DNA from: Polynucleobacter cosmopolitanus
GTDB taxonomy: Bacteria > Pseudomonadota > Gammaproteobacteria > Burkholderiales > Burkholderiaceae
Assembly (NCBI RefSeq): GCF_002224225.1
Contig: NZ_NJGG01000001.1
Location: forward strand, 773,374 to 837,373
DNA: 64,000 nucleotides
Direction of reading: 5' to 3'
Shown: in pieces, positions 1 through 64,000 of the stretch
How the letters are laid out: every line of letters starts with the position of its first letter
Position numbering within the stretch: the stretch's first letter is position 1
Notes under the pieces: generated by a model
Seen by the model: the letters and a program-made list of their open reading frames with translations, nothing else
Databases searched by the model: none
What the model was told of the DNA's origin: nothing
Position numbers and translations under genes: made by a program

Positions 1-291
1 ATGAAAGAAAAGATTGAGCAATTAACGATGCGCTTGGATCAATCCTGGCAGGTGAGGATCAATGCTTATTCAGAAAAACACCGCAGTTGGGCTAGTCATC
101 TTGAGCTTTTGAGCCCTCAAAGAACCTTGGACAGAGGGTATGCCGTTCTTTTGAATCAGAAGGGCCAAGCTTTGCGGGATCCAAACAGCATTAATCAAGG
201 TGATCAAGTGGACGTTCATTTGGCCTTGGGCAGTGCTCAGATTGAAATATCAAAAGTGAGCCTTTCGGCAAAGATAATTTCAAAAGAATAG
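1..291 (+). CDS. xseA: Exodeoxyribonuclease VII large subunit, C-terminal end (partial)
   Basis: The frame is open at the first base, so this is the tail of a longer gene; the ATG at base 1 is probably internal. The 96 residues carry the conserved C-terminal XseA segment in which an LDRGYA motif (about residues 43-48) leads into a short beta-rich domain (GDQVDVHLALG). The full enzyme binds many small XseB subunits and degrades single-stranded DNA in both directions to acidic oligonucleotides. sodB follows 50 bp downstream on the same strand. The family assignment is firm; nothing can be said about the catalytic part, which lies outside the window. Confidence 0.88.
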   Translation: MKEKIEQLTMRLDQSWQVRINAYSEKHRSWASHLELLSPQRTLDRGYAVLLNQKGQALRDPNSINQGDQVDVHLALGSAQIEISKVSLSAKIISKE

Positions 292-340
292 AATAGCGTT
301 TTAGTTCAGTCACACCACTCAAGAATCAATAGGAGATTTT

Positions 341-919
341 ATGGAACACACATTGCCGCAGTTACCTTATGCACTAGATGCATTGGCACCACACATTTCT
401 AAAGAAACTTTGGAATTCCATTACGGTAAGCATCATCAAACCTATGCTACCAACTTGAATAACTTGATCAAGGGCACAGAATTTGAATCAATGAGCTTAG
501 AAGATATCGTGAAAAAATCTTCAGGTGGCGTGTTCAATAATTCTGCTCAGGTTTGGAACCACACTTTTTACTGGATGGGTTTGAAGCCAAACGGTGGCGG
601 TGCACCAACAGGTGCATTGGCTGATGCCATCAATGCAAAGTTTGGTTCTTTTGACAAATTCAAAGAAGAGTTCACAAAGTGTGCTGTTGGTACATTTGGT
701 TCAGGTTGGGCTTGGTTGGTGAAGAAGTCAGACGGTACTCTTGATTTGGTTTCAACCAGCAACGCTGCAACACCTTTGACAACAGATGCCAAGCCTTTGT
801 TGACATGTGATGTTTGGGAGCACGCTTACTACGTTGACTACCGCAATGCCCGTCCAAAATACGTTGAGGCATTCTGGAACTTGGTTAACTGGGACTTCGT
901 AGCAAAGAACTTTGCTTAA
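341..919 (+). CDS. sodB: Superoxide dismutase, Fe/Mn family (Fe type likely)
   Basis: Full-length cytoplasmic superoxide dismutase of 192 residues that turns superoxide into hydrogen peroxide and oxygen. The four metal ligands are visible: His in LEFHYGKHH near residue 27, His in VWNHTFYW near 75, and Asp and His in the [11 protein letters not shown] signature near 157-161. The length and the [10 protein letters not shown] segment are typical of the iron-dependent branch, though Fe and Mn forms cannot be told apart with certainty by eye. An AGGAG ribosome-binding site precedes the ATG. A strong terminator hairpin lies 50 bp after the stop, so sodB probably ends a transcription unit beginning with or after xseA. 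Confidence 0.95.
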
Positions 920-969
920 GGTTTAAGTCTTTAGTTCCGAACTCTTAATTCGAGTTAGCTTCAAACAAA

Positions 970-1005
970 AAACCTCTTGGTTGAATAGACCAAGAGGTTT
1001 TTTTA
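970..1005 (+). terminator. Rho-independent terminator after sodB
   Basis: An 11-bp perfect stem (AAACCTCTTGG at 970-980, CCAAGAGGTTT at 990-1000) closes a 9-nt loop and is followed by a T-run. The A-run on the other side lets it also serve yajQ, which converges from the minus strand. Confidence 0.9.
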
Positions 1006-1024
1006 TTTCTGATTTTTTTCTAAA

Positions 1025-1510
1025 TTAGTCTCTGAAGTTGTTAAAGTTCAGCGGAGCTTCCTCTACATCCTTGCGAAGCATCGCCATGGTTGTTTGAAGA
1101 TCATCTCTCTTAGCGCCTGTGACGCGCACAGCATCACCTTGAATGCTTGCTTGCACTTTGATCTTGCTGTCTTTGATGATGCGAACAATCTTCTTAGCAA
1201 GTTCAGTGCTGATGCCTTTTTGGATTTCAACAATTTGTTTGAGCTTATCGCCTGAAATCTTTTCAAGCTTGCCGTCTTTTAGAAAGCGCACATCCACATT
1301 GCGCTTGGCTAATTTGGCCAACAGTACATCACGCACTTGTCGTAACTTAAAGTCATCATCACCAAATAGAGTGAGTTCTTCACCTTTGTGCTCAATTCTG
1401 GCATCAGAGCCTTTGAAGTCAAAACGCGTAGAAATTTCTTTATTGGCTTGTTCCAGAGCATTTTTTACTTCAATCATGTCTGGTTCACATACAACGTCAA
1501 ATGAGGGCAT
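1025..1510 (-). CDS. yajQ: YajQ family nucleotide-binding protein
   Basis: The 161 residues match the YajQ family over the whole length: an MPSFDVVCE start, an [14 protein letters not shown] segment and the C-terminal [25 protein letters not shown]. YajQ proteins have two ferredoxin-like domains, bind nucleic acids or nucleotides, and in some proteobacteria act as cyclic-di-GMP effectors; which applies here cannot be read from sequence. The gene is convergent with sodB and divergent from murB, with start codons about 50 bp apart. It is intact with no unusual features. Confidence 0.93.
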
Positions 1511-1559
1511 GGGTCACCTAAAAATCAATTGAAAAGTTAATCACAGTTAAGATTGTGGC

Positions 1560-2582
1560 ATGAAGATTGAATTAAATGCCACATTACGCGAACACAACAC
1601 CTTTGGTTTTGATGTGTCTGCCCAATATTTGGTTCATTTGACCGAAGTTGTGGATGTGCCTGAATTGATTCAAAAAGCCCAAAAAGACAATGTCCCTTGG
1701 CAAATCTTTGGGGGCGGCAGTAATTTGGTGCTCGCCAAAGACTTGGCTGGCTATACCGGTTTGATGGAAATCAAAGGGCGCCAACTGTTAAAAGAATCTG
1801 CCACGCATTTTTATATTGAAGCGATGGCTGGTGAATCGTGGCATGAGCTGGTGCGTTGGTCTTTGGAAAATAACTACGACGGGCTTGAGAATTTAGCCCT
1901 GATTCCAGGGACGGTGGGCGCAGCACCTATTCAAAATATTGGCGCTTATGGTTTGGAGTTGGCTCAAGTGTTTGACAGTCTTTGCGCTTTTGATACTTTG
2001 AGCAATAAGTTCATCAAGCTATCTAAAGAGCAATGTGATTTTTCATACAGAAACAGTGTTTTTAAAAAGCAGCCAGGACGTTATGTGGTTGTTTCAGTTT
2101 GTTTTGCGCTCTCCAAAGAATGGAAAGCCAATCTTTCTTATGCGGAGTTGAATAAGGCTTTTCAAGGGCAAGAAAAAGTTTCAGCCAAAGACATCTTTGA
2201 AAAAGTTTGCTCGATTCGTCAAGCGAAGTTGCCAGATCCTCAAGTGATTGGTAACGCAGGTAGTTTTTTTCATAACCCGGTTGTGGGTTATCAGCAGCAT
2301 CTTGAATTGAAGAAGCAATTCCCATTGTTGGTGAGCTATCCAACTGATGCAAGTAATCTTGAAGGCGACTGGAAGTTAGCTGCAGGTTGGCTGATTGATC
2401 AGTGTGGCTTCAAAGGTCAGCGTCAGGGCCACGTGGGTGTTTATGAAAAACAAGCTTTGGTCTTGGTCAATCATGGCGCTGGCACAGGTCTTGAATTGCT
2501 CGGCTTGGCTGATGCAATCAAACAAAAAGTCAAAGAAACATTTGGTGTTTCTTTAACGATTGAGCCGATCATTTATCAATGA
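1560..2582 (+). CDS. murB: UDP-N-acetylenolpyruvoylglucosamine reductase
   Basis: MurB reduces UDP-GlcNAc-enolpyruvate to UDP-MurNAc with NADPH and FAD, the second committed step of peptidoglycan synthesis. The 340-residue length and domain order fit the E. coli-type enzyme: FAD-binding GGGSNL near residues 51-56, the LALIPGTVGAAPIQNIGAYG segment near 114-133, the catalytic serine in GNAGSFFHNP near 235, and a C-terminal domain ending in EPIIY with the catalytic glutamate. Single gene between divergent yajQ and the convergent AEC transporter. Confidence 0.95.
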   Translation: MKIELNATLREHNTFGFDVSAQYLVHLTEVVDVPELIQKAQKDNVPWQIFGGGSNLVLAKDLAGYTGLMEIKGRQLLKESATHFYIEAMAGESWHELVRWSLENNYDGLENLALIPGTVGAAPIQNIGAYGLELAQVFDSLCAFDTLSNKFIKLSKEQCDFSYRNSVFKKQPGRYVVVSVCFALSKEWKANLSYAELNKAFQGQEKVSAKDIFEKVCSIRQAKLPDPQVIGNAGSFFHNPVVGYQQHLELKKQFPLLVSYPTDASNLEGDWKLAAGWLIDQCGFKGQRQGHVGVYEKQALVLVNHGAGTGLELLGLADAIKQKVKETFGVSLTIEPIIYQ

Positions 2583-2645
2583 TCTAAGATCTTATTACTA
2601 AGTGCTAGATTAAGAAATCTATTAATCAGAAAAAGCTTTTGATGA

Positions 2646-3536
2646 TTAAAGCAGTAGTAGCCACAGCGGTAGGGTGACTGCAGCGGCAATCGTCATGATT
2701 GAAATGCACACAGCCACCAAAGCTCCATCACCACCCATGCGATTGGCTAAAACATAAGCTGTTGTGGCAGTTGGCATAGCGGCAAACAGCACCACACTAT
2801 TGAACTGCGCTTGAGATAGGCCCATGTAGCGACCCAAAATAAGTGCCACAGCTGGCATGGCCAATAATTTAATCGCACTCCAATAGGCAATCAGAGCGCC
2901 ATCTTTTTTACTCTGGATCCACATCAAGCCAGATCCAACCGTGAGTAGTCCTAAGCCAATCGATGCGGCCCCTAAGCGTGACATGCCAAGAGCGATGGGT
3001 TCAGGTAGTTTTAAGCCGAGAACGTTACTGATCAATCCTAAGGTGGTTGCGATAATCAAGGGATTTTTTAAAAGTTCTTTGAAAATATGGGATTCAGAAT
3101 TTTTCGCCAAGGCCCAAACGGCAAAACCATTTGCCACTGGAACAAAACATCCAGTGGTGATCGCCATCAATGCCACACCTTCCTCACCCGCTAAGCGACC
3201 AGCGGCAGCAAAGGCGATGTAAGAGTTAAAACGAAACGCTGTTTGAAAACCTGATGACCAACTCACAGAAGATGGTTTGAAAATCCATTTGGCGGCAAAG
3301 CTAAGGCCCATGGCGCTGAAGAAAGCCACAGCAGCAACCAACAACATATTGCTGGTGCCACCCCAATCAAAATAGGTTTGATTGATGGAGTGGAACAAAA
3401 GGGCGGGGAAGAGCACGTAATAAACGAGCTTTTCAACACTCTCCCAGACTGTTTTGTCTAAAACTGTGTAGCGCACCAGCAAGAAACCCAGCAAAATGAG
3501 CATGAAGTCTGGGAGCAGTAAAAATGCAGGATTCAC
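2646..3536 (-). CDS. AEC (auxin efflux carrier) family transporter
   Basis: A hydrophobic protein of the AEC family, whose members move small organic acids or amino acids across the inner membrane. Roughly ten membrane helices are visible in two halves, with the conserved LPEPIALG...LGAASIGLGLLTVG region in the middle and MPTATTAYVLANRMGGD near the C-terminus. The open frame reaches a TTG at 3563, but the GTG at 3536 has an AAGAGA ribosome-binding site and gives the N-terminus usual for the family (NPAFLLLPDFMLILLGFLL), so I chose it (296 residues). The substrate is unknown. It is divergent from xerD. Confidence 0.82.
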   Translation of the reverse strand: MNPAFLLLPDFMLILLGFLLVRYTVLDKTVWESVEKLVYYVLFPALLFHSINQTYFDWGGTSNMLLVAAVAFFSAMGLSFAAKWIFKPSSVSWSSGFQTAFRFNSYIAFAAAGRLAGEEGVALMAITTGCFVPVANGFAVWALAKNSESHIFKELLKNPLIIATTLGLISNVLGLKLPEPIALGMSRLGAASIGLGLLTVGSGLMWIQSKKDGALIAYWSAIKLLAMPAVALILGRYMGLSQAQFNSVVLFAAMPTATTAYVLANRMGGDGALVAVCISIMTIAAAVTLPLWLLLL

Positions 3537-3631
3537 AGTGTCTCTTTTAGAATAAAAGCTCAATGGTAGTCAAAAAAACAACTTCTGGCAGAAAAACTGA
3601 TATTGGAGAGCAATATCAGGAGGACGCTCCT

Positions 3632-4558
3632 TTGAGTAAAGTCTTGATCAGAAGCATGGAGGCTGTTGATATCTTCTGTGATGCTTGTTGGCTTGAAGAT
3701 GGCTTATCTAAAAATACATTGAGCGCTTACCGACAAGATTTGAATATTTTTTCCAAGTGGTTGGATGCTGATCGCCAAAAGTTTATTTACGATGCCAATG
3801 CTGCTGATGTGATGGCCTACATCGCACATAGGCGATCAGACAAAGCAACCACCGCTAATCGTCGTTTGACTGTCTTAAGACGTTTTTATCGTTTGGGTAT
3901 TCGTAAAAATTTAATCAAGGCGGATCCCTGTCTTAATTTAAGAGCAGCAAAACAAGCGCCACGTTTTCCGAAAACACTCAGTGAGTCTCAGGTGGAATCT
4001 TTACTGGCCGCACCTGATTTAAATACAGCCCTGGGGGTTCGTGACAGAACCATGCTCGAGTTGATGTATGCCAGTGGTTTGCGTGTTTCAGAAATCGTTT
4101 CTTTGAAAACCATTGAAGTTGGTTTGAATGAAGGTGTCGTGCGCGTGGTCAGCGGCAAAGGCGGCAAGGAAAGGTTAGTGCCTTTTGGCATGGAAGCTGC
4201 CACATGGTTAAAGAGTTACCTTGATGAATCAAGACCTCAGCTTCTCAGCGCATCCAAACAAAACTCTTCAAGTCAGTATTTGTTTCTGGCACGTCATACG
4301 GGCGATGGCATGACTCGCCAAGCTTTTTGGCACATCATCAAGCGCTATGCCACGATTGCTAATATCAATGTGCCCTTGTCACCCCACACGCTGCGCCATG
4401 CCTTTGCCACTCATTTATTGAATCATGGCGCTGATTTGAGGGTGGTGCAATTATTATTAGGTCATGCAGATATTTCAACGACACAGATATACACTCACGT
4501 GGCACGTGAACGTTTAAAAAGTATTCATCAACAGCATCATCCAAGGGCAAGCATATGA
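3632..4558 (+). CDS. xerD: Site-specific tyrosine recombinase XerD
   Basis: XerD works with XerC at dif to resolve chromosome dimers at division. The match to E. coli XerD runs from the N-terminal core-binding domain ([18 protein letters not shown]) to the C-terminus ([14 protein letters not shown]). The catalytic set is present: Arg in ASGLRVSEI, Lys in [11 protein letters not shown], His and Arg in [22 protein letters not shown], His in [16 protein letters not shown] and the final Tyr. The ATG at 3563 has no ribosome-binding site. AGGAGG at 3618-3623 stands 8 nt before a TTG at 3632, giving 308 residues, close to the E. coli length, so that start is preferred. It overlaps plsY by 4 bp (ATGA). 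Confidence 0.93.
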
Positions 4559-5166
4559 ACCAATTCATGTTCAGTGGTTTAGTGATTTTAATGGCGTATT
4601 TGATTGGTTCTATTTCTTTTGCAGTGGTCGTTAGCAAGCTCATGGGTTTGCCTGATCCGCACAGTTATGGCTCAGGTAATCCGGGAGCCACCAATGTATT
4701 GAGAACAGGTAGCAAGGCTGCTGCCGTTCTAACTCTTTTGGGGGATGCTGCCAAAGGATATCTTGCAGTAATTCTTGCAAGAGCTTTGGTGGGTGTGGAT
4801 ATTGATTCTTGGGTGTTGCCAGCGGTCGCCGTGGCAGCATTTATAGGCCATCTATTTCCAGTGTTTCATGGATTCAAAGGTGGCAAGGGTGTTGCCACAG
4901 CCTTGGGTATTCTTCTGGCCATTAATTGGGTATTGGGACTCACAACTCTATCAACTTGGTTGATCGTGGCAGTTTTCTTAAGATACTCATCTTTGGCAGC
5001 TTTGATCTCTGCTTTGTTTGCTCCAGTTTATTTTGTTTTCTTATTTGGCATTCAGCCAATGGCCATGGCTATTTTGTTGATGAGTGCTTTATTGATTTGG
5101 CGTCATCGCTCAAACATTAAAAATTTACTGAATGGCACTGAGGGTCGTTTGGGTAAGAAGAAGTAG
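4555..5166 (+). CDS. plsY: Glycerol-3-phosphate acyltransferase PlsY
   Basis: PlsY transfers an acyl group from acyl-phosphate to glycerol-3-phosphate, the first step of phospholipid synthesis, in the inner membrane. The 203 residues contain about five membrane helices and the family motifs [12 protein letters not shown] (near 39-50), the His-containing [18 protein letters not shown] loop (near 102-119) and a third motif close to the C-terminus ([15 protein letters not shown]). Its start codon overlaps the xerD stop (ATGA), so translation is probably coupled. A terminator follows. Confidence 0.95.
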
Positions 5167-5186
5167 TAACAATTAACAATGCATTA

Positions 5187-5218
5187 AAAAAGCCACTTAG
5201 TTGACTAAGTGGCTTTTT
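5187..5218 (+). terminator. Bidirectional terminator between plsY and the usp gene
   Basis: A 14-bp stem (5187-5200 with 5205-5218) closes a TTGA loop, with A- and T-runs on both sides, so it can end transcription from plsY and from the converging stress-protein gene. Confidence 0.92.
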
Positions 5219-5253
5219 GTTAACTAGCTTTGGTTCAGCTGTTTTGATTTTAA

Positions 5254-5682
5254 TTATTTAATGATCAAAACTGGTTGCTTAGATTGAGCCAATACTTGTG
5301 ATGTCACTGAGCCCATCACAAGACTCATCAAAGAGCTGCGACCATGAGAGCCCATCACGATCATTTCTGCTTTGGCTGTTTTGGTTTCAGCGAGGATAGT
5401 GTCAGCAACGTGACCAATTTTTTGAACTAATTTGTAAGGCACTTTTGCCTTGTCTAATTTAGCGGTGGCTGCTTTGATCGCAGCTTTGCTCTGATCGGCG
5501 TACCAGTCAGCGATTGATTTTTTAGAAATATATTGCGTAACTTCAGGTGGAATGACATTTGGTTCAACATGCAAAACGATCAAGCCAGATCCTTTGCCTG
5601 AAAACATTGATGCATTTTGAATCAAATAATCAATTGCTTTGATGCTGTGTTTTGAGCCGTCAATCGATACAAGAACTTTCAT
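5254..5682 (-). CDS. Universal stress protein (UspA family)
   Basis: A single-domain UspA protein of 142 residues. The N-terminus MKVLVSIDGSKHSIKAIDYL and the C-terminal ATP-binding motif (MGSHGRSSLMSLVMGSVTSQ, then QPVLII) are clear, so nucleotide binding is likely. Members support survival in stress or starvation, usually as dimers; the exact job here is unknown. The frame extends further upstream, but the ATG at 5682 has a GGAGATTCA ribosome-binding site and gives the standard N-terminus. It stands alone between two terminator-like or divergent regions. Confidence 0.92.
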   Translation of the reverse strand: MKVLVSIDGSKHSIKAIDYLIQNASMFSGKGSGLIVLHVEPNVIPPEVTQYISKKSIADWYADQSKAAIKAATAKLDKAKVPYKLVQKIGHVADTILAETKTAKAEMIVMGSHGRSSLMSLVMGSVTSQVLAQSKQPVLIIK

Positions 5683-5812
5683 TGAATCTCCTTTAGTTAT
5701 TTTATTAACATTTCTAATATTTAATATTAAGCCATATTTATTCAATCTAATCAAAAGATTTGATTTTGATTTGACTGATTCTTTTGGAAGCTTCTTGTGG
5801 TGAAAAACTTGA

Positions 5813-6223
5813 TTAAATCAGTGCATCTTTGGCTGCATATTGCTTGAGAGTTTCAAGGTCAACGAATTCAAGGGCATTGATGTGCGTGCTTTCTAGTTGT
5901 ATCAGCGGTGCACAGTTGGCTTCAAGAGCTTCTCTCCATCGATTCAAACACAAGCACCATTGATCACCAGCCACGAGGCCTGGAAATGCCCATTCTGGTC
6001 GAGGGGTGATCAAGTCATTGCCTCTTTGAAGGCTGAATTGCAAAAACTCATTTGAAACAACCGCGCAAACCAAATGACTGCCTTTATCTTGAGCATCTGT
6101 TTTGCAGCAGCCATCCCTAAAAAATCCTGTGAGTGGATCAAATGAGCAGGGAACGATGGGTTCACCAAACACATTGAGGGTGACCTCTTGGGATGCGTGA
6201 TTATGAGCTTGCTTTAGTGTCAT
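5813..6223 (-). CDS. DUF2237 family protein
   Basis: A 136-residue protein of the DUF2237 family (function unknown). Visible conserved blocks are NVFGEPIVPCSFDPLTGFFRDGCC near the N-terminus, HLVCAVVSNEFLQFS, the GNDLITPRPEWAFPGLVAGDQWCLCLNRWREA core and a C-terminal HINALEFVDLETLKQYA. Several conserved cysteines (SFD...GCC, WCLC) suggest a metal or redox role, which is inference. The frame opens at a TTG at 6232, but the ATG at 6223 is the more usual start. Confidence 0.85.
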   Translation of the reverse strand: MTLKQAHNHASQEVTLNVFGEPIVPCSFDPLTGFFRDGCCKTDAQDKGSHLVCAVVSNEFLQFSLQRGNDLITPRPEWAFPGLVAGDQWCLCLNRWREALEANCAPLIQLESTHINALEFVDLETLKQYAAKDALI

Positions 6224-6339
6224 GAAATTCAATCAATGTATTAACAATGACACCAGTGTATTGGTTTTCTTTTGTTTGTGTGATTGCTCACTAAAGTCCC
6301 TAAAAGCAAAACCACTTAATAAAGATTACACTGATTGAT

Positions 6340-6780
6340 ATGAGCTCATCATCCCACTCATCGACCAATTCACCCATTGATTCACTGAAGCCATTCACGC
6401 TTTTTTATGATGGTGTTTGCCCTTTGTGTTTGGCAGAAATCACTTTTCTAAAGTCGCGCAATCAAGCTGGTTTGTTGAGTTTTGTGGATATCAATTCTGC
6501 AAACTATGATCCCCAAACGGTGGGTGTGTCTTGCAAAGAAGCTTTGGCCAAGATGTATGGCCAAGTAGAAGGAGAAGCGCCGATCAATGGCGTGGCTGTT
6601 TTTGGTGAAGCATATCGAAGGGCTGATTTGAAAATATTGGCTTGGATTTTTACAAGATCTTGGATGATGCCCATCCTAAAGCCTAGCTACTGGTTCTTTG
6701 CTAAGTATCGGCATGGCATTTCTTCTTTATTGGGTCCATGCCTTTTGAGATTCGTTAAAAAACGCTATCCTTCTGCCTAG
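6340..6780 (+). CDS. DCC-family thiol-disulfide oxidoreductase-like protein (DUF393)
   Basis: A 146-residue protein of the DCC/DUF393 family, predicted thioredoxin-fold redox proteins named after their N-terminal DxxCPxC motif; here it is FYDGVCPLCLAEI near residues 23-35. The rest shows the family's FVDINSANYDP and an amphipathic C-terminal half with a GEAYRRADLKILAWIF segment. Substrate unknown. It is the last host gene before the island; its terminator sits just outside the left attachment repeat, which suggests the island did not damage it. Confidence 0.85.
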   Translation: MSSSSHSSTNSPIDSLKPFTLFYDGVCPLCLAEITFLKSRNQAGLLSFVDINSANYDPQTVGVSCKEALAKMYGQVEGEAPINGVAVFGEAYRRADLKILAWIFTRSWMMPILKPSYWFFAKYRHGISSLLGPCLLRFVKKRYPSA

Positions 6781-6791
6781 TATCAGTAATG

Positions 6792-6822
6792 AAAAAGCCC
6801 CATCAAAATGATGAGGCTTTTT
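6792..6822 (+). terminator. Terminator after the DCC-family gene
   Basis: The stem AAAAAGCC/GGCTTTTT (6792-6799, 6815-6822), extended by CATC/GATG after one mismatch, closes an AAAAT loop. It lies 12 bp after the stop codon and 7 bp before the left attachment repeat. Confidence 0.88.
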
Positions 6823-6828
6823 GTATTC

Positions 6829-6873
6829 TGGTGGGTCGGGCGAGATTCGAACTCGCGACCAACGGATTAAAAG
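6829..6873 (-). repeat. Left attachment repeat: 3' remnant of tRNA-Lys
   Basis: Forty-five bases identical to 25415-25459, covering CCA, the acceptor 3' strand, the T arm, the variable region and the 3' side of the anticodon stem of tRNA-Lys. Identity stops abruptly at 6874, inside the anticodon loop, where the intact gene continues with its 5' half. This is the displaced tRNA end left by integration. Confidence 0.93.
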
Positions 6874-6949
6874 AGCATTTTTAACGCCGACAAACCCAAT
6901 TTAACACAGTTATATACATCTCACAGCTTCCGCCAAGTCAATAGGTATT

Positions 6950-6981
6950 AAAAGGGCTAGAGGTGATCTCTGGCCCTTTTT
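6950..6981 (+). terminator. Strong hairpin terminator at the left end of the island
   Basis: A 13-bp stem with one G-T pair (6950-6962 with 6968-6980) closes a GTGAT loop, with A- and T-runs on either side. No convincing gene lies in 6874-7048, so this insulates the island's left end or is a leftover of a lost gene. Confidence 0.8.
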
Positions 6982-7000
6982 ACCAAAATCGTTACCAAAA
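6980..7000. repeat. Direct repeats TTACCAAAA near the left attachment site
   Basis: TTACCAAAA occurs at 6980-6988 and again at 6992-7000, 12 bp apart. GTTACCAA, contained in the second copy, recurs at 25356-25363 between the integrase gene and the right attachment site. Such short repeats inside each end are where arm-type integrase binding sites usually lie; that role is inference. Confidence 0.4.
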
Positions 7001-7048
7001 CTTCTGGGCGAATGGCTTTTGGACTCCTGGCGCGACAAAAAAGCTGCC

Positions 7049-7097
7049 AGGATTGAAAATCCTTGTGTCGGTGGTTCGATTCCGCCCCGGGCCACCA
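7049..7097 (+). pseudogene. tRNA-Phe 3' remnant (copy A)
   Basis: The last 49 bases of a tRNA-Phe(GAA): 3' part of the anticodon arm with the GAA anticodon in TTGAAAAT, variable loop, T arm (GGTTCGATTCC) and acceptor strand ending CCA. The 5' half is missing; upstream sequence does not form a D arm or acceptor partner. It is followed by a UUCG-loop terminator, as a real tRNA gene might be. Confidence 0.88.
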
Positions 7098-7107
7098 AGA
7101 TTCTATA

Positions 7108-7129
7108 AACCACCTTCGGGTGGTTTTTT
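7108..7129 (+). terminator. UUCG-loop terminator behind tRNA-Phe remnant A
   Basis: The stem AACCACC/GGTGGTT (7108-7114, 7119-7125) closes a TTCG loop and is followed by a T-run. It lies 10 bp after the CCA of the remnant. Confidence 0.88.
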
Positions 7130-7153
7130 CATTTGTGCTGTTTTGCTGGTAAA

Positions 7154-7169
7154 TTGTTTTAAGCGACAA
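7154..7169. repeat. Degenerate copy of the GTCGTTT-AAACGAC palindrome
   Basis: TTGTTTTAAGCGACAA resembles the perfect palindromes at 8157-8171 and 12732-12746 and is likewise followed by a TTACA motif a little downstream. It lies 57 bp after tRNA-Phe remnant A. The similarity is partial and could be chance. Confidence 0.35.
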
Positions 7170-7197
7170 GCCCACTTTCAGTTACATTTGTAAATAC

Positions 7198-8025
7198 ATG
7201 GAAACCCATCAAAAATCTTCTGTAACTAAAACCATATTCATCGTGCCTGCTATGGATTGTCCATCGGAAGAGCAGATGATTCGTATGGCATTGGGTTCTT
7301 TGGCGATACACGCCATGGATTTTGATATTCCCAATCGCAAATTAATCATTTGTCATAGCGAAGAGCCTAATGTAGTTCTCGATAAATTAGTTCCCTTGGG
7401 TTTTGGGGCAAAGATTGAAAGCAGCCAAGCGTTAGAAGACTTTGAAATTAAGCTAGCTCAATTAGATGCCGCCAAAGATGCTCAAGAGCGAAAAGTCCTA
7501 ATTTGGCTCTTAGCATTAAACGGATTAATGTTCTTCGTTGAGATCATTGTGGGCTGGATTGCTCAATCAGCAGGACTTATCGCTGATGCTTTAGATATGT
7601 TTGCTGATGCCGCAGTCTATATGGTAGCTTTATATGCCGTTGGTAAAGCCGCACAGCACAAGCTCAAAGCCGCTAAGTTGGCTGGTGTTGTTGAATTACT
7701 TTTGGCCACTCTTGCTTTTTGGCGTACAGGTTATCAAATTTACATTGGGGCAATGCCTCAGGCAAATGCCATGATTTGGATTTCGTTACTTGCTTTGGCG
7801 GTTAATGTCACCTGTCTATATCTAATATCTAAACGCAAAAATGATGGCGTTCATATGCGGGCAAGCTATATCTTCTCCGCTAATGATGTTCTAGCTAATT
7901 TAGGTGTAATTATTGCTGGCGTATTAGTAGCTTGGCTTAACAGTCCGATTCCCGATTGGATTATTGGTTTAGCTATTGGTTTCCTAGTATTAAGTGGGGC
8001 AATTCGGATACTAAGGTTGAAATAG
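7198..8025 (+). CDS. Cation diffusion facilitator-type transporter with HMA-like N-terminus
   Basis: The 275 residues combine two parts. Residues 10-80 resemble a heavy-metal-associated domain (IFIVPAMDCPSEEQMIRMAL...KLVPLGFGAKI), but with a single Cys instead of CxxC. Residues 100-275 are a CDF membrane domain of about six helices, with LIADALDMFADA in helix 2 and SANDVLANLG in helix 5 as the likely metal-binding acids. CDF proteins export Zn, Co, Cd or Ni using the proton gradient. There is no long cytoplasmic C-terminal domain, as usual for this short class found in metal-resistance islands. It is the only gene between tRNA-Phe remnants A and B. The metal is not determined by the sequence. 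Confidence 0.85.
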   Translation: METHQKSSVTKTIFIVPAMDCPSEEQMIRMALGSLAIHAMDFDIPNRKLIICHSEEPNVVLDKLVPLGFGAKIESSQALEDFEIKLAQLDAAKDAQERKVLIWLLALNGLMFFVEIIVGWIAQSAGLIADALDMFADAAVYMVALYAVGKAAQHKLKAAKLAGVVELLLATLAFWRTGYQIYIGAMPQANAMIWISLLALAVNVTCLYLISKRKNDGVHMRASYIFSANDVLANLGVIIAGVLVAWLNSPIPDWIIGLAIGFLVLSGAIRILRLK

Positions 8026-8047
8026 AGCAAGACATCCTCGGCCCTGG

Positions 8048-8072
8048 TCGATTCCGCCCCGGGCCACCAAGA
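8048..8072 (+). pseudogene. tRNA-Phe 3' remnant (copy B)
   Basis: Twenty-five bases identical to 7076-7100: the T-loop strand and acceptor 3' strand of tRNA-Phe with CCA plus the next bases. A looser match reaches back to about 8034 (ATCCTCG). It lies 22 bp after the CDF gene stop, so this gene sits between two tRNA-Phe ends. Confidence 0.82.
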
Positions 8073-8076
8073 ATTC

Positions 8077-8105
8077 AAACAGTCGCCTTTCGGCGGCTGT
8101 TTTTG
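8077..8105 (+). terminator. Terminator behind tRNA-Phe remnant B
   Basis: An AAACAGTCGCC/GGCGGCTGTTT stem (one T-G pair) with a TTTC loop and a T-run, positioned after the CCA exactly as in copy A but with a different stem sequence. This suggests the two remnants came from different tRNA-Phe loci or hosts. Confidence 0.85.
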
Positions 8106-8155
8106 TTTTCACTCTTCATTCACGGCATTAGAGGCTTTCGGACTTTGCCTACCGC

Positions 8156-8172
8156 TGTCGTTTTAAACGACA
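8156..8172. repeat. Perfect palindrome TGTCGTTT-T-AAACGACA
   Basis: A 17-bp palindrome with one central base, 84 bp after tRNA-Phe remnant B and just downstream of the DUF3147 gene. Its core recurs at 12732-12746, near remnant C, and both copies are followed by TTACAA. The two copies bracket the copper module. Confidence 0.6.
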
Positions 8173-8177
8173 AAACA

Positions 8178-8528
8178 TTACAACAATTGAACTCCGAAGT
8201 TTTTCATGAATTGGGCAAACAGTCCAAAGCAGATAACTGTTGCCACTACGCAAGAACTCATGGTCATCCAAAAGCCTAACTTTGGAAGCAAGTGTGGAAA
8301 TAGTAAAAACATTGGTAGGGTGGAAATCACATACCAGAAGGTGTAATAAGCGTGATTAGCTATCTTTTCTTCTGGCTGATTTTCAATGTAGAGCCAAGTC
8401 AGCGTGAGTAATGTTATCAAAGGAAGTGCGGCAATAAACCCGCCCAACTTATCACTGCGTTTGGCAACCTCAGAGATGAGCACAACCATTCCTGCTGTTA
8501 GTAAGTATTTGGTGATGATCCAAGCCAT
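8178..8528 (-). CDS. DUF3147 family membrane protein
   Basis: A 116-residue inner-membrane protein of the DUF3147 (GlpM-like) family with four predicted helices. Family marks are SEVAKRSDKLGGFIAALPLITLLTLTWLYIE near residues 20-50 and the HAYYTFWYVISTLPMFLLFPHLL segment. Function is unknown; such genes often lie beside metal-resistance genes. It is divergent from the copper operon with a 105-bp intergenic region, so the two may share a control region. No metal-binding cluster is obvious. Confidence 0.8.
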   Translation of the reverse strand: MAWIITKYLLTAGMVVLISEVAKRSDKLGGFIAALPLITLLTLTWLYIENQPEEKIANHAYYTFWYVISTLPMFLLFPHLLPKLGFWMTMSSCVVATVICFGLFAQFMKNFGVQLL

Positions 8529-8633
8529 AATGGCCCCTTAATGATTTAGAGTAAATAATGGCGAAAATTAATATTTAATAAGCAATATGTATTGCCTAAG
8601 CATTAAGTTAAAAATGGTGCTACAGTGATAAAT

Positions 8634-8978
8634 ATGTTGAGAAAGATATTTTTAATTTTGATGGTATCGCTTTTGCCAGTCCAGGCATGGGCGGGATTAG
8701 ACATGTCATTTAAACATCAAACTAATATGACTGGTGTGGCGGCACAAGAAATTTCTCATAATTGCCATCAAGCCTCAGCTTCAAATGAGGAGGGTGTCAA
8801 ACTAAGCGCTCAGTCCGAGGGTAATGGTTGTAACTCCTGCGCACTTTGTGTTGGATTTGGCTTCATCCCCACTCATTCCAGCTTCAATCAAATCACATTT
8901 ACTGCGTTTTTTAATTCCGGTAAGACTAGTTTTGCTAGTCGTGATGTCTCCGCTCTAATCAAACCACCCATCCTTTAA
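8634..8978 (+). CDS. Small secreted Cys/His-containing protein at head of copper operon
   Basis: A 114-residue protein with an N-terminal signal peptide (LRKIFLILMVSLLPVQAWAG). The mature part has HxxH- and Cys-type candidate metal ligands: NCHQAS, a CNSCALC cluster in the middle, and an HSS segment. In size, position and CxxCxxC character it resembles small periplasmic proteins of the CzcI/DUF2946 type found at the start of metal-resistance operons; exact family is not certain. The frame opens at GTG 8625, but the ATG at 8634 gives a cleaner signal peptide. It is 56 bp upstream of the TolC-like gene on the same strand. Confidence 0.6.
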   Translation: MLRKIFLILMVSLLPVQAWAGLDMSFKHQTNMTGVAAQEISHNCHQASASNEEGVKLSAQSEGNGCNSCALCVGFGFIPTHSSFNQITFTAFFNSGKTSFASRDVSALIKPPIL

Positions 8979-8996
8979 CTCTTCTAGCATAAGTCC

Positions 8997-9011
8997 GCCC
9001 AAAATTTGGGC
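8997..9011 (+). promoter_or_regulatory. Short palindromic hairpin between first two copper-operon genes
   Basis: GCCCAAA-A-TTTGGGC is a perfect palindrome followed by a weak T-rich stretch. It could attenuate or process the transcript between the small secreted protein and the TolC-like gene. Confidence 0.4.
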
Positions 9012-9034
9012 TTGATTCTTATTGGAGAGTTAAA

Positions 9035-10006
9035 TTGAAAAAAATTGTTATTGCTGTACTGAGTCTTGCTATATCTCAGGCATTTGCTAATCCATCTTCA
9101 TGGATTGAGCAAAACAAACTTGTTGGTGAGATAGGAGGTTGGAGGGTTTACTCAAAGGATCAGGTCTCACGCGAGAGCCCTGCCAATCAAAATGTATTTA
9201 CTTTGAACCAGGCAATTGAGAGAGCATTAAATCAACAGCTTGATTGGACTAATTATCTTCGTGGCTCCGAGTCAACATCTGACTACTATCTCTTAACGCC
9301 TGCGCAACGCTCAGCGTTACAAAAGCGTTCGTCAATTATTTACGAGACGACCAAGTCATATTATGAGCTGGTAGCGCTCAAAGAAAAGCTGATACATATG
9401 GAAGATGTTCTTGATGCTGTAGAGGCGGCGTCTGAGCTCAGTGCTCGTATGTACAAGGTTGGGAATATTAATGAGCTGGCGCTTTTAAAGCAGAACAAGG
9501 CTTTATACAAAAAAAGGCTTGAATACAAAGCATTACAGGGCAAATATCTAGAAGCAAAGGAGCGTTTAATTCAGCGCATGAACTTTGATAGTCGCGATGT
9601 CAGAGTGGATGTTGATGCTCGCTTACCAGAACCGCCCAAAGAGCAAAGAAAGTTAAGCGCTAAAGAGTTAAAAGCCATTGGACTAGGGGACATCAATAAT
9701 CCAGAGTCAGTAAAAACTCGCTCAACAGCGCGCCTCTCTTACGAAGGCTATTTAGAAAAATATCAGGGCGTTAAATCATATAAAGAAGAAATCTTACCAA
9801 CTCAGAAGAAAATTTCTGAAGAGAATTTACTGAGATACAACGGCATGCTCATTGATGTGTTTCATTTGCTAGAAGATGTAGAAACTCAAAGTAAAACTGT
9901 GATGGACTATATCGATGTGAATACAGCTTTTTTAATTCAGTCTGCTCGATTAGACAAAGATCTAATGGATGTCCAGATGGATTTCTCAAATATTAATGTG
10001 AGGTAA
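9035..10006 (+). CDS. TolC-like outer-membrane protein, unusually short
   Basis: A 323-residue protein with a signal peptide (KKIVIAVLSLAISQAFA) and long alpha-helical stretches typical of the TolC/OEP family (residues 95-190 and 235-310). Normal TolC-type exporters exceed 400 residues and hold two repeats, each with beta-barrel strands. Here the second repeat is cut down: after LPEPPKEQRKLSAKELKAIG the protein jumps to a helix, and a barrel-forming segment is not evident. It may be a specialised partner rather than a full exit duct. The multicopper oxidase starts 4 bp after its stop, so the genes form one operon. Confidence 0.68.
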   Translation: MKKIVIAVLSLAISQAFANPSSWIEQNKLVGEIGGWRVYSKDQVSRESPANQNVFTLNQAIERALNQQLDWTNYLRGSESTSDYYLLTPAQRSALQKRSSIIYETTKSYYELVALKEKLIHMEDVLDAVEAASELSARMYKVGNINELALLKQNKALYKKRLEYKALQGKYLEAKERLIQRMNFDSRDVRVDVDARLPEPPKEQRKLSAKELKAIGLGDINNPESVKTRSTARLSYEGYLEKYQGVKSYKEEILPTQKKISEENLLRYNGMLIDVFHLLEDVETQSKTVMDYIDVNTAFLIQSARLDKDLMDVQMDFSNINVR

Positions 10007-10009
10007 TCA

Positions 10010-11413
10010 ATGAACACACGTAGAAAATTTTTAACTGGGGCGGCAGTGACAATGGCTGCGGCTGGTGTAAGTCGTCATGCTTTAGCGGGTTTGCCTGAGC
10101 CAGTAATCCAAAATAGCCCAAATACACAGAAACCATTGATACCTAATAGTGGCCGAGACTACAACCCAGTTGTGACTTTAAATGGATGGACCTTGCCATG
10201 GAGAATGAAGAATGGCGTTAAAGAATTCCATCTTGTTGCTGAGCCTGTAGTGCGAGAAATGGCGCCAGGGTTTAAAGCACATTTATGGGGATATAACGGA
10301 CAGTCGCCTGGCCCAACAATTGAGGTTGTTGAAGGCGATAAGGTAAGAATATTTGTTACTAATAAGCTACCAGAGCACACATCAGTTCATTGGCACGGCC
10401 AGCGTTTGCCAAATGGCATGGATGGTGTAGCTGGTTTAAATCAGCCAGCCATTCCATCAGGCAAAACTTTCGTTTATGAATTTACCGCTCGGCGTCCTGG
10501 GACGTTTATGTACCACCCGCATGCCGATGAGATGACTCAAATGGCGATGGGCATGATGGGTTTTTGGGTAACGCATCCAAAAGTCAAGAATCCCGACATT
10601 GATGAAGTTAATCGTGATTTTTGTTTTCTGTTAAGCGCTTACGATATCGATCCAGGAAGCTTCACCCCAAAACCAGCAACCATGCTCGACTTTAATATCT
10701 GGTCATGGAATAGCAGAGTCTTTCCTGGAATAGATACATTGAATGTTCGATTAAATGACAAGGTTCGGATTCGTGTTGGTAATTTGACAATGACAAACCA
10801 TCCAATACATCTTCATGGCCATGAATTTCAAATTACGGGCACAGATGGTGGGCCGACTCCAAAAGCAAGTCGTTGGTATGAAGTTACGGCTGATGTTGCT
10901 GTAGGGCAGATGCGCCAAATTGAATTCTTAGCAGATGAAGAGGGAGATTGGGCATTTCATTGCCATAAAAGCCATCACACTATGAATGCGATGGGTCACG
11001 ATATGGCAAATTTAATTGGGGTTGATCACCGCGGATTAGCTGGAAAGATAAAAAAAATTATTCCAGACTACATGGCTATGGGTGAGCGAGGTATGGCTGA
11101 CATGACTGAGATGGAGATGCCATTACCTGTTAATACCATTCCAATGATGACGGGTGATGGCCCTTATGGCTCGCTTGAAATGGGTGGCATGTTTACTGTA
11201 TTAAAGGTTCGGAAAGATCAAGCGCCTAACGACTATAAAAATTCTGGTTGGTTTAAACAGCCAGCAGGCACTAGGGCGTATGAGTGGAAGGGCGCCATGC
11301 CCGCAGCCAAGCGCAGTAATAATGCTGGCGAATCAGCGATGAATCGCGTTCAACCCAAACCCGAGGTAGAAGTACAGGTTAAAAAGCCAGGTACTAATAA
11401 TCACAAACACTAG
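10010..11413 (+). CDS. Multicopper oxidase, periplasmic (copper-resistance type)
   Basis: The 467 residues begin with a Tat signal (NTRRKFLTGAAVTMAAAG) and contain all four copper-binding motifs: HWHGQ near residue 126, HPHAD near 168, HPIHLHGHEF near 263 and HCHKSHHTMNAMGH near 323. The three cupredoxin domains are followed by a Met-rich stretch (residues 350-400: MAMGERGMADMTEMEM), a usual Cu(I)-binding feature of copper-tolerance oxidases. It probably oxidises toxic Cu(I) to Cu(II) in the periplasm. It sits between TolC-like and cupredoxin genes, which supports copper as substrate. Whether it is CopA- or CueO-like by ancestry cannot be settled by eye. Confidence 0.92.
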   Translation: MNTRRKFLTGAAVTMAAAGVSRHALAGLPEPVIQNSPNTQKPLIPNSGRDYNPVVTLNGWTLPWRMKNGVKEFHLVAEPVVREMAPGFKAHLWGYNGQSPGPTIEVVEGDKVRIFVTNKLPEHTSVHWHGQRLPNGMDGVAGLNQPAIPSGKTFVYEFTARRPGTFMYHPHADEMTQMAMGMMGFWVTHPKVKNPDIDEVNRDFCFLLSAYDIDPGSFTPKPATMLDFNIWSWNSRVFPGIDTLNVRLNDKVRIRVGNLTMTNHPIHLHGHEFQITGTDGGPTPKASRWYEVTADVAVGQMRQIEFLADEEGDWAFHCHKSHHTMNAMGHDMANLIGVDHRGLAGKIKKIIPDYMAMGERGMADMTEMEMPLPVNTIPMMTGDGPYGSLEMGGMFTVLKVRKDQAPNDYKNSGWFKQPAGTRAYEWKGAMPAAKRSNNAGESAMNRVQPKPEVEVQVKKPGTNNHKH

Positions 11414-11422
11414 GAGCAAAAA

Positions 11423-11899
11423 ATGAAAATAATTTATTTAATGATTGGTTTAGCAATATCTCAGCTTAGCTTTGCTCATGGGGATCAGCATAAAAAAATG
11501 AATCAACAGGCATCCTTTCAACAAGAGGAGTGGGGTATTGGCGGCACAAAGAATGAAGTGAATCGAACTATTGCTATATCAATGGGCGATGATATGAAAT
11601 TTAAGCCAGAAAAAATCAATATCAAGGCTGGTGAAACTATACGCTTTGAAATTAAAAATAACGGAAAGCTGTTACACGAAATGGTAATTGGCACAAAGCA
11701 AGTGCTTGATAAGCATGCCGAGATGATGGTAAAGCATCCCAATATGGAGCATGATGAACCCTACATGGCACATATCTCACCTGGTAAAAAAGGTGAAATT
11801 ATTTGGAAATTTAATCGTGCTGGAAGTTTTGATTTTGCTTGCTTGATTACCGGGCACTATCAGGCTGGAATGGTTGGAAAGATTGAGGTACAGCAATGA
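11423..11899 (+). CDS. Cupredoxin family periplasmic copper protein
   Basis: A 158-residue exported protein (signal peptide KIIYLMIGLAISQLSFA) with a plastocyanin/azurin-like fold. The type-1 copper ligands appear in order: His in NGKLLHEMVIG near 93, then Cys, His and Met in FACLITGHYQAGMVG near 140-149. A GDQHKK stretch after the signal and a Met/His-rich loop (HAEMMVKHPNMEHDEPYMAH) may bind extra copper. It likely shuttles copper or electrons for the oxidase, 9 bp upstream. Its stop overlaps the next gene (ATGA). Confidence 0.88.
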   Translation: MKIIYLMIGLAISQLSFAHGDQHKKMNQQASFQQEEWGIGGTKNEVNRTIAISMGDDMKFKPEKINIKAGETIRFEIKNNGKLLHEMVIGTKQVLDKHAEMMVKHPNMEHDEPYMAHISPGKKGEIIWKFNRAGSFDFACLITGHYQAGMVGKIEVQQ

Positions 11900-12174
11900 A
11901 AAAAATAATAACCTTAATGATGTGTTTAGTAAGTTTTGCTGTTGGAGCTACCGAGTGGACTAAGGGCGAAATTCGTCGTGTTGATGCTGAAAATAAGAAA
12001 GTCACCATCAAGCATGAGGAAATTAAAAGTCTTGATATGGCGCCGATGTCCATGGTTTTTAATGTTGAGACTACAGAAGTTTTAAAGGGAGTTAACCCTG
12101 GAGATCAAGTTGAATTTGTAGCTGAGCAAAAGGGAACAAAACTATTCGCAAAGCAGCTTAGAAAAATTCCGTAG
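11896..12174 (+). CDS. CusF-like periplasmic copper-binding protein
   Basis: A 92-residue protein with a signal peptide and the small OB-like domain of CusF/CopK-type copper chaperones (GEIRRVDAENKKVTIKHEEI...MAPMSMVFNV). Of the CusF ligands, the His (KHEE) and the two Met residues (MAPMSM) are present, but the tryptophan that caps Cu(I) in E. coli CusF is replaced (SLDMAP). This is common in stand-alone homologues. Its start overlaps the cupredoxin stop by 4 bp, so the two are probably made together and pass copper between periplasmic partners. Confidence 0.85.
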   Translation: MKKIITLMMCLVSFAVGATEWTKGEIRRVDAENKKVTIKHEEIKSLDMAPMSMVFNVETTEVLKGVNPGDQVEFVAEQKGTKLFAKQLRKIP

Positions 12175-12183
12175 GAGGCCTAA

Positions 12184-12678
12184 TTGAATTTAATTAAAGA
12201 TGAAGTGATGAATACTGTTAGATTAGTAAATCAGCAAAGAAGACTTATTTCATTTGGCTTAGTTTTATTACCTACATTGAGTTTTGCCGTGATAGAGAAG
12301 CCCTTAATTACAATGTGGAAAAGCCCAACTTGTGGATGCTGTAAAGATTGGGCGGCGTACTTAGAAAAAAATGGCTTTCATGTAAAGGCAATTGATATCG
12401 GCAATACTGAAATGCGCCAAAAGCTGGGGATGCCAGTTCAGTTTGGCTCATGCCATACTGCCCAAATCAATGGTTATGTCATTGAAGGACATGTTCCTGT
12501 CCGAGAAATTAAGCGCCTGCTAGCAGAAAAGCCAAAGGTATTGGGTTTAGCGGTTCCAGCAATGCCTTTGGGATCTCCTGGCATGGATGGTCCAGAGTAC
12601 AAAGGCAAGAAGGATCCATACGATGTTCTATTAATTGGGCTGAATGGCGAGCATTCTGTCTATCAGTCCTACAGGTAG
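12184..12678 (+). CDS. DUF411 family periplasmic metal-binding protein
   Basis: DUF411 proteins occur in copper-resistance operons and are thought to bind metal. Here a signal-like hydrophobic stretch (SFGLVLLPTLSFA) precedes the conserved MWKSPTCGCCKDWAAYLEKNGF motif with its CGCC cluster, followed by SCHTAQINGYVIEGHVP, both family signatures, and a C-terminal PGSPGMDGPE-like segment. The start is a TTG at 12184: AGGAGG at 12173-12178 stands exactly 5 nt upstream, while the in-frame ATG at 12208 has no ribosome-binding site. Length 164 residues. It is the last gene of the copper operon. Confidence 0.85.
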   Translation: MNLIKDEVMNTVRLVNQQRRLISFGLVLLPTLSFAVIEKPLITMWKSPTCGCCKDWAAYLEKNGFHVKAIDIGNTEMRQKLGMPVQFGSCHTAQINGYVIEGHVPVREIKRLLAEKPKVLGLAVPAMPLGSPGMDGPEYKGKKDPYDVLLIGLNGEHSVYQSYR

Positions 12679-12731
12679 ATTGATATCCAAGACTCTGGCT
12701 TAGTATCGATTAAATAGACGCTTACTGAAAC

Positions 12732-12746
12732 GTCGTTTAAAACGAC
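12732..12746. repeat. Palindrome GTCGTTT-A-AAACGAC
   Basis: Second perfect copy of the palindrome seen at 8157-8171 (central base differs), followed directly by ATTACAA. It lies 54 bp after the end of the copper operon. Confidence 0.6.
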
Positions 12747-12939
12747 ATTACAAGACACTATGGTGGTTGACTGGAGGGGTGTGGCAACACAATCTATACA
12801 CACAGAAAAATTGCCCCTCGCAAGATTCTGATTTCATTGCTAAATTTGACCGGCACAAGGACGCACAATTTTTAGACAAGTCGAGACTGGTGACTCAAGC
12901 CCTTGAAATCAAAGCGAAAGCGGTCTATCGGAGGATATT

Positions 12940-12982
12940 TGAAAATCCTTGTGTCGGTGGTTCGATGCCGCCCCAGGCCATC
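12940..12982 (+). pseudogene. tRNA-Phe 3' remnant (copy C), degenerate
   Basis: Forty-three bases matching tRNA-Phe remnant A from the anticodon (TGAAAATCC) to CCA, with three substitutions, one of which changes the final CCA to TCA. The T-stem pairing is damaged, so it is older or unselected. It marks the border between the copper module and the RND efflux module. Unlike A and B, no clear terminator follows. Confidence 0.82.
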
Positions 12983-13183
12983 AAAATATCAAAACCACTT
13001 TCAGCCGATTTTTAAAGATTTGAACTCTTTAAAGAAGTGCTAATCTGTTACACATTTCTTAACAGAGATTAATAAGGCTTTTAGACCCGAGCCTTTAAAG
13101 GTGAAGATTTCTGAAATTAAAGCCATTTTAGATATGTGGGAATGCTTCGAACAAAAAAACTAGAAATATGTTTTAATTACGTT

Positions 13184-13516
13184 ATGAGAAACATTGCGAT
13201 ATCGCTAGTCGTGCTAGCGTTGTCAACTCAGACATCGTTTGCAGCAATTACCAGTTACTGTCATCAAGAACCAGTAACTGGCACTCAACTTGCGCACTAT
13301 GATCATGACAGCAAGAGTAAGGAAACTTCAAACTTAAGTAAATCAACTGACTCAGACTGCAATGTTTGCCATCTTGCGCATTCATTTTTAATACCGCACA
13401 CAGCTGATTATGTAATTAATGTGCCTGAGTTTATCTATCCAGAATATCGCTCTAGCTACTTAAGAGCTATTTCACTCGACCCTCCTGAAAAACCAAATTG
13501 GTTAACCCTCGCCTAA
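13184..13516 (+). CDS. CzcI-like small periplasmic metal-binding protein
   Basis: A 110-residue exported protein with signal peptide (RNIAISLVVLALSTQTSFA), then SYCHQE, a His/Asp-rich stretch (HYDHDS) and a CNVCHLAH cluster. That order matches CzcI-family proteins, which stand at the head of cobalt-zinc-cadmium efflux operons and are believed to regulate or tune them. The open frame reaches a GTG at 13136, but the ATG at 13184 gives a proper signal peptide. Between it and the CzcC-like gene lies a pair of alternative hairpins. Confidence 0.75.
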   Translation: MRNIAISLVVLALSTQTSFAAITSYCHQEPVTGTQLAHYDHDSKSKETSNLSKSTDSDCNVCHLAHSFLIPHTADYVINVPEFIYPEYRSSYLRAISLDPPEKPNWLTLA

Positions 13517-13557
13517 GTTAGCGAGGGTAAATCTTATCTTTTAAGGCCTCGCTAACT
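13505..13557 (+). promoter_or_regulatory. Two mutually exclusive hairpins, possible attenuator
   Basis: Hairpin 1 pairs ACCCTCGC (13505-13512) with GCGAGGGT (13521-13528). Hairpin 2 pairs AGTTAGCGAGG (13516-13526) with CCTCGCTAACT (13547-13557), an 11-bp perfect match. They share 13521-13526, so only one can form. Hairpin 1 spans the czcI-like stop codon, so ribosomes ending there would disturb it. Confidence 0.55.
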
Positions 13558-13585
13558 CTATTTTGAATAATCAAATGGAGTTTTT

Positions 13586-14869
13586 ATGTTGCGAGAGTAC
13601 TCAAGCGTATTTAGAAGTTGCGCGTATTTAATAGCCGGTCTATTTTTTTCACAAATCTCAGCGTTTGCTTATGCAGATGTGGGTGGATTAAATCGTTTTG
13701 ACCTAAAAGCATTCTACAATTCTGCCTGGGAGCGCCAGCCAGAATTCAAAACTTTTCAATACAAGATTGATTCAGCAATCGCGAAGCAGAAAGTTGCCAG
13801 TAGTTTTTTGGCAAGTCCAGCTTCAATTGAATTTTCTCAAAAAACCGACAAAGCAAATAATAATTTAGGCATGAGTGAAACTGTTATTGGCCTAGGATTT
13901 CCCCTTTGGTTGTGGAATGAGAGATCAAGCTCAGTTAATTTGGCAAACGCTGAATATAAAAAATTGATGTCTCAATATTATTTAAGTCAATTAAAAGTTG
14001 CTGCTGAAGTAAGAGATGCGTATTGGAGTTATCAAAAAACCAAATTAGAGAATGATTTGGCTCATAGTAGATTTGAAAACACAAAAACTTTAGCAATTGA
14101 TGTGGAAAAAAGATTTAAAGCTGGGGATTTAGCCAGGGCAGACTTGCATCAGGCAAATGGGGCATTGGCAACTGCAGAGTTAAATTTAGAGGAAGCAACG
14201 GCTAATTTAATTAATGCTGAACAAAGGATAAAAACACTACTTGGTACCGAAAAGTTTCAAAAAATTAAATTGGATATTGTTTTAAAAAATACGGAGCCAC
14301 TCCCCAAGGTTCCGGAAAACTTTTCCAGTTTAGATGCTAGTTTGCCAATTGTTATAGCCCTTATTGATCAATTGGATGTGGCGAAAAGAGCGGTCGAATT
14401 GGTTCAATCAAAAACACGCACATCTCCTGAGTTGCAAATTTTGAGCTCAAAAGGTCGAGAGGTTTATGGTTCTCCATATCAACAATCAATCACTGTCGGA
14501 ATAAAAATCCCGTTTGGATCTTCTGCTGTAAATGCAGATCGATTGGCATCTGCAACTGCTGAAATGGTTGACTCAGAAATTAAGCTTGCATACGAAAGGG
14601 AGTCTGCATTAAGTAATGTGGAGTCAAACGTAACCTTGGTTAAATCAGCACAGATAAAGCTTGATGCGGCCAATAAAAGATCAACTCTTGCAAATGAAAC
14701 ACGTCAATTTTTTGATAAATCATTTCGATATGGGGAGACTGATTTGCCAACTAGATTGAGAATTGAATTGGAAGCTGTTGATGCTAACAAACAAGCGGTG
14801 ATTGCCAAAATCAATTACGCCATTTCTGTTTCAAATTTAAGGCAGGCGCTTGGCCTGCTACCAGAGTAA
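13586..14869 (+). CDS. CzcC-like outer-membrane efflux protein (TolC family)
   Basis: A 427-residue protein with a signal peptide (residues 1-30, ending in AFAYA) and the usual two-repeat TolC/OEP layout: coiled-coil helices near 130-210 (YWSYQKTKLENDLAHSRF, FKAGDLARADLHQANGALATAELNLEEA) and 320-425 (FGETDLPTRLRIELEAVDANKQ). It is the outer-membrane exit of a tripartite RND pump. The genes downstream supply the adaptor and permease in the usual CBA order. No N-terminal lipobox cysteine is evident. Confidence 0.85.
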   Translation: MLREYSSVFRSCAYLIAGLFFSQISAFAYADVGGLNRFDLKAFYNSAWERQPEFKTFQYKIDSAIAKQKVASSFLASPASIEFSQKTDKANNNLGMSETVIGLGFPLWLWNERSSSVNLANAEYKKLMSQYYLSQLKVAAEVRDAYWSYQKTKLENDLAHSRFENTKTLAIDVEKRFKAGDLARADLHQANGALATAELNLEEATANLINAEQRIKTLLGTEKFQKIKLDIVLKNTEPLPKVPENFSSLDASLPIVIALIDQLDVAKRAVELVQSKTRTSPELQILSSKGREVYGSPYQQSITVGIKIPFGSSAVNADRLASATAEMVDSEIKLAYERESALSNVESNVTLVKSAQIKLDAANKRSTLANETRQFFDKSFRYGETDLPTRLRIELEAVDANKQAVIAKINYAISVSNLRQALGLLPE

Positions 14870-14879
14870 AGGCTCGATC

Positions 14880-15452
14880 ATGAATATCATTACTAAAAAC
14901 TTAATACGACTCTGTTCATCACTGCTCTTTTTTACTGTTGGATCACTAGCTTATGCGGGTCCAGGGCATGATCATGGGGAGGAAAAAACCGCAGTTCACT
15001 CAACCATTAAGAAACCAAAATTTTATATGGAATCTGAGTTATATGAGGTTGTCGGCACCATTGATGGAAAGAATATTGTCATTTTTATTGACGACTATCT
15101 GACAAACAGAAAAGTTTCAGAAGCCGAATTAACACTTAACGTCGATGATCAAGCCATTAAATTGGTTAAAGCTGTGAATGACACATATCAAGGAAATCTT
15201 TCCAGTCCGGTAGGAAAAAAATCTCTATCTATAACTTTATCTGTAAAAGATAAGGATGTTGATGACATTTTGATCACCACATATGACCCGACAGATCACG
15301 ATGTTTTAAAGATTTTTAGATGGTGGTATTGGTCTCTTTGGCTAATATCCTCGATGACTCTTATCGCAATGCTTTTTATCGGCTTTAGAGAAAAGCAAAG
15401 ATTGATCACTGCTTATAAAAAGCTAATTAACTTCATTAAGGAGCGGAAATGA
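14880..15452 (+). CDS. Membrane-anchored periplasmic protein resembling the N-terminal domain of CzcB adaptors
   Basis: A 190-residue protein: signal peptide (residues 1-25), a GPGHDHGEE stretch able to bind metal, a beta-rich domain (ESELYEVVGTIDGKNIVIFIDDYLTNRKVSEAELTLNV... ), a membrane helix (WWYWSLWLISSMTLIAMLFIGF) and a short basic cytoplasmic tail. Similar beta domains are often fused to the front of heavy-metal CzcB adaptors; here it is a separate gene and the neighbouring adaptor lacks it. The start is the ATG at 14880 rather than the TTG at 14850. Its stop overlaps the adaptor start (ATGA). The domain relation is from memory of family patterns, not a search. Confidence 0.55.
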   Translation: MNIITKNLIRLCSSLLFFTVGSLAYAGPGHDHGEEKTAVHSTIKKPKFYMESELYEVVGTIDGKNIVIFIDDYLTNRKVSEAELTLNVDDQAIKLVKAVNDTYQGNLSSPVGKKSLSITLSVKDKDVDDILITTYDPTDHDVLKIFRWWYWSLWLISSMTLIAMLFIGFREKQRLITAYKKLINFIKERK

Positions 15453-16483
15453 AAAAGGGAGCACAAGTCGCGCGCATCGGATTTTTATCGTTTTTTATTT
15501 CAATTTCTTTTCCATCCTATGCTGGTCCAGGACATGACCATGGTGATTCACCAGCAGCTGTTGAGCATTTTGATGGTCCTAAGAGGCAAGTAAATGGTGA
15601 TGTATTTTTGCCAAAACAGGCCCAGCGTCAGCTTTTTATTGAAACTGAGCAAATAGAATCAGGAAGCTTTTCTAAAACTTATGACTTGGCAGGTAAGGTG
15701 ATCATGGATCCCAATTATGGCGGCAAGGTTCAAGCCATAGTTGCTGGGCGAGTAACTCCCGGACCTAAAGGATTTCCTTTACCAGGTCAAAAAGTGAAGA
15801 AAGGCGAGATTCTTGCATATGTAACGCCAGAGTCAGGACCAAATGGTTCAAGATCTTTAGCGGAGAGTCGTTTAAAAAGACTTCGTGAGCTTTCCGATAC
15901 TGTGCCTAAGAAAATGATTGAGGAGGCTGAAGCTGCTATTGCGAATGAAGAATTAAGAGCCCCAGTCAGTGGAATAATCTCCACAATGGGTATTGTTTCT
16001 GGTCAAGTTGTAGATGCTCGCCAATTAATTTTTGAAGTTGTTAATCCAAAGAAACTTTTAATTGAAGCACTTGCTTATGACGCTGGACTAGTTAATGACA
16101 TAGCTGGTGGAACAGTTACTGTTAATGACAAGACTATTCAACTTGAATATCTTGGTGGTGGTCAAGCTCTTCGTGAGCAAGCATTGCCGATTATGTTCTC
16201 GGTTAGCAGCGAGGAAATTTCAGGGGTGCCAGTGGGGCAATCTCTAAGGGTATTGGTCAATACAAAAAATCAAGTAAAAGGCTGGAAAATTTCTGCTTCT
16301 GCTCTGGTAAAAAATTCTTCAAATCAAAATATTATTTGGATAAAAAAATCACCAGAATTATTTGAGCCAAAGCCTGTCTTTTATGAGCCTTTAGATGGAA
16401 AGCACTTCGTTGTTATCTCTGGAGTTTCGGATAAAGATCGAGTAGTGACTAAATCAACCACTTTACTTAATCAAATTCGCTAG
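15449..16483 (+). CDS. CzcB-like periplasmic adaptor (membrane fusion protein) of RND metal efflux
   Basis: A 344-residue HlyD-type adaptor that would link the inner-membrane permease to the outer-membrane channel. After the signal peptide comes GPGHDHGD, as in the gene before. The lipoyl-like halves are VQAIVAGRVTPGPKGFPLPGQKVKKGEILAYV (near 90-120) and ELRAPVSGIISTMGIVSGQVVDARQLIFEVV (near 168-200), joined by a very short helical hairpin. The beta-barrel and membrane-proximal domains follow. Adaptor and permease genes are 9 bp apart. Confidence 0.87.
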   Translation: MKKGAQVARIGFLSFFISISFPSYAGPGHDHGDSPAAVEHFDGPKRQVNGDVFLPKQAQRQLFIETEQIESGSFSKTYDLAGKVIMDPNYGGKVQAIVAGRVTPGPKGFPLPGQKVKKGEILAYVTPESGPNGSRSLAESRLKRLRELSDTVPKKMIEEAEAAIANEELRAPVSGIISTMGIVSGQVVDARQLIFEVVNPKKLLIEALAYDAGLVNDIAGGTVTVNDKTIQLEYLGGGQALREQALPIMFSVSSEEISGVPVGQSLRVLVNTKNQVKGWKISASALVKNSSNQNIIWIKKSPELFEPKPVFYEPLDGKHFVVISGVSDKDRVVTKSTTLLNQIR

Positions 16484-16492
16484 AGGCTGCTC

Positions 16493-19400
16493 ATGTTTAC
16501 CTGGTTATTAAATTTCAGCCTTAAAAACAGAATTATTGTTCTACTAGTTAGTTTGATAATGGTTGTTTATGGCGCATTTACCCTAAAACAGTCATCTGTT
16601 GATGTCTTTCCAGACCTCAATAAGCCAACGGTCACAGTAATGACTGAGGCTGGCGGTATGGCCTCTGAGGAGGTGGAGCAATTAATCACTTACCCATTAG
16701 AAACGGTGATGAATGGATTGCCGGGGGTTGAATCAGTTAGGTCTGTTTCAAGTGCTGGATTATCTTTCATCTATATCACTTTCGACTGGTCAACCAATAT
16801 ATATTTGGCGAGGCAGCTTGTCGGGGAGCGTCTTGGATCGATGGAAAGTGCTTTACCTACTGGGCTGGTCCCGCGTATGGGGCCAATTAGCTCAATCATG
16901 GGTGAAATTATGCAGATAGCTATACCTGTCGAGGAAGAAAAAATTTCTTCAATGCAGGTAAGGGAATATGCCGATTGGGTTTTAAGGCCAAGAATTATGG
17001 CTATTCCTGGTGTAGCTCAGGTTATTCCAATTGGCGGCCAAGTTCGACAATTTCAAGTTCAGCCCAATACTCGTTCAATGGCTGAGCTGGGGATTTCATT
17101 GGAACAGCTAGAAAATGCACTAAATGGACATTCATCTAATACTTCAGGTGGATTTATTGAATCAAATAATAAAGAATACTTGATTCGAAATTTGGGTAGA
17201 ACAACAAGCTTAGAAGACCTAAAGAATTTATCTGTTGCTGTAAAAAATAATCAATCAATCTTGCTTAGGCAGATAGCGGATGTAACTTTTGCTCCTGCAG
17301 TAAAAAGGGGCGATGCTGGATACAAGGGTAAACCTGCTGTTATCTTGGGTATTCAAAAGCAGCCATCTGCAGATACAGTCTCCTTAACTAAAAATATTGA
17401 ATCTGCATTATTTGAGCTAAAAGCTAGCCTACCTACTGGGATGGATGAGCCTCGAATCACTTTTCGCCAAGCGACATTTATTGAGTCATCAATTAATACC
17501 CTAGAGGTCAAATTAATTGGAGCTTCATTTTTTGTTGCGGTAATTCTTTATTTCTTTCTTGGAACTTTTAGACCCGTTCTTATATCGTTAACAGCAATAC
17601 CGATCTCAATATTAATAACTGCTTTGGTCTTTAAGTATTTTGGATTGTCAATTAATACTATGACATTGGGTGGTTTAGCCATTGCTATTGGTGGGCTTGT
17701 AGATGATGCGGTAGTTGACGTTGAAAACATTATTCGACGTTTAAGGTTGAACTCTGAAAAGCCTGAATCTGAAAGGTTGAAACTGATAGATGTGGTTCGA
17801 CTGGCATCTCTTGAGGTACGGACAGGAATCATTTATGCAACGGGAATCATTATTTTAGTCTTTATTCCATTATTTGCATTATCTGGTATTGAGGGGAAGC
17901 TCTTTACTCCCTTGGGAATTGCATTCATTGTTTCAACTTTAGCCTCATTGATCGTTTCCGTGTCCGTAACACCTGTGATGAGTTATTACTTGTTGCCAGC
18001 AATGAAAAATTTAGGTCATGGTGACACAAAAGTTCTTCAGTGGCTAAAGACCAAATACGAGTTTCACCTAAATAGGTTTTTAGATGCTCCTAAAAAAGCA
18101 ATTAGATTATCGCTAGTAGCTGTCTTTCTTTCAATTGTCGGGATTGGATTAATGCCAACTTCGTTTCTTCCTCCGTTTAATGAAGGTACCTTATTAATAG
18201 GTATGAGATTAAACCCTGGTGCATCTTTGACTGAATCATCATTGATTGCTCAACAATCCGAACTTTTAGTTAGCCAGGTTCCTGAAGTTACATATGTTGG
18301 ACGTAGAAGTGGGCGCGCTGAGCTTGATGAGCATGCAGAGGGAGTTCATGTCAGTGAGCTTGATGTTGGAATAAAGCCTTCAAAAGAGTTAACCAGATCA
18401 ATGGTTGACATTCAAAACGATATCAGAAGTCGGTTAGTCAATATTCCGGCAGCTATTGCGATAGGGCAACCAATTTCACACCGAATTGATCACATGTTGT
18501 CTGGTGTTCGCTCTCAAATAGCTATAAAGATCTTTGGGGATGACTTGGATGTTTTAAGGAGCCAAGCAAACACGTTGAGGGACAAGATTGCTGGAGTAGA
18601 AGGTCTTGCTGATTTAGAAATTGAAAAGCAAGTTCTAGCACCTCAATTCAAAGTTAACATTAATTACAATTTGGCTTCGCAGTACGGGGTTTCAACAGCT
18701 CAATTAATGAAATCATTACAGTCCTTGATCGAGGGTGAAAATATTTCACAAGTTGTTGAGGGTAATAGAAGATTTGCCCTGGTCATGAAGTTGCCAGAAT
18801 CTTCACGAAGCGTTGATGGTTTAGCAGGTATATTGATTGATACACCGAACGGAAAAATTCCTTTATCAAGAGTAGCCACAATTGAGGATAGTGACGGGCC
18901 TAATCAAATAAGCCGTGATGATGGAAAGCGCCGTATCGTTATCTCTGCCAATGCCTCTGGAAGACCTCTTTCATCTGTTGTTGAAGATATTAGATCTTCT
19001 ATAAACGATATGAATTTGCCAACGGGATACTTTGTTACGATTGGGGGCCAGTTTATTGCTCAAGAGAAAGCATCACGTTTGATTGCACTGTTATCTATTG
19101 GCTCGCTATTGATGATGTTTGTAGTTCTTTTTAGTAAATACCAATCTACAAAGCTATCGCTAATGATCATGTTTAATATCCCTCTGGCTTTGATTGGTGG
19201 GGTGGTTGGATTATGGTTATCAGGACAACCCTTGTCGATTGCGGCTTTAATCGGGTTTATTACCCTTGCAGGCGTTTCGGTAAGAAATGGAATTCTAAAA
19301 ATTAGCCACTATTTGAATTTAATGAGATCTGAAGGCGAGGGCTTCACAAAAGAAATGATAGTAAGAGGTTCCCTCGAGCGCTTATCTCCAGTTTTAATGA

Positions 19401-19615
19401 CAGCTCTTGTAACGGCTTTTGCTCTTGCGCCATTGTTATTTGAGGCAGAGCGTCCAGGCACAGAGGTTTTACATCCCGTTGCGGTTGTTATTTTCTCGGG
19501 ATTAATAAGTTCAACATTGTTGGATACTTTTTTGACCCCTGCGATATTTTGGTTGTACGGAAGAAGTGAAGTGGATAAGTTGAAGTTAAATTTAAATAAA
19601 GGAGAGGTTTACTAA
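16493..19615 (+). CDS. CzcA/CusA-like RND metal efflux permease
   Basis: A 1040-residue inner-membrane proton antiporter of the heavy-metal RND family. The length, twelve predicted helices and two large periplasmic loops are typical. The N-terminus (RIIVLLVSLIMVVYGAFTLKQSSVDVFPDLNKPTVTV) and the helix-4 acid motif (AIGGLVDDAVVDVENIIRRLR near residues 400-420) are HME-RND signatures; VDDAVVDVEN carries the acidic residues for proton relay. The exact motif differs from both the CzcA (DGAVVMVEN) and CusA patterns I know, so the metal is left open. It is expressed with czcC- and czcB-like genes upstream and a small periplasmic gene 2 bp downstream. Confidence 0.92.
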   Translation: MFTWLLNFSLKNRIIVLLVSLIMVVYGAFTLKQSSVDVFPDLNKPTVTVMTEAGGMASEEVEQLITYPLETVMNGLPGVESVRSVSSAGLSFIYITFDWSTNIYLARQLVGERLGSMESALPTGLVPRMGPISSIMGEIMQIAIPVEEEKISSMQVREYADWVLRPRIMAIPGVAQVIPIGGQVRQFQVQPNTRSMAELGISLEQLENALNGHSSNTSGGFIESNNKEYLIRNLGRTTSLEDLKNLSVAVKNNQSILLRQIADVTFAPAVKRGDAGYKGKPAVILGIQKQPSADTVSLTKNIESALFELKASLPTGMDEPRITFRQATFIESSINTLEVKLIGASFFVAVILYFFLGTFRPVLISLTAIPISILITALVFKYFGLSINTMTLGGLAIAIGGLVDDAVVDVENIIRRLRLNSEKPESERLKLIDVVRLASLEVRTGIIYATGIIILVFIPLFALSGIEGKLFTPLGIAFIVSTLASLIVSVSVTPVMSYYLLPAMKNLGHGDTKVLQWLKTKYEFHLNRFLDAPKKAIRLSLVAVFLSIVGIGLMPTSFLPPFNEGTLLIGMRLNPGASLTESSLIAQQSELLVSQVPEVTYVGRRSGRAELDEHAEGVHVSELDVGIKPSKELTRSMVDIQNDIRSRLVNIPAAIAIGQPISHRIDHMLSGVRSQIAIKIFGDDLDVLRSQANTLRDKIAGVEGLADLEIEKQVLAPQFKVNINYNLASQYGVSTAQLMKSLQSLIEGENISQVVEGNRRFALVMKLPESSRSVDGLAGILIDTPNGKIPLSRVATIEDSDGPNQISRDDGKRRIVISANASGRPLSSVVEDIRSSINDMNLPTGYFVTIGGQFIAQEKASRLIALLSIGSLLMMFVVLFSKYQSTKLSLMIMFNIPLALIGGVVGLWLSGQPLSIAALIGFITLAGVSVRNGILKISHYLNLMRSEGEGFTKEMIVRGSLERLSPVLMTALVTAFALAPLLFEAERPGTEVLHPVAVVIFSGLISSTLLDTFLTPAIFWLYGRSEVDKLKLNLNKGEVY

Positions 19616-19617
19616 TC

Positions 19618-19989
19618 ATGAAATTAATTAAATTGTTAATGGGTTTGTTTTTGTGCGTGTCATCTGCAGCCTTTGCGTCTAAGAATCACGATGTCAATCC
19701 TATGCAAGGCGGCAAAGTAACTACTACAAAAGATATAGACATCGAATTTGTCTTAAAAAAAGAAGATATGAAGGTCTTTTTGCGGGATCATGGCAAGCCG
19801 TTAGATATAAAAGGTGGGACTGCTAAGGTTACCTTATTAAAAAGCGGAGCTAGCAAAGAGTATGAGTTGAAAAATGCATCAGATTATTTTCAATATTCAG
19901 GTGATCTTGGAGTGGTTGCTGGCACAAAAGCAATAGTTGTGGTGAGAATTAAGGAAAAGGTATTTTCAGTTAGATATGCATTCGATTGA
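19618..19989 (+). CDS. Small periplasmic protein of the RND metal operon
   Basis: A 123-residue exported protein with signal peptide (KLIKLLMGLFLCVSSAAFA). The mature part, NPMQGGKVTTTKDIDIEFVLKKEDMKVFLRDHGKPLDIKGGTAKVTLL, has the GG...DIEFVL...VFLRDHGKPL pattern of small proteins that accompany Czc/Cus-type operons, with a DHG segment that could bind metal. No enzymatic motif. It starts 2 bp after the permease stop and ends the operon. Function unproved. Confidence 0.65.
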   Translation: MKLIKLLMGLFLCVSSAAFASKNHDVNPMQGGKVTTTKDIDIEFVLKKEDMKVFLRDHGKPLDIKGGTAKVTLLKSGASKEYELKNASDYFQYSGDLGVVAGTKAIVVVRIKEKVFSVRYAFD

Positions 19990-20005
19990 GTTTATATTTG
20001 CAAAT

Positions 20006-20044
20006 AAACTTGCTGTATGAGCTTAAAACTTTTACAGCAAGTTT
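20006..20044. terminator. Hairpin between the RND operon and the converging satellite core
   Basis: A 12-bp perfect stem (AAACTTGCTGTA at 20006-20017, TACAGCAAGTTT at 20033-20044) with a 15-nt loop, 17 bp after the small periplasmic gene. There is no long T-run, so it is a weak terminator or an RNA-stability element. Confidence 0.55.
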
Positions 20045-20154
20045 GTGCCTAAGGGCATGATTGTTAATTATGTTCGGAGATAGCGTCCGCCTTATTTTAT
20101 AGTTTCATCATAAGATCAAGGCGTTGCTCAATATTGCATTACCAAATTTATAAA

Positions 20155-20646
20155 TTATTTTATATTTTTTAATATATCTTCAACGCTAATTGGTTCTTTT
20201 GGGATGCCATTCCATTGTGGGCCTTTCATGAATTTTTCGAACTCAGGGTCAGGTTTGGGTTTAAAGGGAAATCTACCCTTAGGTGTTAAGCCAAGTTCAT
20301 TCATTAGCAGAACTGCTTTAGTAACCGCTTTGTCCCTAATATCTACATGATGATTTTTACCTGTCACCCCATTATGGTGAGTCACAACTAAACCATTTTT
20401 GGAAATATCTTTGCAGCAAATCACAAAGGTTTCTAACATCTCAGCTAGCATCGCTAATGAGTGCTTATCTTGGTCAGTGCTGTGGCCATAGGCATTCCAT
20501 ATGAAATCAGAAGCTTCCTGAATAAATTGGTATTTATCCCATGTGTTGGGGTCGCTTACCCAATGAGCCAGCGGAATTGGTTTAATTTCTATTGATAAAT
20601 TGCAACTTGGAGTTACTGCAACTGATTTGCTTCTTGATTGGTTCAT
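20155..20646 (-). CDS. P27-family-like phage terminase small subunit
   Basis: A 163-residue protein. Its second half, KNGLVVTHHNGVTGKNHHVDIRDKAVTKAVLLMNELGLTPKGRF, follows the P27 small-terminase pattern: a G-rich loop, an N-x-x-V-x-I-R segment and a closing ELGLTP-x-x-R. The helical first half (HSLAMLAEMLETFVICCKDI) fits the DNA-binding/oligomer region. A small terminase selects DNA for phage packaging. No large terminase, portal or capsid gene is in the island, so it would have to act with a helper phage, or serve another role. It is the last gene of the minus-strand core operon and converges on the metal cargo. Confidence 0.62.
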   Translation of the reverse strand: MNQSRSKSVAVTPSCNLSIEIKPIPLAHWVSDPNTWDKYQFIQEASDFIWNAYGHSTDQDKHSLAMLAEMLETFVICCKDISKNGLVVTHHNGVTGKNHHVDIRDKAVTKAVLLMNELGLTPKGRFPFKPKPDPEFEKFMKGPQWNGIPKEPISVEDILKNIK

Positions 20647-20677
20647 GGGAATACCCCTCTTTTTGGAAATAGGTTGT

Positions 20678-20690
20678 GTGAAAAATTCAC
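20678..20690. promoter_or_regulatory. Small palindrome upstream of the terminase-like gene
   Basis: GTGAA-AAA-TTCAC lies 32 bp upstream of the terminase-like start on the minus strand and could be an operator. Low certainty. Confidence 0.3.
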
Positions 20691-20723
20691 CCCGAGCTTG
20701 CTTTTATTAAAGGCCATTAATAA

Positions 20724-21026
20724 TTAAGTTTCTATTGAGGGTGGAGGTTTTAGGATTTCAACTTGAGGAAAGCTACCCTTTGGTGTTGTAAATTTAATTA
20801 GACCGTAGGCCTCTAGTTTTTTAAGGTTTAATTGACGTGCTTGGCGGCTAATGCCACACAGCAAGTCTAGCTTCCCATCAATCTTGAAGGTTAATGACTT
20901 CTTAAGGCCAACATATAGCCATAAAGCATTCCCGACCACTCCTGCTTTACCACCAATATTATTTGCCATCATTAACCAATCGAAGGGAATGGGTCCTTTG
21001 ATAAATAGCTTGTCAGTTTTGATCAT
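20724..21026 (-). CDS. Small winged-helix-like protein of integrative elements
   Basis: A 100-residue protein. KGPIPFDWLMMANNIGGKAGVVGNALWLYVGLKKS is followed by a likely helix-turn-helix (LDLLCGISRQARQLNLKKLEAYGLIKFTTPKG) and a short wing ending in VEIL. I have seen this layout (KGPIPW..W...A..LPGKAL..ALWL) in proteins of mobile elements, where they probably bind DNA. It lies between the polymerase and the terminase-like gene, 72 bp after the former. The target is unknown. Confidence 0.5.
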   Translation of the reverse strand: MIKTDKLFIKGPIPFDWLMMANNIGGKAGVVGNALWLYVGLKKSLTFKIDGKLDLLCGISRQARQLNLKKLEAYGLIKFTTPKGSFPQVEILKPPPSIET

Positions 21027-21098
21027 ATTTAATTATTGAATTAGATAAAAGATAAGAATGGACGGGTGTTATGCTGCTTAACAGGTAGGTGTTAAGTT

Positions 21099-22832
21099 CT
21101 ATTGCTTAACTTGTTTTAGTATCGCCATTACTTGTTCCCAGAATTTTTTAGCGCTATCGTCTAAAAATCTGTCCGGGTAGCGAAAAATCTCAGCTTCACT
21201 TGATAATTTGAAGCCTGACAATATGAACTGACTAGCTTCTTCCATGCAGGCTTGCGCTTCTTTCACTTTCTCTTCGATTTTGTCCTCGGGGGCTTCGATT
21301 AGAACGGCATCATGTATAGGGGCACATAGTTGAATTTTTCTATCAGCCATCAATATGCATGCAACTCTTAATAGTTCTGCTGCATTCGCTTGCATAGGAA
21401 AATTTCTGAGACTTCTCGGGTTGAGGTCAGCCTCGACGTTTAGATTCCAGCCACATAGGGTACTAATTTTGTTGGCTTGGACTGTGACGTTGAAAGTATT
21501 ATCTGACCAGTCCCAGAATTTTCTGTATACCTTCCTGTGCATTGTCAAAAGCTGTCTGGCCCTTATAACGGGTTGTTTCAATCTAACAGCTAAAGCGTCA
21601 GCGCCCATCCCGTATTGCGTAGCAAGTACACATTGTTTGTATTGGTCTCTTTCACTTGTGTGACTTTGTTTAGTTGCGTCCTGTGGGACTGCATGAGCTT
21701 GTTTTGCAAAAGCTAGGTATGGGTCACCGCTGGTATAGGCATCTTTCATGTTTTGATCGCCGGATAGGGCTGCTGCAATACCAAATTCTTGTTGAGACCA
21801 ATCAATGTAGGCGAGGGCCATCCCGGGTTTTGGTTGAATCAAACCCCTTGCCCATTTAGAAAGTCCAAATATAAACTTTGTCGTAGAAGGTTGGTTTCTA
21901 CCTGTGATTGAACTAAACGGCGATAGTAGGCATCTATTACGGCCATCACTACCGACCTGTAATGCATTTAATCGTAATTTAGCCAAGCTGTCCCTCAGGT
22001 GGCGTAGCGGAATAATCTCTGGGTAAATCTTTGACATTGCTTTGAATGTTTCTTCATCCAGCTTTAAACGTCCCGAGGGAAGCCTTTCCCATCTAATATT
22101 ATTTTTACTGAGATACGCTCCAAATAACTCTTCTTTGAATGTGCTATTGATATAAACACCAAAATCTTTATCGACTTGTTTAATTAATTGGTCTTTAATT
22201 TTGTCCCAATAATTGCAAAGGTCTTGGTAAAGTTCGTAGTCAATGGGTGTGCCTCTAGTCTCCATTATCGAAATAGGGATGTTGTACTTGCCCCTCATCA
22301 GGGCTCTAGGCATCTCAAGTGATGGAAACAGAGCCGCTAATAGAGGCTCTAGGGAGTCAACGTCGCTCTGGCAGTACTCGAGCAGGGATTTCTTTTCGTT
22401 ATCTGTAAAGGGCCCACCGCGCATGGCTAATGCCCGCATTTCATCTTTGTGTGCACTTTCAATGCTGGGAAGTCCAAAATATTTCAAGGCCCCAATAATC
22501 GACCTGCCAAATGGATGAGTTACGCCATTTGAAAAGTTTCTAAATTCCGTATACAAGTCGAGAATTTCACCTTCCCATTCCCAGCCAAGCGCGTTGAAAC
22601 AATTTAATTCAGCACTTGCGTAATAAGCGACAAGCGTTTGATTTCGGATGTTTGAAAAAGGGTGAGTTTCCATAGCATATAAATCATCAGCCCATAGTCT
22701 TAGGTATTCGCCAGTTGTTAGATTTTTTGAAACCATGCAAATCACTTCTAAGGGGTTACCCTCAACCCCATCTTTGGGCTTAAATTCAAAGTCGATTAAG
22801 ATGAATTCCTGTGAGGTTGTTAATCTGCTCAT
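21099..22832 (-). CDS. Family-A DNA polymerase with 3'-5' exonuclease domain (phage/plasmid type)
   Basis: A 577-residue replicative-type polymerase. The N-terminal 190 residues look like a DnaQ-type exonuclease (LIDFEFKP for Exo I, YCQSDVDSLEP for Exo III). The C-terminal half is a PolI-like palm and fingers: motif A AYIDWSQQEFGIAAALSGD, motif B RDQYKQCVLATQYGMGA with the R-x3-K-x7-YG spacing, and motif C APIHDAVLI with the second catalytic Asp. Motif C has HDA where bacterial PolI has HDE. The frame extends to 22877, but the ATG at 22832 has a GGGAG site and starts 1 nt after the upstream stop. It probably copies the element itself. Confidence 0.87.
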   Translation of the reverse strand: MSRLTTSQEFILIDFEFKPKDGVEGNPLEVICMVSKNLTTGEYLRLWADDLYAMETHPFSNIRNQTLVAYYASAELNCFNALGWEWEGEILDLYTEFRNFSNGVTHPFGRSIIGALKYFGLPSIESAHKDEMRALAMRGGPFTDNEKKSLLEYCQSDVDSLEPLLAALFPSLEMPRALMRGKYNIPISIMETRGTPIDYELYQDLCNYWDKIKDQLIKQVDKDFGVYINSTFKEELFGAYLSKNNIRWERLPSGRLKLDEETFKAMSKIYPEIIPLRHLRDSLAKLRLNALQVGSDGRNRCLLSPFSSITGRNQPSTTKFIFGLSKWARGLIQPKPGMALAYIDWSQQEFGIAAALSGDQNMKDAYTSGDPYLAFAKQAHAVPQDATKQSHTSERDQYKQCVLATQYGMGADALAVRLKQPVIRARQLLTMHRKVYRKFWDWSDNTFNVTVQANKISTLCGWNLNVEADLNPRSLRNFPMQANAAELLRVACILMADRKIQLCAPIHDAVLIEAPEDKIEEKVKEAQACMEEASQFILSGFKLSSEAEIFRYPDRFLDDSAKKFWEQVMAILKQVKQ

Positions 22833-22833
22833 C

Positions 22834-23418
22834 TCAAATTCTCCCTGCCAATTGCTTGATGTAAGGGTGTTCCTCACTTGAAATTACCTTGTTATTGAAT
22901 ACGTCAGCAATCAATTCGGCCATGGATTGTTTCGGCCACTCTGGTTCACCTAGTTCGTTTGCAGCAATAATGATTCTGTACTGCTGGGCAGCCATATCTG
23001 ACTCAATCCGGATCCAGCTTTCTTCTGCTAGCGCTATTGCTTGAATCATTGAGGCATTCCATAAATTGGGACGCCCACCTAAATCAGGAATTGGCTCAGC
23101 AATAATTTTGGGGACACCATAATTGTCAACAGCAAGTCGTAGCAGTTTGGGGGTTGCATTGTTGCCTAAATGACTAGCCATACTGTACGTAGCGATATAT
23201 TCCTCGCCGGCATCTTTATCCTCAACAATTAATGCGGGGAATTTGTAATCCGTACTTGGATGAACTCTAGAGAAGCGGTGTTTATTTAATTTCCCAAACG
23301 ATGGCTTGGTTGGTAGTTTTATTCCACCAATAGTGTTTGAAAAGTTGGAAGGGAGCATGGCATCTTTAAGCCAAGACGGAGTTCGTAGTTCATCGTTATT
23401 TGTTTCTTTAGTAGACAT
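22834..23418 (-). CDS. Hypothetical protein upstream of the polymerase
   Basis: A 194-residue soluble protein that I do not recognise. The first 50 residues are polar and proline-rich (SWLKDAMLPSNFSNTIGGIKLPTKPSFGKL); residues 70-160 look like a compact alpha/beta domain with LRLAVDNYGVPKIIAEPIPDLGG and a helical SMIQAIALAEESWIRIESDMAAQQYRIIIA segment; the end is acidic and helical. No catalytic motif. It is translationally linked to the polymerase (1 nt between stop and start), so a replication accessory role is plausible but unproven. Confidence 0.6.
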   Translation of the reverse strand: MSTKETNNDELRTPSWLKDAMLPSNFSNTIGGIKLPTKPSFGKLNKHRFSRVHPSTDYKFPALIVEDKDAGEEYIATYSMASHLGNNATPKLLRLAVDNYGVPKIIAEPIPDLGGRPNLWNASMIQAIALAEESWIRIESDMAAQQYRIIIAANELGEPEWPKQSMAELIADVFNNKVISSEEHPYIKQLAGRI

Positions 23419-23449
23419 GATTATTCCTTTGCGGTTAATTGGATATTGA

Positions 23450-23704
23450 TTAATGCTTTACAGAAAAAGACCGTTTGGTTTTTTCTTGAAGCAATTCAAT
23501 TAAGGTGGGGACGAAGTCAGGTTGGACAATGTGGAATCTGCCCATTAGCTTGACGAGCACACCTGCAGCGATTAATTCTTGTGCGTGTGTGCGTATGAAC
23601 CAGTCGCCAGAGTATTTATTCTTAAATAATCTGTGACCTTCTGGGGAATCTAGGAAGTCTTTGAAGGACTCAAGATTCTTTAGTTTTTCTACTGTGTATT
23701 CCAT
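23450..23704 (-). CDS. Small hypothetical protein, first gene of the replication operon
   Basis: An 84-residue protein without recognised family. KNLESFKDFLDSPEGHRLFKNKYSGDWFIRTHAQELIAAGVLVKLMGRFHIVQPDFVPTLIELLQEK looks like a helical bundle with a possible helix-turn-helix (THAQELIAAGVLVKL), so a small DNA-binding regulator or replication helper is possible. The start has AAGGAG 6 nt upstream, and that site lies inside a long inverted repeat. It is 31 bp upstream of the 194-residue protein gene. Confidence 0.55.
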   Translation of the reverse strand: MEYTVEKLKNLESFKDFLDSPEGHRLFKNKYSGDWFIRTHAQELIAAGVLVKLMGRFHIVQPDFVPTLIELLQEKTKRSFSVKH

Positions 23705-23773
23705 ACAACTCCTTATAAAAAATAGTAGTGACGCGTGACAAGCGCGACACAGACATTTTGACAGGAGTTGTAT
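23703..23773 (-). promoter_or_regulatory. Leader with RBS-hiding inverted repeat and inner operator-like palindrome
   Basis: Eleven bases, ATACAACTCCT (23703-23713), recur inverted as AGGAGTTGTAT (23763-23773). On the minus-strand RNA the downstream arm is the ribosome-binding site plus the first bases of the start codon of the 84-residue gene, so pairing would block translation. In the 49-nt loop lies GTGACGCG-n7-CGCGACAC (23728-23750), an inverted repeat with one mismatch, and a TTGTCA / TATAAG pair 18 bp apart that could be a promoter. Confidence 0.5.
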
Positions 23774-23801
23774 TGAGTTTGAAGCTAAGTTATTGATTTT
23801 A

Positions 23802-23828
23802 TTTGTAATTTTACTGTAAAACTACAAA
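23802..23828 (-). terminator. Palindromic terminator candidate at the end of the 185-residue protein gene
   Basis: TTTGTAATTTTAC and GTAAAACTACAAA are inverted with one mismatch and one central base; the stop codon of the minus-strand gene falls in it. It would separate the integrase transcript from the replication operon. Confidence 0.5.
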
Positions 23829-24379
23829 TTTTCCTTTTCAAATTCACTCTTCCAGATTCGGATTAGTGTTTGAAGACGTCGTTTTGAGAACTTCTTTTCA
23901 GGGTAGTTTTCTTTTAGGGAGTCAGCAGCAACTTCATTCGTGTAGCGAGCAAAGTCTTTTAAATTTTTTGTGTATAGTTTTTTCGCTTCTTCATATTTTC
24001 TTTGGTCATTGGCTGTTCTATTTGGTATCCCTCTTTCTTTTGCAGCACTTGCTTGCATAGAAATCGAGTACTCAACAATTTTTGCTATTCGGCTATTGGG
24101 TCTCATAAATTTACTTAACCCCAATTTGGTACTTTTACTCCAGTTGTTAGCTTGGAATAAGACTTCGAAAAATCTAGTTTCAATGTCAATGGCATCTTTG
24201 GGAGCGTCGGGGCGGAAAGTGGTAAGCGTTGCTAACTTGGCTAATGCGTATAGAGCGCTTTCGTAATTAGGGAAAAATTCTTGAAGTTCCGAGAACACTT
24301 CCTTAAGCTCATTCTTTTGTTCTTCAGTTAGTGTTTCTTCCACAAGGTATTTTTCAATCACATCCACTTTCGCACTCAT
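23822..24379 (-). CDS. Hypothetical protein translationally coupled to the integrase
   Basis: A 185-residue, mostly alpha-helical, charged protein not recognised. KNELKEVFSELQEFFPNYESALYALAKLATLTTF and a basic C-terminal half (FSKRRLQTLIRIWKSEFEKENL) suggest a nucleic-acid-binding or excisionase-like accessory role; that is inference. Its start is 1 nt after the integrase stop, and its ribosome-binding site (AGGAG) lies in the last integrase codons, so the two are made together. Confidence 0.58.
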   Translation of the reverse strand: MSAKVDVIEKYLVEETLTEEQKNELKEVFSELQEFFPNYESALYALAKLATLTTFRPDAPKDAIDIETRFFEVLFQANNWSKSTKLGLSKFMRPNSRIAKIVEYSISMQASAAKERGIPNRTANDQRKYEEAKKLYTKNLKDFARYTNEVAADSLKENYPEKKFSKRRLQTLIRIWKSEFEKENL

Positions 24380-24380
24380 T

Positions 24381-25337
24381 TCAAGCTCCTTGGTTATTGA
24401 AAACGCGACTCAACATCTCAGCGCGTGTATCTACACATAGGTGTGCATATCTCTTGGTCATGGCTAATGATTTGTGACCAAGGCTATCGGCAATGGCGAG
24501 TAGTGGAGCACCACGCTTAGCAAGCCACGAGGCATGGGTATGTCGCAGGCTGTGGAATACGACCCCTTCAATTTGTGCATCTTTCAAAGCTTGCTCCCAA
24601 GGTTTGTTGAAATTCATGGGTTTTGTTGGATACCTTCCACAAAATACTAAATCTTCTGGATTTGTTTTTGTGGAAATTCTTTGGAATTCTTGAATAACAT
24701 CTGGCATAAGCACTAGAACGAAAGGATCGCCATTTTTGGTTCTTTCACAGAAGGCTCGTCCTGAATTTAGGTCAACATCTTTCCATCTAAGCCCTAAAAG
24801 AGTACCTCGTCTAGCGCCAGTAGTTACCGCTAACATAATGAGAAGGGTAAGTTTGTTCCAGCTAGCCAATCTAGATACTTTAATTAATTTTTCGTACTCA
24901 GGCTCTGACAAGTAGCGAGTCCTTGCGTTGTCTTCTGGAAGGCGTTGAGTTTCTACAACAGGATTAACCCAAGTCTTGGGCATTAATCGACGTTTTCTTG
25001 CCCATGTGAGAACGGATTGGAGGGTGCATCGATAGCGATTGATAGTCGCGTCCGCAAGCGTTTTATGCGTTGAAATGACAGAGCCACCTCGTTTATTACC
25101 TCCAACATTAAAAAGGCGTCCACGCTGTTTTAATGCCTCTAGAACATCATCAATATCGTCCGCATCAATTTCGGACGCAACTTTCTCTCCCAAGTGTTGG
25201 GTAAAGAAACTTAAACGACTAGTGAAGGAAGGATCGCGACCTTGATAGCAGGCCATGAAGGTATCAGCGAGAGCTGATAAGGTGAACATTTCTCCCCGAG
25301 TCACTGGGGGTGTTGCTGTGTTACTTTGTGTTGACAT
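24381..25337 (-). CDS. Tyrosine-type site-specific integrase
   Basis: A 318-residue phage-type integrase. An N-terminal SAM-like core-binding domain spans residues 20-125. The catalytic domain has Arg in TTGARRGTLLGLRW, a beta-hairpin Lys region (CERTKNGDPF), His-x-x-Arg in HSLRHTHASWLAKRG, His in LGHKSLAMTKRYAHL and the nucleophile Tyr in the same segment. There is no separate arm-binding domain of the long lambda type. It lies 78 bp from the right attachment repeat at tRNA-Lys, its presumed target. It should catalyse integration and, with a helper, excision of the island. Confidence 0.93.
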   Translation of the reverse strand: MSTQSNTATPPVTRGEMFTLSALADTFMACYQGRDPSFTSRLSFFTQHLGEKVASEIDADDIDDVLEALKQRGRLFNVGGNKRGGSVISTHKTLADATINRYRCTLQSVLTWARKRRLMPKTWVNPVVETQRLPEDNARTRYLSEPEYEKLIKVSRLASWNKLTLLIMLAVTTGARRGTLLGLRWKDVDLNSGRAFCERTKNGDPFVLVLMPDVIQEFQRISTKTNPEDLVFCGRYPTKPMNFNKPWEQALKDAQIEGVVFHSLRHTHASWLAKRGAPLLAIADSLGHKSLAMTKRYAHLCVDTRAEMLSRVFNNQGA

Positions 25338-25359
25338 GATTAGTTCTCCAAATAAGTTA

Positions 25360-25374
25360 CCAACGGACTGTTGG
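25360..25374. promoter_or_regulatory. Inverted repeat between integrase gene and attachment site
   Basis: CCAAC-GGACT-GTTGG lies 23 bp upstream of the integrase start. It contains CCAACGGA, which also occurs in the attachment repeat (tRNA anticodon-stem region), so it may be an integrase or excisionase site. Confidence 0.4.
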
Positions 25375-25414
25375 ATTTCATTTGTCGACGCTAATCACTC
25401 GCCACTACTATCTT

Positions 25415-25459
25415 TGGTGGGTCGGGCGAGATTCGAACTCGCGACCAACGGATTAAAAG
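25415..25459 (-). repeat. Right attachment repeat within intact tRNA-Lys
   Basis: Identical to 6829-6873 over 45 bases. Being part of the functional gene, it is the tRNA end that the element carried in to rebuild the tRNA on integration. Confidence 0.93.
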
Positions 25460-25490
25460 TCCGCTGCTCTACCGACTGAGCTACCGACCC
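25415..25490 (-). tRNA. tRNA-Lys(TTT)
   Basis: A complete 76-nt cloverleaf on the minus strand with encoded CCA. The acceptor stem GGGTCGG/CCGACCC pairs fully, the D arm is GCTCAGTCGGTAGAGC, the anticodon loop CTTTTAA reads TTT (lysine), and the T arm is GCGAGTTCGAATCTCGC. It is the integration site of the island. Confidence 0.97.
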
Positions 25491-25533
25491 AATCTTGCAA
25501 AAAAAAGATTATAGCGGACTTTTTAAATTAGAG

Positions 25534-26886
25534 CTAGATTTGCCTACTTTTGGCCACGGGTGGGTTCTTAGCAAAGTAGCTGCGAATGCCTCTCAGAATG
25601 GCTTGGGCAATCTGTTCTTGGTACTCATGATCATTTAAGCGAGCCTCTTCTTCAGGGTTGCTGATGAATGCAGTCTCAATCAAAATCGATGGGACATCAG
25701 GTGCCTTGAGAACCGCAAAGCTGGCTTGCTCAACTTGTGGTTTATGTAGTTTTGCAAAGCCACCAATTTGTTTTAGAACAGCATCGCCTAACTTTAGACT
25801 GTCTTTGATTTGAGCAGTTGTTGACATATCAAGCAGTAATTGTGCAACTTGCTTGTCTTGAGTTTTGATATTCAAGCCACCAATCAAGTCAGCACTGTTT
25901 TCCTTGTTGGCCAACCATCTGGCCGCAGTACTGGTTGCTCCTTGTTGTGAAAGAGCAAACACTGATGCGCCTCGTGCATGAGGTTTGACAAAAGCGTCTG
26001 CATGAATCGATACAAATAGATCAGCCTGAACACGTCGCGCTTTATTGACCCGTACATGCAGTGGTACGAAGTAATCACCATCGCGGGTCAAGTAGGAACG
26101 CATATCAGGCTCAGCTTCAATTTTTTGCTTCAGTCTGTGTGAAATGGACAGAACAATGTCTTTTTCTCGGGAGCCTCTCTTACCAATGGCGCCAGGATCT
26201 TCGCCACCATGCCCAGGGTCAATTGCAATGGTCAAAAGTCTGCGATGACTTGATTTTCCTGATTTGCTATCTGACTTTTTATCCGATTTGGCGATTTCAT
26301 TGGGTTTAATAGATTTATTAGCTTCTGCTTTTTGCGCCTCTCTTCGAGCAATTGCAGCAATCGGATCATCAGCATCCAAAGCCGCTTCTTTTTTTGCACT
26401 TTGGCGCACCAATTCCATCAAGGGATCATTCGCAACCGTTGGGTATAAATCAAACACCAAGCGATTTTGATAGCTGCCCACTGGGTCCAAAGTAAATAAT
26501 TGGGGCTGAATACTTTCTTTGAGATCGAACACCAAGCGCACAACTTTTGGCTGAAATTGACCAACACGAACTTGAGCAATGTATGGATCATTGCTATTAA
26601 CTTTTGCCACCAATTCTTTGATGGTGTTGTTGAGTTCGAGTCCTTCAACGTCTACAACCAAACGATGGGGGTTGGTCAAGAGTTGATGGCTTACCTTGAG
26701 CACTTGGTCGGACTCCAAGGTCACACGTGTGTAGTCTTCTGCAGGCCAGATACGAACCGCCATCAGTTTTGCGCCCCAAGCAATTTGACTGGGACCTAAA
26801 AAAATGAGCGCGCTGGCTTGAGCAATTCTTTTGAGAAGCTCGCGTCGTTTCAATCTATTTGCTCGATTGCCGCCAATGAATTTCAT
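25534..26886 (-). CDS. amiC: N-acetylmuramoyl-L-alanine amidase AmiC type
   Basis: A 450-residue periplasmic amidase that splits septal peptidoglycan during daughter-cell separation. The N-terminus has a twin-arginine-like signal (KRRELLKRIAQASALIFLG). An AMIN domain (residues 45-150) directs it to the septum. After a charged linker with many K/S/D residues comes the zinc amidase domain: AIDPGHGGEDPGAIGKRGSREKD (His and Glu ligands), SIHADAF (His) and the catalytic Glu in ILIETAFISNPEEE. Its start is 5 bp from the tsaE stop on the same strand. Confidence 0.93.
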   Translation of the reverse strand: MKFIGGNRANRLKRRELLKRIAQASALIFLGPSQIAWGAKLMAVRIWPAEDYTRVTLESDQVLKVSHQLLTNPHRLVVDVEGLELNNTIKELVAKVNSNDPYIAQVRVGQFQPKVVRLVFDLKESIQPQLFTLDPVGSYQNRLVFDLYPTVANDPLMELVRQSAKKEAALDADDPIAAIARREAQKAEANKSIKPNEIAKSDKKSDSKSGKSSHRRLLTIAIDPGHGGEDPGAIGKRGSREKDIVLSISHRLKQKIEAEPDMRSYLTRDGDYFVPLHVRVNKARRVQADLFVSIHADAFVKPHARGASVFALSQQGATSTAARWLANKENSADLIGGLNIKTQDKQVAQLLLDMSTTAQIKDSLKLGDAVLKQIGGFAKLHKPQVEQASFAVLKAPDVPSILIETAFISNPEEEARLNDHEYQEQIAQAILRGIRSYFAKNPPVAKSRQI

Positions 26887-26891
26887 GTTTC

Positions 26892-27440
26892 TTAAAACCC
26901 TTTGATCAGCTCATCGCCAATATCTGTTTGACTGGTGATCGTGAGTGATCGAGTGTCATCATCATTGGTGGTTAAGGAGATGATCCAATCGGCTTGAGGC
27001 AATGTACCTTCTGCTTTTTCTGGCCACTCAACCATACAAATGCCTGGTTCGCTGAACACATCTCTGAATCCGGCATCCATCCATTCTTTGGCATAACTCA
27101 TGCGGTACAAATCAAAGTGATGAAAGGGCAGGTTTGTTTCGGCTATTTCATTTGTGTTGTTTTTTAGATTGAGATTCACTTGGTAGGGTTCGCACAAACC
27201 GTAGGTAGGGCTTTTGACTTTGCCCATGTGTCCTAATGAGCGAAGGATGTACCTTGTCAGGGTGGTTTTGCCAACACCCAGATCGCCCACCAAAGAAAAG
27301 TGCAGGGCTTTATCTAAGTGATTATTTTTTTCTTGAAAAAGCTTTTTAATCTGTTGAGCAAGCTTTAAAGCAAATGCCTCTGTGTCTTGCTCAGAAGAAA
27401 GAGTTCTGGATGTGATCATCAGATGAGTATCTTTTGTCAT
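26892..27440 (-). CDS. tsaE: tRNA threonylcarbamoyladenosine biosynthesis ATPase
   Basis: TsaE is the ATPase that works with TsaB-TsaD to put threonylcarbamoyl on A37 of tRNAs reading ANN codons. The 182 residues carry the Walker A motif GDLGVGKTTLTRYILRSLG near 50-68, KSPTYGL, HFDLYRM and the CMVEWPEKAEGTLPQADW segment. It precedes amiC in one operon and is divergent from queG, 33 bp away. Confidence 0.94.
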   Translation of the reverse strand: MTKDTHLMITSRTLSSEQDTEAFALKLAQQIKKLFQEKNNHLDKALHFSLVGDLGVGKTTLTRYILRSLGHMGKVKSPTYGLCEPYQVNLNLKNNTNEIAETNLPFHHFDLYRMSYAKEWMDAGFRDVFSEPGICMVEWPEKAEGTLPQADWIISLTTNDDDTRSLTITSQTDIGDELIKGF

Positions 27441-27473
27441 TGGGACCTACAATCTCATCATGGAGCAAAAATC

Positions 27474-28604
27474 GTGACTCAAACCCAAACAACCAAAGAT
27501 CATTTCATCCAAGATATTTCTTGGTTGAGGCGCGAGGCTATCGATTTGGGATTTGGCGATATCAGAGTTTCTGACACAGATTTGAGTGTGGCAGGACCAA
27601 GATTGAAAGAGTGGTTGGATGCTGGGCGTCACGGTGACATGAATTATATGAGGGAGCGCGCTCATTTGCGACTCAATCCTCAAGAATTGCAGCCGGGCAC
27701 GGTTCGGGTTTTGACGGTTCGGATGGATTACTTGCCGGATACCTCTGAAATGCGCCAAGCAGTTGATTGGCGAAATAAAGAGATCGCCCGATGGGATGAG
27801 CCTTCTCAGGCGGTGGTGGCCATGTATGCCCGAGGTCGTGACTATCACAAGGTGTTGCGCCAGCGCTTGCAATCTTTGGCTGATGTGATTGAGAAAAAAA
27901 TAGGTCCTTTTGGTTATCGGGTATTTGTTGACTCTGGCCCAGTCATGGAAGTTGAGATGGCGAATAAGTCGGGTTTGGGTTGGCGAGGCAAGCACACCTT
28001 ATTACTCAATCGTGAAGCAGGGTCGATGTTTTTCTTGGGTGAAATCCTGGTGGATGTGCCGTTCCCGGTTGATGAACCAATCACCAGTCATTGTGGCGAA
28101 TGTTCTGCTTGTATCAATATTTGTCCAACTCAAGCCATCACAGCGCCTTACCAATTAGATGCACGTCGTTGCATTTCATATTTAACGATTGAGCATCAAG
28201 GATCTATTCCTGAAGAACTCAGGCCCTTGATGGGCAACCGAGTCTATGGTTGCGATGATTGTCAGTTGGTTTGTCCTTGGAACAAATTTGCTCAACTAAG
28301 TTCAGTGCCTGATTTTTTACCAAGGCATGGTTTGGAGCATGCTGACTTATTGAATTTATGGTCATGGTCAGAAGAGGACTTTTTGTCTAAGCACGAAGGC
28401 AGTCCAATCCGCAGAATTGGGTATGAAGCTTGGCGGCGTAATCTTGCCGTGGGCATGGGCAATGCCCTCAGATCAGAGACTCTTGATGACGGTGTCAGAG
28501 AAAAAATCATTGGTGGTTTAAAGCAAGTCTTACCCAATGCCAGTGACATGCTGAAAGAGCACATTGAGTGGGCTTTGATGCAGACAAGTAAAGTATCTAA
28601 ATAG
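27474..28604 (+). CDS. queG: Epoxyqueuosine reductase
   Basis: QueG makes the last step of queuosine synthesis in tRNA, reducing epoxyqueuosine with a cobalamin cofactor and two [4Fe-4S] clusters. Both cluster motifs are seen: CGECSACINICPTQAI and CDDCQLVCPWNKF, with catalytic-domain segments DLSVAGPRLKEWLDAGRHGDMNYM and SGLGWRGKHTLLLNREAGSMFFLGEI. The frame runs upstream to 27387, but the GTG at 27474 has GGAG 8 nt before it and gives the usual N-terminus (376 residues). A short HEAT-like C-terminal part follows. Confidence 0.94.
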   Translation: MTQTQTTKDHFIQDISWLRREAIDLGFGDIRVSDTDLSVAGPRLKEWLDAGRHGDMNYMRERAHLRLNPQELQPGTVRVLTVRMDYLPDTSEMRQAVDWRNKEIARWDEPSQAVVAMYARGRDYHKVLRQRLQSLADVIEKKIGPFGYRVFVDSGPVMEVEMANKSGLGWRGKHTLLLNREAGSMFFLGEILVDVPFPVDEPITSHCGECSACINICPTQAITAPYQLDARRCISYLTIEHQGSIPEELRPLMGNRVYGCDDCQLVCPWNKFAQLSSVPDFLPRHGLEHADLLNLWSWSEEDFLSKHEGSPIRRIGYEAWRRNLAVGMGNALRSETLDDGVREKIIGGLKQVLPNASDMLKEHIEWALMQTSKVSK

Positions 28605-28645
28605 ATCAAATAACTAAAAATAAAAAAACCAATAAACTGCATCCC

Positions 28646-29353
28646 ATGAGTTTGAATAGAGACATTGTTTTAAAGGGCGTCAAAGACGCATTTGGTGCTC
28701 CTGCGGCTATTTTGTTTGCAGGCATGTTAGGTTTTGGGGCGATGGGGCAGGCCAATGGTTTAGATATTTGGCTAACCAGTGCCACGAGTTTCTTCATGTT
28801 CGCATTGCCTGGTCAGGTGGTGCTTGTTGAGATGCTCGTCTTGAGTGCCTCGGGTGTCACGATTGCGATCGCTGTCACGCTCACGGCCACACGATTCTTC
28901 ACGATGTGTTTAACACTCTTTCCACAGTTCCCGGAAAAGCAACGCAGTTCTTTCTATTATTTGGTGGTTCATTTTGTGGCGATGACAGCATGGGCTGTGT
29001 CCATGAGAGATTTTCCAAAAATGAAACCTGAGGATCGTCTTTCTTATTTCACGGGATTTGCTTTTGTATGTTGGGCTGTATCAACGCCAGCGACAGTCTT
29101 GGGTTACATGGTGGCGGGACAAGTGCCAAGTTATATCAATTTGGGTTTGGTGTTTATCAACCCACTCTTTTTCTTATTAACTTTCACTGAAGTTAAGCCA
29201 AGAGGGAATCGAATTGCGATCTTATTGGGCGCACCGCTTGGTTTGCTCTCTTATCTTTGGTTCCCTGATTACTCTTTATTGATCGCAGGACTGTTTGGCG
29301 GCACGATTGCTTACATGGTTGATAAATATTTTAGGAATAGACAACATGCTTGA
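28646..29353 (+). CDS. azlC: AzlC family branched-chain amino-acid exporter subunit
   Basis: The large subunit of a two-part exporter of branched-chain amino acids or analogues. The 235 residues have about seven membrane helices and the AzlC marks GVKDAFGAPAAILFAGMLGFGAM and TATRFFTMCLTLFPQF. The small subunit azlD overlaps by 8 bp, so both are translated together. The substrate is inferred from the family. Confidence 0.87.
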   Translation: MSLNRDIVLKGVKDAFGAPAAILFAGMLGFGAMGQANGLDIWLTSATSFFMFALPGQVVLVEMLVLSASGVTIAIAVTLTATRFFTMCLTLFPQFPEKQRSSFYYLVVHFVAMTAWAVSMRDFPKMKPEDRLSYFTGFAFVCWAVSTPATVLGYMVAGQVPSYINLGLVFINPLFFLLTFTEVKPRGNRIAILLGAPLGLLSYLWFPDYSLLIAGLFGGTIAYMVDKYFRNRQHA

Positions 29354-29717
29354 GTCATCAGAACTAAGCACCATGTTCAATGATGCCGGTATGTGGGCTG
29401 CTTTGATTGCTGCTTGTGTGGGAACTTATTTTTGGCGGGGCTTCGGCGTTTATTTTTCTGGAAAAATAAACCAAGACAGCGAATTATTTAAATGGTTGTC
29501 AGCAGTCACTTATGCGATGGTGGCAGCTTTAACAGTTCGCATCATTTTGTTGCCGGTGGGCTTGCTTGCCACGGTGCCGATTTCTGTTCGTTTGGGGGTG
29601 AGCATTGTGGCGCTCATCATCATGTATTCAAAGCCAGGTGAGCGCATGATTCCAGCATTGCTGGTGGGAACATTTGGTTTGGTGTTGTACGGATTGGTGA
29701 TGAACTTTTTGGGTTGA
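29346..29717 (+). CDS. azlD: AzlD family exporter small subunit
   Basis: A 123-residue membrane protein with about four helices. ACVGTYFWRGFGVYFSGKI near the N-terminus and LPVGLLATVPISVRLGVSIVALIIMY match the AzlD family. Its ATG at 29346 overlaps the azlC stop (ATGCTTGA). The frame extends upstream within azlC, which is not the real start. Confidence 0.85.
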   Translation: MLESSELSTMFNDAGMWAALIAACVGTYFWRGFGVYFSGKINQDSELFKWLSAVTYAMVAALTVRIILLPVGLLATVPISVRLGVSIVALIIMYSKPGERMIPALLVGTFGLVLYGLVMNFLG

Positions 29718-29755
29718 TCACCAACCGCACAGAACTTTAAATCAACAAATAAGAA

Positions 29756-29944
29756 TCAATCATTCTTACAAGTTTTGATGCCCAATAATGGGTAGGCTGG
29801 GCAAAAACGAAACACACCCGTTGCGATCGGCAATAAACCAATCCATCCCCAGTTACCAATCACACCAATGATTGCCAAAACAACCAAGAGTGCGCCAATT
29901 GCGATACGTAAAGTGCGGTCAATTCCGGCGACATTGCATTGCAT
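29756..29944 (-). CDS. DUF2892 family small membrane protein
   Basis: A 62-residue protein, MQCNVAGIDRTLRIAIGALLVVLAIIGVIGNWGW then PLLGIKTCK, with two membrane helices: the DUF2892 (YgaP membrane-anchor type) domain as a stand-alone protein. The ATG at 29944 has AAGGAG six bases upstream, better than the longer frame. It is 10 bp behind an ArsR-type regulator gene and shares its operon. Such pairs are linked to sulfide or persulfide handling in related bacteria. Confidence 0.82.
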   Translation of the reverse strand: MQCNVAGIDRTLRIAIGALLVVLAIIGVIGNWGWIGLLPIATGVFRFCPAYPLLGIKTCKND

Positions 29945-29954
29945 AGACTTCTCC

Positions 29955-30305
29955 TTATTTGCCACAGTAGCTGGCGTACAACAATTCCATCACAGATATA
30001 GCGATGGGGCTCGAAATCTTGTAATAAATATGTTTGCCATCACGGCGAGTTGATACAACGCCTTCGTCACGAAGCACGGCCAATTGTTGCGACAAAGTGG
30101 GTTGTTGAATATTGGTGACCTCTTCTAACTCTCCAACGCGCTTTTCGCCTTGGCTTAATTGGCATAACAACATCAAGCGGTCACGATTGGCCAATGTTTT
30201 CATCATGCGACAGGCTTTATCTGCGTTATCTCTCATGGCAGCAATGTCAAATTGCATGCTCTCATTTATTGACAGTTTTTCTTTTGCATCCATCAAGTTC
30301 ACCAA
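29955..30305 (-). CDS. ArsR-family repressor, possibly BigR/SqrR-like
   Basis: A 116-residue winged-helix repressor: MMKTLANRDRLMLLCQLSQGEKRVGELEEVTNIQQPTLSQQLAVLRDEGVVSTRRDGKHIYYKI. Two cysteines, one in LLCQLSQGE and one in the final ASYCGK, are placed as in sulfide-responsive BigR/SqrR/YgaV repressors, and its DUF2892 partner fits that. Classical arsenic ELCVC binding is absent. An ATATTAATAT palindrome at 30331-30340 just upstream may be its operator. Sulfide sensing is inference. Confidence 0.83.
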   Translation of the reverse strand: MVNLMDAKEKLSINESMQFDIAAMRDNADKACRMMKTLANRDRLMLLCQLSQGEKRVGELEEVTNIQQPTLSQQLAVLRDEGVVSTRRDGKHIYYKISSPIAISVMELLYASYCGK

Positions 30306-30330
30306 TTGATTAATTAATTATTTACATTAT

Positions 30331-30340
30331 ATATTAATAT
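30331..30340. promoter_or_regulatory. Possible ArsR operator
   Basis: ATATTAATAT is a perfect 10-bp palindrome in a very A+T-rich stretch 25 bp upstream of the repressor start. Palindromes of this sort arise easily by chance here. Confidence 0.35.
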
Positions 30341-30487
30341 TAACTATTGATTGAGATCAATTGAGCTTGGTTTGATCATGTTCTTATTGGCTTCTTGGCT
30401 AAATGCGACCGCTATTGGCGGACGAAAAGACCAATTTAAGGTATCGTACAAAGTCTTAAAAAACATAAATCTTCATAGGAGAACAGC

Positions 30488-30895
30488 ATGCCAGGTCAAA
30501 AAGCTTATTTAAATCAATTAGATGTGCAAAAAATATTGGCCGCAGCCAATGCTCATGCTGAGAAAAACAACTGGGCAGTATCGATTGCAGTGGTTGATGA
30601 TGGCGGCCATTTATTGGGCTTTACACGTCGTGATAATTGCCCGCCTGTGTCGACCTATATTGCTCAAGAAAAAGGCCGTGCATCAGCCTTAGGGCGCCGT
30701 GAAAGCAAAATCTATGAAGACGTGATCAATGGCGGACGTTACTCATTTTTAAATGCCACAGCTGTTCTTCAGGGAACTCTTGAGGGTGGTGTGAATATCG
30801 TGGTCGACGGCCAAACGATTGGTGCTATTGGTGTTTCAGGTGTTAAATCAAATGAAGACGCTGAAATTGCCAAAGCTGGTATCGCAGCTCTTTAA
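30488..30895 (+). CDS. GlcG/HbpS family (DUF336) protein
   Basis: A 135-residue protein of the GlcG/HbpS family (heme-binding protein-like, DUF336). KILAAANAHAEKNNWAVSIAVVDDGGHLLGFTRRDNCPP and the end GAIGVSGVKSNEDAEIAKAGIAAL are the family's conserved blocks. Some members bind heme, others are linked to glycolate or diol use; no role can be fixed here. No signal peptide, so cytoplasmic. The stop lies 19 bp before a hairpin that covers the rhlE start. Confidence 0.85.
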   Translation: MPGQKAYLNQLDVQKILAAANAHAEKNNWAVSIAVVDDGGHLLGFTRRDNCPPVSTYIAQEKGRASALGRRESKIYEDVINGGRYSFLNATAVLQGTLEGGVNIVVDGQTIGAIGVSGVKSNEDAEIAKAGIAAL

Positions 30896-30914
30896 GCAAT
30901 AAATCAATGCTAAA

Positions 30915-30948
30915 TACTCACAGGCCTCATAATAGAGCCCTGTGAGTA
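30915..30948 (+). promoter_or_regulatory. Hairpin enclosing the rhlE start codon
   Basis: TACTCACAGG (30915-30924) pairs perfectly with CCTGTGAGTA (30939-30948), with a 14-nt loop. The GTG start of rhlE (30942-30944) is inside the 3' arm. Translation would need the 10-bp stem to be opened. Confidence 0.55.
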
Positions 30949-32315
30949 CAGAACAAACCAATACCCCCCCAAGTTTTACAGATTTCGGATTTTCCGAACC
31001 CATCCTGCGCGCTGTTTTAGAGCAGGGCTACACAACGCCCACACCGATTCAAGCGCAAGCGATGCCGCATGTCTTGAAGGGTCAAGATGTGATGGGTGCT
31101 GCGCAAACTGGTACCGGCAAAACTGCCGCATTTGTTTTGCCGATTTTGCAAAACATTTTGCCTTTAGCGAGCAGTAGTGCATCTCCTGCCAGACATCCGA
31201 TACGTGCTTTGGTTTTAACTCCAACCCGTGAGTTGGCAGATCAGGTGGCTGATAACGCATTCAAGTACGCCAAGTACACCGATATCAGAACGGCTGTGGT
31301 GTTTGGTGGTGTTGATATGTCTGCTCAAATAAGTTTATTGCGCTCGGGTGTTGAGCTATTGATTGCAACACCAGGTCGCTTGCTGGATCACATTGGTCAA
31401 AAAACTGCGAATTTATCTCAAGTGCAATTTTTGATTTTGGATGAAGCGGATCGCATGTTGGATATGGGCTTCTTGCCAGACCTTCAACGCATCATTGGCT
31501 TGATCCCTGCAAAACGTCAGACACTTTTGTTCTCGGCCACTTTTTCACCAGAGATTAAAAAATTAGCGCAAAGCTATTTGCGTGATCCAGTGACCATTGA
31601 GGTCGCAAGACAAAATGCTGCTGCAGATACGGTTCGCCAAGTGATACACATGGTGCCATCTGAGCAAAAGAAAGATGCGGTCATCAAAGTTTTAAAAGCG
31701 CGTATTCAGCAAGGTTTGACTCGTCAAGCCATCGTGTTTACTAATAGCCGCATTGGTTGCGGTAAATTGGCCAGTGCCTTAGAGCGCAGCGGTATCAAAG
31801 CTGGTGCGATTCATGGAGACAAGAGTCAGATTGAACGCATGCAAATCTTAGAGTCTTTCAAAAAAGGCACGATGGATGTTTTGGTGGCCACTGATGTGGC
31901 AGCACGAGGCCTTGATATTGCAGACATGCCTTGCGTGATCAATCATGAGTTGCCATTCAATGCTGAGGATTATGTGCATCGCATCGGTCGTACTGGTCGT
32001 GCAGGTGCGCAGGGTGATGCGATTGCATTGGTCGATGCTTCTGAAGAAAGACTGTTGGCTGATATTGAGAAGTTAATGAACCGCAAGCTTTTGCGTTTAC
32101 CAGTGCCGGATCCTGCTAGTGGTCCGGCTGGAGATCCATTCTTCTATATGCCTTATCAAGCATCCGCTGCAAAAGAAGAAAAACAATCAACACTTGGTCA
32201 AGCTGAACCAAGTGCTCAGGCAGGAGCTCAAGCTTCTGCTCAGGTAGCTAGTAAGCCATCTATTCAGCCTGGCGGCAAGCCAAGAGCTGCTCTATTGGGC
32301 GGCTTTAAAAAATAA
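30942..32315 (+). CDS. rhlE: DEAD-box RNA helicase RhlE
   Basis: A 457-residue ATP-dependent RNA helicase for ribosome assembly or RNA turnover. All motifs are visible: Q motif FTDFGFSEPILRAVLEQGYTTPTPIQ, AAQTGTGKTAAF, PTRELA, TPGRLLD, DEADRMLDMG, SATF, and HRIGRTGRAG. The C-terminal tail is Ala/Gln/Ser/Pro-rich (residues 400-450), as usual for RhlE. The start is a GTG; no stronger start exists in frame, and it lies inside a 10-bp RNA hairpin. Convergent with gluQRS. Confidence 0.93.
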   Translation: MSTEQTNTPPSFTDFGFSEPILRAVLEQGYTTPTPIQAQAMPHVLKGQDVMGAAQTGTGKTAAFVLPILQNILPLASSSASPARHPIRALVLTPTRELADQVADNAFKYAKYTDIRTAVVFGGVDMSAQISLLRSGVELLIATPGRLLDHIGQKTANLSQVQFLILDEADRMLDMGFLPDLQRIIGLIPAKRQTLLFSATFSPEIKKLAQSYLRDPVTIEVARQNAAADTVRQVIHMVPSEQKKDAVIKVLKARIQQGLTRQAIVFTNSRIGCGKLASALERSGIKAGAIHGDKSQIERMQILESFKKGTMDVLVATDVAARGLDIADMPCVINHELPFNAEDYVHRIGRTGRAGAQGDAIALVDASEERLLADIEKLMNRKLLRLPVPDPASGPAGDPFFYMPYQASAAKEEKQSTLGQAEPSAQAGAQASAQVASKPSIQPGGKPRAALLGGFKK

Positions 32316-32361
32316 GCTGCAGTTAAAGCTGTGGTTAAAGCTGCAGTTAAAGCCACATTTA
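32314..32361. repeat. 12-bp tandem repeat between rhlE and gluQRS
   Basis: AAGCTGCAGTTA at 32314-32325 and 32338-32349, with variants AAGCTGTGGTTA (32326-32337) and AAGCCACATTTA (32350-32361). TGTGG and CCACA can pair within it, so it might act as a weak two-way terminator. Confidence 0.7.
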
Positions 32362-33261
32362 AATTGACAAACGGGTTTTTCGGTAATGCTCAACAGCGGT
32401 TTCTAACCACTGTGTGATCGTTGATTCATTGATTGTTGATTCACTGGCTTGAGTGCTGTTAGCCCTATTTTTAAAAAGTTCAGGCTCATCTAATCCCAAA
32501 TGCTTTGCGGCGGCCTGAAGAGCTTCTAATGCTTCACCAGGGGTATTGCAAGCAATCGCAGTTGCATTGGTTTGTTTGCTGAGCTTTTCATTGTTGCCAT
32601 CTCGCACCAAAGGCAGGTGAAGATAATGAGGTTGAGGGTAGTTCAGTTGTTTTTGTAAATAAATTTGTCTTGCGGTGTTGTCCAATAAATCCTCACCTCT
32701 GACGATGTGTGTGATTCCTTGTAAGTAGTCATCCACGACAACAGCCAGCTGATAGGTGAACACTCTGTCTGAGCGCCTTAAGACAAAATCACCCACGGAT
32801 GATTCAATCTCAGGGTCTGTGACCAATAAACGCCAAGCGCACGGTTCAGTGACATCTTTTAAATTTCGGCAGCTTCTTGGGTAGACTAATTCACCATGCC
32901 GATCTTTCTTTTTGCCCAAACGCAGTAATTGATCTTCGATTTGTTTGCGCGTGCATCGACAACCGTAAGTCTTTTTTTCTTGCAACAATTGATTCAATGC
33001 TGATTCGTAGAAATGGCTTCGTTTTGATTGGTATTCAATCTCTTCATCCCAATGTAAACCGCAATTGTGCAGTTGTTGAATGATGATTTTGTCGGCGCCT
33101 GGAACGCACCTTGGTAAATCAAGGTCCTCGATCCGTAAAAGCCACTTTCCTTGATGTGCTCGGGCGTTGAGCCAACTGCCTAGGGCAGTTGCGAGCGACC
33201 CGGCGTGGAGAGCTCCTGTGGGTGAGGGTGCGAAGCGACCGCGGTATTCAGTCTTGAACAT
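32359..33261 (-). CDS. gluQRS: Glutamyl-Q tRNA(Asp) synthetase
   Basis: A 300-residue paralogue of the glutamyl-tRNA synthetase catalytic core that attaches glutamate to the queuosine in tRNA-Asp. It has the class-I motif RGRFAPSPTGALHAGSLATALGSWLNAR (HxGH-type), the zinc-site residues CRCT...YPRSC and KLSKQ (KMSKS-type), but no anticodon-binding domain. The ATG at 33261 gives the standard N-terminus; another at 33273 is possible. It is divergent from dnaE, with starts 15 bp apart. queG, also of the queuosine pathway, is about 5 kb away. Confidence 0.93.
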   Translation of the reverse strand: MFKTEYRGRFAPSPTGALHAGSLATALGSWLNARAHQGKWLLRIEDLDLPRCVPGADKIIIQQLHNCGLHWDEEIEYQSKRSHFYESALNQLLQEKKTYGCRCTRKQIEDQLLRLGKKKDRHGELVYPRSCRNLKDVTEPCAWRLLVTDPEIESSVGDFVLRRSDRVFTYQLAVVVDDYLQGITHIVRGEDLLDNTARQIYLQKQLNYPQPHYLHLPLVRDGNNEKLSKQTNATAIACNTPGEALEALQAAAKHLGLDEPELFKNRANSTQASESTINESTITQWLETAVEHYRKTRLSI

Positions 33262-33276
33262 AGCTAAAATCATCTC

Positions 33277-36200
33277 ATGTCTTTAAATACCAACTTTGTT
33301 CATTTGCGTCTTCACTCCGAATATTCGATTGTGGATGGGGCTGTGCGCATAGATGATGCCATTACTGCCGTGGTTAAAGATCAAATGGGGGCATTGGCTC
33401 TGACCGATTTGAGCAATGTGTTTGGTTTGGTTAAATTCTATCAAGCTGCACGCAAAGAAGGTATTAAACCTATTATTGGTAGTGATGTTTGGATCACCAA
33501 TGCTGAAGATAGAGATAAACCATTCAGATTGCAGTTGTTGGTAAAAAATCATCAGGGTTATTTGAATTTATGCGAGCTATTAACCAAGGCATCGCTGACC
33601 AATCAATTCAAAGGCAGATCTGAAATTGATGAAACTTGGTTCAAGCAGCATGCCGAAGGTTTGATTGCATTATCCGGTGCAAGATTGGGTGATGTTGGAC
33701 AGCATTTGTTGGCAGGTCAGCATGCTGAAGCTTTGGTCTGTGCCAAAAAGTGGGCAAATTACTTTAAAGATTCTTTTTATATTGAGGTTCAGCGTGCCGG
33801 TCATCCTCAAGATGAAGCGCACCTTCATGAAGCCGTTCATTTGGCCAATGAACTTCAATTACCGGTGGTGGCAACGCATTCAATTCAGTTCATGAAGCCC
33901 TCTGACTTCAGAGCACATGAGGCGCGAGTGTGTATTGCTGAAGGAGAAGTGCTCGGTAATCCTAAGCGTGCAAAAAAATTCACGCCTGAGCAGTACTTTA
34001 AAACTCAAACAGAGATGCAAACGCTTTTTGCAGATTTGCCAGCAGCCATCACGAACAGCGTGGAAATTGCCAAGCGTTGTAATTTATCGTTGACTTTGGG
34101 TAAGCCTCAGTTGCCAGATTTTCCAGTGCCTAAAGGTATGACATTGGATGATTATTTGATGGAAAAAGCCATGGAAGGCTTATCCAAACATTTATTGCAT
34201 TTGTATCCTGATGAGGCTGAAAGAGAAAAGCAGCGACCCAGTTATGAGGTGCGTTTAAAGTTTGAGGCAAGAACCATTTCTCAAATGGGTTTCCCGGGTT
34301 ACTTTTTGATCGTTGCTGATTTTATTAACTGGGCAAAAACTAATGGTGTGCCAGTCGGTCCTGGTCGAGGTTCTGGAGCTGGTTCATTGGTTGCTTACTC
34401 TTTGGGCATTACGGATCTAGATCCATTGAGATATAACTTGCTCTTTGAGCGATTCTTAAATCCTGAGCGCGTCTCCATGCCTGACTTTGATATTGATTTC
34501 TGTCAGCACGGTCGCGACCGCGTGATTGCCTATGTAAAAGAAAAATACGGCAAAGATGCGGTCAGTCAAATTGCCACATTTGGCACGATGGCAGCGCGTG
34601 CGGCGATTCGAGATGTGGGACGTGTGCTTGAGCAGCCATACGGATTTGTGGATGGCATTTCTAAACTGATTCCTAATAAGCCCGGTCAGCAAGTCACGAT
34701 TGAGCAAGCCAAGAAAGAAGAAAAGCTTTTGGCTGAGCGCGAGTCTCGCGAGGAAGAAGTTAAACAATTGTTGGGTTTGGCTCAACAGTTAGAGGGCATG
34801 ACCCGAAACGTTGGCATGCATGCTGGTGGCGTATTGATTGCTCCAGGCAAGCTCACAGATTTTTGTCCTTTGTATACCCAAGGTAGTAAAGATGGCAAAG
34901 AAGGTTCAGATTCTGGGGTGGTCAGCCAGTTTGACAAGGATGATGTTGAAGCGGTCGGCTTGGTCAAGTTTGACTTCTTGGGACTCACAACTCTCACGAT
35001 CTTAGATTGGGCTGAAAGATATATTCATCAGCTATACCCAGAGAAGAAAGATTGGCGCGTTGGTCAAGTGCCACTCGATGATCCTGCTGCATTTGAAATT
35101 TTAAAAAATGCTAATACAGTCGCGGTGTTCCAATTAGAAAGTCGTGGCATGCAAGGCATGTTGCGTGAGGCAAAGCCTGACCGCTTTGAGGACATCATTG
35201 CCTTGGTGGCTTTGTATCGTCCGGGTCCGATGGATTTGATCCCGTCATTTATTGCGCGTAAACACGGCAAAGAACAAGTGCATTACCCAGATCCACGTGT
35301 TGAACCGGTTCTAAGAGAAACCTACGGCATCATGGTTTATCAAGAGCAGGTGATGCAGATGGCGCAGATCATTGGTGGTTACTCACTGGGTGGCGCTGAC
35401 TTATTGCGTCGTGCCATGGGTAAGAAAAAGCCTGAAGAGATGGCTGAGCATCGTCAATTGTTCAGAGATGGTGCTGGCAAAAGTGGACTGAAGGCTGATA
35501 AGGCTGATGAAACTTTTGACTTGATGGAAAAGTTTGCGGGCTACGGTTTTAATAAATCACATGCCGCAGCCTATGCTTTGTTGGCTTATCACACGGCTTG
35601 GTTGAAGGCGCACTACCCAGCTGAATTTATTGCAGCCAACATGTCATTGGCCATGGATGACACCGATAAAGTAAAAATACTTTACGAAGATGCATTGGCC
35701 AATAAGATCAAGATTCTTCCTCCAGATGTGAACACCAGTGTTTACCGCTTCATGCCATTGCGTGAAGATCCTCAAGATAAAGAGCAGGCAGCCACCATGA
35801 TCCGTTATGGCTTGGGTGCTATCAGAGGTTCAGGAGAGGGTGCGATTGAGCAAATTATTCAGGCAAGAGCTGATGGTCCCTTCAAAGACCTGTTTGATTT
35901 CTGCTCTAGATTAGATCGTCGCGTGGTCAACCGTCGCACGATGGAAGCCTTGATTCGTGCGGGAGCTTTTGATTCTTTGTATGGCGGTTTTGATTCTCGA
36001 GCAACACTTTTAGCATCTTTACCAAGAGCGATGGAAGCAGCTGATCAAGCAGATGCTTCTGCGCAGCAGGTGAGCTTGTTTGATATGGCGGGCTCTTCAG
36101 ATGAGCATAAGCCAGAGTTGATCAATGAAGATGCTTGGTTCGAGAAGCGTCGCTTGCAAGAAGAAAAAGCCGCCTTAGGTTTATATTTAACTGGCCATTT

Positions 36201-36783
36201 GTTTGATGCTTATCGTGATGAAGTCAGTCATTTTGTGAGAACCAAGTTAAATCAATTGACCGAAGGCAAGGATCGCTTGATTGCAGGCATCATGACTTCT
36301 ACCAGAAGCATGATGGGTCCACGCGGCAAGTTGATGATTGCAACGATTGATGATGGTTCAGCTCAAATAGAGATGACTATATATAGCGAACTATTTGAAC
36401 CCAATAGACATTGGTTGAAAGAAGATGAATTGATCATCGCCAAGGTCAGTGTCACGCCTGATAAATTTTCAGGAGGCATGAGGGTTGTTGCCGAGTCAAT
36501 CATGGATGTGACTACGGCACGTTTAAAGTTTGCGAGAAGTTTGCATGTACAGCTTCAGCAGGGCATTGATCTTTCTGGATTCAAGCAGCAGGTCAGTACC
36601 TTTGCAGGTAAAAATCAACAAGGTTTGATGATGACGGCGGATGTTATTTCAAATGGAACTGCCTGCTTGGTTCAGTTCCCTGATACTTGGAAGATTTATC
36701 CTGATGATGAAAGTATCAGAAACTTGAGCGTGGCTTTGAATAAGTCAGGCGGTCAAGGAATGGTTGAAGTCAAGTACGCTTGA
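33277..36783 (+). CDS. dnaE: DNA polymerase III alpha subunit
   Basis: The replicative polymerase subunit, 1168 residues, the usual length. In order: PHP domain (FVHLRLHSEYSIVDGAVRI), palm with catalytic MPDFDIDFCQ near 405, the fingers region (GMHAGGVLIA, QLESRGMQGMLR, ALYRPGPMDLIPSFI), a helix-hairpin-helix section near 850 and an OB-fold near 1010-1080 (IAGIMTSTRSMMGPRGKLMIATIDDG). It acts with the beta clamp and epsilon subunit. Alone in its transcription unit. Confidence 0.97.
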   Translation: MSLNTNFVHLRLHSEYSIVDGAVRIDDAITAVVKDQMGALALTDLSNVFGLVKFYQAARKEGIKPIIGSDVWITNAEDRDKPFRLQLLVKNHQGYLNLCELLTKASLTNQFKGRSEIDETWFKQHAEGLIALSGARLGDVGQHLLAGQHAEALVCAKKWANYFKDSFYIEVQRAGHPQDEAHLHEAVHLANELQLPVVATHSIQFMKPSDFRAHEARVCIAEGEVLGNPKRAKKFTPEQYFKTQTEMQTLFADLPAAITNSVEIAKRCNLSLTLGKPQLPDFPVPKGMTLDDYLMEKAMEGLSKHLLHLYPDEAEREKQRPSYEVRLKFEARTISQMGFPGYFLIVADFINWAKTNGVPVGPGRGSGAGSLVAYSLGITDLDPLRYNLLFERFLNPERVSMPDFDIDFCQHGRDRVIAYVKEKYGKDAVSQIATFGTMAARAAIRDVGRVLEQPYGFVDGISKLIPNKPGQQVTIEQAKKEEKLLAERESREEEVKQLLGLAQQLEGMTRNVGMHAGGVLIAPGKLTDFCPLYTQGSKDGKEGSDSGVVSQFDKDDVEAVGLVKFDFLGLTTLTILDWAERYIHQLYPEKKDWRVGQVPLDDPAAFEILKNANTVAVFQLESRGMQGMLREAKPDRFEDIIALVALYRPGPMDLIPSFIARKHGKEQVHYPDPRVEPVLRETYGIMVYQEQVMQMAQIIGGYSLGGADLLRRAMGKKKPEEMAEHRQLFRDGAGKSGLKADKADETFDLMEKFAGYGFNKSHAAAYALLAYHTAWLKAHYPAEFIAANMSLAMDDTDKVKILYEDALANKIKILPPDVNTSVYRFMPLREDPQDKEQAATMIRYGLGAIRGSGEGAIEQIIQARADGPFKDLFDFCSRLDRRVVNRRTMEALIRAGAFDSLYGGFDSRATLLASLPRAMEAADQADASAQQVSLFDMAGSSDEHKPELINEDAWFEKRRLQEEKAALGLYLTGHLFDAYRDEVSHFVRTKLNQLTEGKDRLIAGIMTSTRSMMGPRGKLMIATIDDGSAQIEMTIYSELFEPNRHWLKEDELIIAKVSVTPDKFSGGMRVVAESIMDVTTARLKFARSLHVQLQQGIDLSGFKQQVSTFAGKNQQGLMMTADVISNGTACLVQFPDTWKIYPDDESIRNLSVALNKSGGQGMVEVKYA

Positions 36784-36793
36784 TCAAGCAGAC

Positions 36794-37882
36794 CTATTTG
36801 TTTTTAGCAATTAATTCATATTGAGTTAAATACTCATTGGCCACTTGAGACCAAGGGCGTTCATATCCTGGTACTTCACTGGCATGAGCAAGCCAATGGT
36901 TTCCTTGACCCACCCAATTATTTAGAGAATCCTGTAAGTCTAATACGCTGCCATGTTGAGGGCTGACATCACTGGCCGCTCCGCAGGCACTTGAAACCAA
37001 TACTGGTACGCTTGACGCCATCGCTTCGCTGATCACCATGCCATACGCTTCACTGGACGCTGGATGAATCAGCAGATCTAACTCTTGGTAGTAATTAGCG
37101 CTGGCTTGCCAACCTAAAAATGAAATCTCTCCAGGATAGTTGGCGCACAAATGCATCACCTGCTCTTTTTCAGGACCAAGTACCAAGAGTTTGAGATTTG
37201 GACGTGAAGCCTTTAATTGCTGAGCAATCCTCATGAATTGCTCAAAGCCTTTTCTGGCCCATTCTTTACCAATGAAACCAATCGTTCCTCCATCATGGGA
37301 AACTTGCTTGCTCAGCCTCTTTGGGGTTTGTGAAACGCCTGGGGTAATGGGTGTTTGAATGTTCGATTGAGCTTGGGGGTAGTATTTTTTAATCGCTGTT
37401 GCAATGACGCTTGATACGGGAATGATTTTTAAATCTTTTGTTCGCCCAGTGGTTACATCAATGCCTAATTCTTGTGCTTCCATTCTTAAGTAAGACCAAG
37501 CCCTGATCGATAATCTTTTCCACCAGCCCTTGTCTTTGACTGTTGCAAATGGCATGGAGTGAAAAGTGGTGATGTCGTGAGAGATACTTCTTTCGTGACT
37601 GTGAATCACAAAGTTTTGCACACCCAGTTCTTGAATAACGTCATCTACTTTTTTGGCAAATCGTCTGTACATCAGCCATCTTGGTTTTTGTTTGAGCTGA
37701 CCTATTTCAATGATCTTGATGTTTGAGTGATCTGGCGCATAACAAGATTGTTCGCAAATAACGGTGACGAGACAATTCTTTTTGGCTAGTTCATGGCTGA
37801 GTTGCCAGACATATGATTCCATGCCACCAACAGGGCCCCAGTTTCTGACAATTTGAATAATTTGTAATGCTTTGTCTGACAC
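36794..37882 (-). CDS. Glycosyltransferase family 4 protein
   Basis: A 362-residue GT-B glycosyltransferase: N-terminal acceptor domain (IVRNWGPVGGMESYVWQLSHELAKKNCLVTVIC) and C-terminal nucleotide-sugar domain with FIGKEWARKGFEQFMRIAQQL and the E-x7-E motif SSEAYGMVISEAMASSVPVLVS. It probably adds a sugar to lipopolysaccharide core or another surface glycan. The donor and acceptor cannot be read off. It follows a GT2 gene by 9 bp, forming a two-gene unit next to msbA, which supports a role in LPS. Confidence 0.87.
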   Translation of the reverse strand: MSDKALQIIQIVRNWGPVGGMESYVWQLSHELAKKNCLVTVICEQSCYAPDHSNIKIIEIGQLKQKPRWLMYRRFAKKVDDVIQELGVQNFVIHSHERSISHDITTFHSMPFATVKDKGWWKRLSIRAWSYLRMEAQELGIDVTTGRTKDLKIIPVSSVIATAIKKYYPQAQSNIQTPITPGVSQTPKRLSKQVSHDGGTIGFIGKEWARKGFEQFMRIAQQLKASRPNLKLLVLGPEKEQVMHLCANYPGEISFLGWQASANYYQELDLLIHPASSEAYGMVISEAMASSVPVLVSSACGAASDVSPQHGSVLDLQDSLNNWVGQGNHWLAHASEVPGYERPWSQVANEYLTQYELIAKNK

Positions 37883-37891
37883 GTCAACCTT

Positions 37892-38650
37892 TTAATAGAT
37901 ATCTTTTTTATTCTGTAGTTGCCACAATTTAAGATACTTGTAATAAGACGTTGCTGCGTTTGAGATTGCCAGTGCCAAGCCATGTTTTCCGTCTAAAAAA
38001 CCACGTCTTAAAACATAGGTTCTGAAAAAAGCCCAAAATCCATGGATCAAAGCCTCTCCAAGCCCACCTTTTTTACCTTGCTTGAATGCTTGTTGTGCTG
38101 CTGCACTTGAATAGACATCAACTTTCTTTAACACTTGAGAAAAGTCTCTATAGCTGTAATGTAAAAAGTGATTATTTAGTTTTCCACTCGATCCAGTGGG
38201 AAGCAAACGTTCATGCACCAAGTGATCAGAAAATTTTGCACTGCCTCGTTTGAATAAGCGATCAACGTAATCTGGGTACCATCCTGAGTGCTTCATGAAG
38301 CGGCCACAGTACCAAGAAGAGCGGGGAATGGCATAACAATCTGCGGCATTGGGTGATGCTATAGCGGTCAAAATTTCTTGTTTTAGTTCAGGTGTGACCC
38401 TTTCATCAGCATCGATCGATAAAACCCAATCTTGCGTGGCCAAATTGAGGGCACGATTCTTTTGTGGACCAAATCCAGGCCAATCTGAGGTGATTTCAAG
38501 CTTTGCACCGAAAGATCGAGCAATTTCTTGAGTTTTATCGCTACTTTGACTGTCTACAACGATAATCTCATCTGCAAAAGAAACACTCTCAAGGCAGTCC
38601 TTGAGGTTGGCTTCTTCATTTTTAGTAATTAAGATGACTGATAGGCTCAT
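37892..38650 (-). CDS. Glycosyltransferase family 2 protein, WaaE/KdtX-like
   Basis: A 252-residue GT-A enzyme. SVILITKNEEANLKDCLESVSFADEIIVVDSQSSDKTQEIARSFGAKL, the DADER metal motif near residue 83 and the YSYRDFSQVLKKVDVYSSAAAQQAFKQGKKGG region match the WaaE/KdtX-type enzymes that add glucose to the LPS inner core. The last 60 residues are hydrophobic and may attach to the membrane. Divergent from msbA with about 40 bp between starts. Confidence 0.85.
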   Translation of the reverse strand: MSLSVILITKNEEANLKDCLESVSFADEIIVVDSQSSDKTQEIARSFGAKLEITSDWPGFGPQKNRALNLATQDWVLSIDADERVTPELKQEILTAIASPNAADCYAIPRSSWYCGRFMKHSGWYPDYVDRLFKRGSAKFSDHLVHERLLPTGSSGKLNNHFLHYSYRDFSQVLKKVDVYSSAAAQQAFKQGKKGGLGEALIHGFWAFFRTYVLRRGFLDGKHGLALAISNAATSYYKYLKLWQLQNKKDIY

Positions 38651-38689
38651 AGAGCGATGTTAGCACCGGTGTAGGTTACGATTGAGGTT

Positions 38690-40492
38690 ATGGATTCAAA
38701 TAGCATTGAAATTAAGACGCAAACTGCGCTAACCCGCATTTTAAAGTATGCCTTGCCTCATAAGGTGGCTGTTGTTTTGGCATTGCTGGGTTTGGCGATT
38801 GTTGCTGCCACTGAAACGGCCATTCCAGCGCTTCTAAAGCCTTTATTGGATCGTGGCTTCAGCGGTAAGTTGGATGATAAGTTGTGGCATGTGCCAGCCT
38901 TTTTAGTTGGTTTGGCATTTATCCGAGGTTTTGCTCAATTTGGCTCCAATTACGCCTTGAGCCACATCACCAATTCTGTTTTGTTCAAATTACGTGAACA
39001 AATGTTCAATCGCTTGTTACAAGCTCCCGCTGATTTATTCCAAAATCGCTCATCAGCATCTCTGATCAATGCCGTGGTGTTCGAGGTCAATGCAGTTCTT
39101 CAAGTGATCACCAGCATTGCGATGAACTTGGTCAGAGACAGTTTGACGGTTATTGGTCTGATGGCTTATTTGTTCTATCTCAACTGGCGTCTAACACTTT
39201 TAATTTTGATCATCTTCCCAATCATTGGTTTTATGGTGAAGTTGATCAATACGCGTCTGCGTAAATTGCACAAGGTCAGTCAAGATATGACCAATGAACT
39301 CTCCTATGTTGTTGAGGAGAGCGTTGGCGGCTATAAGGTTGTGAAGTTGCACGGCGGCCAGGCCTATGAAAAACAGCGCTTCGCTTTGATTGCTAATAAG
39401 CTCAGACGTTATTCGATGAAGATTGCTGTAGCAGGTGGTCTGAATCAGCCCATGACTCAATTTGTGGCCTCGATTGCTTTGTCAGGAGTGTTGTTGGTGG
39501 CCTTGTTCCAATCATCCATGGCAGAAGTGACTGTGGGTGGTTTTGTGGCTTTTGTCACAGCTTTGATTTTGATCATTTCTCCTTTGAAGCATTTGGCTGA
39601 TATCAATCAACCTTTGCAGCGAGGCATTGCTGCGGCAGACATGATTTTTAAATTAATGGATCAGCCGATTGAAGAAGATTCAGTGCGCAGAGATGATGCA
39701 GTTAAGTTAGCCAAAGCCCGTGGTGAGCTTGAGTTCAAAAAAGTAGGCTTTGGCTACTCTGGAGTAATGGCTTTGGGCTCTGAAAATGAGCATGGCGTCA
39801 AAGAAGTTTTAAAAGAGATTGATTTAAAGATTCCAGCTGGCGAGGTGGTTGCTTTTGTAGGACCATCTGGCAGCGGTAAATCCACTTTGGTGAATTTATT
39901 GCCACGCTTTTTTAATCCAACCAGTGGTGCGATTCATTTGGACGGATTAAATATTCAGGACATTGATTTGAAAGATCTGCGCCGTCAAATGGCTTTTGTG
40001 AGCCAGGACGTGGTTTTATTCAATGACACCATTGCTGCGAACGTGGCTTATGGTGCCGCAAGTTCTGAAGAAATTGATCGTGGCAGGGTTCATGAAGCGC
40101 TTCAAGCCGCCAACTTGACTGAGTTGATCAAAGAGTTGCCTGAAGGCATTGACGCTCAAGTTGGTGATAACGGTAATCGATTATCTGGTGGTCAGAGACA
40201 GCGTTTGGCAATTGCCAGAGCGATTTATAAAGATGCACCCATTTTGATTTTGGATGAAGCCACTTCTGCTTTGGATTCTGAGTCAGAGCGCCAGGTTCAA
40301 GAGGCCCTTGAGAAACTCATGGAAGGTAAAACCACCTTGGTCATTGCCCACCGTCTATCGACCATAGAAAATGCTGATCGCATTGTGGTGTTGGATCATG
40401 GAAGAATCGTTGAAAATGGATCGCACGCTGAGCTGATTGCTCAAAATGGCCTGTATGCCAGTTTGCACCGCTTACAGTTCTCGCACGCTTAA
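38690..40492 (+). CDS. msbA: Lipid A export ATP-binding/permease protein MsbA
   Basis: A 600-residue half-type ABC flippase that moves lipid A-core across the inner membrane. Six membrane helices (residues 20-310) are followed by the nucleotide-binding domain with Walker [10 protein letters not shown], signature [14 protein letters not shown], Walker [13 protein letters not shown] and the H-loop VIAHRLST. Its place beside two glycosyltransferase genes agrees with an LPS role. Confidence 0.94.
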
Positions 40493-40514
40493 GGATTTAC
40501 TTAAGACAGTGTCG

Positions 40515-41984
40515 TTAACTTAAGACGATATCGTATTGCTCTTGGTTAAAGCTTGATTCAGCCTGAAGGCGAATCGGTTTGCCGATGAATTCAATTAGCT
40601 GTGCAAGGTGCGTGCTTTCTTCTTCTAGGAAGCGATCAATCACATCCGCGCTGGCAATGATTCTGAATTCCTTCGGATTGAACTGGCGATGCTCACGCAA
40701 TACTTCGCGCAAAATCTCATAGCAAATACTTTGGGCAGTTTTAACTTGACCTTTGCCCTGACAAACTTCACAAGGTTCGCATAAAAGGTGTGCCAATGAC
40801 TCTCGAGTTCTCTTGCGAGTCATTTCTACCAAGCCCAATGAAGAAAAGGGATTGGCGGAAGTTCTGATTTTGTCTCTGGCTAAATTTTTATTGAGTTCTT
40901 CTAGCACTGCATCTTGATGTTCTTTGCTGTGCATGTCGATAAAATCAATGATGATGATTCCACCAAGATTGCGTAAGCGCAATTGGCGCGCAATGGTTTG
41001 AGCGGCCTCTAAATTTGTTTTGTAAATGGTGTCATCAAATGTTCTGGCACCCACATAACTGCCAGTGTTGACATCAATGGTGGTCATTGATTCTGTTTGA
41101 TCAATCATCAAGTAGCCGCCTGATTTAAGGTCAACACGACGACCCAAGGCGCGATTGATTTCTGATTCTGTATCGTACAGATCAAATAGAGGGCGTTCGC
41201 CACGATAAAGAATCAACTTGGATTCTTGATTGGGCATGAAGTCTTTGGCAAAGGTCTTGAGCTTTTCAAAGTTCTCGGCAGAATCAATGCGTATTTGTCC
41301 AATAGCATCCGACGCTAAATCTCTTAATACTCGTTCTGCAAGACTTAAGTCTTGATGAAGCAAGCATGGGGCCGGTATTTGCTTGCTGCCATCCTGAATT
41401 TTTTTCCAAGTGGCGCTCAGGTACCTCAAATCATTGGATAACTCTTGATCATCTGCATCTTCGGCGCTGGTTCTCAGGATATAACTGCCGGACTCGTTTT
41501 GGTATCCAGGCAGTAAACCTTGAAATCTTTTCTTTAAAGCATCACGGTCTTCAAGGTTTTCAATTTTTTGAGAGATGGCCACTTGTTGGCCATTGTCTTC
41601 TTGTGGCAAGAAAACCAAATTGCGACCAGCAATGCTGATGTGCGTGCTCAAGCGAGCCCCTTTGGTGCCCAGTGGATCTTTTAGAACTTGAACCAAAATG
41701 GTTTGCCCATCGAACACCAGTTTTTCAATAGGGGTGTTATCCGGCTTGGAGTTTTTTGGCATCCATAAGTCAGCTACGTGAAGAAATGCCGCCTTATCTA
41801 AACCAATATCCACAAATGCAGATTGCATGCCTGGAAGCACGCGTGTTACTTTGCCCAAGTAGACGTTACCAACAATGCCTCGACTTTGGCTTCTTTCAAT
41901 ATGAAGCTCTTGCACCACTCCCTGAGCGATGATGGCTACTCGGGTTTCTTGTGGGGTGATGTTAACGAGGATTTCTTCAGTCAT
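40515..41984 (-). CDS. rng: Ribonuclease G
   Basis: A 489-residue single-strand endoribonuclease for 16S rRNA 5'-end and mRNA processing. An S1 domain near residues 35-125 (GIVGNVYLGKVTRVLPGMQSAFVDIGLDKAAFLHVADL) precedes the catalytic domain with TIDVNTGSYVG, IIIIDFIDM and the zinc-link CEPCEVCQGKG. It lacks the long disordered tail of RNase E, so it is RNase G. Convergent with msbA, and the last gene of the rlmH-maf cluster. Confidence 0.94.
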   Translation of the reverse strand: MTEEILVNITPQETRVAIIAQGVVQELHIERSQSRGIVGNVYLGKVTRVLPGMQSAFVDIGLDKAAFLHVADLWMPKNSKPDNTPIEKLVFDGQTILVQVLKDPLGTKGARLSTHISIAGRNLVFLPQEDNGQQVAISQKIENLEDRDALKKRFQGLLPGYQNESGSYILRTSAEDADDQELSNDLRYLSATWKKIQDGSKQIPAPCLLHQDLSLAERVLRDLASDAIGQIRIDSAENFEKLKTFAKDFMPNQESKLILYRGERPLFDLYDTESEINRALGRRVDLKSGGYLMIDQTESMTTIDVNTGSYVGARTFDDTIYKTNLEAAQTIARQLRLRNLGGIIIIDFIDMHSKEHQDAVLEELNKNLARDKIRTSANPFSSLGLVEMTRKRTRESLAHLLCEPCEVCQGKGQVKTAQSICYEILREVLREHRQFNPKEFRIIASADVIDRFLEEESTHLAQLIEFIGKPIRLQAESSFNQEQYDIVLS

Positions 41985-42014
41985 GATTCGAATTTATCAA
42001 TATTTGAGACAGTT

Positions 42015-42689
42015 TTAAGGCTTGAGAGAAAACTGTACACCAGTTTCATTTAAAAGTAGGGAGGTCTCAAAAAGAGGCAAGCCCATGATGCCGCTATAAC
42101 TGCCTGAGATGTTGCTGATCAAGCAACCACCAATCCCTTGTATGCCATAAGCACCCGCTTTGCCCATGGGCTCATTGGTCAATATGTAAGCGTTGATCTC
42201 TTCATCAGTGAGTGACTTAAATGTCACTTGTGAGCTTGAAACAAGAATCTTCGGTTGATCGTCATTGATGTGAGGGTTGCTCAACACAGCCACTGCTGTG
42301 TGGACTTGATGAGTTTTGCCGCTCAAAAGTTGCAAGATTCTTTTGGCATCTTGGTGGTCGGTGGGCTTACCTAAAATGACTTCTTTGCTAGAGTTATTTT
42401 GATGACCTTGATTAACATCTTCCAACAAGAGCGCTACCGTCGTGTCAGCGCACAAGATGGGTGCCAAATCTAATCCTCTGGCATGAAGTCGTTGTTTGGC
42501 AGCTGCTAGCTTTGCTAATGTAACGCGCTTCACATAAACCAATGCTAGTTCATTGGGCAATTGAGTCTCTAATGATTCGGCATCTTCGCTTGGGTCTGCC
42601 AGGAGCAATTCAAACTTAACGCCTATTTGCGTGAGAAGTTCTTGACGGCGAGGGCTTTGAGAGGCCAGGTAAATCAATGAGTGCATCAC
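42015..42689 (-). CDS. maf: Maf family nucleoside-triphosphate pyrophosphatase
   Basis: A 224-residue Maf enzyme that hydrolyses dTTP/UTP or modified nucleotides. IYLASQSPRRQELLTQIG, the ILCADTTVAL acidic motif and ILGKPTDHQDAKRILQLLSGKTHQVHTAVAV are diagnostic, as is GKAGAYGIQGIGGCLISNISGSYSGIMGLPL. It contains an inserted polar loop (DVNQGHQNNSSKE) at 114-127, absent in short homologues. Part of the minus-strand run, 23 bp after rlmH. Confidence 0.92.
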   Translation of the reverse strand: MMHSLIYLASQSPRRQELLTQIGVKFELLLADPSEDAESLETQLPNELALVYVKRVTLAKLAAAKQRLHARGLDLAPILCADTTVALLLEDVNQGHQNNSSKEVILGKPTDHQDAKRILQLLSGKTHQVHTAVAVLSNPHINDDQPKILVSSSQVTFKSLTDEEINAYILTNEPMGKAGAYGIQGIGGCLISNISGSYSGIMGLPLFETSLLLNETGVQFSLKP

Positions 42690-42712
42690 ACTTACTTTTT
42701 AATGAGGCGCTC

Positions 42713-43156
42713 TTAAACGCGATGATAGGGGTGGCCTTGCAAGATGGTCCAGGCGCGGTAAAGTTGTTCGACCAATAAAACTCTGGCCATGGCATGTGGA
42801 AGGGTCATGCTGGATAGGCGAATCATTGATGCGGCTTCTTTTTTAAGCTCCGCATCTAAACCGTCTGCACCACCAATCAATAACGCAATATCTTTACCAT
42901 CTTGGCGCCAGGCACTGAGTTGATTTGCTAGGTCTTGAGTGGAAAGGTCTTTGCCGCGCTCATCCAAAGCAATGATGTGAACACCCTTAGGCAGGGCTTC
43001 ACGTATTTTGATCGCTTCTTTGGCGGGGCTAATGTCTGGCTTGAGTTCTTTGATCTGAATCGCGCAATCTGCTGGCATGCGTTTCAGATAATCTTGGGTT
43101 GCAGTTTCAGCCCATGCAGGCATCTTGTGACCCACTGCAATGACCCAAAGTTTCAT
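42713..43156 (-). CDS. rlmH: 23S rRNA (pseudouridine1915-N3)-methyltransferase
   Basis: RlmH is a SPOUT methyltransferase that methylates pseudouridine 1915 of 23S rRNA in 70S ribosomes. The 147 residues include [33 protein letters not shown] and the C-terminal [28 protein letters not shown] signature. rsfS, another ribosome-linked gene, is 29 bp upstream, and the order rsfS-rlmH is the common one. Confidence 0.95.
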
Positions 43157-43185
43157 GATTGAAAAAGGAGTCTTAAACCTGAGGT

Positions 43186-43587
43186 TTAGTCGTCCTCATC
43201 ATCCTCAGGTTCGCTGGCGAAACGTTTTGACTTGTTAGCCTTGCTACCCAATTTGACGCGCACAGGTTTATCACCCCAAATGCCTTCGAGTTGGTAGTAA
43301 GAGCGCAGCATCGGTTGCAAGATGTGAACGATGATGTCGCCACAATCGACCAAGACCCATTCACCAGTTTCCATGCCTTCAACAGAAATAACATCACCAC
43401 CTTTTTCTTTGACAGATTCCTTGACGGACATCGCTAAAGATTTTGTTTGACGGTTGCTGTTACCAGTTGCGATGATCACTCGATCAAATAGATCGCTGAT
43501 TTTAGTTGTATCAAAAACACGAATGTCTTCTGCCTTGACATCTTCAAGAGCATCAATGATCACGCGTTGTAATTTTGGAATATCCAT
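43186..43587 (-). CDS. rsfS: Ribosomal silencing factor RsfS
   Basis: RsfS (DUF143) binds L14 and blocks subunit joining in starvation. The 133 residues start [40 protein letters not shown], and continue to [22 protein letters not shown], both conserved. The tail is short, basic then acidic ([15 protein letters not shown]). Its start overlaps the nadD stop by one base. Confidence 0.95.
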
Positions 43588-44294
43588 TATTTATTTCTAT
43601 AAAGACCTTTGGCTTCGATGTATTCGAGTACCAAGGGTGGTATTGCATCAGCCAATTCATCCCATGATGCCTGGTTGTAAAACCCATCACGAAGTTCATT
43701 GGAGGCAAGATTAATCTGCAGGCTTTGATCAAACAAAACATGTCCCTGTGGGCTCAATTGTAACAACTGAGGGTCTTGCGTCTGTTTATCTGAAAAAACG
43801 CTGCCAATTGGGCTTTGATCTACCAGATTAGCGGTCTTAGGACGGCTGGCAACCGCGATGTGCACGTAGTTCGGCAATTCTGGCCACTGATGCCAAGTTT
43901 TGATGTTTTCCCAGCTATCGGCACCCATGATCCAGGTGATTGATGTCTGTTCGCCATAAAGAGCGCGCAGCTCTTTGGCGGTATCAATTGCGTAACTTGG
44001 GCCTTCTCTGGCCATTTCTAAGGTACTGATGTCAATTTTTGTATATATGTGGTGATCCACAAATAAATCATGCAAGGTCTCAATCGCATATTCGCTCATG
44101 GCCAAGCGATGCTTGGCGGAAGTGATGTCATTGCCTTTTTGCCAAGGTTGGCCAGCAGGCATCCAGATGATGTGATCGAGTTGTAGCACTCTTGAAAAAT
44201 GCTCAGCCAGACGCAAGTGACCCCAGTGAGGCGGATCAAAGGTGCCACCCAAGATGCCGACGGATAAACGTTTCTTGCTGGCCATGTTATCCAT
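43587..44294 (-). CDS. nadD: Nicotinate-nucleotide adenylyltransferase
   Basis: NadD joins nicotinate mononucleotide and ATP to form deamido-NAD. The 235 residues have the nucleotidyl-transferase motif GILGGTFDPPHWGHLRLAEHF, WMPAGQPWQK, and the motif ISTLEMAREGPSYAIDTAKEL. The longer frame begins at a TTG at 44309, but the ATG at 44294 overlaps the hemF stop by 3 bases (ATGA arrangement) and fits coupled translation. Confidence 0.93.
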   Translation of the reverse strand: MDNMASKKRLSVGILGGTFDPPHWGHLRLAEHFSRVLQLDHIIWMPAGQPWQKGNDITSAKHRLAMSEYAIETLHDLFVDHHIYTKIDISTLEMAREGPSYAIDTAKELRALYGEQTSITWIMGADSWENIKTWHQWPELPNYVHIAVASRPKTANLVDQSPIGSVFSDKQTQDPQLLQLSPQGHVLFDQSLQINLASNELRDGFYNQASWDELADAIPPLVLEYIEAKGLYRNK

Positions 44295-45223
44295 CAACGA
44301 GCAATCCAATCAATCGGTTTTAAGAAGTTGGTGTAGAGCAGAGCCTCTGGACTGTTGGGAGCTGGTTTCCAGTCATAGCCCCAGCGAACAATCGGCGGCA
44401 TAGACATCAAGATTGATTCTGTGCGTCCACCCGATTGAAGGCCAAACAAAGTGCCTCTATCAAAGACCAAATTGAATTCAACGTAGCGGCCTCGACGGAA
44501 GGCTTGGAATTCTCTTTGGCTTTCTGTGTATGGGTCGTGTTGATGTTTCTTAACGATTGGTAAGTAGGCTTCTAAGAAAGCGTCTCCGACTGAGCGAGTC
44601 ATGGCGAAACTTTGCTCAAAGCCTAATTCGCTGAAATCGTCATAAAAAATACCGCCAATGCCGCGTGGTTCATCACGGTGCTTGAGGTAAAAGTATTCGT
44701 CACACCACTTTTTAAAGCGCGGGTGTAGTTCTGGATCGTATGAATCTAATGCGTTTTTACAAGTTTGATGAAAATGTTTGCAATCAGCTTCATCTCCATA
44801 GTAAGGAGTTAAGTCCATGCCGCCACCAAACCACCAAACAGGATCCTTGCCTTCTGCTTGAGCAATAAAGCAGCGAACGTTCAAGTGAACGGTTGGAATG
44901 TGCGGATTGCGAGGATGAAATACCAGTGATACACCCATCGCTTCAAAGGCTCTACCGGCAAGCTCTGGTCGGTGAGCTGTTGCTGATGGTGGCATTGAAT
45001 CACCACGCACGTGAGAAAAACCAACACCACCACGCTCCAAGATATTGCCTTCTTCAAGAATCATCGAGCGACCATCGCCCTTGAGTTTGGCATCGGCTGG
45101 TTTTGTCCAGGAGTCTGTGGCAAAAGTTTTGCCATCAACCTCACTCATGCCTGCGGTGATGCGTTCTTGTAAACCTAAAAAGTATTGACGAATTTGATCG
45201 ACGTTGATGCTTGTGTTTGACAT
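44294..45223 (-). CDS. hemF: Oxygen-dependent coproporphyrinogen-III oxidase
   Basis: HemF converts coproporphyrinogen III to protoporphyrinogen IX with oxygen. The 309 residues contain the signature stretch [48 protein letters not shown], and the C-terminal [29 protein letters not shown]. The purD gene ends 12 bp upstream, and nadD follows with overlap. Confidence 0.95.
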
Positions 45224-45235
45224 AGAATTAATTAA

Positions 45236-46510
45236 TTAAAGTGCGCGATAACCGATGTCGCGACGGAACTGCGCGCCATCAAATTGAATGTGATCTAAGT
45301 GCGCATAAGCTTTTTGTTGAGCACCTTTTGTGGTGTGGTCTAAACCCACCACGCACAAAACTCGACCACCCGATGTTTTGAGCACGCCGTTATCCATGGT
45401 GGTGCCAGCATGGAATGTCACATGATCTATATCGTCTGCAGGAATACCTGTGATGACATCACCTTTGCGCGGAGTCTCTGGATAGTTATAAGCAGCCATC
45501 ACCACGCCTAAAGCGATTCTGGCATCCCAATCTAATTCCACTTGATCGAGTTTGCCGTCTACTGCGGCATCCAAAGCAATCAAGAAGTCGCTCTTGAGGC
45601 GAGCCATGATCGGTTGTGTTTCAGGGTCACCCATGCGGCAATTAAATTCCAATGTTTTAACTTGGCCTTTGCCATCAATCATCAATCCAGCATACAAGAA
45701 GCCTGTGAATGGAATGCCATCAGCTGCCATACCTTTAACGGTTGGCATGATGATTTCTCTTAAGGCGCGGGCATGTATTTCTGGAGTCACCACCGGTGCT
45801 GGTGAATATGCACCCATGCCACCAGTGTTGGGGCCTTGATCGGCATCCAGTAAACGCTTGTGGTCTTGGCTGGTTGCCAAGGTCAAAACATTTTTACCGT
45901 CGACCATCACGATGAAGCTGGCTTCTTCACCTTGTAAAAATTCTTCAATCACCACTCTCGCGCCAGCATCACCCAATTTGTTATCAGACAACATCATGTC
46001 AATCGCACCATGAGCTTCTTCAAGGCTCATGGCAACGACCACGCCTTTACCTGCAGCCAAGCCATCTGCCTTAATCACAATGGGCGCACCTTTGGCATCA
46101 ATGTAAGCATGGGCTTCTTGGATGTTTGAAAAAGTTTGATACTCCGCCGTTGGGATTTGATGGCGTTTCATGAACGCTTTTGCAAAATCTTTTGAAGACT
46201 CCAGTTGGGCAGCTTTTTGAGTGGGTCCAAAAATACGCAAACTTTGACCTCTGAAAATATCCACAATGCCGCCAGCCAATGGGGCCTCTGGACCAACCAC
46301 GGTCAAATGTATTTGCTCATCCTTGGCAAAAGCTGCCAAAGCATTTAGATCAGTGATGTTGAGGTTCTCAATACCCATATTCTTGGCAGTGGCTGTTGCT
46401 GTTCCACCATTGCCAGGAGCCACAAATACTTTTTGTACTTTTGGAGACTGAGCCAACTTCCATGCAAGAGCATGTTCACGACCACCAGAACCAATCACTA
46501 AAATTTTCAT
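45236..46510 (-). CDS. purD: Phosphoribosylamine-glycine ligase
   Basis: PurD is the ATP-grasp enzyme of the second step of purine synthesis. The 424 residues start MKILVIGSGGREHALAWKLAQSPKV and hold IKADGLAAGKGVVVA, EEFLQGEEASFIVMVDG, and GFLYAGLMIDGKGQVKTLEFNCRMGDPETQ. Complete and standard in length. It lies between yebC and hemF on the minus strand. Confidence 0.96.
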   Translation of the reverse strand: MKILVIGSGGREHALAWKLAQSPKVQKVFVAPGNGGTATATAKNMGIENLNITDLNALAAFAKDEQIHLTVVGPEAPLAGGIVDIFRGQSLRIFGPTQKAAQLESSKDFAKAFMKRHQIPTAEYQTFSNIQEAHAYIDAKGAPIVIKADGLAAGKGVVVAMSLEEAHGAIDMMLSDNKLGDAGARVVIEEFLQGEEASFIVMVDGKNVLTLATSQDHKRLLDADQGPNTGGMGAYSPAPVVTPEIHARALREIIMPTVKGMAADGIPFTGFLYAGLMIDGKGQVKTLEFNCRMGDPETQPIMARLKSDFLIALDAAVDGKLDQVELDWDARIALGVVMAAYNYPETPRKGDVITGIPADDIDHVTFHAGTTMDNGVLKTSGGRVLCVVGLDHTTKGAQQKAYAHLDHIQFDGAQFRRDIGYRAL

Positions 46511-46575
46511 AAAAAACTTTCAAAACCTATTTAATTATTTACTCGATCAAGCTGAAGAATTGTTGTTTGTTATTG

Positions 46576-47298
46576 CTATTCCATGGATGCGTTGGTGAAA
46601 ACTTCTTGCACATCATCCAGTGACTCAAGAGCATCCAACAGTTTTTGCATTTTGATTGCATCATCTCCGGATAAATCACTTTCGGCATCAGGTCGCATGG
46701 TCACTTCGCCAAGTTCTGGAGAAAAACCTTTGGCAATCAAAGCATCCTTGATTTGTGCGAATTCATAAGGAGGCGTCACAACTTCAATCGAGCCATCTTC
46801 TTGAGGAATCACATCGTCTGCGCCCGCTTCTAGAGCAGCTTCCATCAAAGCATCTTCAGATGTACCTGGTGCAAAGAACATGCGACCGCAATGCTTGAAT
46901 AAAAAAGCAACTGAGCCATCACTGCCTAAATTACCGCCATGTTTGGTGAAAGCGTGACGAACTTCAGCCACTGTTCTGGTTCGGTTATCAGTCAAGGCAT
47001 CCACGATCACGGCAGCACCATTGAGGCCATAGCCTTCGTAACGAATTTCCTCGTAGTTAACACCTTCTAATGATCCTGTGCCGCGTTGAACAGCGCGCTG
47101 CACGTTATCGTTGGGCATATTGGAGTCTTTGGCTTTGTCAATCGCCAAGCGCAAGCGAGGGTTGGTTGCAATGTCACCGCCACCCATTTTTGCAGCCACA
47201 GTGATTTCACGGATCAATTTAGTCCAAATTTTGCCGCGCTTCTCGTCTTGGCGTCCTTTGCGATGCTGAATATTGGCCCATTTGGAATGACCGGCCAT
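46576..47298 (-). CDS. yebC: YebC/PmpR family regulator
   Basis: A 240-residue YebC/TACO1-type protein. [42 protein letters not shown] and the block [43 protein letters not shown] are invariant marks. Members act as transcription regulators or help ribosomes through difficult stretches. It is the first gene of the minus-strand cluster. Confidence 0.95.
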
Positions 47299-47436
47299 AA
47301 AGACTCCCTGAATAACTTTTATTGAAGAATTGCTATATATTTAGCTAAGATTGTAATTTTAGGCAAATTAGCGCCTGATTAGCCAAAAAACTCAAAAATT
47401 AAACAAAAAACTACCAAATAAAAATAGGAGACAGTC

Positions 47437-48426
47437 ATGAGTGTGATTCAGTCAAAGGCCATCAAAATGATGCAAGTGGGTGGTCCAGAGGTTTTGCAGT
47501 GGGTTGATATCGAGGTTGCCGCCCCAGGCCCGGATGAAGTCAGGGTGGTGCATGAAGCCATTGGCCTGAACTTCATTGATGTGTATTTCCGCAAAGGCGT
47601 TTACCCACAACCATTGCCTGGTTGGCTAGGCATGGAAGCTTCTGGCGTGATTGAATCGGTTGGCTCCAATGTGAAACATGTCAAAGCTGGTGATCGTGTG
47701 GCCTACGCAGGTAAACCAGCGGGTGCCTATTCTCAAGTGCGTGTGATGCCAGCCGAAATCGTGGTGAAGTTACCGGATGCCATTTCTTTTGAAATGGGCG
47801 CTGCCATGATGTTGCAGGGTTTGACGGTTAATTACTTGTTGACTGATAGCTACAAAGTGCAAGCAGGCGATACAGTTTTATTCCACGCTGCTGCTGGTGG
47901 CGTTGGCTTGATTGCGATGCAGTGGTTGAAATTATTGGGTGCCACAGTGATTGGTACAGTGGGCTCAGAAGAAAAAGCAGCCTTAGCAAAATCATATGGT
48001 TGTGATCACACAATTTTGTACACCAAAGAAGATTTTGTGGCGCGTACCAAAGAGTTGACCAACGGCAAAGGCGTGAATGTTGTGTATGACTCCATTGGTA
48101 AAGACACATTCATGCAATCTTTGGACTGCATCAAGCCACGCGGCATGATGGTGACCTACGGCAATGCCTCTGGTCCTGTGCCACCGATTGATGTGGGCAT
48201 TTTGGGTGTTAAAGGTTCATTGAAATTAACGCGTCCAACCGTGATGACTTATGCCCACGATCGAAGTTTGTTAGAGCCGATGTCTGCTGAGTTGTTCGAT
48301 AAGGTGATGAGCGGCAAAATCAAAATTGAAATCAATCAGCGCTATCAATTGCAAGATGCAGCTCAAGCTCATCGTGATTTGGAAGATCGTAAAACCACAG
48401 GATCAACGATCTTTTTGCCTCGATAA
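47437..48426 (+). CDS. Quinone oxidoreductase, zeta-crystallin type
   Basis: A 329-residue zinc-free MDR enzyme that reduces quinones with NADPH. IGLNFIDVYFRKGVYPQPLPGWLGMEASGVIESVG and the Rossmann motif FHAAAGGVGLIAMQWLKLLGATVIGTVGSEEKAALAKSYG identify it as the QorA type. A GGAG ribosome-binding site precedes the ATG. It is followed by a beta-hydroxyacid dehydrogenase gene 36 bp downstream. Confidence 0.9.
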   Translation: MSVIQSKAIKMMQVGGPEVLQWVDIEVAAPGPDEVRVVHEAIGLNFIDVYFRKGVYPQPLPGWLGMEASGVIESVGSNVKHVKAGDRVAYAGKPAGAYSQVRVMPAEIVVKLPDAISFEMGAAMMLQGLTVNYLLTDSYKVQAGDTVLFHAAAGGVGLIAMQWLKLLGATVIGTVGSEEKAALAKSYGCDHTILYTKEDFVARTKELTNGKGVNVVYDSIGKDTFMQSLDCIKPRGMMVTYGNASGPVPPIDVGILGVKGSLKLTRPTVMTYAHDRSLLEPMSAELFDKVMSGKIKIEINQRYQLQDAAQAHRDLEDRKTTGSTIFLPR

Positions 48427-48462
48427 AAATAACTTCATCCATCAACAAAGGTTTTAAATCAA

Positions 48463-49341
48463 ATGAGCACGATTGCATTTATTGGATTAGGAAATATGGG
48501 ACGTCCTATGGCTGGCTTTTTATTAAAAGCGGGTCATCAACTGCGTATTTACGCCAGACGTCCTGAGGTTTTTCAAAATGAAGCAAAACATTTGATCGAA
48601 GCCGGTGCTATTGCTTGTTCATCTCCTGCAGAAGCGGCGCAAGGTGCTGATTTCATCATCACCAATGTGATGGGCACGCAGGATGTGGCTGAGGTCTTGC
48701 ATGCGGGTAGTGAGGCTGCCATTAAAACAGCAAAGTCTGGAGCCATTTGTATTGATCACAGCACCATCGATCCTCAGGGCGCCAAAGACATCGCTGCAGT
48801 GATGGCCAGCAAAGGTGTGGCTTATGTTGATGCGCCGGTGAGTGGTGGGGTTAAAGCGGCCACAGAGGGCACTTTGGTGATGATGATGGGTGGCTCTGAT
48901 CAGGATGTGGCCAAAGTAAAAGAAATTGTGAAGAACTATGCCAAGACCATCACGCACATTGGTGGCGTGGGTCATGGGCAGGTAGCAAAGTTATGCAATC
49001 AGATTGCTCAGGTGATCAATATCCAGGGGGTTGCCGAATCTTTACGTTTTGCCCAAGCTAATGGCGCTGACTTACAAAAAGTATTTGAGGCGATTTCTGG
49101 TGGTATGGCCGGTAGTCGAATGCTTGATTTGATGGGGCCTAAGATGGTGTCCAGAGACTTTAAAGCGGGCATTGAGGCAAGGCTTCATGCCAAGGATTTT
49201 TTCTTGGTAAAAGATGCTTCTACAAAAAGCCATTTAGACATGCCAGCCTTACAAACAGTGGCTGTGCAGTTAGAGAAACTGATGGCGTCTGGGTGGGGTT
49301 ACGATGACACTTCTTCACTTCTGAAGGTTCTTGAGGCATAA
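48463..49341 (+). CDS. NAD(P)-dependent beta-hydroxyacid dehydrogenase (GarR/HIBADH type)
   Basis: A 292-residue enzyme of the 3-hydroxyisobutyrate/tartronate-semialdehyde reductase family. It has the nucleotide motif AFIGLGNMGRPMAGFLLKAGH, IDHSTIDP, the substrate-site DAPVSGGVKAATEGTLVMMMGG and the catalytic lysine in GHGQVAKLCNQI. The substrate among tartronate semialdehyde, hydroxyisobutyrate and relatives is not resolvable by eye. Confidence 0.9.
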   Translation: MSTIAFIGLGNMGRPMAGFLLKAGHQLRIYARRPEVFQNEAKHLIEAGAIACSSPAEAAQGADFIITNVMGTQDVAEVLHAGSEAAIKTAKSGAICIDHSTIDPQGAKDIAAVMASKGVAYVDAPVSGGVKAATEGTLVMMMGGSDQDVAKVKEIVKNYAKTITHIGGVGHGQVAKLCNQIAQVINIQGVAESLRFAQANGADLQKVFEAISGGMAGSRMLDLMGPKMVSRDFKAGIEARLHAKDFFLVKDASTKSHLDMPALQTVAVQLEKLMASGWGYDDTSSLLKVLEA

Positions 49342-49391
49342 TAGCGGTCTTGTTTGCAATTCATTGAAAAATGATGAGCAGCAACACACAT

Positions 49392-49477
49392 GCCGCGGTG
49401 GTGAAATTGGTAGACACAGGAGACTCAAAATCTCCCGCCCAAAAGGTGTGACGGTTCGAGTCCGTCCCGCGGCACCA
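49392..49477 (+). tRNA. tRNA-Leu(CAA)
   Basis: An 86-nt class II tRNA with encoded CCA. The acceptor GCCGCGG/CCGCGGC pairs fully, the anticodon loop CTCAAAA reads CAA, a long variable arm follows (CGCCCAAAAGGTGTG), and the T arm is ACGGTTCGAGTCCGT. Confidence 0.95.
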
Positions 49478-49533
49478 AACTTAAGTTACTTAGGTTGGTA
49501 ATCTCAAGTCAGTCAAATCACTCAAGTCTTAAT

Positions 49534-49746
49534 TTACTCAAATAGTTTTTTGGCGTTCGCCACTGCCCAATCTTTTAAGTCGACATTTTCGGGCTTTGAT
49601 AATTCGGCGTGCAATTGATCATGAAATTCAATTTCACCATCATCGCGAAATTTAAGAGGTAATTCTTCGCCATTGTCAGGCAATTGGTCTGATACCCGAC
49701 TAATCAAGTCCAGAAGACGCTCAGCTTTTGTATAAAAATCTTCCAT
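49534..49746 (-). CDS. Small hypothetical acidic protein
   Basis: A 70-residue acidic protein that I do not recognise: EDFYTKAERLLDLISRVSDQLPDNGEELPLKFRDDGEIEFHDQLHAELSKPENVDLKDWAVANAKKLFE. Two helical ends around a polar middle, no signal or membrane segment. The ATG at 49746 is preceded by GGCGAG. A divergent winged-helix regulator gene starts about 120 bp away. Confidence 0.55.
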   Translation of the reverse strand: MEDFYTKAERLLDLISRVSDQLPDNGEELPLKFRDDGEIEFHDQLHAELSKPENVDLKDWAVANAKKLFE

Positions 49747-49864
49747 CTCGCCCACTGATTTATATTTTATATAAATTGAAAAACAAATACTAACACCAAG
49801 TTTGTCTGTTATGAGTTGGATATTTTCTTTGAATTACCTTCTTGGAGGTATAGAATGATTAGCC

Positions 49865-50200
49865 ATGAATGTCAATCAGAAAATTCGCCAATATTTGCTT
49901 TATTTAAAGCAGTGCGATGATTTAGACGCTAAATACAATCTTGATAATATCGAGATTAAATTATTAAACGAGATTGCAGGTGCTCTTTTGGCAGAGAGTA
50001 GTTTGACAGTCTCAGGTTTACTAGCCCTTAAGCAAATAGCTTCTCCTGCCACTTTGCATGCTGCCATGAAACGTTTGATTGTTAAAAATTTGATTGTGCA
50101 AATTCCTGCAACAGATTCCCGCACAAAATATCTTGATTTGACTAAGTTGGGCTGGAAGAGATACTCTGAACTCTCTGATATTTTCGCTGCTTCTAAATAA
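49865..50200 (+). CDS. MarR-like winged-helix regulator
   Basis: A 111-residue protein with a winged-helix DNA-binding domain: IKLLNEIAGALLAESSLTVSGLLALKQIASPATLHAAMKRLIVKNLIVQIPATDSRTKYLDLTKLGWKRYSEL. The pattern of recognition helix, wing (DSRTKYLDLT) and following helix fits MarR-type factors, though the dimer helices are short. Target unknown. rlmJ starts 35 bp downstream on the same strand. Confidence 0.68.
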   Translation: MNVNQKIRQYLLYLKQCDDLDAKYNLDNIEIKLLNEIAGALLAESSLTVSGLLALKQIASPATLHAAMKRLIVKNLIVQIPATDSRTKYLDLTKLGWKRYSELSDIFAASK

Positions 50201-50235
50201 GCAATCGATTTATTTGTCTTAAGTAAAAATATTTA

Positions 50236-51063
50236 ATGCTTGCATACCGTCACGCCTTCCATGCTGGTAACCATGCTGATGTTTTAAAGCACTGCGTGCT
50301 TCAGCAAATTTTGCTCTACATGAATCAAAAAGATAAACCTTATTGGGTCATCGATACTCATGCAGGAGCGGGCATGTATTCACTTGAATCAGAGTACGCC
50401 AATACCAAAGGTGAATATCACAACGGTGTGGCTCGTTTGCAGGGTCGCGATGATTTGCCGCCGATATTGCAAGATTATTTGGATTTGGTGAAGGTATGCA
50501 ACAACAAGGGTGAGTGGACTTTATATCCCGGTTCTCCTGAAATCATTCGTCGCACCATCAGAGCAGAAGATCGGATGCGCTTATTTGAGCTACATCCAAC
50601 CGATCATGATTTACTTGCTGAACACTTTGATCGTGATCGCCAAGCAAAAATATTCAAGAGCGATGGCTTTGCCGCGCTCAAGGCTTTATTGCCACCACCA
50701 ACCAAGCGCGGACTTATTTTTATGGACCCGCCTTATGAGATTAAGAGCGATTATGCCAAGGTGATCACCGCGCTTGAAGATGGCTTAAGTCGCTTTGCTG
50801 AAGGGGTTTATGTGGTTTGGTATCCGATACTGACCAGAGGAGATCACATTCCACTGGTAGAGTCGATGAGAGCGCTTTCAGAAAAAACCTTGAATGTTTC
50901 AATCACTGTGCAAGAGCCTGATGAAAGAGGCTTTGGCATGTTGGGCAGTGGTTTGTGTGTGATCAATCCACCGTGGGTGTTAAAAGAAAAACTTGAAAAC
51001 ATCCTACCTTATTTGGTAGATGCTTTGGCACAATTCGATGGCGCTCATTACGAGCTTTCATAG
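50236..51063 (+). CDS. rlmJ: 23S rRNA (adenine2030-N6)-methyltransferase
   Basis: RlmJ methylates A2030 of 23S rRNA. The 275 residues start MLAYRHAFHAGNHADVLKH, with VIDTHAGAGMYSL as the SAM site and FMDPPYEIKSDY as the catalytic DPPY motif. The enzyme ends with ENILPYLVDALAQF. Convergent with a LysR-type gene. Confidence 0.94.
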   Translation: MLAYRHAFHAGNHADVLKHCVLQQILLYMNQKDKPYWVIDTHAGAGMYSLESEYANTKGEYHNGVARLQGRDDLPPILQDYLDLVKVCNNKGEWTLYPGSPEIIRRTIRAEDRMRLFELHPTDHDLLAEHFDRDRQAKIFKSDGFAALKALLPPPTKRGLIFMDPPYEIKSDYAKVITALEDGLSRFAEGVYVVWYPILTRGDHIPLVESMRALSEKTLNVSITVQEPDERGFGMLGSGLCVINPPWVLKEKLENILPYLVDALAQFDGAHYELS

Positions 51064-51081
51064 CTAAATGTTTGTGCAGCT

Positions 51082-52023
51082 TTAGATCTGGTAATCGACG
51101 CTTTCACCTAACATGGCCTGATCCACTAATTTACGTGTCAGGCTTGGCGAAAATAATTCAATGAATGTGTAAACAAACGAGCGCAAATAAGCATTTTGCT
51201 TTAGTGCAATTTTTGTCACATTGTTACCAAACAAGTGTCCTGCTGGAATAGCTCTTAAATTTTTATCGCGTTCTGCATCGTAGGCAACGCCCGCCACAAT
51301 GCCAATGCCCATACCTGTTTCAACATAAGTTTTGATCACATCAGCGTCAATCGCTTCTAAAACCACATCTGGTTTTAAGTGTTTGCTGTCAAAAGCTTTG
51401 TCTATTTTTGAGCGACCAGCGAATGCTTTGTCATAGGTGATGATGGGGTATTCCGCCAAGTCTTCGAGTGAGATGTTCTTTTTTGAGAGCAGGGGATGTT
51501 CGGATTGAACGGCGATCACGTGTTGCCATTGATAACCAGGCAGCGTGAGCAATCCCTCAACATCGGATACACCTTCTGTAGCGATCGCGATGTCGGCTTG
51601 ATCATGGAGCAACATGTCTGCAATTTGTTGAGGACTTCCTTGTTGGATGCTGACCCTGACTTTGGGGAAGCGCTTGGTGAATTCCGTTAACACCTTGGGT
51701 AAGGCATACCTTGCTTGGGTATGCGTCGTTGCAATCACAAAGTTGCCCTGGTCTTGAGCAGCAAAATCTTTGCCGACTCTCTTCAAGCTCTCAACTTCAA
51801 CCAGGATTCTTTCAATTGAAGTTAGTATCCGCTTACCTGGCTCGGTAAGATTTCTAATCCTTTTGCCGTGGCGGCGAAAAATATCAACGCCTAACTCGTC
51901 CTCAAGCTCCAAAATCGCTTTGGATACGCCGGGTTGAGATGTGAACAAGGTTTTGGCCGCTTCAGTCAGGTTGAAATTCTGACGGACAGCTTCTCTGACA
52001 AATTTGAATTGATGTAGATTCAT
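51082..52023 (-). CDS. LysR-type regulator, CysB/Cbl class
   Basis: A 313-residue LysR protein. MNLHQFKFVREAVRQNFNLTEAAKTLFTSQPGVSKAILELEDELGVDIFRRHGKRI is the CysB/Cbl form of the helix-turn-helix, and the effector domain (FVIATTHTQARYALPKVLTEFTKRFPKV, TGMGIGIVAGVAYD) also matches. CysB controls sulfate uptake and cysteine synthesis with N-acetylserine, Cbl sulfonate use; the two cannot be separated here. An 11-bp inverted repeat lies just upstream. Confidence 0.9.
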   Translation of the reverse strand: MNLHQFKFVREAVRQNFNLTEAAKTLFTSQPGVSKAILELEDELGVDIFRRHGKRIRNLTEPGKRILTSIERILVEVESLKRVGKDFAAQDQGNFVIATTHTQARYALPKVLTEFTKRFPKVRVSIQQGSPQQIADMLLHDQADIAIATEGVSDVEGLLTLPGYQWQHVIAVQSEHPLLSKKNISLEDLAEYPIITYDKAFAGRSKIDKAFDSKHLKPDVVLEAIDADVIKTYVETGMGIGIVAGVAYDAERDKNLRAIPAGHLFGNNVTKIALKQNAYLRSFVYTFIELFSPSLTRKLVDQAMLGESVDYQI

Positions 52024-52039
52024 GGCCGGATGCCCTTAT

Positions 52040-52066
52040 ATGTATTTAATCGTATATTAAATACAT
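52040..52066. promoter_or_regulatory. Inverted repeat upstream of the CysB-type gene
   Basis: ATGTATTTAAT (52040-52050) and ATTAAATACAT (52056-52066) are perfectly inverted with a CGTAT spacer, 17 bp before the LysR-gene start. This position suits autorepression by the LysR protein. Confidence 0.55.
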
Positions 52067-52146
52067 TCTATATGCTTTTTAGAAATTAAGGGGTATGTGA
52101 GCTACTTCTTCTGTTGAAGGTACTTTATTTGTACTGGCGGGACTTT

Positions 52147-53307
52147 TTAAACCTTAGATACCCATCGAATGCCGGCAATCGCCAAGATGAAGTAAATCAG
52201 AGCGGGAATGACAGCGCTCAAGAATGGTGGCCAGGCTCCCAGTAAGCCGGCGTGTGAGAACAAGCTATTAAACAACTGGAAACTGATACCCAGCATGATG
52301 CCGCCGAAGACTTTATAGCCAATACCACCAGATCGGGTTTGTAGGTAGGCAAATGGCAAAGCCAATGCCAGCATCACCAAAATTGTGAATGGATAAATGA
52401 CTTTTTTCCAGAAAGAAATCGCATAGCGTTGATAGTCTTGCTTATTCTCTTGAAGGTGGTTGATGTAGCTGAATAAATTGATGATGGATAGGCGATCAGG
52501 CTTGATCAATAAAGCGCCCAATAATGCTGGGCTGACTTCTGTTTCAATGTCCAAAGAATCAGCACGCTTGATGGTGGTTGAGAAGCTTGGATCTAAGCGA
52601 TTGGATGAATTGATTTCAGTGAAACGTGTTTCAGTAACTTTGTTTAAACGCCAGACACCGCTGCCAACAAACTGAACTGTTTCAGCAGTACGACTCAATA
52701 GTAGGCGGTATTCGCCGTCAAACTCATACATTCGAAAGCCACGAATGATTTCATTGGTTTCTAAAGAGCCCACATTGATGTAACGAATTCCTTTTTGAAC
52801 TTGGCCTCTACCATCGTCGCCCCTGAGCTTGTCTTTGATCCAAGCCCCTGAACGAAACTCCAAAACTTCTTTGCCCTGATTAAGAGCGCTTAAGCGCACA
52901 TTCTTTGAAAAGCCTTCACTCATGGGTCCTAGAACTTCGCTCATCAATAAGATCAAGAAAGCAATTGGTATTGCAATTTTCATCAAAGTGACCAAAGCTT
53001 TTTTGGTGTCAAGACCCGCAATGCGCAAGATGGTGTATTCAGATTGTGCGGCCATATTAGCCATGACATAGATGCCAGCTATCAATCCTGCAATTGGCAT
53101 GATTTCAACCAGGCGACTTGGCACTCTGAGAAGAACTGTGATGAATGCGAGCAACACTGTGTAGGTATTGGTGGTGTCACCCATCTCAGCAATGAAATCA
53201 AAAAATATGAACAATGAAATCAAAGCAAACAAAATAAAAACAAACGCCAAATAAATTTGTTTTGCTAAATAACGTTCGTAAACGAGTGGAAAGAGCTTAT
53301 GCCACAT
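52147..53307 (-). CDS. lptG: LPS export permease LptG
   Basis: LptG pairs with LptF in the LptB2FG transporter that pulls LPS from the inner membrane. The 386 residues show an N-terminal helical part (YERYLAKQIYLAFVFILFALISLFIFFDFIAEMGD), a periplasmic beta domain (residues 130-270) and two C-terminal helices with YPFTILVMLALALPFAYLQTRSGGIGYKVFGG. It follows lptF by 2 bp. Confidence 0.93.
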   Translation of the reverse strand: MWHKLFPLVYERYLAKQIYLAFVFILFALISLFIFFDFIAEMGDTTNTYTVLLAFITVLLRVPSRLVEIMPIAGLIAGIYVMANMAAQSEYTILRIAGLDTKKALVTLMKIAIPIAFLILLMSEVLGPMSEGFSKNVRLSALNQGKEVLEFRSGAWIKDKLRGDDGRGQVQKGIRYINVGSLETNEIIRGFRMYEFDGEYRLLLSRTAETVQFVGSGVWRLNKVTETRFTEINSSNRLDPSFSTTIKRADSLDIETEVSPALLGALLIKPDRLSIINLFSYINHLQENKQDYQRYAISFWKKVIYPFTILVMLALALPFAYLQTRSGGIGYKVFGGIMLGISFQLFNSLFSHAGLLGAWPPFLSAVIPALIYFILAIAGIRWVSKV

Positions 53308-53309
53308 AT

Positions 53310-54437
53310 TTATTGCCCCCCATTTTGTTTAGGGGAGCTTTTACTAAGAGTCCATTTTTTATAGCGACCAAATAATGTGATCGATCTATTTTGGCGATAG
53401 ATAATCAGAGTGAGGCCAATCAATGCGATCACCACATGAAGGAGCCACCATCCGATAGAGAATGAAAGCTTGCCTGTGCTGACCCATGCCTGCATTAATT
53501 TGAGTAAATTGGAATAAGTGAAATACAACAAAACAGCCATGATCAGGGCTGTGTATCGGCCTCTGCGGGGATCCATGTATGACAGCGGAATGGCAATGAT
53601 TGCAAATACAAAGACCATCAACGGTAAGCCAATGCGCCAAAGAATTTCACCAAGGTGTGCTTTATTAAGATCCTGAATCAAAACCCATGCAGGCAAAGTT
53701 CTTGGGCCATTGATGATGGGGTCGACCACTTTGTCTTCGAGCTTGACAGTGTATTTATCAAATTCGGTGATTCTAAAATCAGTGTTGCCAGGAGTTCCTT
53801 CATAGCGTCTGCCAGTTTCGAGGACCAGTTGCTTTTCGCCACTGGTCAGATTTTGAATAAAACCCTCTTTGGCCACAGCCACTAATTGACGTTCTTTACC
53901 AAAGTCAGTCACAAAAACATTTTTGATCACATCTGTTTCTGGATTCATGCTCTCAATAAAAAACACACGATTATTGCCAGAGGATTCTCGAAATTGGCCA
54001 GGGGCTAACATTGAAATATCATCACGTTGCTGAAAGCGCTGTTTGATGGTGGCTGATTTTTCGCTGGCCCAAGGAGAGGCAAAAATAGAAAGCACAGCAA
54101 TCGCCACTGCAATGGGTGCTGTGAAATTTAAGATGGGGCGCAGAATTTTCAATAAGCTAATGCCTGCAGATTGCCAAATGACCATTTCCGAGTCTTTGTA
54201 CCAACGGGTCAAGACCATCAAGATCGCCACAAAAACCGAAGCGGTTAATAAGATTGGCAGGTAATTGATCATGCCAAGACCAATTAAAACCAGGGCATCT
54301 TTTGGGTTGGCGGTGCCGCTGGCAGCGTTTCCTAAAACCCTGATCATTAAATTGGTTAAAACGAGCGTGACCAAAACCATGAACACCACACCTGTGGTGA
54401 AATTGAGTTCTTGTCGAAGGGCTCTTTTAAAGATCAT
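53310..54437 (-). CDS. lptF: LPS export permease LptF
   Basis: The partner of LptG. IFKRALRQELNFTTGVVFMVLVTLVLTNLMIRVLG opens the first membrane segment, and a periplasmic domain (GQFRESSGNNRVFFIESMN) and EILWRIGLPLMVFVFAIIAIPLSYMDPRRGRYTALIMAVLLYFTYSNLL follow. The frame extends to 54500, but the ATG at 54437 gives the standard N-terminus (375 residues). It is divergent from pepA, with 74 bp between starts. Confidence 0.92.
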   Translation of the reverse strand: MIFKRALRQELNFTTGVVFMVLVTLVLTNLMIRVLGNAASGTANPKDALVLIGLGMINYLPILLTASVFVAILMVLTRWYKDSEMVIWQSAGISLLKILRPILNFTAPIAVAIAVLSIFASPWASEKSATIKQRFQQRDDISMLAPGQFRESSGNNRVFFIESMNPETDVIKNVFVTDFGKERQLVAVAKEGFIQNLTSGEKQLVLETGRRYEGTPGNTDFRITEFDKYTVKLEDKVVDPIINGPRTLPAWVLIQDLNKAHLGEILWRIGLPLMVFVFAIIAIPLSYMDPRRGRYTALIMAVLLYFTYSNLLKLMQAWVSTGKLSFSIGWWLLHVVIALIGLTLIIYRQNRSITLFGRYKKWTLSKSSPKQNGGQ

Positions 54438-54511
54438 AAAAAGCGAAGCTGGGCGATAATGATTGTTATTAGAAACTTCCCGTGAGCTAAGTGAAAGCAA
54501 AGGAAATCCAC

Positions 54512-56062
54512 ATGGAATGTAGCACGAAAGTATTTGGAGAGGGCTCTTTAGGAATAAAGGCTCAAATGTCTACTGTCACTGGTTGCTTGGTATGGGCCTT
54601 TCCTGGCAGCCATATCAAGAATGCCAAGAAGTTATCTGGTGGCTTGGCAGCCTTGAATACAGCCACCCATGGGGCGATTGCAAGAGCGCTTGAGAGTAAA
54701 GATCTTGATACAACGGCTGGAAGTACTCTTTTGCTGAATGCTACAGATGCATGGACTAAATTAGGTCTTAAAGCTGATAGATTGTTATTGGTTTGTTGCG
54801 GTGAAGAGCTAAAGACCAAGCCAAAGCAGGGTGGTAACACTTGTTCTAAGTGGATTTCTGCCGGCTTAAAGTCTTTACTGGCCACCACAGCCAAGGATGC
54901 TGTTTGGGTGTTCGATGATTTTTCAGCCAAAGATGGTCTGACTCAAGTGCGCCTCTTGGTTCAATTGGCCCGTGAGCAAGTGTATAAATTTGGTGCGCGT
55001 CATCCTCAATTTAAAACCAAGCCTGTTGAAAAATCTCCATCCCTCAAGAAGCTAGTCATTGCCAGCATTGCGAAAAATAACAAAGCCGTGGCTGAGGCGG
55101 TTGCAGAAGGTCGTGCGATTGCCAACGGTATGGATCATGCCAAAGACCTTGGTAACTTACCTCCTAATATTTGTAATCCAACATATTTGTCCACAAGTGC
55201 TAAAAAATTGGGCAAAGAACTTGGCTTGAAGGTTGAGGTTTTTGGCCGTAAAGAAATTGAAGCTTTGAAGATGGGTGCTTTTTTAGCTGTCACTCAAGGC
55301 GCTGTGACTCCTCCTCAGTTCATTGTGATCCGTCATCAAGGTGGTCGCGCCACTGATGCACCAGTTGTGTTGGTGGGCAAGGGCATCACGTTTGATACAG
55401 GTGGTATTTCATTAAAGCCTGGTGAAGGCATGGATGAAATGAAGTACGACATGTGTGGCGCTGCATCAGTGATAGGCACGATGCGAGCAGTCGCCGAACT
55501 TAAGTTAAAGAAGAATGTGATCGGTGTTATTCCAACATGCGAAAACATGCCTTCAGGTCAAGCCACTCGTCCTGGTGACATTGTCACCAGCATGTCTGGT
55601 CAAACGATTGAGATCTTGAATACCGATGCAGAAGGTCGCCTCATTTTGTGTGATGCCTTGACCTATGTGGAGAGATTTAAACCTGCAGCGGTGATTGATA
55701 TCGCAACCTTGACGGGTGCTTGTGTGATTGCATTGGGTGCAGTTCACTCTGGCTTGTTCTCAGATGATGATGCCTTGGCTGAGAGTTTGCTCAGTGCTGG
55801 TCGCACATCACAAGACACTGTTTGGAGAATGCCTCTTGATAGCGCGTATCAAGAACAACTCAAATCTAACTTTGCTGATATGGCCAACATTGGTGGGCGT
55901 CCTGCAGGCAGCGTGACAGCAGCTTGCTTCTTGGCCAGATACACCGAGAAATACTCATGGGCGCATTTGGATATTGCAGGTACAGCCTGGAAGAGTGGTG
56001 CGGCCAAAGGTTCTACAGGTCGACCGGTGCCTTTGTTGGTGAACTATCTTTTGACAAAATAA
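54512..56062 (+). CDS. pepA: Leucyl aminopeptidase (cytosol aminopeptidase PepA)
   Basis: A 516-residue hexameric two-metal aminopeptidase of family M17. The C-terminal catalytic domain has [43 protein letters not shown] and the signature [10 protein letters not shown] with metal ligands. The frame reaches a GTG at 54491, but the ATG at 54512 has AAGGAA 8 nt upstream. holC follows 3 bp later, a common pair. Related PepA proteins also bind DNA. Confidence 0.94.
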
Positions 56063-56065
56063 GTC

Positions 56066-56530
56066 ATGGCCAGAATCGATTTCCACAGTCAAGTTAACAA
56101 CAAGCCTCTGTACAGTTGTCGCTTGATCAGAAAGATCATGTTAAGCAAGCATGAAGAATTGCCCATGAGAAATATCGTGGTGGTTGGTTCTTCAAGTTTT
56201 TTAAAAGAGCTTGATCAGCAACTTTGGTCTTTCAGTTCAACAGAATTTTTGCCGCATGCATGGGGTAAAGATGATGTTGCCAATGAAACGCCAATTGTCT
56301 TTGTTGAAAGTTTTGAATCACCAGAATTAGATCATTTGCCGCATGGGGATGTTTTGATTCATGTGGGCCAGAATTTACCTGTTTCAGTAGAAGCGCTTGC
56401 ACAAAGATTTCCACGCATTGTTGAAATTGTTTCTACCGATGAAGCTGATCGTCAGGCTGGTCGTGAGCGTTATAAAGCTTATCGCGATCAAGGTCATGAA
56501 CTGCATAACTTTGATCAAACAGGTCAATAA
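56066..56530 (+). CDS. holC: DNA polymerase III chi subunit
   Basis: HolC links the clamp loader to single-strand-binding protein. The 154-residue protein has MARIDFHSQVNNKPLYSCRLIRKIMLSKHE..., FLPHAWGKDDVANETPIVFVES, and the final RERYKAYRDQGHELHNFDQ, all HolC marks. It begins 3 bp after the pepA stop. dnaE of the same holoenzyme is also in this window. Confidence 0.88.
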   Translation: MARIDFHSQVNNKPLYSCRLIRKIMLSKHEELPMRNIVVVGSSSFLKELDQQLWSFSSTEFLPHAWGKDDVANETPIVFVESFESPELDHLPHGDVLIHVGQNLPVSVEALAQRFPRIVEIVSTDEADRQAGRERYKAYRDQGHELHNFDQTGQ

Positions 56531-56586
56531 CTTATTTAGCTGTATATCTTCAATCATTCAACACCTGACACTTTAAGAACATTCAC

Positions 56587-57366
56587 ATGGCTTTGATGCA
56601 CCCTCAATTTGATCCAATTGCTATCAGCCTAGGGCCTATTGCGGTTCATTGGTATGGCTTGATGTACTTATTGGCGTTCGCTCAATTTTTACTCTTGGGT
56701 AAGTTACGCACCCAGCAAGCTCACTATCAGCACCTCAGTTACAAATACATTGAAGACCTTTTATTTGCAGGTGTGATCGGTGTGATTTTGGGTGGACGTC
56801 TGGGTTATGTGATTTTTTACATGCCGGCTCACTATTTGAGTCACCCATTAGATGCTCTCAAAGTTTGGGAGGGTGGCATGTCATTTCATGGTGGCTTCTT
56901 GGGTGTGCTTGTTGCCATGCTTTGGGCTGCTAAAAGAAACAAGCAGAGATTCTTTGAAGTAACAGATTTGATTGCCCCTTTGATTCCGTTTGGACTTGCA
57001 TTTGGACGTTTGGGTAATTTCATCAATGGTGAGTTGTGGGGAAGACCCACAGATGTGTCGTGGGGCATGATTTTTCCGCAAGCTGGCGATATGTTGGCAA
57101 GGCACCCATCACAGCTATATCAATTCATGGGCGAAGGCATGATTTTGGGAGTGGTGCTTTGGTGGTATGCCAGTAAAGCTCGGGGGATTGGTCAAGTATC
57201 TGGCTTATTCCTTTTGGGCTATGGCACCTTTAGATTTTTAGCAGAGTTTGCCCGTGAACCAGATAGCTTCTTGGGACTTTTGAGCCTAGGGCTCTCGATG
57301 GGGCAATGGCTGTCTTTACCAATGATTGCTTTTGGCATTTACTTGCTCAGTCGCAAGACTCAATAA
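56587..57366 (+). CDS. lgt: Prolipoprotein diacylglyceryl transferase
   Basis: Lgt attaches diacylglycerol to the cysteine of lipoprotein precursors in the inner membrane. The 259 residues contain seven membrane helices, the [14 protein letters not shown] start, [19 protein letters not shown], and the Lgt signature [23 protein letters not shown], plus HPSQLYQ. Alone, with its own leader. Confidence 0.95.
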
Positions 57367-57423
57367 ACTCAACAGGTATCTCGTGTCATCCTAGGTAATT
57401 TCCCTTTGCAAGGGTATTTACCA

Positions 57424-57461
57424 ATGTATTCAATAATGTATACAAAATATATTGAATGCAT
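57424..57461. promoter_or_regulatory. MatR-like operator overlapping the regulator start
   Basis: ATGTATTCAATA (57424-57435) and TATTGAATGCAT (57450-57461) are inverted with one mismatch, around a central TGTATACA palindrome (57437-57444). The core resembles the TTGTATACAA operator reported for Rhizobium MatR. The 3' arm covers the ATG at 57460. Confidence 0.6.
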
Positions 57462-58128
57462 GTCATTAAAAGTAGTTAAAACAGCCCTTTATATAGAAGT
57501 CACTGAGCAATTGCGCTCGATGATTGCTGGTGGTGTTTTATCTCCGGGAACTTGGATTGACGAGCAAAAATTAGCGGAGCAATTAGGGGTCTCTAGAACC
57601 CCCTTCAGAGAGGCCATCAGGATTCTGGCATCAGAAGGTTTGCTAAGAATAGAACCGCGCCGTGGTTGCTATGTCACGGAATTGACGGAAAAAGATTTAG
57701 ATGAAATCTTTCCTTTGATGGCGATGCTGGAAGGACGTTGTGTATTTGAAGCAGCATCCAAAGCAAATAAGCAAGATTTAGATGCTTTAGAGATCTTGCA
57801 TAAAAAACTCAAAGCATGTGCCGAAGATAAAGACATCGATCGCTACTATGCAACCAACAGAGAAATACATCTAGCGATTCAACATCTGGCTGGCAATGAG
57901 TGGTTAACTCAAATGGTTCATGATTTGAGAAGAATCTTGAATCTATCGCGTCATCGCAGTTTGCATCAGCGCGGCAGAATTGAAGAGTCTTGCAAAGAGC
58001 ATTTAGCGGTATTTGAAGCGCTGAAAGCAAGAGATGCTAAGAAGGCTGAAACCTTGATGAAAGATCACATCCAAAATCAACGCGAAGCATTGAGACACTT
58101 GAAGTTTGAGCAGAGGTTAACAGCATGA
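57460..58128 (+). CDS. GntR-family regulator (FadR/FCD type), MatR-like
   Basis: A 222-residue transcription factor. The GntR helix-turn-helix (SPGTWIDEQKLAEQLGVSRTPFREAIRILASEGLLRIEPRRGCYV) is followed by an FCD ligand domain of helices with metal-site histidines (NREIHLAIQHLAGN, HRSLHQRGRIEESCKEHLAVFEAL). Its stop overlaps the malonyl-CoA decarboxylase start (ATGA). By operon context it is the repressor of malonate use, and malonate or malonyl-CoA may be its signal. The ATG at 57460 is better than the longer frame at 57406. Confidence 0.85.
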   Translation: MSLKVVKTALYIEVTEQLRSMIAGGVLSPGTWIDEQKLAEQLGVSRTPFREAIRILASEGLLRIEPRRGCYVTELTEKDLDEIFPLMAMLEGRCVFEAASKANKQDLDALEILHKKLKACAEDKDIDRYYATNREIHLAIQHLAGNEWLTQMVHDLRRILNLSRHRSLHQRGRIEESCKEHLAVFEALKARDAKKAETLMKDHIQNQREALRHLKFEQRLTA

Positions 58129-59411
58129 TTTTGGATAATATGCTCAGAGCCAGGCACATGACTAAAACCATCAGTGCCACAAAAAAATTGCTATCTGAAC
58201 GCGGAGAGTCAAATGCTGCCAGCATGGCCAGTGATTTGATTGAAAACTTCAAAACGCTGGATGATGAACAAAAGTCTGAGTATTTTGTGCATTTGGCAGA
58301 AAAATTTAATCCAAGTCCGGCTGATGTGTTGAGTGCGGCCGAGTTGTACTCTCAAGAACCCACTGCAGATAATTTTGTTTGGCTCATGAAAGTATCTGAG
58401 TCACCAAGACAAGAACTCTTGCGTCGCTTAAATCGCGCTCCAGGTGGTACGCACACGATCATCAATATGCGCCATCAGGTACTCAAGTTACTGCCAAAGA
58501 AGCCGGAGTTGAAAGCCGTTGATGCAGACATGCAACATTTGTTGAATTCTTGGTTTAATCCAGGGTTCTTGAAAATGCATCAAGTGGATTGGAAGTCGCC
58601 AGCCCATATTTTAGAAAAGATCATTCAGCATGAGGCTGTTCATGAGATTGATGGTTGGGATGATTTGCGTCGACGCTTGCAGCCAGATCGTCGTTGTTTT
58701 TCTTTCTTTCATCCTCAGTTACCGGATGAGCCATTGATCTTTGTGGAAGTGGCACTCTTGCCAGATATTCCTGAGTCCATTGCGCCATTGGTGGATAAGA
58801 AATCTCCAGCGTTGGAGAGTAATCAATACAAGTGCGCTATTTTTTATTCAATCAGTAACTGTCAACCTGGTTTGCGCGGAGTTTCTATGGGGAACTTCTT
58901 AATCAAGCGAGTGGCTGAGAGTTTGAAGAAAGAGTTTCCAGCGCTCAAGACTTTTTGTACTTTATCGCCGATCCCAGGCTTGATGGAGTGGTTGAGCTCG
59001 CATGCGGACTTACCCCTAGATCATTTAAAACCTGCGGCTCTTGAGAAGTACCAGGAGGCCATTAAAGTCTTTAATTTAAAAGACAAATCTTGGCATGACC
59101 GCTTGCAAAATGGATGGCATCCAGACCTTTCATCCTTGAAGGAAAAGGAGGCCTTGATGGCTTTGTGCGCCATTTACTTGCTATATTACTCACCACGAAG
59201 AGGTGGTAATTCTGTGGCCAAGTTTCATCTTGGAAATGGCGCAAAATTACATCGAATCAATTGGTCTGGAGACTTATCTAAAAAAGCTATCAAGCAGTCC
59301 GCAGGTTTGATGGTGAATTACCTTTATGACCTTGATAAGGTTGAAGATAATCATGAGCGTTTTGTGAATGGTGAAGTGATTTATTCAAGAGCAGTTTCGC
59401 AGTTGGTATGA
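58125..59411 (+). CDS. matA: Malonyl-CoA decarboxylase
   Basis: The 428-residue enzyme turns malonyl-CoA into acetyl-CoA and CO2. The N-terminal helical domain (residues 10-130) is followed by the GNAT-like catalytic part with ILEKIIQHEAVHEIDGWDDLRRRLQPDRRCFSFFHPQLPDEPLIFVEVAL and FYSISNCQPGLRGVSMGNFLIKRV, then FCTLSPIPGLMEWL and an LYYSPRRGGNSVAKFHLGNGAKLHRINW end. The catalytic Ser/His are in these blocks. It starts inside the regulator stop codon. With the synthetase downstream it forms the malonate pathway. Confidence 0.92.
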   Translation: MILDNMLRARHMTKTISATKKLLSERGESNAASMASDLIENFKTLDDEQKSEYFVHLAEKFNPSPADVLSAAELYSQEPTADNFVWLMKVSESPRQELLRRLNRAPGGTHTIINMRHQVLKLLPKKPELKAVDADMQHLLNSWFNPGFLKMHQVDWKSPAHILEKIIQHEAVHEIDGWDDLRRRLQPDRRCFSFFHPQLPDEPLIFVEVALLPDIPESIAPLVDKKSPALESNQYKCAIFYSISNCQPGLRGVSMGNFLIKRVAESLKKEFPALKTFCTLSPIPGLMEWLSSHADLPLDHLKPAALEKYQEAIKVFNLKDKSWHDRLQNGWHPDLSSLKEKEALMALCAIYLLYYSPRRGGNSVAKFHLGNGAKLHRINWSGDLSKKAIKQSAGLMVNYLYDLDKVEDNHERFVNGEVIYSRAVSQLV

Positions 59412-59477
59412 GTTTCAATTTGATTTTGAAAGCAATGGTTGTTTGAAATACTCTAATTAAAGTACGAGGAGATAAAA

Positions 59478-60482
59478 ATGAAAAAATCAGTAAATGTAGT
59501 GGGTCGATTGACCTCCGTAGCAGGTGCAATAGCAGCCGTTGCTGCTGTGAGCTTATCAATGGGATCAACAGCGGTGATGGCTGATCCTAATTGGCCTAAT
59601 AAGCCAGTCACGATCATCGTGCCATTCCCAGCAGGTGGCGGTACTGATGCCTTCGCACGTCCTTTATCAACCATGATGAATAAATTGATGAACAAACAAT
59701 TCATTTTGGATTACAAGGGTGGTGCAGGTGGTACTTTGGGTGCCGGCGTTGCCGCTAAAGCAGCTCCTGATGGTTACACATTCTTCATGGGTGCGGTTCA
59801 CCATGCGATTGCTCCATCTATGTACCCAAAGCTAGACTATGATATTGAGAAGAGCTTCGTGCCAGTGGCTTTGGTGGCTGCTCCTCCACAAATCATCGTG
59901 GCAAGCCCAAAATTGCCAGTGAATGATTTAAAAGGTTTGATTGATTACGCCAAAAAGAATCCTGGTAAGTTGAATTTCAGCAGCGCTGGTAATGGCACAT
60001 CACACCATTTGGCTGGTGAGCAGTTCAAAGATATGAGCAAGACATTTATCACGCACATTCCTTACCGTGGCGCTGGTCCAGCATTGGTTGATTTGATGGC
60101 TGGTCAAGTAGACATCATGTTTGATGGTCTAGGTTCATCTGCTCAGCACATCAGAAGCGGCAAGATCAAGGCGATTGCAGTTGCTTCAAACAAACGCAAT
60201 CCTGCATTCCCAAATATTCCAACTGCAACAGAAGCAGGTTTGCCTGGTTATGAAGTCAGTAGCTGGTACGCCTTGTGGGCACCAAAAGGCACACCACAAC
60301 CAATCATCGACAAGATGACAGCTGAAGTAACAAGAGCGATGAACACACCTGAGCTAAAAACAATTTGGCTTAACAATGGTTCAGAAACTCCTACTTTGAC
60401 TGGTGATGCATTTGGTAAGTTCGTTAATGCTGAAATCAAGCGTTGGAACCAAGTTGTGAAAGCCTCTGGCGCCAAGATGTAA
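59478..60482 (+). CDS. Bug-type tripartite tricarboxylate transporter receptor
   Basis: A 334-residue periplasmic solute-binding protein of the Bug/TctC family. A signal peptide (ending SMGSTAVMA) is followed by WPNKPVTIIVPFPAGGGTDAFARPL, VAAKAAPDGYTFFMG, HIPYRGAGPALVDLMAGQVDIMFDGL and GLPGYEVSSWYALWAPKGTPQPIIDKM. It likely binds malonate because it stands between matA and matB. The membrane subunits TctA/TctB are not in this window; in this order of bacteria Bug receptors are often orphans. Confidence 0.9.
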   Translation: MKKSVNVVGRLTSVAGAIAAVAAVSLSMGSTAVMADPNWPNKPVTIIVPFPAGGGTDAFARPLSTMMNKLMNKQFILDYKGGAGGTLGAGVAAKAAPDGYTFFMGAVHHAIAPSMYPKLDYDIEKSFVPVALVAAPPQIIVASPKLPVNDLKGLIDYAKKNPGKLNFSSAGNGTSHHLAGEQFKDMSKTFITHIPYRGAGPALVDLMAGQVDIMFDGLGSSAQHIRSGKIKAIAVASNKRNPAFPNIPTATEAGLPGYEVSSWYALWAPKGTPQPIIDKMTAEVTRAMNTPELKTIWLNNGSETPTLTGDAFGKFVNAEIKRWNQVVKASGAKM

Positions 60483-60513
60483 TTAGCGTTTAACAATTTA
60501 AGTTGAGATTCAG

Positions 60514-62034
60514 ATGAATTTATATCAGTTACTAGAATCCGGCTTTCCAAAAGATAAACCATCATGCGCGATTGAAACGCATGATGGTTTGTTTTATAGC
60601 TGGGATGATTTAGAAAAGGCCACATCAAAAATGGCCAACCTGTTGGCAAGCTTGCGCTTACCTCAGGGATCCAGAGTTGCAGTTCAGGTTGAGAAATCAC
60701 CTGAAGCACTCTTTTTATATTTGGCAACACTCAAAGCAGGTTTGGTGTATTTGCCATTGAATACGGCTTATCAAGCTGCTGAGATTGAGTACTTTATTGG
60801 CAACGCTGAACCAGCGGTGATGGTTTGCAGTCCTAAGAATTTCTCATGGGTGTCTAAAGTTGCTTTCAAGGCTGGCACGAAGCATGTCTTCACCTTGGGT
60901 GAAGATCGCACGGGCACACTTTTGGATCGTGCGGCGACGCAATCTGATAAGTTCAAAACGGTCAAGCGTGATGATGACGATTTGGCGGCCATTCTTTACA
61001 CCTCAGGCACAACCGGTAGAAGCAAGGGTGCGATGTTGACCCACGGTAACTTGGGTAGCAATGCTGAAGTGCTGAAGAAGTTCTGGGCTTGGAAAAAAGG
61101 CGATGTTTTATTACATGCTTTGCCAATTTTCCACGTGCATGGCTTATTCGTTGCTTCCCATGGAGCTTTGCTCAATGGTAGCAAGATGATTTGGTTGCCA
61201 CGTTTGGATACCAAAGAGTTGATCAAGCACATGCCAAGATCAACAGTGATGATGGGTGTGCCAACTTTTTATGTGCGCCTATTGCTAGATAAAGAATTCA
61301 GTAAGCAAACTGTTAAAAACATGCGTTTATTTGTTTCTGGTTCTGCTCCGTTGTTGACTGAGACCTTCAATCTTTTCAAAGAAAGAACAGGTCACACAAT
61401 TCTTGAGCGTTATGGCATGAGTGAAACAGTGATGTTGGTTTCTAATCCCTATGAGGGTGCTCGTGTAGGCGGCTCTGTGGGCGTGCCTTTGCCTAAGACC
61501 CAGGTTCGCATCACGACGGACGACGGCAAGCTTTGTGGCGTTAATCAAATTGGCAGTGTTGAAGTCAAGGGTCCGAACGTATTCAAAGGTTACTGGCGCA
61601 TGCCTGAAAAAACCAAAGAAGAGTTCACCAAAGACGGTTGGTTCAAAACAGGTGATGTTGGGCGTTGGGGCGGTGAGACCAGTGCTGGCAAGGTGCCTGA
61701 TAACTATCTTTGCATCGTTGGCAGAAGTAAAGATTTGATCATTTCTGGTGGTTACAACGTGTATCCAAAAGAGATTGAGAGTTTTATTGATGACATGAAT
61801 GGAGTTGATGAGAGTGCTGTGATTGGTGTACCTCATCCTGACTTTGGTGAGGCGGTGGTGGCGGTTGTGGTTGCTAAGCCAGGGGCTAAACTCAATTCAG
61901 ATGCAATGATTGCTGATCTCAAAGGCAAGATTGCTAACTTCAAGGTTCCAAAGAAAGTCATCATTGTTTCTGAGTTACCGAGAAACGCGATGGGTAAAGT
62001 GCAGAAAAATGTTCTGCGCCAAACCTATGCATGA
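60514..62034 (+). CDS. matB: Malonyl-CoA synthetase (acyl-CoA synthetase family)
   Basis: A 506-residue AMP-forming ligase making malonyl-CoA from malonate, CoA and ATP. Core motifs: LAAILYTSGTTGRSKGAMLTHGNL, ERYGMSETVML, GYWRMPEKTKEEFTKDGWFKTGDVG, and the C-terminal IVGRSKDLIISGGYNVYPKEIE with ELPRNAMGKVQK. Malonate specificity is inferred from the neighbouring decarboxylase and the close match in order to known mat operons. A terminator follows 47 bp after the stop. Confidence 0.88.
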   Translation: MNLYQLLESGFPKDKPSCAIETHDGLFYSWDDLEKATSKMANLLASLRLPQGSRVAVQVEKSPEALFLYLATLKAGLVYLPLNTAYQAAEIEYFIGNAEPAVMVCSPKNFSWVSKVAFKAGTKHVFTLGEDRTGTLLDRAATQSDKFKTVKRDDDDLAAILYTSGTTGRSKGAMLTHGNLGSNAEVLKKFWAWKKGDVLLHALPIFHVHGLFVASHGALLNGSKMIWLPRLDTKELIKHMPRSTVMMGVPTFYVRLLLDKEFSKQTVKNMRLFVSGSAPLLTETFNLFKERTGHTILERYGMSETVMLVSNPYEGARVGGSVGVPLPKTQVRITTDDGKLCGVNQIGSVEVKGPNVFKGYWRMPEKTKEEFTKDGWFKTGDVGRWGGETSAGKVPDNYLCIVGRSKDLIISGGYNVYPKEIESFIDDMNGVDESAVIGVPHPDFGEAVVAVVVAKPGAKLNSDAMIADLKGKIANFKVPKKVIIVSELPRNAMGKVQKNVLRQTYA

Positions 62035-62080
62035 GCTTTAGGGCTATGACCAGGAATTAATGGTCATAAGGTTAGGTACT

Positions 62081-62114
62081 AAGTAAAAGGCCTTCGTGAG
62101 AAGGCCTTTTACTT
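62081..62114. terminator. Bidirectional terminator after matB
   Basis: A 14-bp stem (62081-62094 with 62101-62114) around a CGTGAG loop, with A- and T-runs, between the converging matB and TSUP transporter genes. Confidence 0.92.
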
Positions 62115-62138
62115 TTATGAACGATTTTCTAAAATCTT

Positions 62139-62960
62139 TTAATAAAGACCTAAGGTGATCAGACCTTTGTTGAGCATGTAGGCTGACAGTACGAACAGCA
62201 CCAAGGCAAAGACTTTTTTCAGTTGTGCCACATTGAGTTGGTGGGCAACTTTGGCCCCAAGTGGAGCGGTGACCACACTGGCCAGTGCAATACAAACAAG
62301 GGCTGGCACATAGATGTAACCAACAGAGCCGCTGGGGAGGTTGGGGTTGCCGTAGCCACTGAAGATATAAGCTATCGCGCTGGCTAGAGCAATTGGGAAT
62401 CCCAGAGCTGCAGAGGTAGCAACGGCATGGTGCATCGTGACGTTGCACCAGGTCATGAAGGGAACTGATATGAAGCCACCACCAGCCCCGACCAGGCTTG
62501 ATAAAAATCCAATGAAACTACCGGCACCAAACATGCCAACTTTGCCAGGCAGCGTGCGACTTGGTTTAGGTTTTTTGTTGGCCAACATTTGGTAGCCAGA
62601 AAAACCAACAAATAAAGCAAAAATTAGAGATAGCCAAGATGTTTTAAGTAGGGCAAATAATTTACCGCCGCCTAACAGAGCGCCAATCAAGATGCCGGGC
62701 ACTAGAAGAATGACGATGTCCCAGCGCACGGCGCCACGTTTGTGATGAGCTCTCACAGAGGACAACGACGTGAAGATGATGGTGGCCATCGATGTAGCAA
62801 TGGCTATGTGAACCACCACTTCAAGAGGAAAGCCATACAGTGTGAATAAGAAGGTCAGGAAGGGCACCATGATCATGCCCCCACCAATCCCTAATAAACC
62901 AGCTGCAAAGCCTGTGAAACTTCCAAGAACTGCCAGTGCACCGATTTGAATAAGGGTCAT
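62139..62960 (-). CDS. TSUP (TauE/SafE) family membrane transporter
   Basis: A 273-residue inner-membrane protein of the TauE/SafE family, thought to export sulfite or sulfoacetate-type anions. Eight helices in two repeats, with GFAAGLLGIGGGMIMVPFLTFLF (near 18-40) and GFLSSLVGAGGGFISVPFMTWCNV (near 154-177), the duplicated GxGGG signature. The cytochrome c gene ends 11 bp upstream, so they are probably transcribed together. The substrate is not known. Confidence 0.88.
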   Translation of the reverse strand: MTLIQIGALAVLGSFTGFAAGLLGIGGGMIMVPFLTFLFTLYGFPLEVVVHIAIATSMATIIFTSLSSVRAHHKRGAVRWDIVILLVPGILIGALLGGGKLFALLKTSWLSLIFALFVGFSGYQMLANKKPKPSRTLPGKVGMFGAGSFIGFLSSLVGAGGGFISVPFMTWCNVTMHHAVATSAALGFPIALASAIAYIFSGYGNPNLPSGSVGYIYVPALVCIALASVVTAPLGAKVAHQLNVAQLKKVFALVLFVLSAYMLNKGLITLGLY

Positions 62961-62970
62961 TGATTACTCT

Positions 62971-63282
62971 TTATTTGAATTTATAGAATTGTTGATTGAG
63001 GTAAGCGACTAAATCGGCTTCGTCTTCTGGAAATAAGTCCAAACGCATTTCTGTGTTGCACATGCTCACCATGAACTTGAGGCGTGCAGGATCTTTAACT
63101 TTACGGTCAGCCCTGGTGTAGATGATGTCACCGTTACCAAGACCAGATTTTTGTGCATGGCATTGATAGCACTTGGCTTGATGAAGAGTTTTGCCATTGT
63201 TCACATCCGCTGAGAATGCTGGTGATGCAATGGTGGTTGATGCAATTAAAAGACTTGCTGCGAAGATAGATTTCTTAAACAT
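62971..63282 (-). CDS. Small periplasmic cytochrome c
   Basis: A 103-residue protein with signal peptide (FKKSIFAASLLIASTTIASPAFS) and one heme-attachment motif CYQCH near residues 38-42. Possible axial methionines are in KFMVSMCNTEMRLDLFPEDEADLVAYLNQQFYKF. This fits small diheme- or mono-heme electron carriers beside sulfur or organic-acid oxidation genes; only one CxxCH is present. Its partner is unknown. Confidence 0.82.
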   Translation of the reverse strand: MFKKSIFAASLLIASTTIASPAFSADVNNGKTLHQAKCYQCHAQKSGLGNGDIIYTRADRKVKDPARLKFMVSMCNTEMRLDLFPEDEADLVAYLNQQFYKFK

Positions 63283-63309
63283 CCCAATTCCCTTCTAAAG
63301 GCTTTTTAA

Positions 63310-63520
63310 AAGATTCCCCACCTTGGCCGCTAGGCCGTCATCCTGAACCCAGTAGGTTCAAGTTGGCATGGCAATAATGTTTTGGGTGCATCAAGTCTTT
63401 CAGGGAGAGTCTGACCCGAAGTCAAAGTCTATGAGTAACGAGACGCTCGCGCCCACACTATATGGCCCACGCCTGATGCTTGCGCATCGGTTCAAGGAAC
63501 TATTGGCCTTGGCGCACCAG
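63310..63520 (-). ncRNA. ssrS: 6S RNA
   Basis: The stretch behind zapA on the minus strand is the usual home of 6S RNA, which binds the sigma-70 RNA polymerase in stationary phase. Read on the minus strand, it contains CTTGAACCTACTGGGTTC and GACGGCCTAGCGGCC near the 3' end, close to the E. coli pattern, and a terminal stem formed by CCCTACCTGG (about 63520-63510) with CCAAGGTGGGG near 63312-63322. A central unpaired bubble could be drawn. The 5' end appears to lie inside the last zapA codons. Exact ends are estimates. Confidence 0.82.
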
Positions 63521-63842
63521 GTAGGGAAAGCATTTTCAGCGCAGAATCAACGGATGCTTCAATTTGATCAACTTTGCCCTGTAAGGCAGTCATTTGATCA
63601 AGGCTGGCACCAGGATTTTCTGTGTTGCTGAGATTCATTTTGGCTGCTTGAAGGTCGCCTGCTAATTTAATAGCGGTCATGATGGCGGCACGTTCAATGC
63701 TGCGATTACCAGCAGATAACGCTGCTTCTAGTTGTTCGTCAACGAGGGCAGCAGCAGCTCTGAGGCTGGTTTCATGTTCTGGCGTTGTGGAAAACGCAAA
63801 TTTCTGACCTGCCAAAGTAAGTTCAATGCGGTGTTGGCTCAT
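63492..63842 (-). CDS. zapA: Cell division protein ZapA
   Basis: ZapA binds and bundles FtsZ filaments at the division site. The 116 residues carry the N-terminal FtsZ-binding beta-hairpin (HRIELTLAGQKFAFSTTPEHETSLRAAAALVDEQL) and a long coiled coil (NRSIERAAIMTAIKLAGDLQAAKMNLSN..., KVDQIEASVDSALKML). It overlaps by 3 bases with the preceding zapB-like gene (TGA within CATTGA-type junction) and its last 10 codons probably lie in the 6S RNA transcript. Confidence 0.92.
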   Translation of the reverse strand: MSQHRIELTLAGQKFAFSTTPEHETSLRAAAALVDEQLEAALSAGNRSIERAAIMTAIKLAGDLQAAKMNLSNTENPGASLDQMTALQGKVDQIEASVDSALKMLSLPGAPRPIVP

Positions 63843-64000
63843 TGCATATCCTTAGGGTGGACAGAAAGTAAGTCTAGTTGGCCAGTATCAGCTTGGCTCG
63901 GTAATTTTTCCAAGATCTGCTGAATTCGTCCTTGAGCATCTTCAATCTTATTCTCAAGGGCCAAGCGTTCTTTATGGGATTGCTCCACAGCTTCTAGTAA
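63839..64000 (-). CDS. ZapB-like/TIGR02449-type coiled-coil protein, C-terminal part (partial)
   Basis: The frame is open to the end of the window and gives 53 residues: LLEAVEQSHKERLALENKIE and DAQGRIQQILEKLPSQADTG, then a short tail ending KDMQ. The heptad pattern and the place just upstream of zapA match the small coiled-coil protein that precedes zapA in many proteobacteria. Its stop codon overlaps the zapA start (ATGA), so the two are translated together. The beginning lies outside the window. Confidence 0.72.
   Translation of the reverse strand, partial: LLEAVEQSHKERLALENKIEDAQGRIQQILEKLPSQADTGQLDLLSVHPKDMQ

Follow-up and report, generated by a model that had tools for sequence, protein, structure and literature searches.

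How might an integrated block of bacterial DNA move between cells when it encodes an integrase, a DNA polymerase and a small terminase (TerS), with no virion gene recognised beside them? This question is raised by a minus-strand gene block of Polynucleobacter cosmopolitanus, located in a stretch of 64,000 nt that we call the window (assembly GCF_002224225.1, contig NZ_NJGG01000001.1, positions 773,374-837,373, forward strand). An initial annotation, made from the sequence alone, had read the block as the core of a phage satellite. All the minus-strand genes it named are present according to the open reading frame list and to Pfam and PHROG profile matches, but the extent it gave was too small, since the block is the mobility half of an 18.6-kb element that reaches from 6829 to 25459 between two 45-bp repeats. 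On sequence comparison, this element is probably a satellite of the cos type that exploits infecting P19250A-like phages and has a replication module built on a polymerase. The features on which the following argument is built are collected in Table 1.

Table 1. Features of the element, in window coordinates.
Feature	Position	Strand	Evidence or remark
attL, left element end	6829..6873	.	perfect 45-bp copy of tRNA-Lys(TTT) 3' end
27 bp equal to tRNA-Ser(TGA) 3' end and its flank in genome G163	6919..6945	+	
tRNA-Phe(GAA) 3'-half fragment, cargo-cassette boundary	7053..7101	+	
CDF cation efflux transporter, cargo	7198..8025	+	PF01545 1e-16
Second tRNA-Phe 3' fragment, shorter	8025..8073	+	65% over 49-nt frame
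Copper module, cargo	9035..12678	+	profile scan
Copper module, first gene	9035-10006	+	no family
Copper module, multicopper oxidase	10010-11413	+	
Copper module, cupredoxin	11423-11899	+	
Copper module, CusF-like	11896-12174	+	
Copper module, DUF411	12184-12678	+	
Third tRNA-Phe 3' fragment	12939..12987	+	92% identical to first
Heavy-metal RND efflux operon, cargo	13586..19989	+	profile scan
Small terminase (TerS), P27/Terminase_4 type	20155..20646	-	PF05119 2.4e-11; phrog_83 4.3e-13
cos-like packaging region, P19250A-like phage type	20651..20734	-	E 1e-4 with 16-phage cos HMM, 1.47 Mb searched
cos core AAAGCAAGCTCGGGGTGAATTTTTCACA	20677..20704	-	26/28 bases equal phage contig L206
p100, winged-helix protein	20724..21026	-	homologues in 66/83 loci
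Family-A DNA polymerase (PolA) with 3'-5' exonuclease motifs	21099..22877	-	PF00476 2.1e-24; phrog_17 2.8e-44
p194, 194 aa	22834..23418	-	PolA partner conserved in 74/83 loci; model pLDDT 89.7
84-aa small protein	23450..23704	-	homologues in L032, L036, L110, G484; no convincing family
185-aa protein	23822..24379	-	no convincing family; similar-looking proteins (by eye) in same slot of relatives
Tyrosine integrase, 318 aa	24381..25337	-	PF00589 6e-31; phrog_1 8.5e-54
tRNA-Lys(TTT), integration target	25415..25490	-	3' 45 bp (25415-25459) = attR

The borders are set by the perfect repeat of the tRNA-Lys(TTT) 3' end, of which a 24-base probe matches twice in the window and never in 100 shuffles. 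In the close relative G156 no element lies behind tRNA-Lys; the order there is tRNA-Lys, about 1 kb of other DNA, and then orthologues of the window genes from 5254-5754 down to 341-919. A clean empty-site scar is unreadable because G156 is without the two window genes adjoining the left end (5813-6780) and because the neighbours at the tRNA-Lys site are different in G149, G438 and G359. Together the repeat, the adjoining integrase gene and the G156 arrangement indicate that the element integrates at a specific site, probably by its own integrase.

Within the core, pattern search located both the exonuclease and the polymerase motifs of PolA. Its partner p194 falls into no known family: no Pfam family is matched by more than one of 55 members, and a sequence search of solved structures returned no relative; it is possibly a replication accessory. 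The profile of 46 p100 homologues matches solved winged helices of the GntR/FadR type (best E 2.1e-4), and p100 may be a replication initiator or regulator. Neither the 84-aa nor the 185-aa protein gave a convincing family in Pfam and PHROGs, where a PICI-like divergent stl/rpr or alpA pair was sought; the former may be an excision or regulatory factor. Pfam and PHROG profiles of primases and helicases, followed up to E 1, have no match among the seven core proteins, and a divergent primase could still lie in p194 or the small proteins. No structural family was found among 18 element proteins scanned against Pfam (the frames 8625-8978, 13136-13516 and 14850-15452 were outside the scan), and the TerL, portal and capsid of P19250A gave no tblastn match in the element at E up to 0.1, in agreement with the earlier statement that large terminase, portal and capsid genes are missing.

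The other half of the element is cargo, and its copper and cation resistance genes bear out the metal-resistance cargo proposed before. The RND operon consists of an outer-membrane efflux protein, a 200-aa protein, an HlyD-type adaptor, the RND pump (16493-19615) and a 123-aa protein; a related operon is located near the PolA core of G163.

The assignment of the 163-aa protein as a P27-like small terminase passed its profile test (Table 1), and TerS also identifies the phages to which the element may be tied. Among 50,697 phage records its best match is gene 1 of Methylophilaceae phage P19250A (41%, 2e-22), a gene that directly precedes terL. In IMG/VR, relatives of TerS are encoded by 477 of 516 pattern-matched stretches. 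The best 80 of these 477 were kept, two of them being known PolA contigs, and in the 78 others P19250A-like TerL is always present (within 600 bases downstream of TerS in 73), with a portal in 73 and a capsid in 58. Identity between the element TerS and phage TerS reaches 53% at best, over the aligned part. The record of P19250A has no annotated integrase and the phage is presumably virulent; two prophages have what we take by eye to be HNH genes adjoining TerS. In the genome of the window, neither a portal gene of a Pfam type nor a terL like that of P19250A was found. P19250A has been described as a siphovirus of freshwater Methylophilales LD28 (PMC8163748).

P19250A-like phages have a conserved cos region immediately upstream of terS. 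Of the 78 IMG/VR contigs (from the best 80 of 477), 53 start 106-197 bases ahead of the TerS match, most of them with a related end sequence, and one starts in what we assume to be Illumina adapter sequence; these starts are therefore a pointer to a physical DNA end. From 20 phage loci reading through cos, 17 were entered into an HMM (the near copies L207, L233 and L241 being omitted) and L178 was dropped for want of an anchor, which left 16 phage regions and no satellites in training. Searched against 1.47 Mb, the model gives seven matches with E of 0.032 or less, and each of them lies immediately upstream of a family member of this TerS: the window and six other islands, on three replication backbones. 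When L206, the phage closest to the window, is left out, the same seven stay on top, the window now at E 0.0044. The best value among reversed targets is E 0.11, and 20 column-shuffled models together produced a single match at E 0.05 or below, which lies outside the window. With up to three mismatches allowed, a degenerate pattern of the cos core picks out 3 of 186 genus genomes, where it always lies at the TerS belonging to a PolA element; the backwards pattern picks out 0 of 186. From the phage contig ends, aligned by eye, the terminus would be placed between 20691 and 20690.

The signal depends on the whole cos region. Of two smaller models, both too weak by themselves, a first, shorter HMM built solely on phage left ends missed the element. 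The other, a two-block matrix, scored six of the seven window-type islands at p 0.015 to 0.105 and the seventh at 0.31, with L163, L164 and L171 at 0.18 to 0.97. The full HMM is itself weak at four loci, three of window type and one a different TerS island (L164, E 1.4; L030, 2.7; the near copies L110 and L111, 8.5), false matches beginning at E 2.1. A G run of the region is absent in two of the 20 phage contigs through cos (L190, L191) and in the near copy L241. We also observed a satellite-type cos in two IMG/VR contigs. With terS and a phage-type cos region directly upstream, the element would have the means to direct helper packaging to itself.

How widely is this arrangement distributed? 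Relatives of PolA occur in 11 of 186 genus genomes; of 119 relatives in a further search the best 80 were kept, many contigs being incomplete. The core of p194, PolA and winged-helix protein spans many phyla, usually with no TerS recognised alongside, and in several phyla it sits in complete elements of some 8-19 kb. L036 (Polynucleobacter sp. Latsch14-2; read as G484/L166) carries a PolA core at the tRNA-Lys site that the window element occupies. Terminase_4 is found in 7 of 83 PolA loci (9 of 101 scanned proteins), a lower bound since slot proteins and six elements were scanned and loci were assigned by reading. The element does encode a family-A polymerase of its own, presumably for replication. 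As a module, however, the core is widespread among mobile elements and has a recognised TerS in a minority of loci, and for this reason satellite status is argued only for the subset with TerS and cos. In five PolA elements of the genus terS has the same end position, and in four of them cos matches at E 1e-4 or better; L030/G456, the fifth, has the weak cos given above. The pair also stands on other backbones: G329 has a 71% identical TerS without PolA (cos E 0.032) and, we believe by eye, a DUF1376-like protein; G012 and G491 have TerS of 32-34% identity and cos at E 4.6e-7 and 0.013; and G445, an element complete at 7.6 kb and bounded by tRNA-Met repeats of 51 bp, has a weaker cos (E 1.4). 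Presumably G012, G445 and G491 encode primase-like and AAA proteins. This distribution suggests that terS and cos travel together as a cassette between three replication backbones.

In other members the terS slot holds DUF5681, HGG-type (our label by eye) or Sf6-type TerS proteins. The motif TTTGCATRGGT lies upstream of the HGG-type protein in all six sequences examined, two of them near copies; a stricter pattern derived from it found nothing in viral contigs, and a search for a convincing phage TerS partner of this protein found none. The slot protein of G230 is DUF5681 (Pfam E 1.1e-11), whose sole phage record is an unannotated 8.7-kb fragment, uninformative on TerS function. In a Neobacillus locus (L081) there is a Clp-type head-maturation-protease-like gene with no capsid seen beside it; the downstream genes we take by eye to resemble a type I restriction system.

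Could the element instead move by another route, such as mobilised conjugation, natural transformation or generalised transduction, with terS and cos as a captured phage passenger? Given the many phyla with the core and the few loci with Terminase_4, the core does not need this terS. Against such a passenger, however, stand the constant position of terS in the five genus elements, its occurrence with cos on two further backbones, and the fact that no other family is as frequent as Terminase_4 in the 101 non-core proteins scanned; nor was a relaxase family found among the 18 element proteins scanned against Pfam. In addition, cos upstream of terS favours a satellite because a satellite needs cos, whereas chance capture of terS does not, and we regard the passenger explanation as unlikely.

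It is quite improbable that a satellite which once worked is now a fixed island in this strain: the accreted cargo with internal tRNA-Phe and tRNA-Ser fragments would suit it, as would the broken PolA genes in two of the 11 genus copies (G339, G264), yet the window copy has open reading frames for integrase, PolA and TerS, together with cos and the att repeat at either end. Decay of a prophage down to integrase, replication genes and terS is hardly credible. TerS and the polymerase do belong to phage protein families, but the complete elements with this core in several phyla lack structural genes of the P19250A type, and among 599 phage records matching PolA none covers 80% of it, the 20 listed being 25-26% identical. 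We have rejected a prophage remnant on the recurrence of the core in such complete elements, and in no relative examined does the block, which recurs beside tRNAs, appear at the border of a full prophage. Likewise none of 32 matching plasmid records covers 80% of the polymerase, and in viral contigs a single-protein search found none and an alignment search three loci. The satellite reading of the initial annotation is thus supported by the phage-type cos directly upstream of terS, by a TerS of the P27/Terminase_4 type and by the lack of a full prophage around the block in the relatives examined.

As a cos-type satellite, the element may work as follows. A P19250A-like phage infects and the integrase would excise the element, which PolA, p194 and the winged-helix protein would copy. 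The element TerS could then bind its own cos and recruit the phage large terminase, so that phage heads would take up element DNA; at 37.3 kb, two lengths of the element suit a head for genomes of about 35-41 kb, and full-size heads with two copies are plausible. New cells reached by such particles would receive the metal-resistance cargo, and the DNA would integrate at their tRNA-Lys. On a larger scale, we lean slightly toward a view in which elements with p194, family-A polymerase and winged-helix protein form an unnamed, phylum-spanning integrative superfamily, whose members in freshwater Burkholderiales became satellites of the cos type, exploiting infecting P19250A-like phages, when they acquired a transferable cassette of terS and cos that is also found on at least two unrelated backbones. 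Since other proteins occupy the slot in other members, the choice of helper may change by swapping one cassette, and such movement would explain how satellites adapt to new helpers. If this superfamily view is true, infecting phages are routine carriers of metal-resistance genes among freshwater bacteria. The route by which such islands are transferred becomes testable: the phage group has a name, the packaging site measures about 90 bp, and a single gene is involved. Satellites would gain replication by a polymerase-type module, where those described have primase modules.

Our literature search, with subscription papers mostly outside it, found no paper combining the features of such a satellite. 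As far as the cited descriptions go, PICIs have an integrase, a specific att site, their own replication module and sometimes terS, with helper-type cos in cos members (PMC6092414, PMC5052747), all of which the element has too. Their replication module is of a primase/initiator type and is accompanied by a divergent regulator pair (PMC6092414, PMC5052747), whereas the element described here has a family-A polymerase accompanied by p194 and a winged-helix protein, and it combines terS with cos. The earlier comparison with SaPIs and PICIs thus holds for the strategy but not for membership, which we have rejected on the family-A polymerase and on the core having no recognised primase/initiator module. 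Since described cos satellites such as the cos SaPIs carry cos and depend on the packaging machinery of the helper, including its TerS (PMC6092414, PMC5052747), an own TerS with cos would be unusual. The capsid genes, TerL and HNH of cf-PICIs were not found in the element. PICMIs, the Vibrionaceae satellites of virulent phages, are small islands without structural genes that use an infecting helper (PMC10803314), a likeness that extends to our element and its proposed helper; but they are described with a primase and no identifiable packaging gene, and the same text says that the vast majority of satellites carry a primase homologue (PMC10803314), whereas our element has terS, no recognised primase and relatives in Polynucleobacter. 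With the P19250A-like phages of the LD28/OM43 group it has the TerS family and the cos region in common; these phages are complete (38.7 kb in P19250A), their genes including terL, portal, capsid and tail, and the element is seen to share only terS and cos.

Tycheposons and VEIMEs are cargo elements of aquatic bacteria and proposed satellite families (PMC11389934), and tycheposons occur beside tRNA in freshwater Methylophilaceae (PMC10872708). They had been suggested as a comparable case, rightly so by description: tycheposons are defined by a recombinase and cargo beside tRNA (PMC10872708), here represented by the tyrosine integrase, the metal cargo and tRNA-Lys. The words polymerase, terminase and satellite are absent from the main text of that paper. 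Its fGI-2 of Ca. Methylopumilus, an additive flexible genomic island with czcD-type cargo and tRNA-Lys end repeats (PMC10872708), resembles our element in metal-related cargo and repeated tRNA 3' ends. In contrast to fGI-2, for which that text mentions no satellite core, the inner fragments here are of tRNA-Phe and tRNA-Ser, and the cassettes are enclosed in an element that has an att pair of its own as well as terS and cos.

The element on the Polynucleobacter cosmopolitanus window probably works like a cos-type phage satellite, a reading that draws on its gene content, its ends and a putative packaging site at its small terminase (TerS). The minus-strand block encodes an integrase, proteins of 185, 84 and 194 amino acids, a family-A DNA polymerase (PolA), a winged-helix protein and a Terminase_4 TerS, thus all genes of the set named in the initial annotation (integrase, coupled small proteins, polymerase, winged helix, small terminase) are present, and the 163-residue protein taken there for a P27-like TerS was confirmed as Terminase_4 by profile check. 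Polymerase motifs were found in the window PolA, and loose patterns for motifs A, B and C and exonuclease motifs I and III match 69, 75, 79, 72 and 76 of 79 long homologues, respectively. No primase or helicase was recognized in the core, and the first candidate for primer supply is the 194-residue protein (p194), which is well modelled by structure prediction and has no relatives of known function by sequence. Besides its own site at the tRNA-Lys 3′ end, a 24-base probe matches exactly at one further place in the window; the match extends to a perfect 45-bp repeat and delimits an element of 18.6 kb in a genome of 1.78 Mb (Table). In the relative G156, tRNA-Lys is followed by approximately 1 kb of other DNA and then by orthologues of the window genes left of the element, indicating that the element is absent there, and in G463 these orthologues come approximately 3.5 kb past tRNA-Lys with other DNA between. 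No clean scar was read in this comparison, because G156 lacks the two genes adjoining the left end, and the neighbours at the site are different in three other relatives, G149, G438 and G359.

Table. Coordinates of the element, its surroundings and related loci
Feature	Sequence	Position	Remark
Element	window	6829-25459	at tRNA-Lys(TTT)
Second tRNA-Lys 3′ copy	window	6829	
Metal-resistance genes	window	7198-19989	inside element
tRNA-Phe 3′-half fragments	window	7053-7101, 8025-8073, 12939-12987	inside element
tRNA-Ser 3′ end and flank	window	6919-6945	27 bp, as in G163
Full tRNA-Phe gene	G000:C1	384234	same genome as window
Genes adjoining left end	window	5813-6780	two genes
Genes with orthologues in G156, G463	window	5254-5754 down to 341-919	
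Island of G329	L162	7233-10336	
Island of G445	L164	6420-14042	7.6 kb between 51-bp tRNA-Met repeats
Two different Terminase_4-type genes	L110	5184-5597, 5735-6136	past PolA core
P27-type TerS	L105	12337-12849	approximately 600 bases past PolA relative

A comparison of TerS with 50,697 phage records gave gene 1 of the Methylophilaceae phage P19250A as the best match (41%, 2e-22), and genes for the large terminase (TerL), portal and capsid follow that gene. An alignment of eight TerS proteins served as query against IMG/VR, where TerS relatives are encoded by 477 of 516 pattern-matched stretches; the 80 best of the 477 were used, and two of these are known PolA contigs. The 78 others all carry a P19250A-like TerL (within 600 bases downstream of TerS in 73), together with a portal in 73 and a capsid in 58, and the longest reach about 31-41 kb. 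P19250A-like TerL (E up to 1e-10) occurs in three of 186 genus genomes, all as prophages at 28-35% identity. It is not found in the window's genome at this threshold, nor does the Pfam portal model match there, so that any helper would be either an incoming phage or one of another type. In 12 elements or stretches, tblastn with TerL, portal and capsid of P19250A gave no match (E up to 0.1).

The ends of these phage contigs point to a putative packaging site. Fifty-three of the 78 start 106-197 bases ahead of the TerS match (5 nearer, 18 more than 260 bases ahead), and at most of the 53 starts the sequence resembles CCCAATTnC...CACAAA...GTT...GGGGGGT; one begins in what we take to be Illumina adapter sequence. 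Contigs that read through carry AGAAACTTAAA, about 20 bases, AAAGCAAGCnCG and then the end sequence, the G run being absent from L190, L191 and L241. Directly upstream of terS the window has TAGAAACTTAATTATTAATGGCCTTTAATAAAAGCAAGCTCGGGGTGAATTTTTCACAC...GAGGGGTAT, and 26 bases of the 28-base core equal those of phage contig L206; with two free positions, the core pattern occurs in IMG/VR only in L206 and L207. Earlier detection designs had failed or were marginal. An HMM was built from 16 phage regions with no satellite in training, and run on 1.47 Mb (the window, 83 PolA loci, other TerS islands, P19250A, the joined G163 and G230 regions and control regions). Seven matches reached E 0.032 or lower, and all of them lie immediately upstream of a TerS gene: the window, L031, L032, L036 and the islands of G012 (L163), G491 (L171) and G329 (L162). 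Scores were weaker for L164 (1.4), L030 (2.7) and L110/L111 (8.5), false matches starting at E 2.1, and P19250A reached only 2.8 because its record begins within the cos region. Without L206, which of the phages is nearest to the window, the same seven remained on top (window E 0.0044). Reversed targets gave 0.11 at best; with 20 column-shuffled HMMs, one match in total had E of 0.05 or lower, and it lay outside the window. A degenerate core pattern with up to three mismatches was found in 3 of 186 genus genomes, always at the TerS of a PolA element, and a control pattern in none of the 186. PolA elements with another protein in the slot after the winged-helix gene (G163, G230, L033-L035, L038, L051) had no HMM match below E 1, as expected if cos accompanies this TerS. 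At the level of sequence, these comparisons demonstrate the anatomy of the element and a predicted cos shared with phages.

In the proposed cycle a helper phage would infect, the integrase would excise the element, and PolA, p194 and the winged-helix protein would copy it. The element's TerS would bind the cos adjoining its gene and bring the helper's large terminase, leading to packaging, possibly with two element lengths (2 x 18.63 = 37.3 kb) per normal head, then delivery to a cell and integration at tRNA-Lys; we infer this order of steps in time.

Thirteen of the 186 genus genomes encode a Terminase_4 protein: in five PolA elements (G000, which is the window's genome, G431, G456, G484, G497), with TerL adjoining, i.e., in prophages (G218, G452, G422), in a context not classified (G344), and on four islands with neither PolA nor TerL nearby. 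The G329 island, at tRNA-Asn, holds an integrase (37% to the window's), three small proteins and a TerS that shares 71% identity with that of the window and is accompanied by a cos-like region, and represents a third, very short island type. Those of G012, G445 and G491, a second satellite-like type, carry an integrase, a primase-like and an AAA protein (labels by eye) and a TerS of 32-34% identity with a cos-like region; that of G445 is complete.

The slot holds Terminase_4 in the window, DUF5681 in G230 (1.1e-11) and an HGG-type protein in G163 (phrog_3678, 2.7e-5). We scanned 101 non-core proteins (slot proteins and those of six complete elements, small proteins left out). Terminase_4 was the commonest family with nine, four of which come from L110 and L111, contigs that are near copies of each other (assignment by reading), and Sf6_terminase had one (both among the top 25 of 40 Pfam families); phrog_3678 had six (among the top 25 of 85 PHROG families), and head maturation proteases one. 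A recognized TerS is thus a recurrent yet minority trait across the PolA superfamily. Two different Terminase_4-type genes lie past the PolA core of L110, an IMG/VR contig at tRNA-Lys, and a P27-type TerS, called by reading its sequence and by the count of Terminase_4 matches, is found in L105 (Mycobacterium asiaticum), a host far outside the Polynucleobacter range. The protease match belongs to the PolA element L081 of Neobacillus mesonae, which has a Clp-type gene resembling head proteases and, as cargo, type I restriction genes (by eye); no capsid gene was seen in it. Upstream of the HGG-type protein, TTTGCATRGGT is present in 6 of 6 loci (G163, L033, L034, L035, L038, L051), followed by AAAGACCCC and TA in five; it occupies the position that cos has in TerS elements and may likewise be a packaging site. 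A phage partner was found for neither the protein nor the motif.

PolA relatives (E up to 1e-40) are present in 11 of 186 Polynucleobacter genomes, two of them broken. In a collection of 84,980 species genomes, 119 of 186 candidate stretches proved to hold relatives; the top 80 of the 119 and three from IMG/VR make up the 83 PolA loci. These have p194 in at least 74, the winged helix in at least 66, the integrase in at least 56 and an open PolA frame in at least 82, all lower bounds, many contigs being incomplete. Hosts by record title include Pseudomonadota, Planctomycetota, Bacillota, Nitrospinota, Mycobacterium and others, many as MAGs, and 7941 of 8000 scored candidates in a protein collection match PolA at E up to 1e-30. 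None of 599 phage records with a polymerase match covers 80% of the element polymerase, and identity is 25-26% among the 20 matches listed. Stretches of 8.2-11.4 kb flanked by tRNA repeats of 19 to 69 bp were found in L080 (polymerase frame split), L086, L088, L100, L101 and L102, and one of 17.5 kb between tRNA repeats in G230.

The satellite reading is slightly tempered by the weak cos match of one of the five genus elements with PolA and TerS and by the lack of a clean scar in the empty-site comparison. Among known satellites, PICI are ruled out by their described gene set, no primase module being recognized in the element, and cf-PICI by the lack of any capsid found in it, nor is the element a PICMI; the initial likening to SaPI/PICI thus holds for the cos-satellite mode of working and fails for PICI membership. 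Among 5.39 million open-access papers (most subscription papers lie outside this scope), no fitting account turned up of a satellite that carries a polymerase or of one in Polynucleobacter, and the replication core may deserve its own name. The cation-efflux, copper and RND modules are bounded by tRNA-Phe and tRNA-Ser fragments; in G163 an RND operon related to that of the window, with a pump of 76% identity, lies between PolA core and tRNA-Ser, and related copper modules lie close to a broken PolA core in G264 and approximately 8 kb from the island in G329. From these fragments and relatives, elements with different tRNA targets seem to exchange cargo, a pattern resembling the additive islands that PMC10872708 describes in Methylopumilus.
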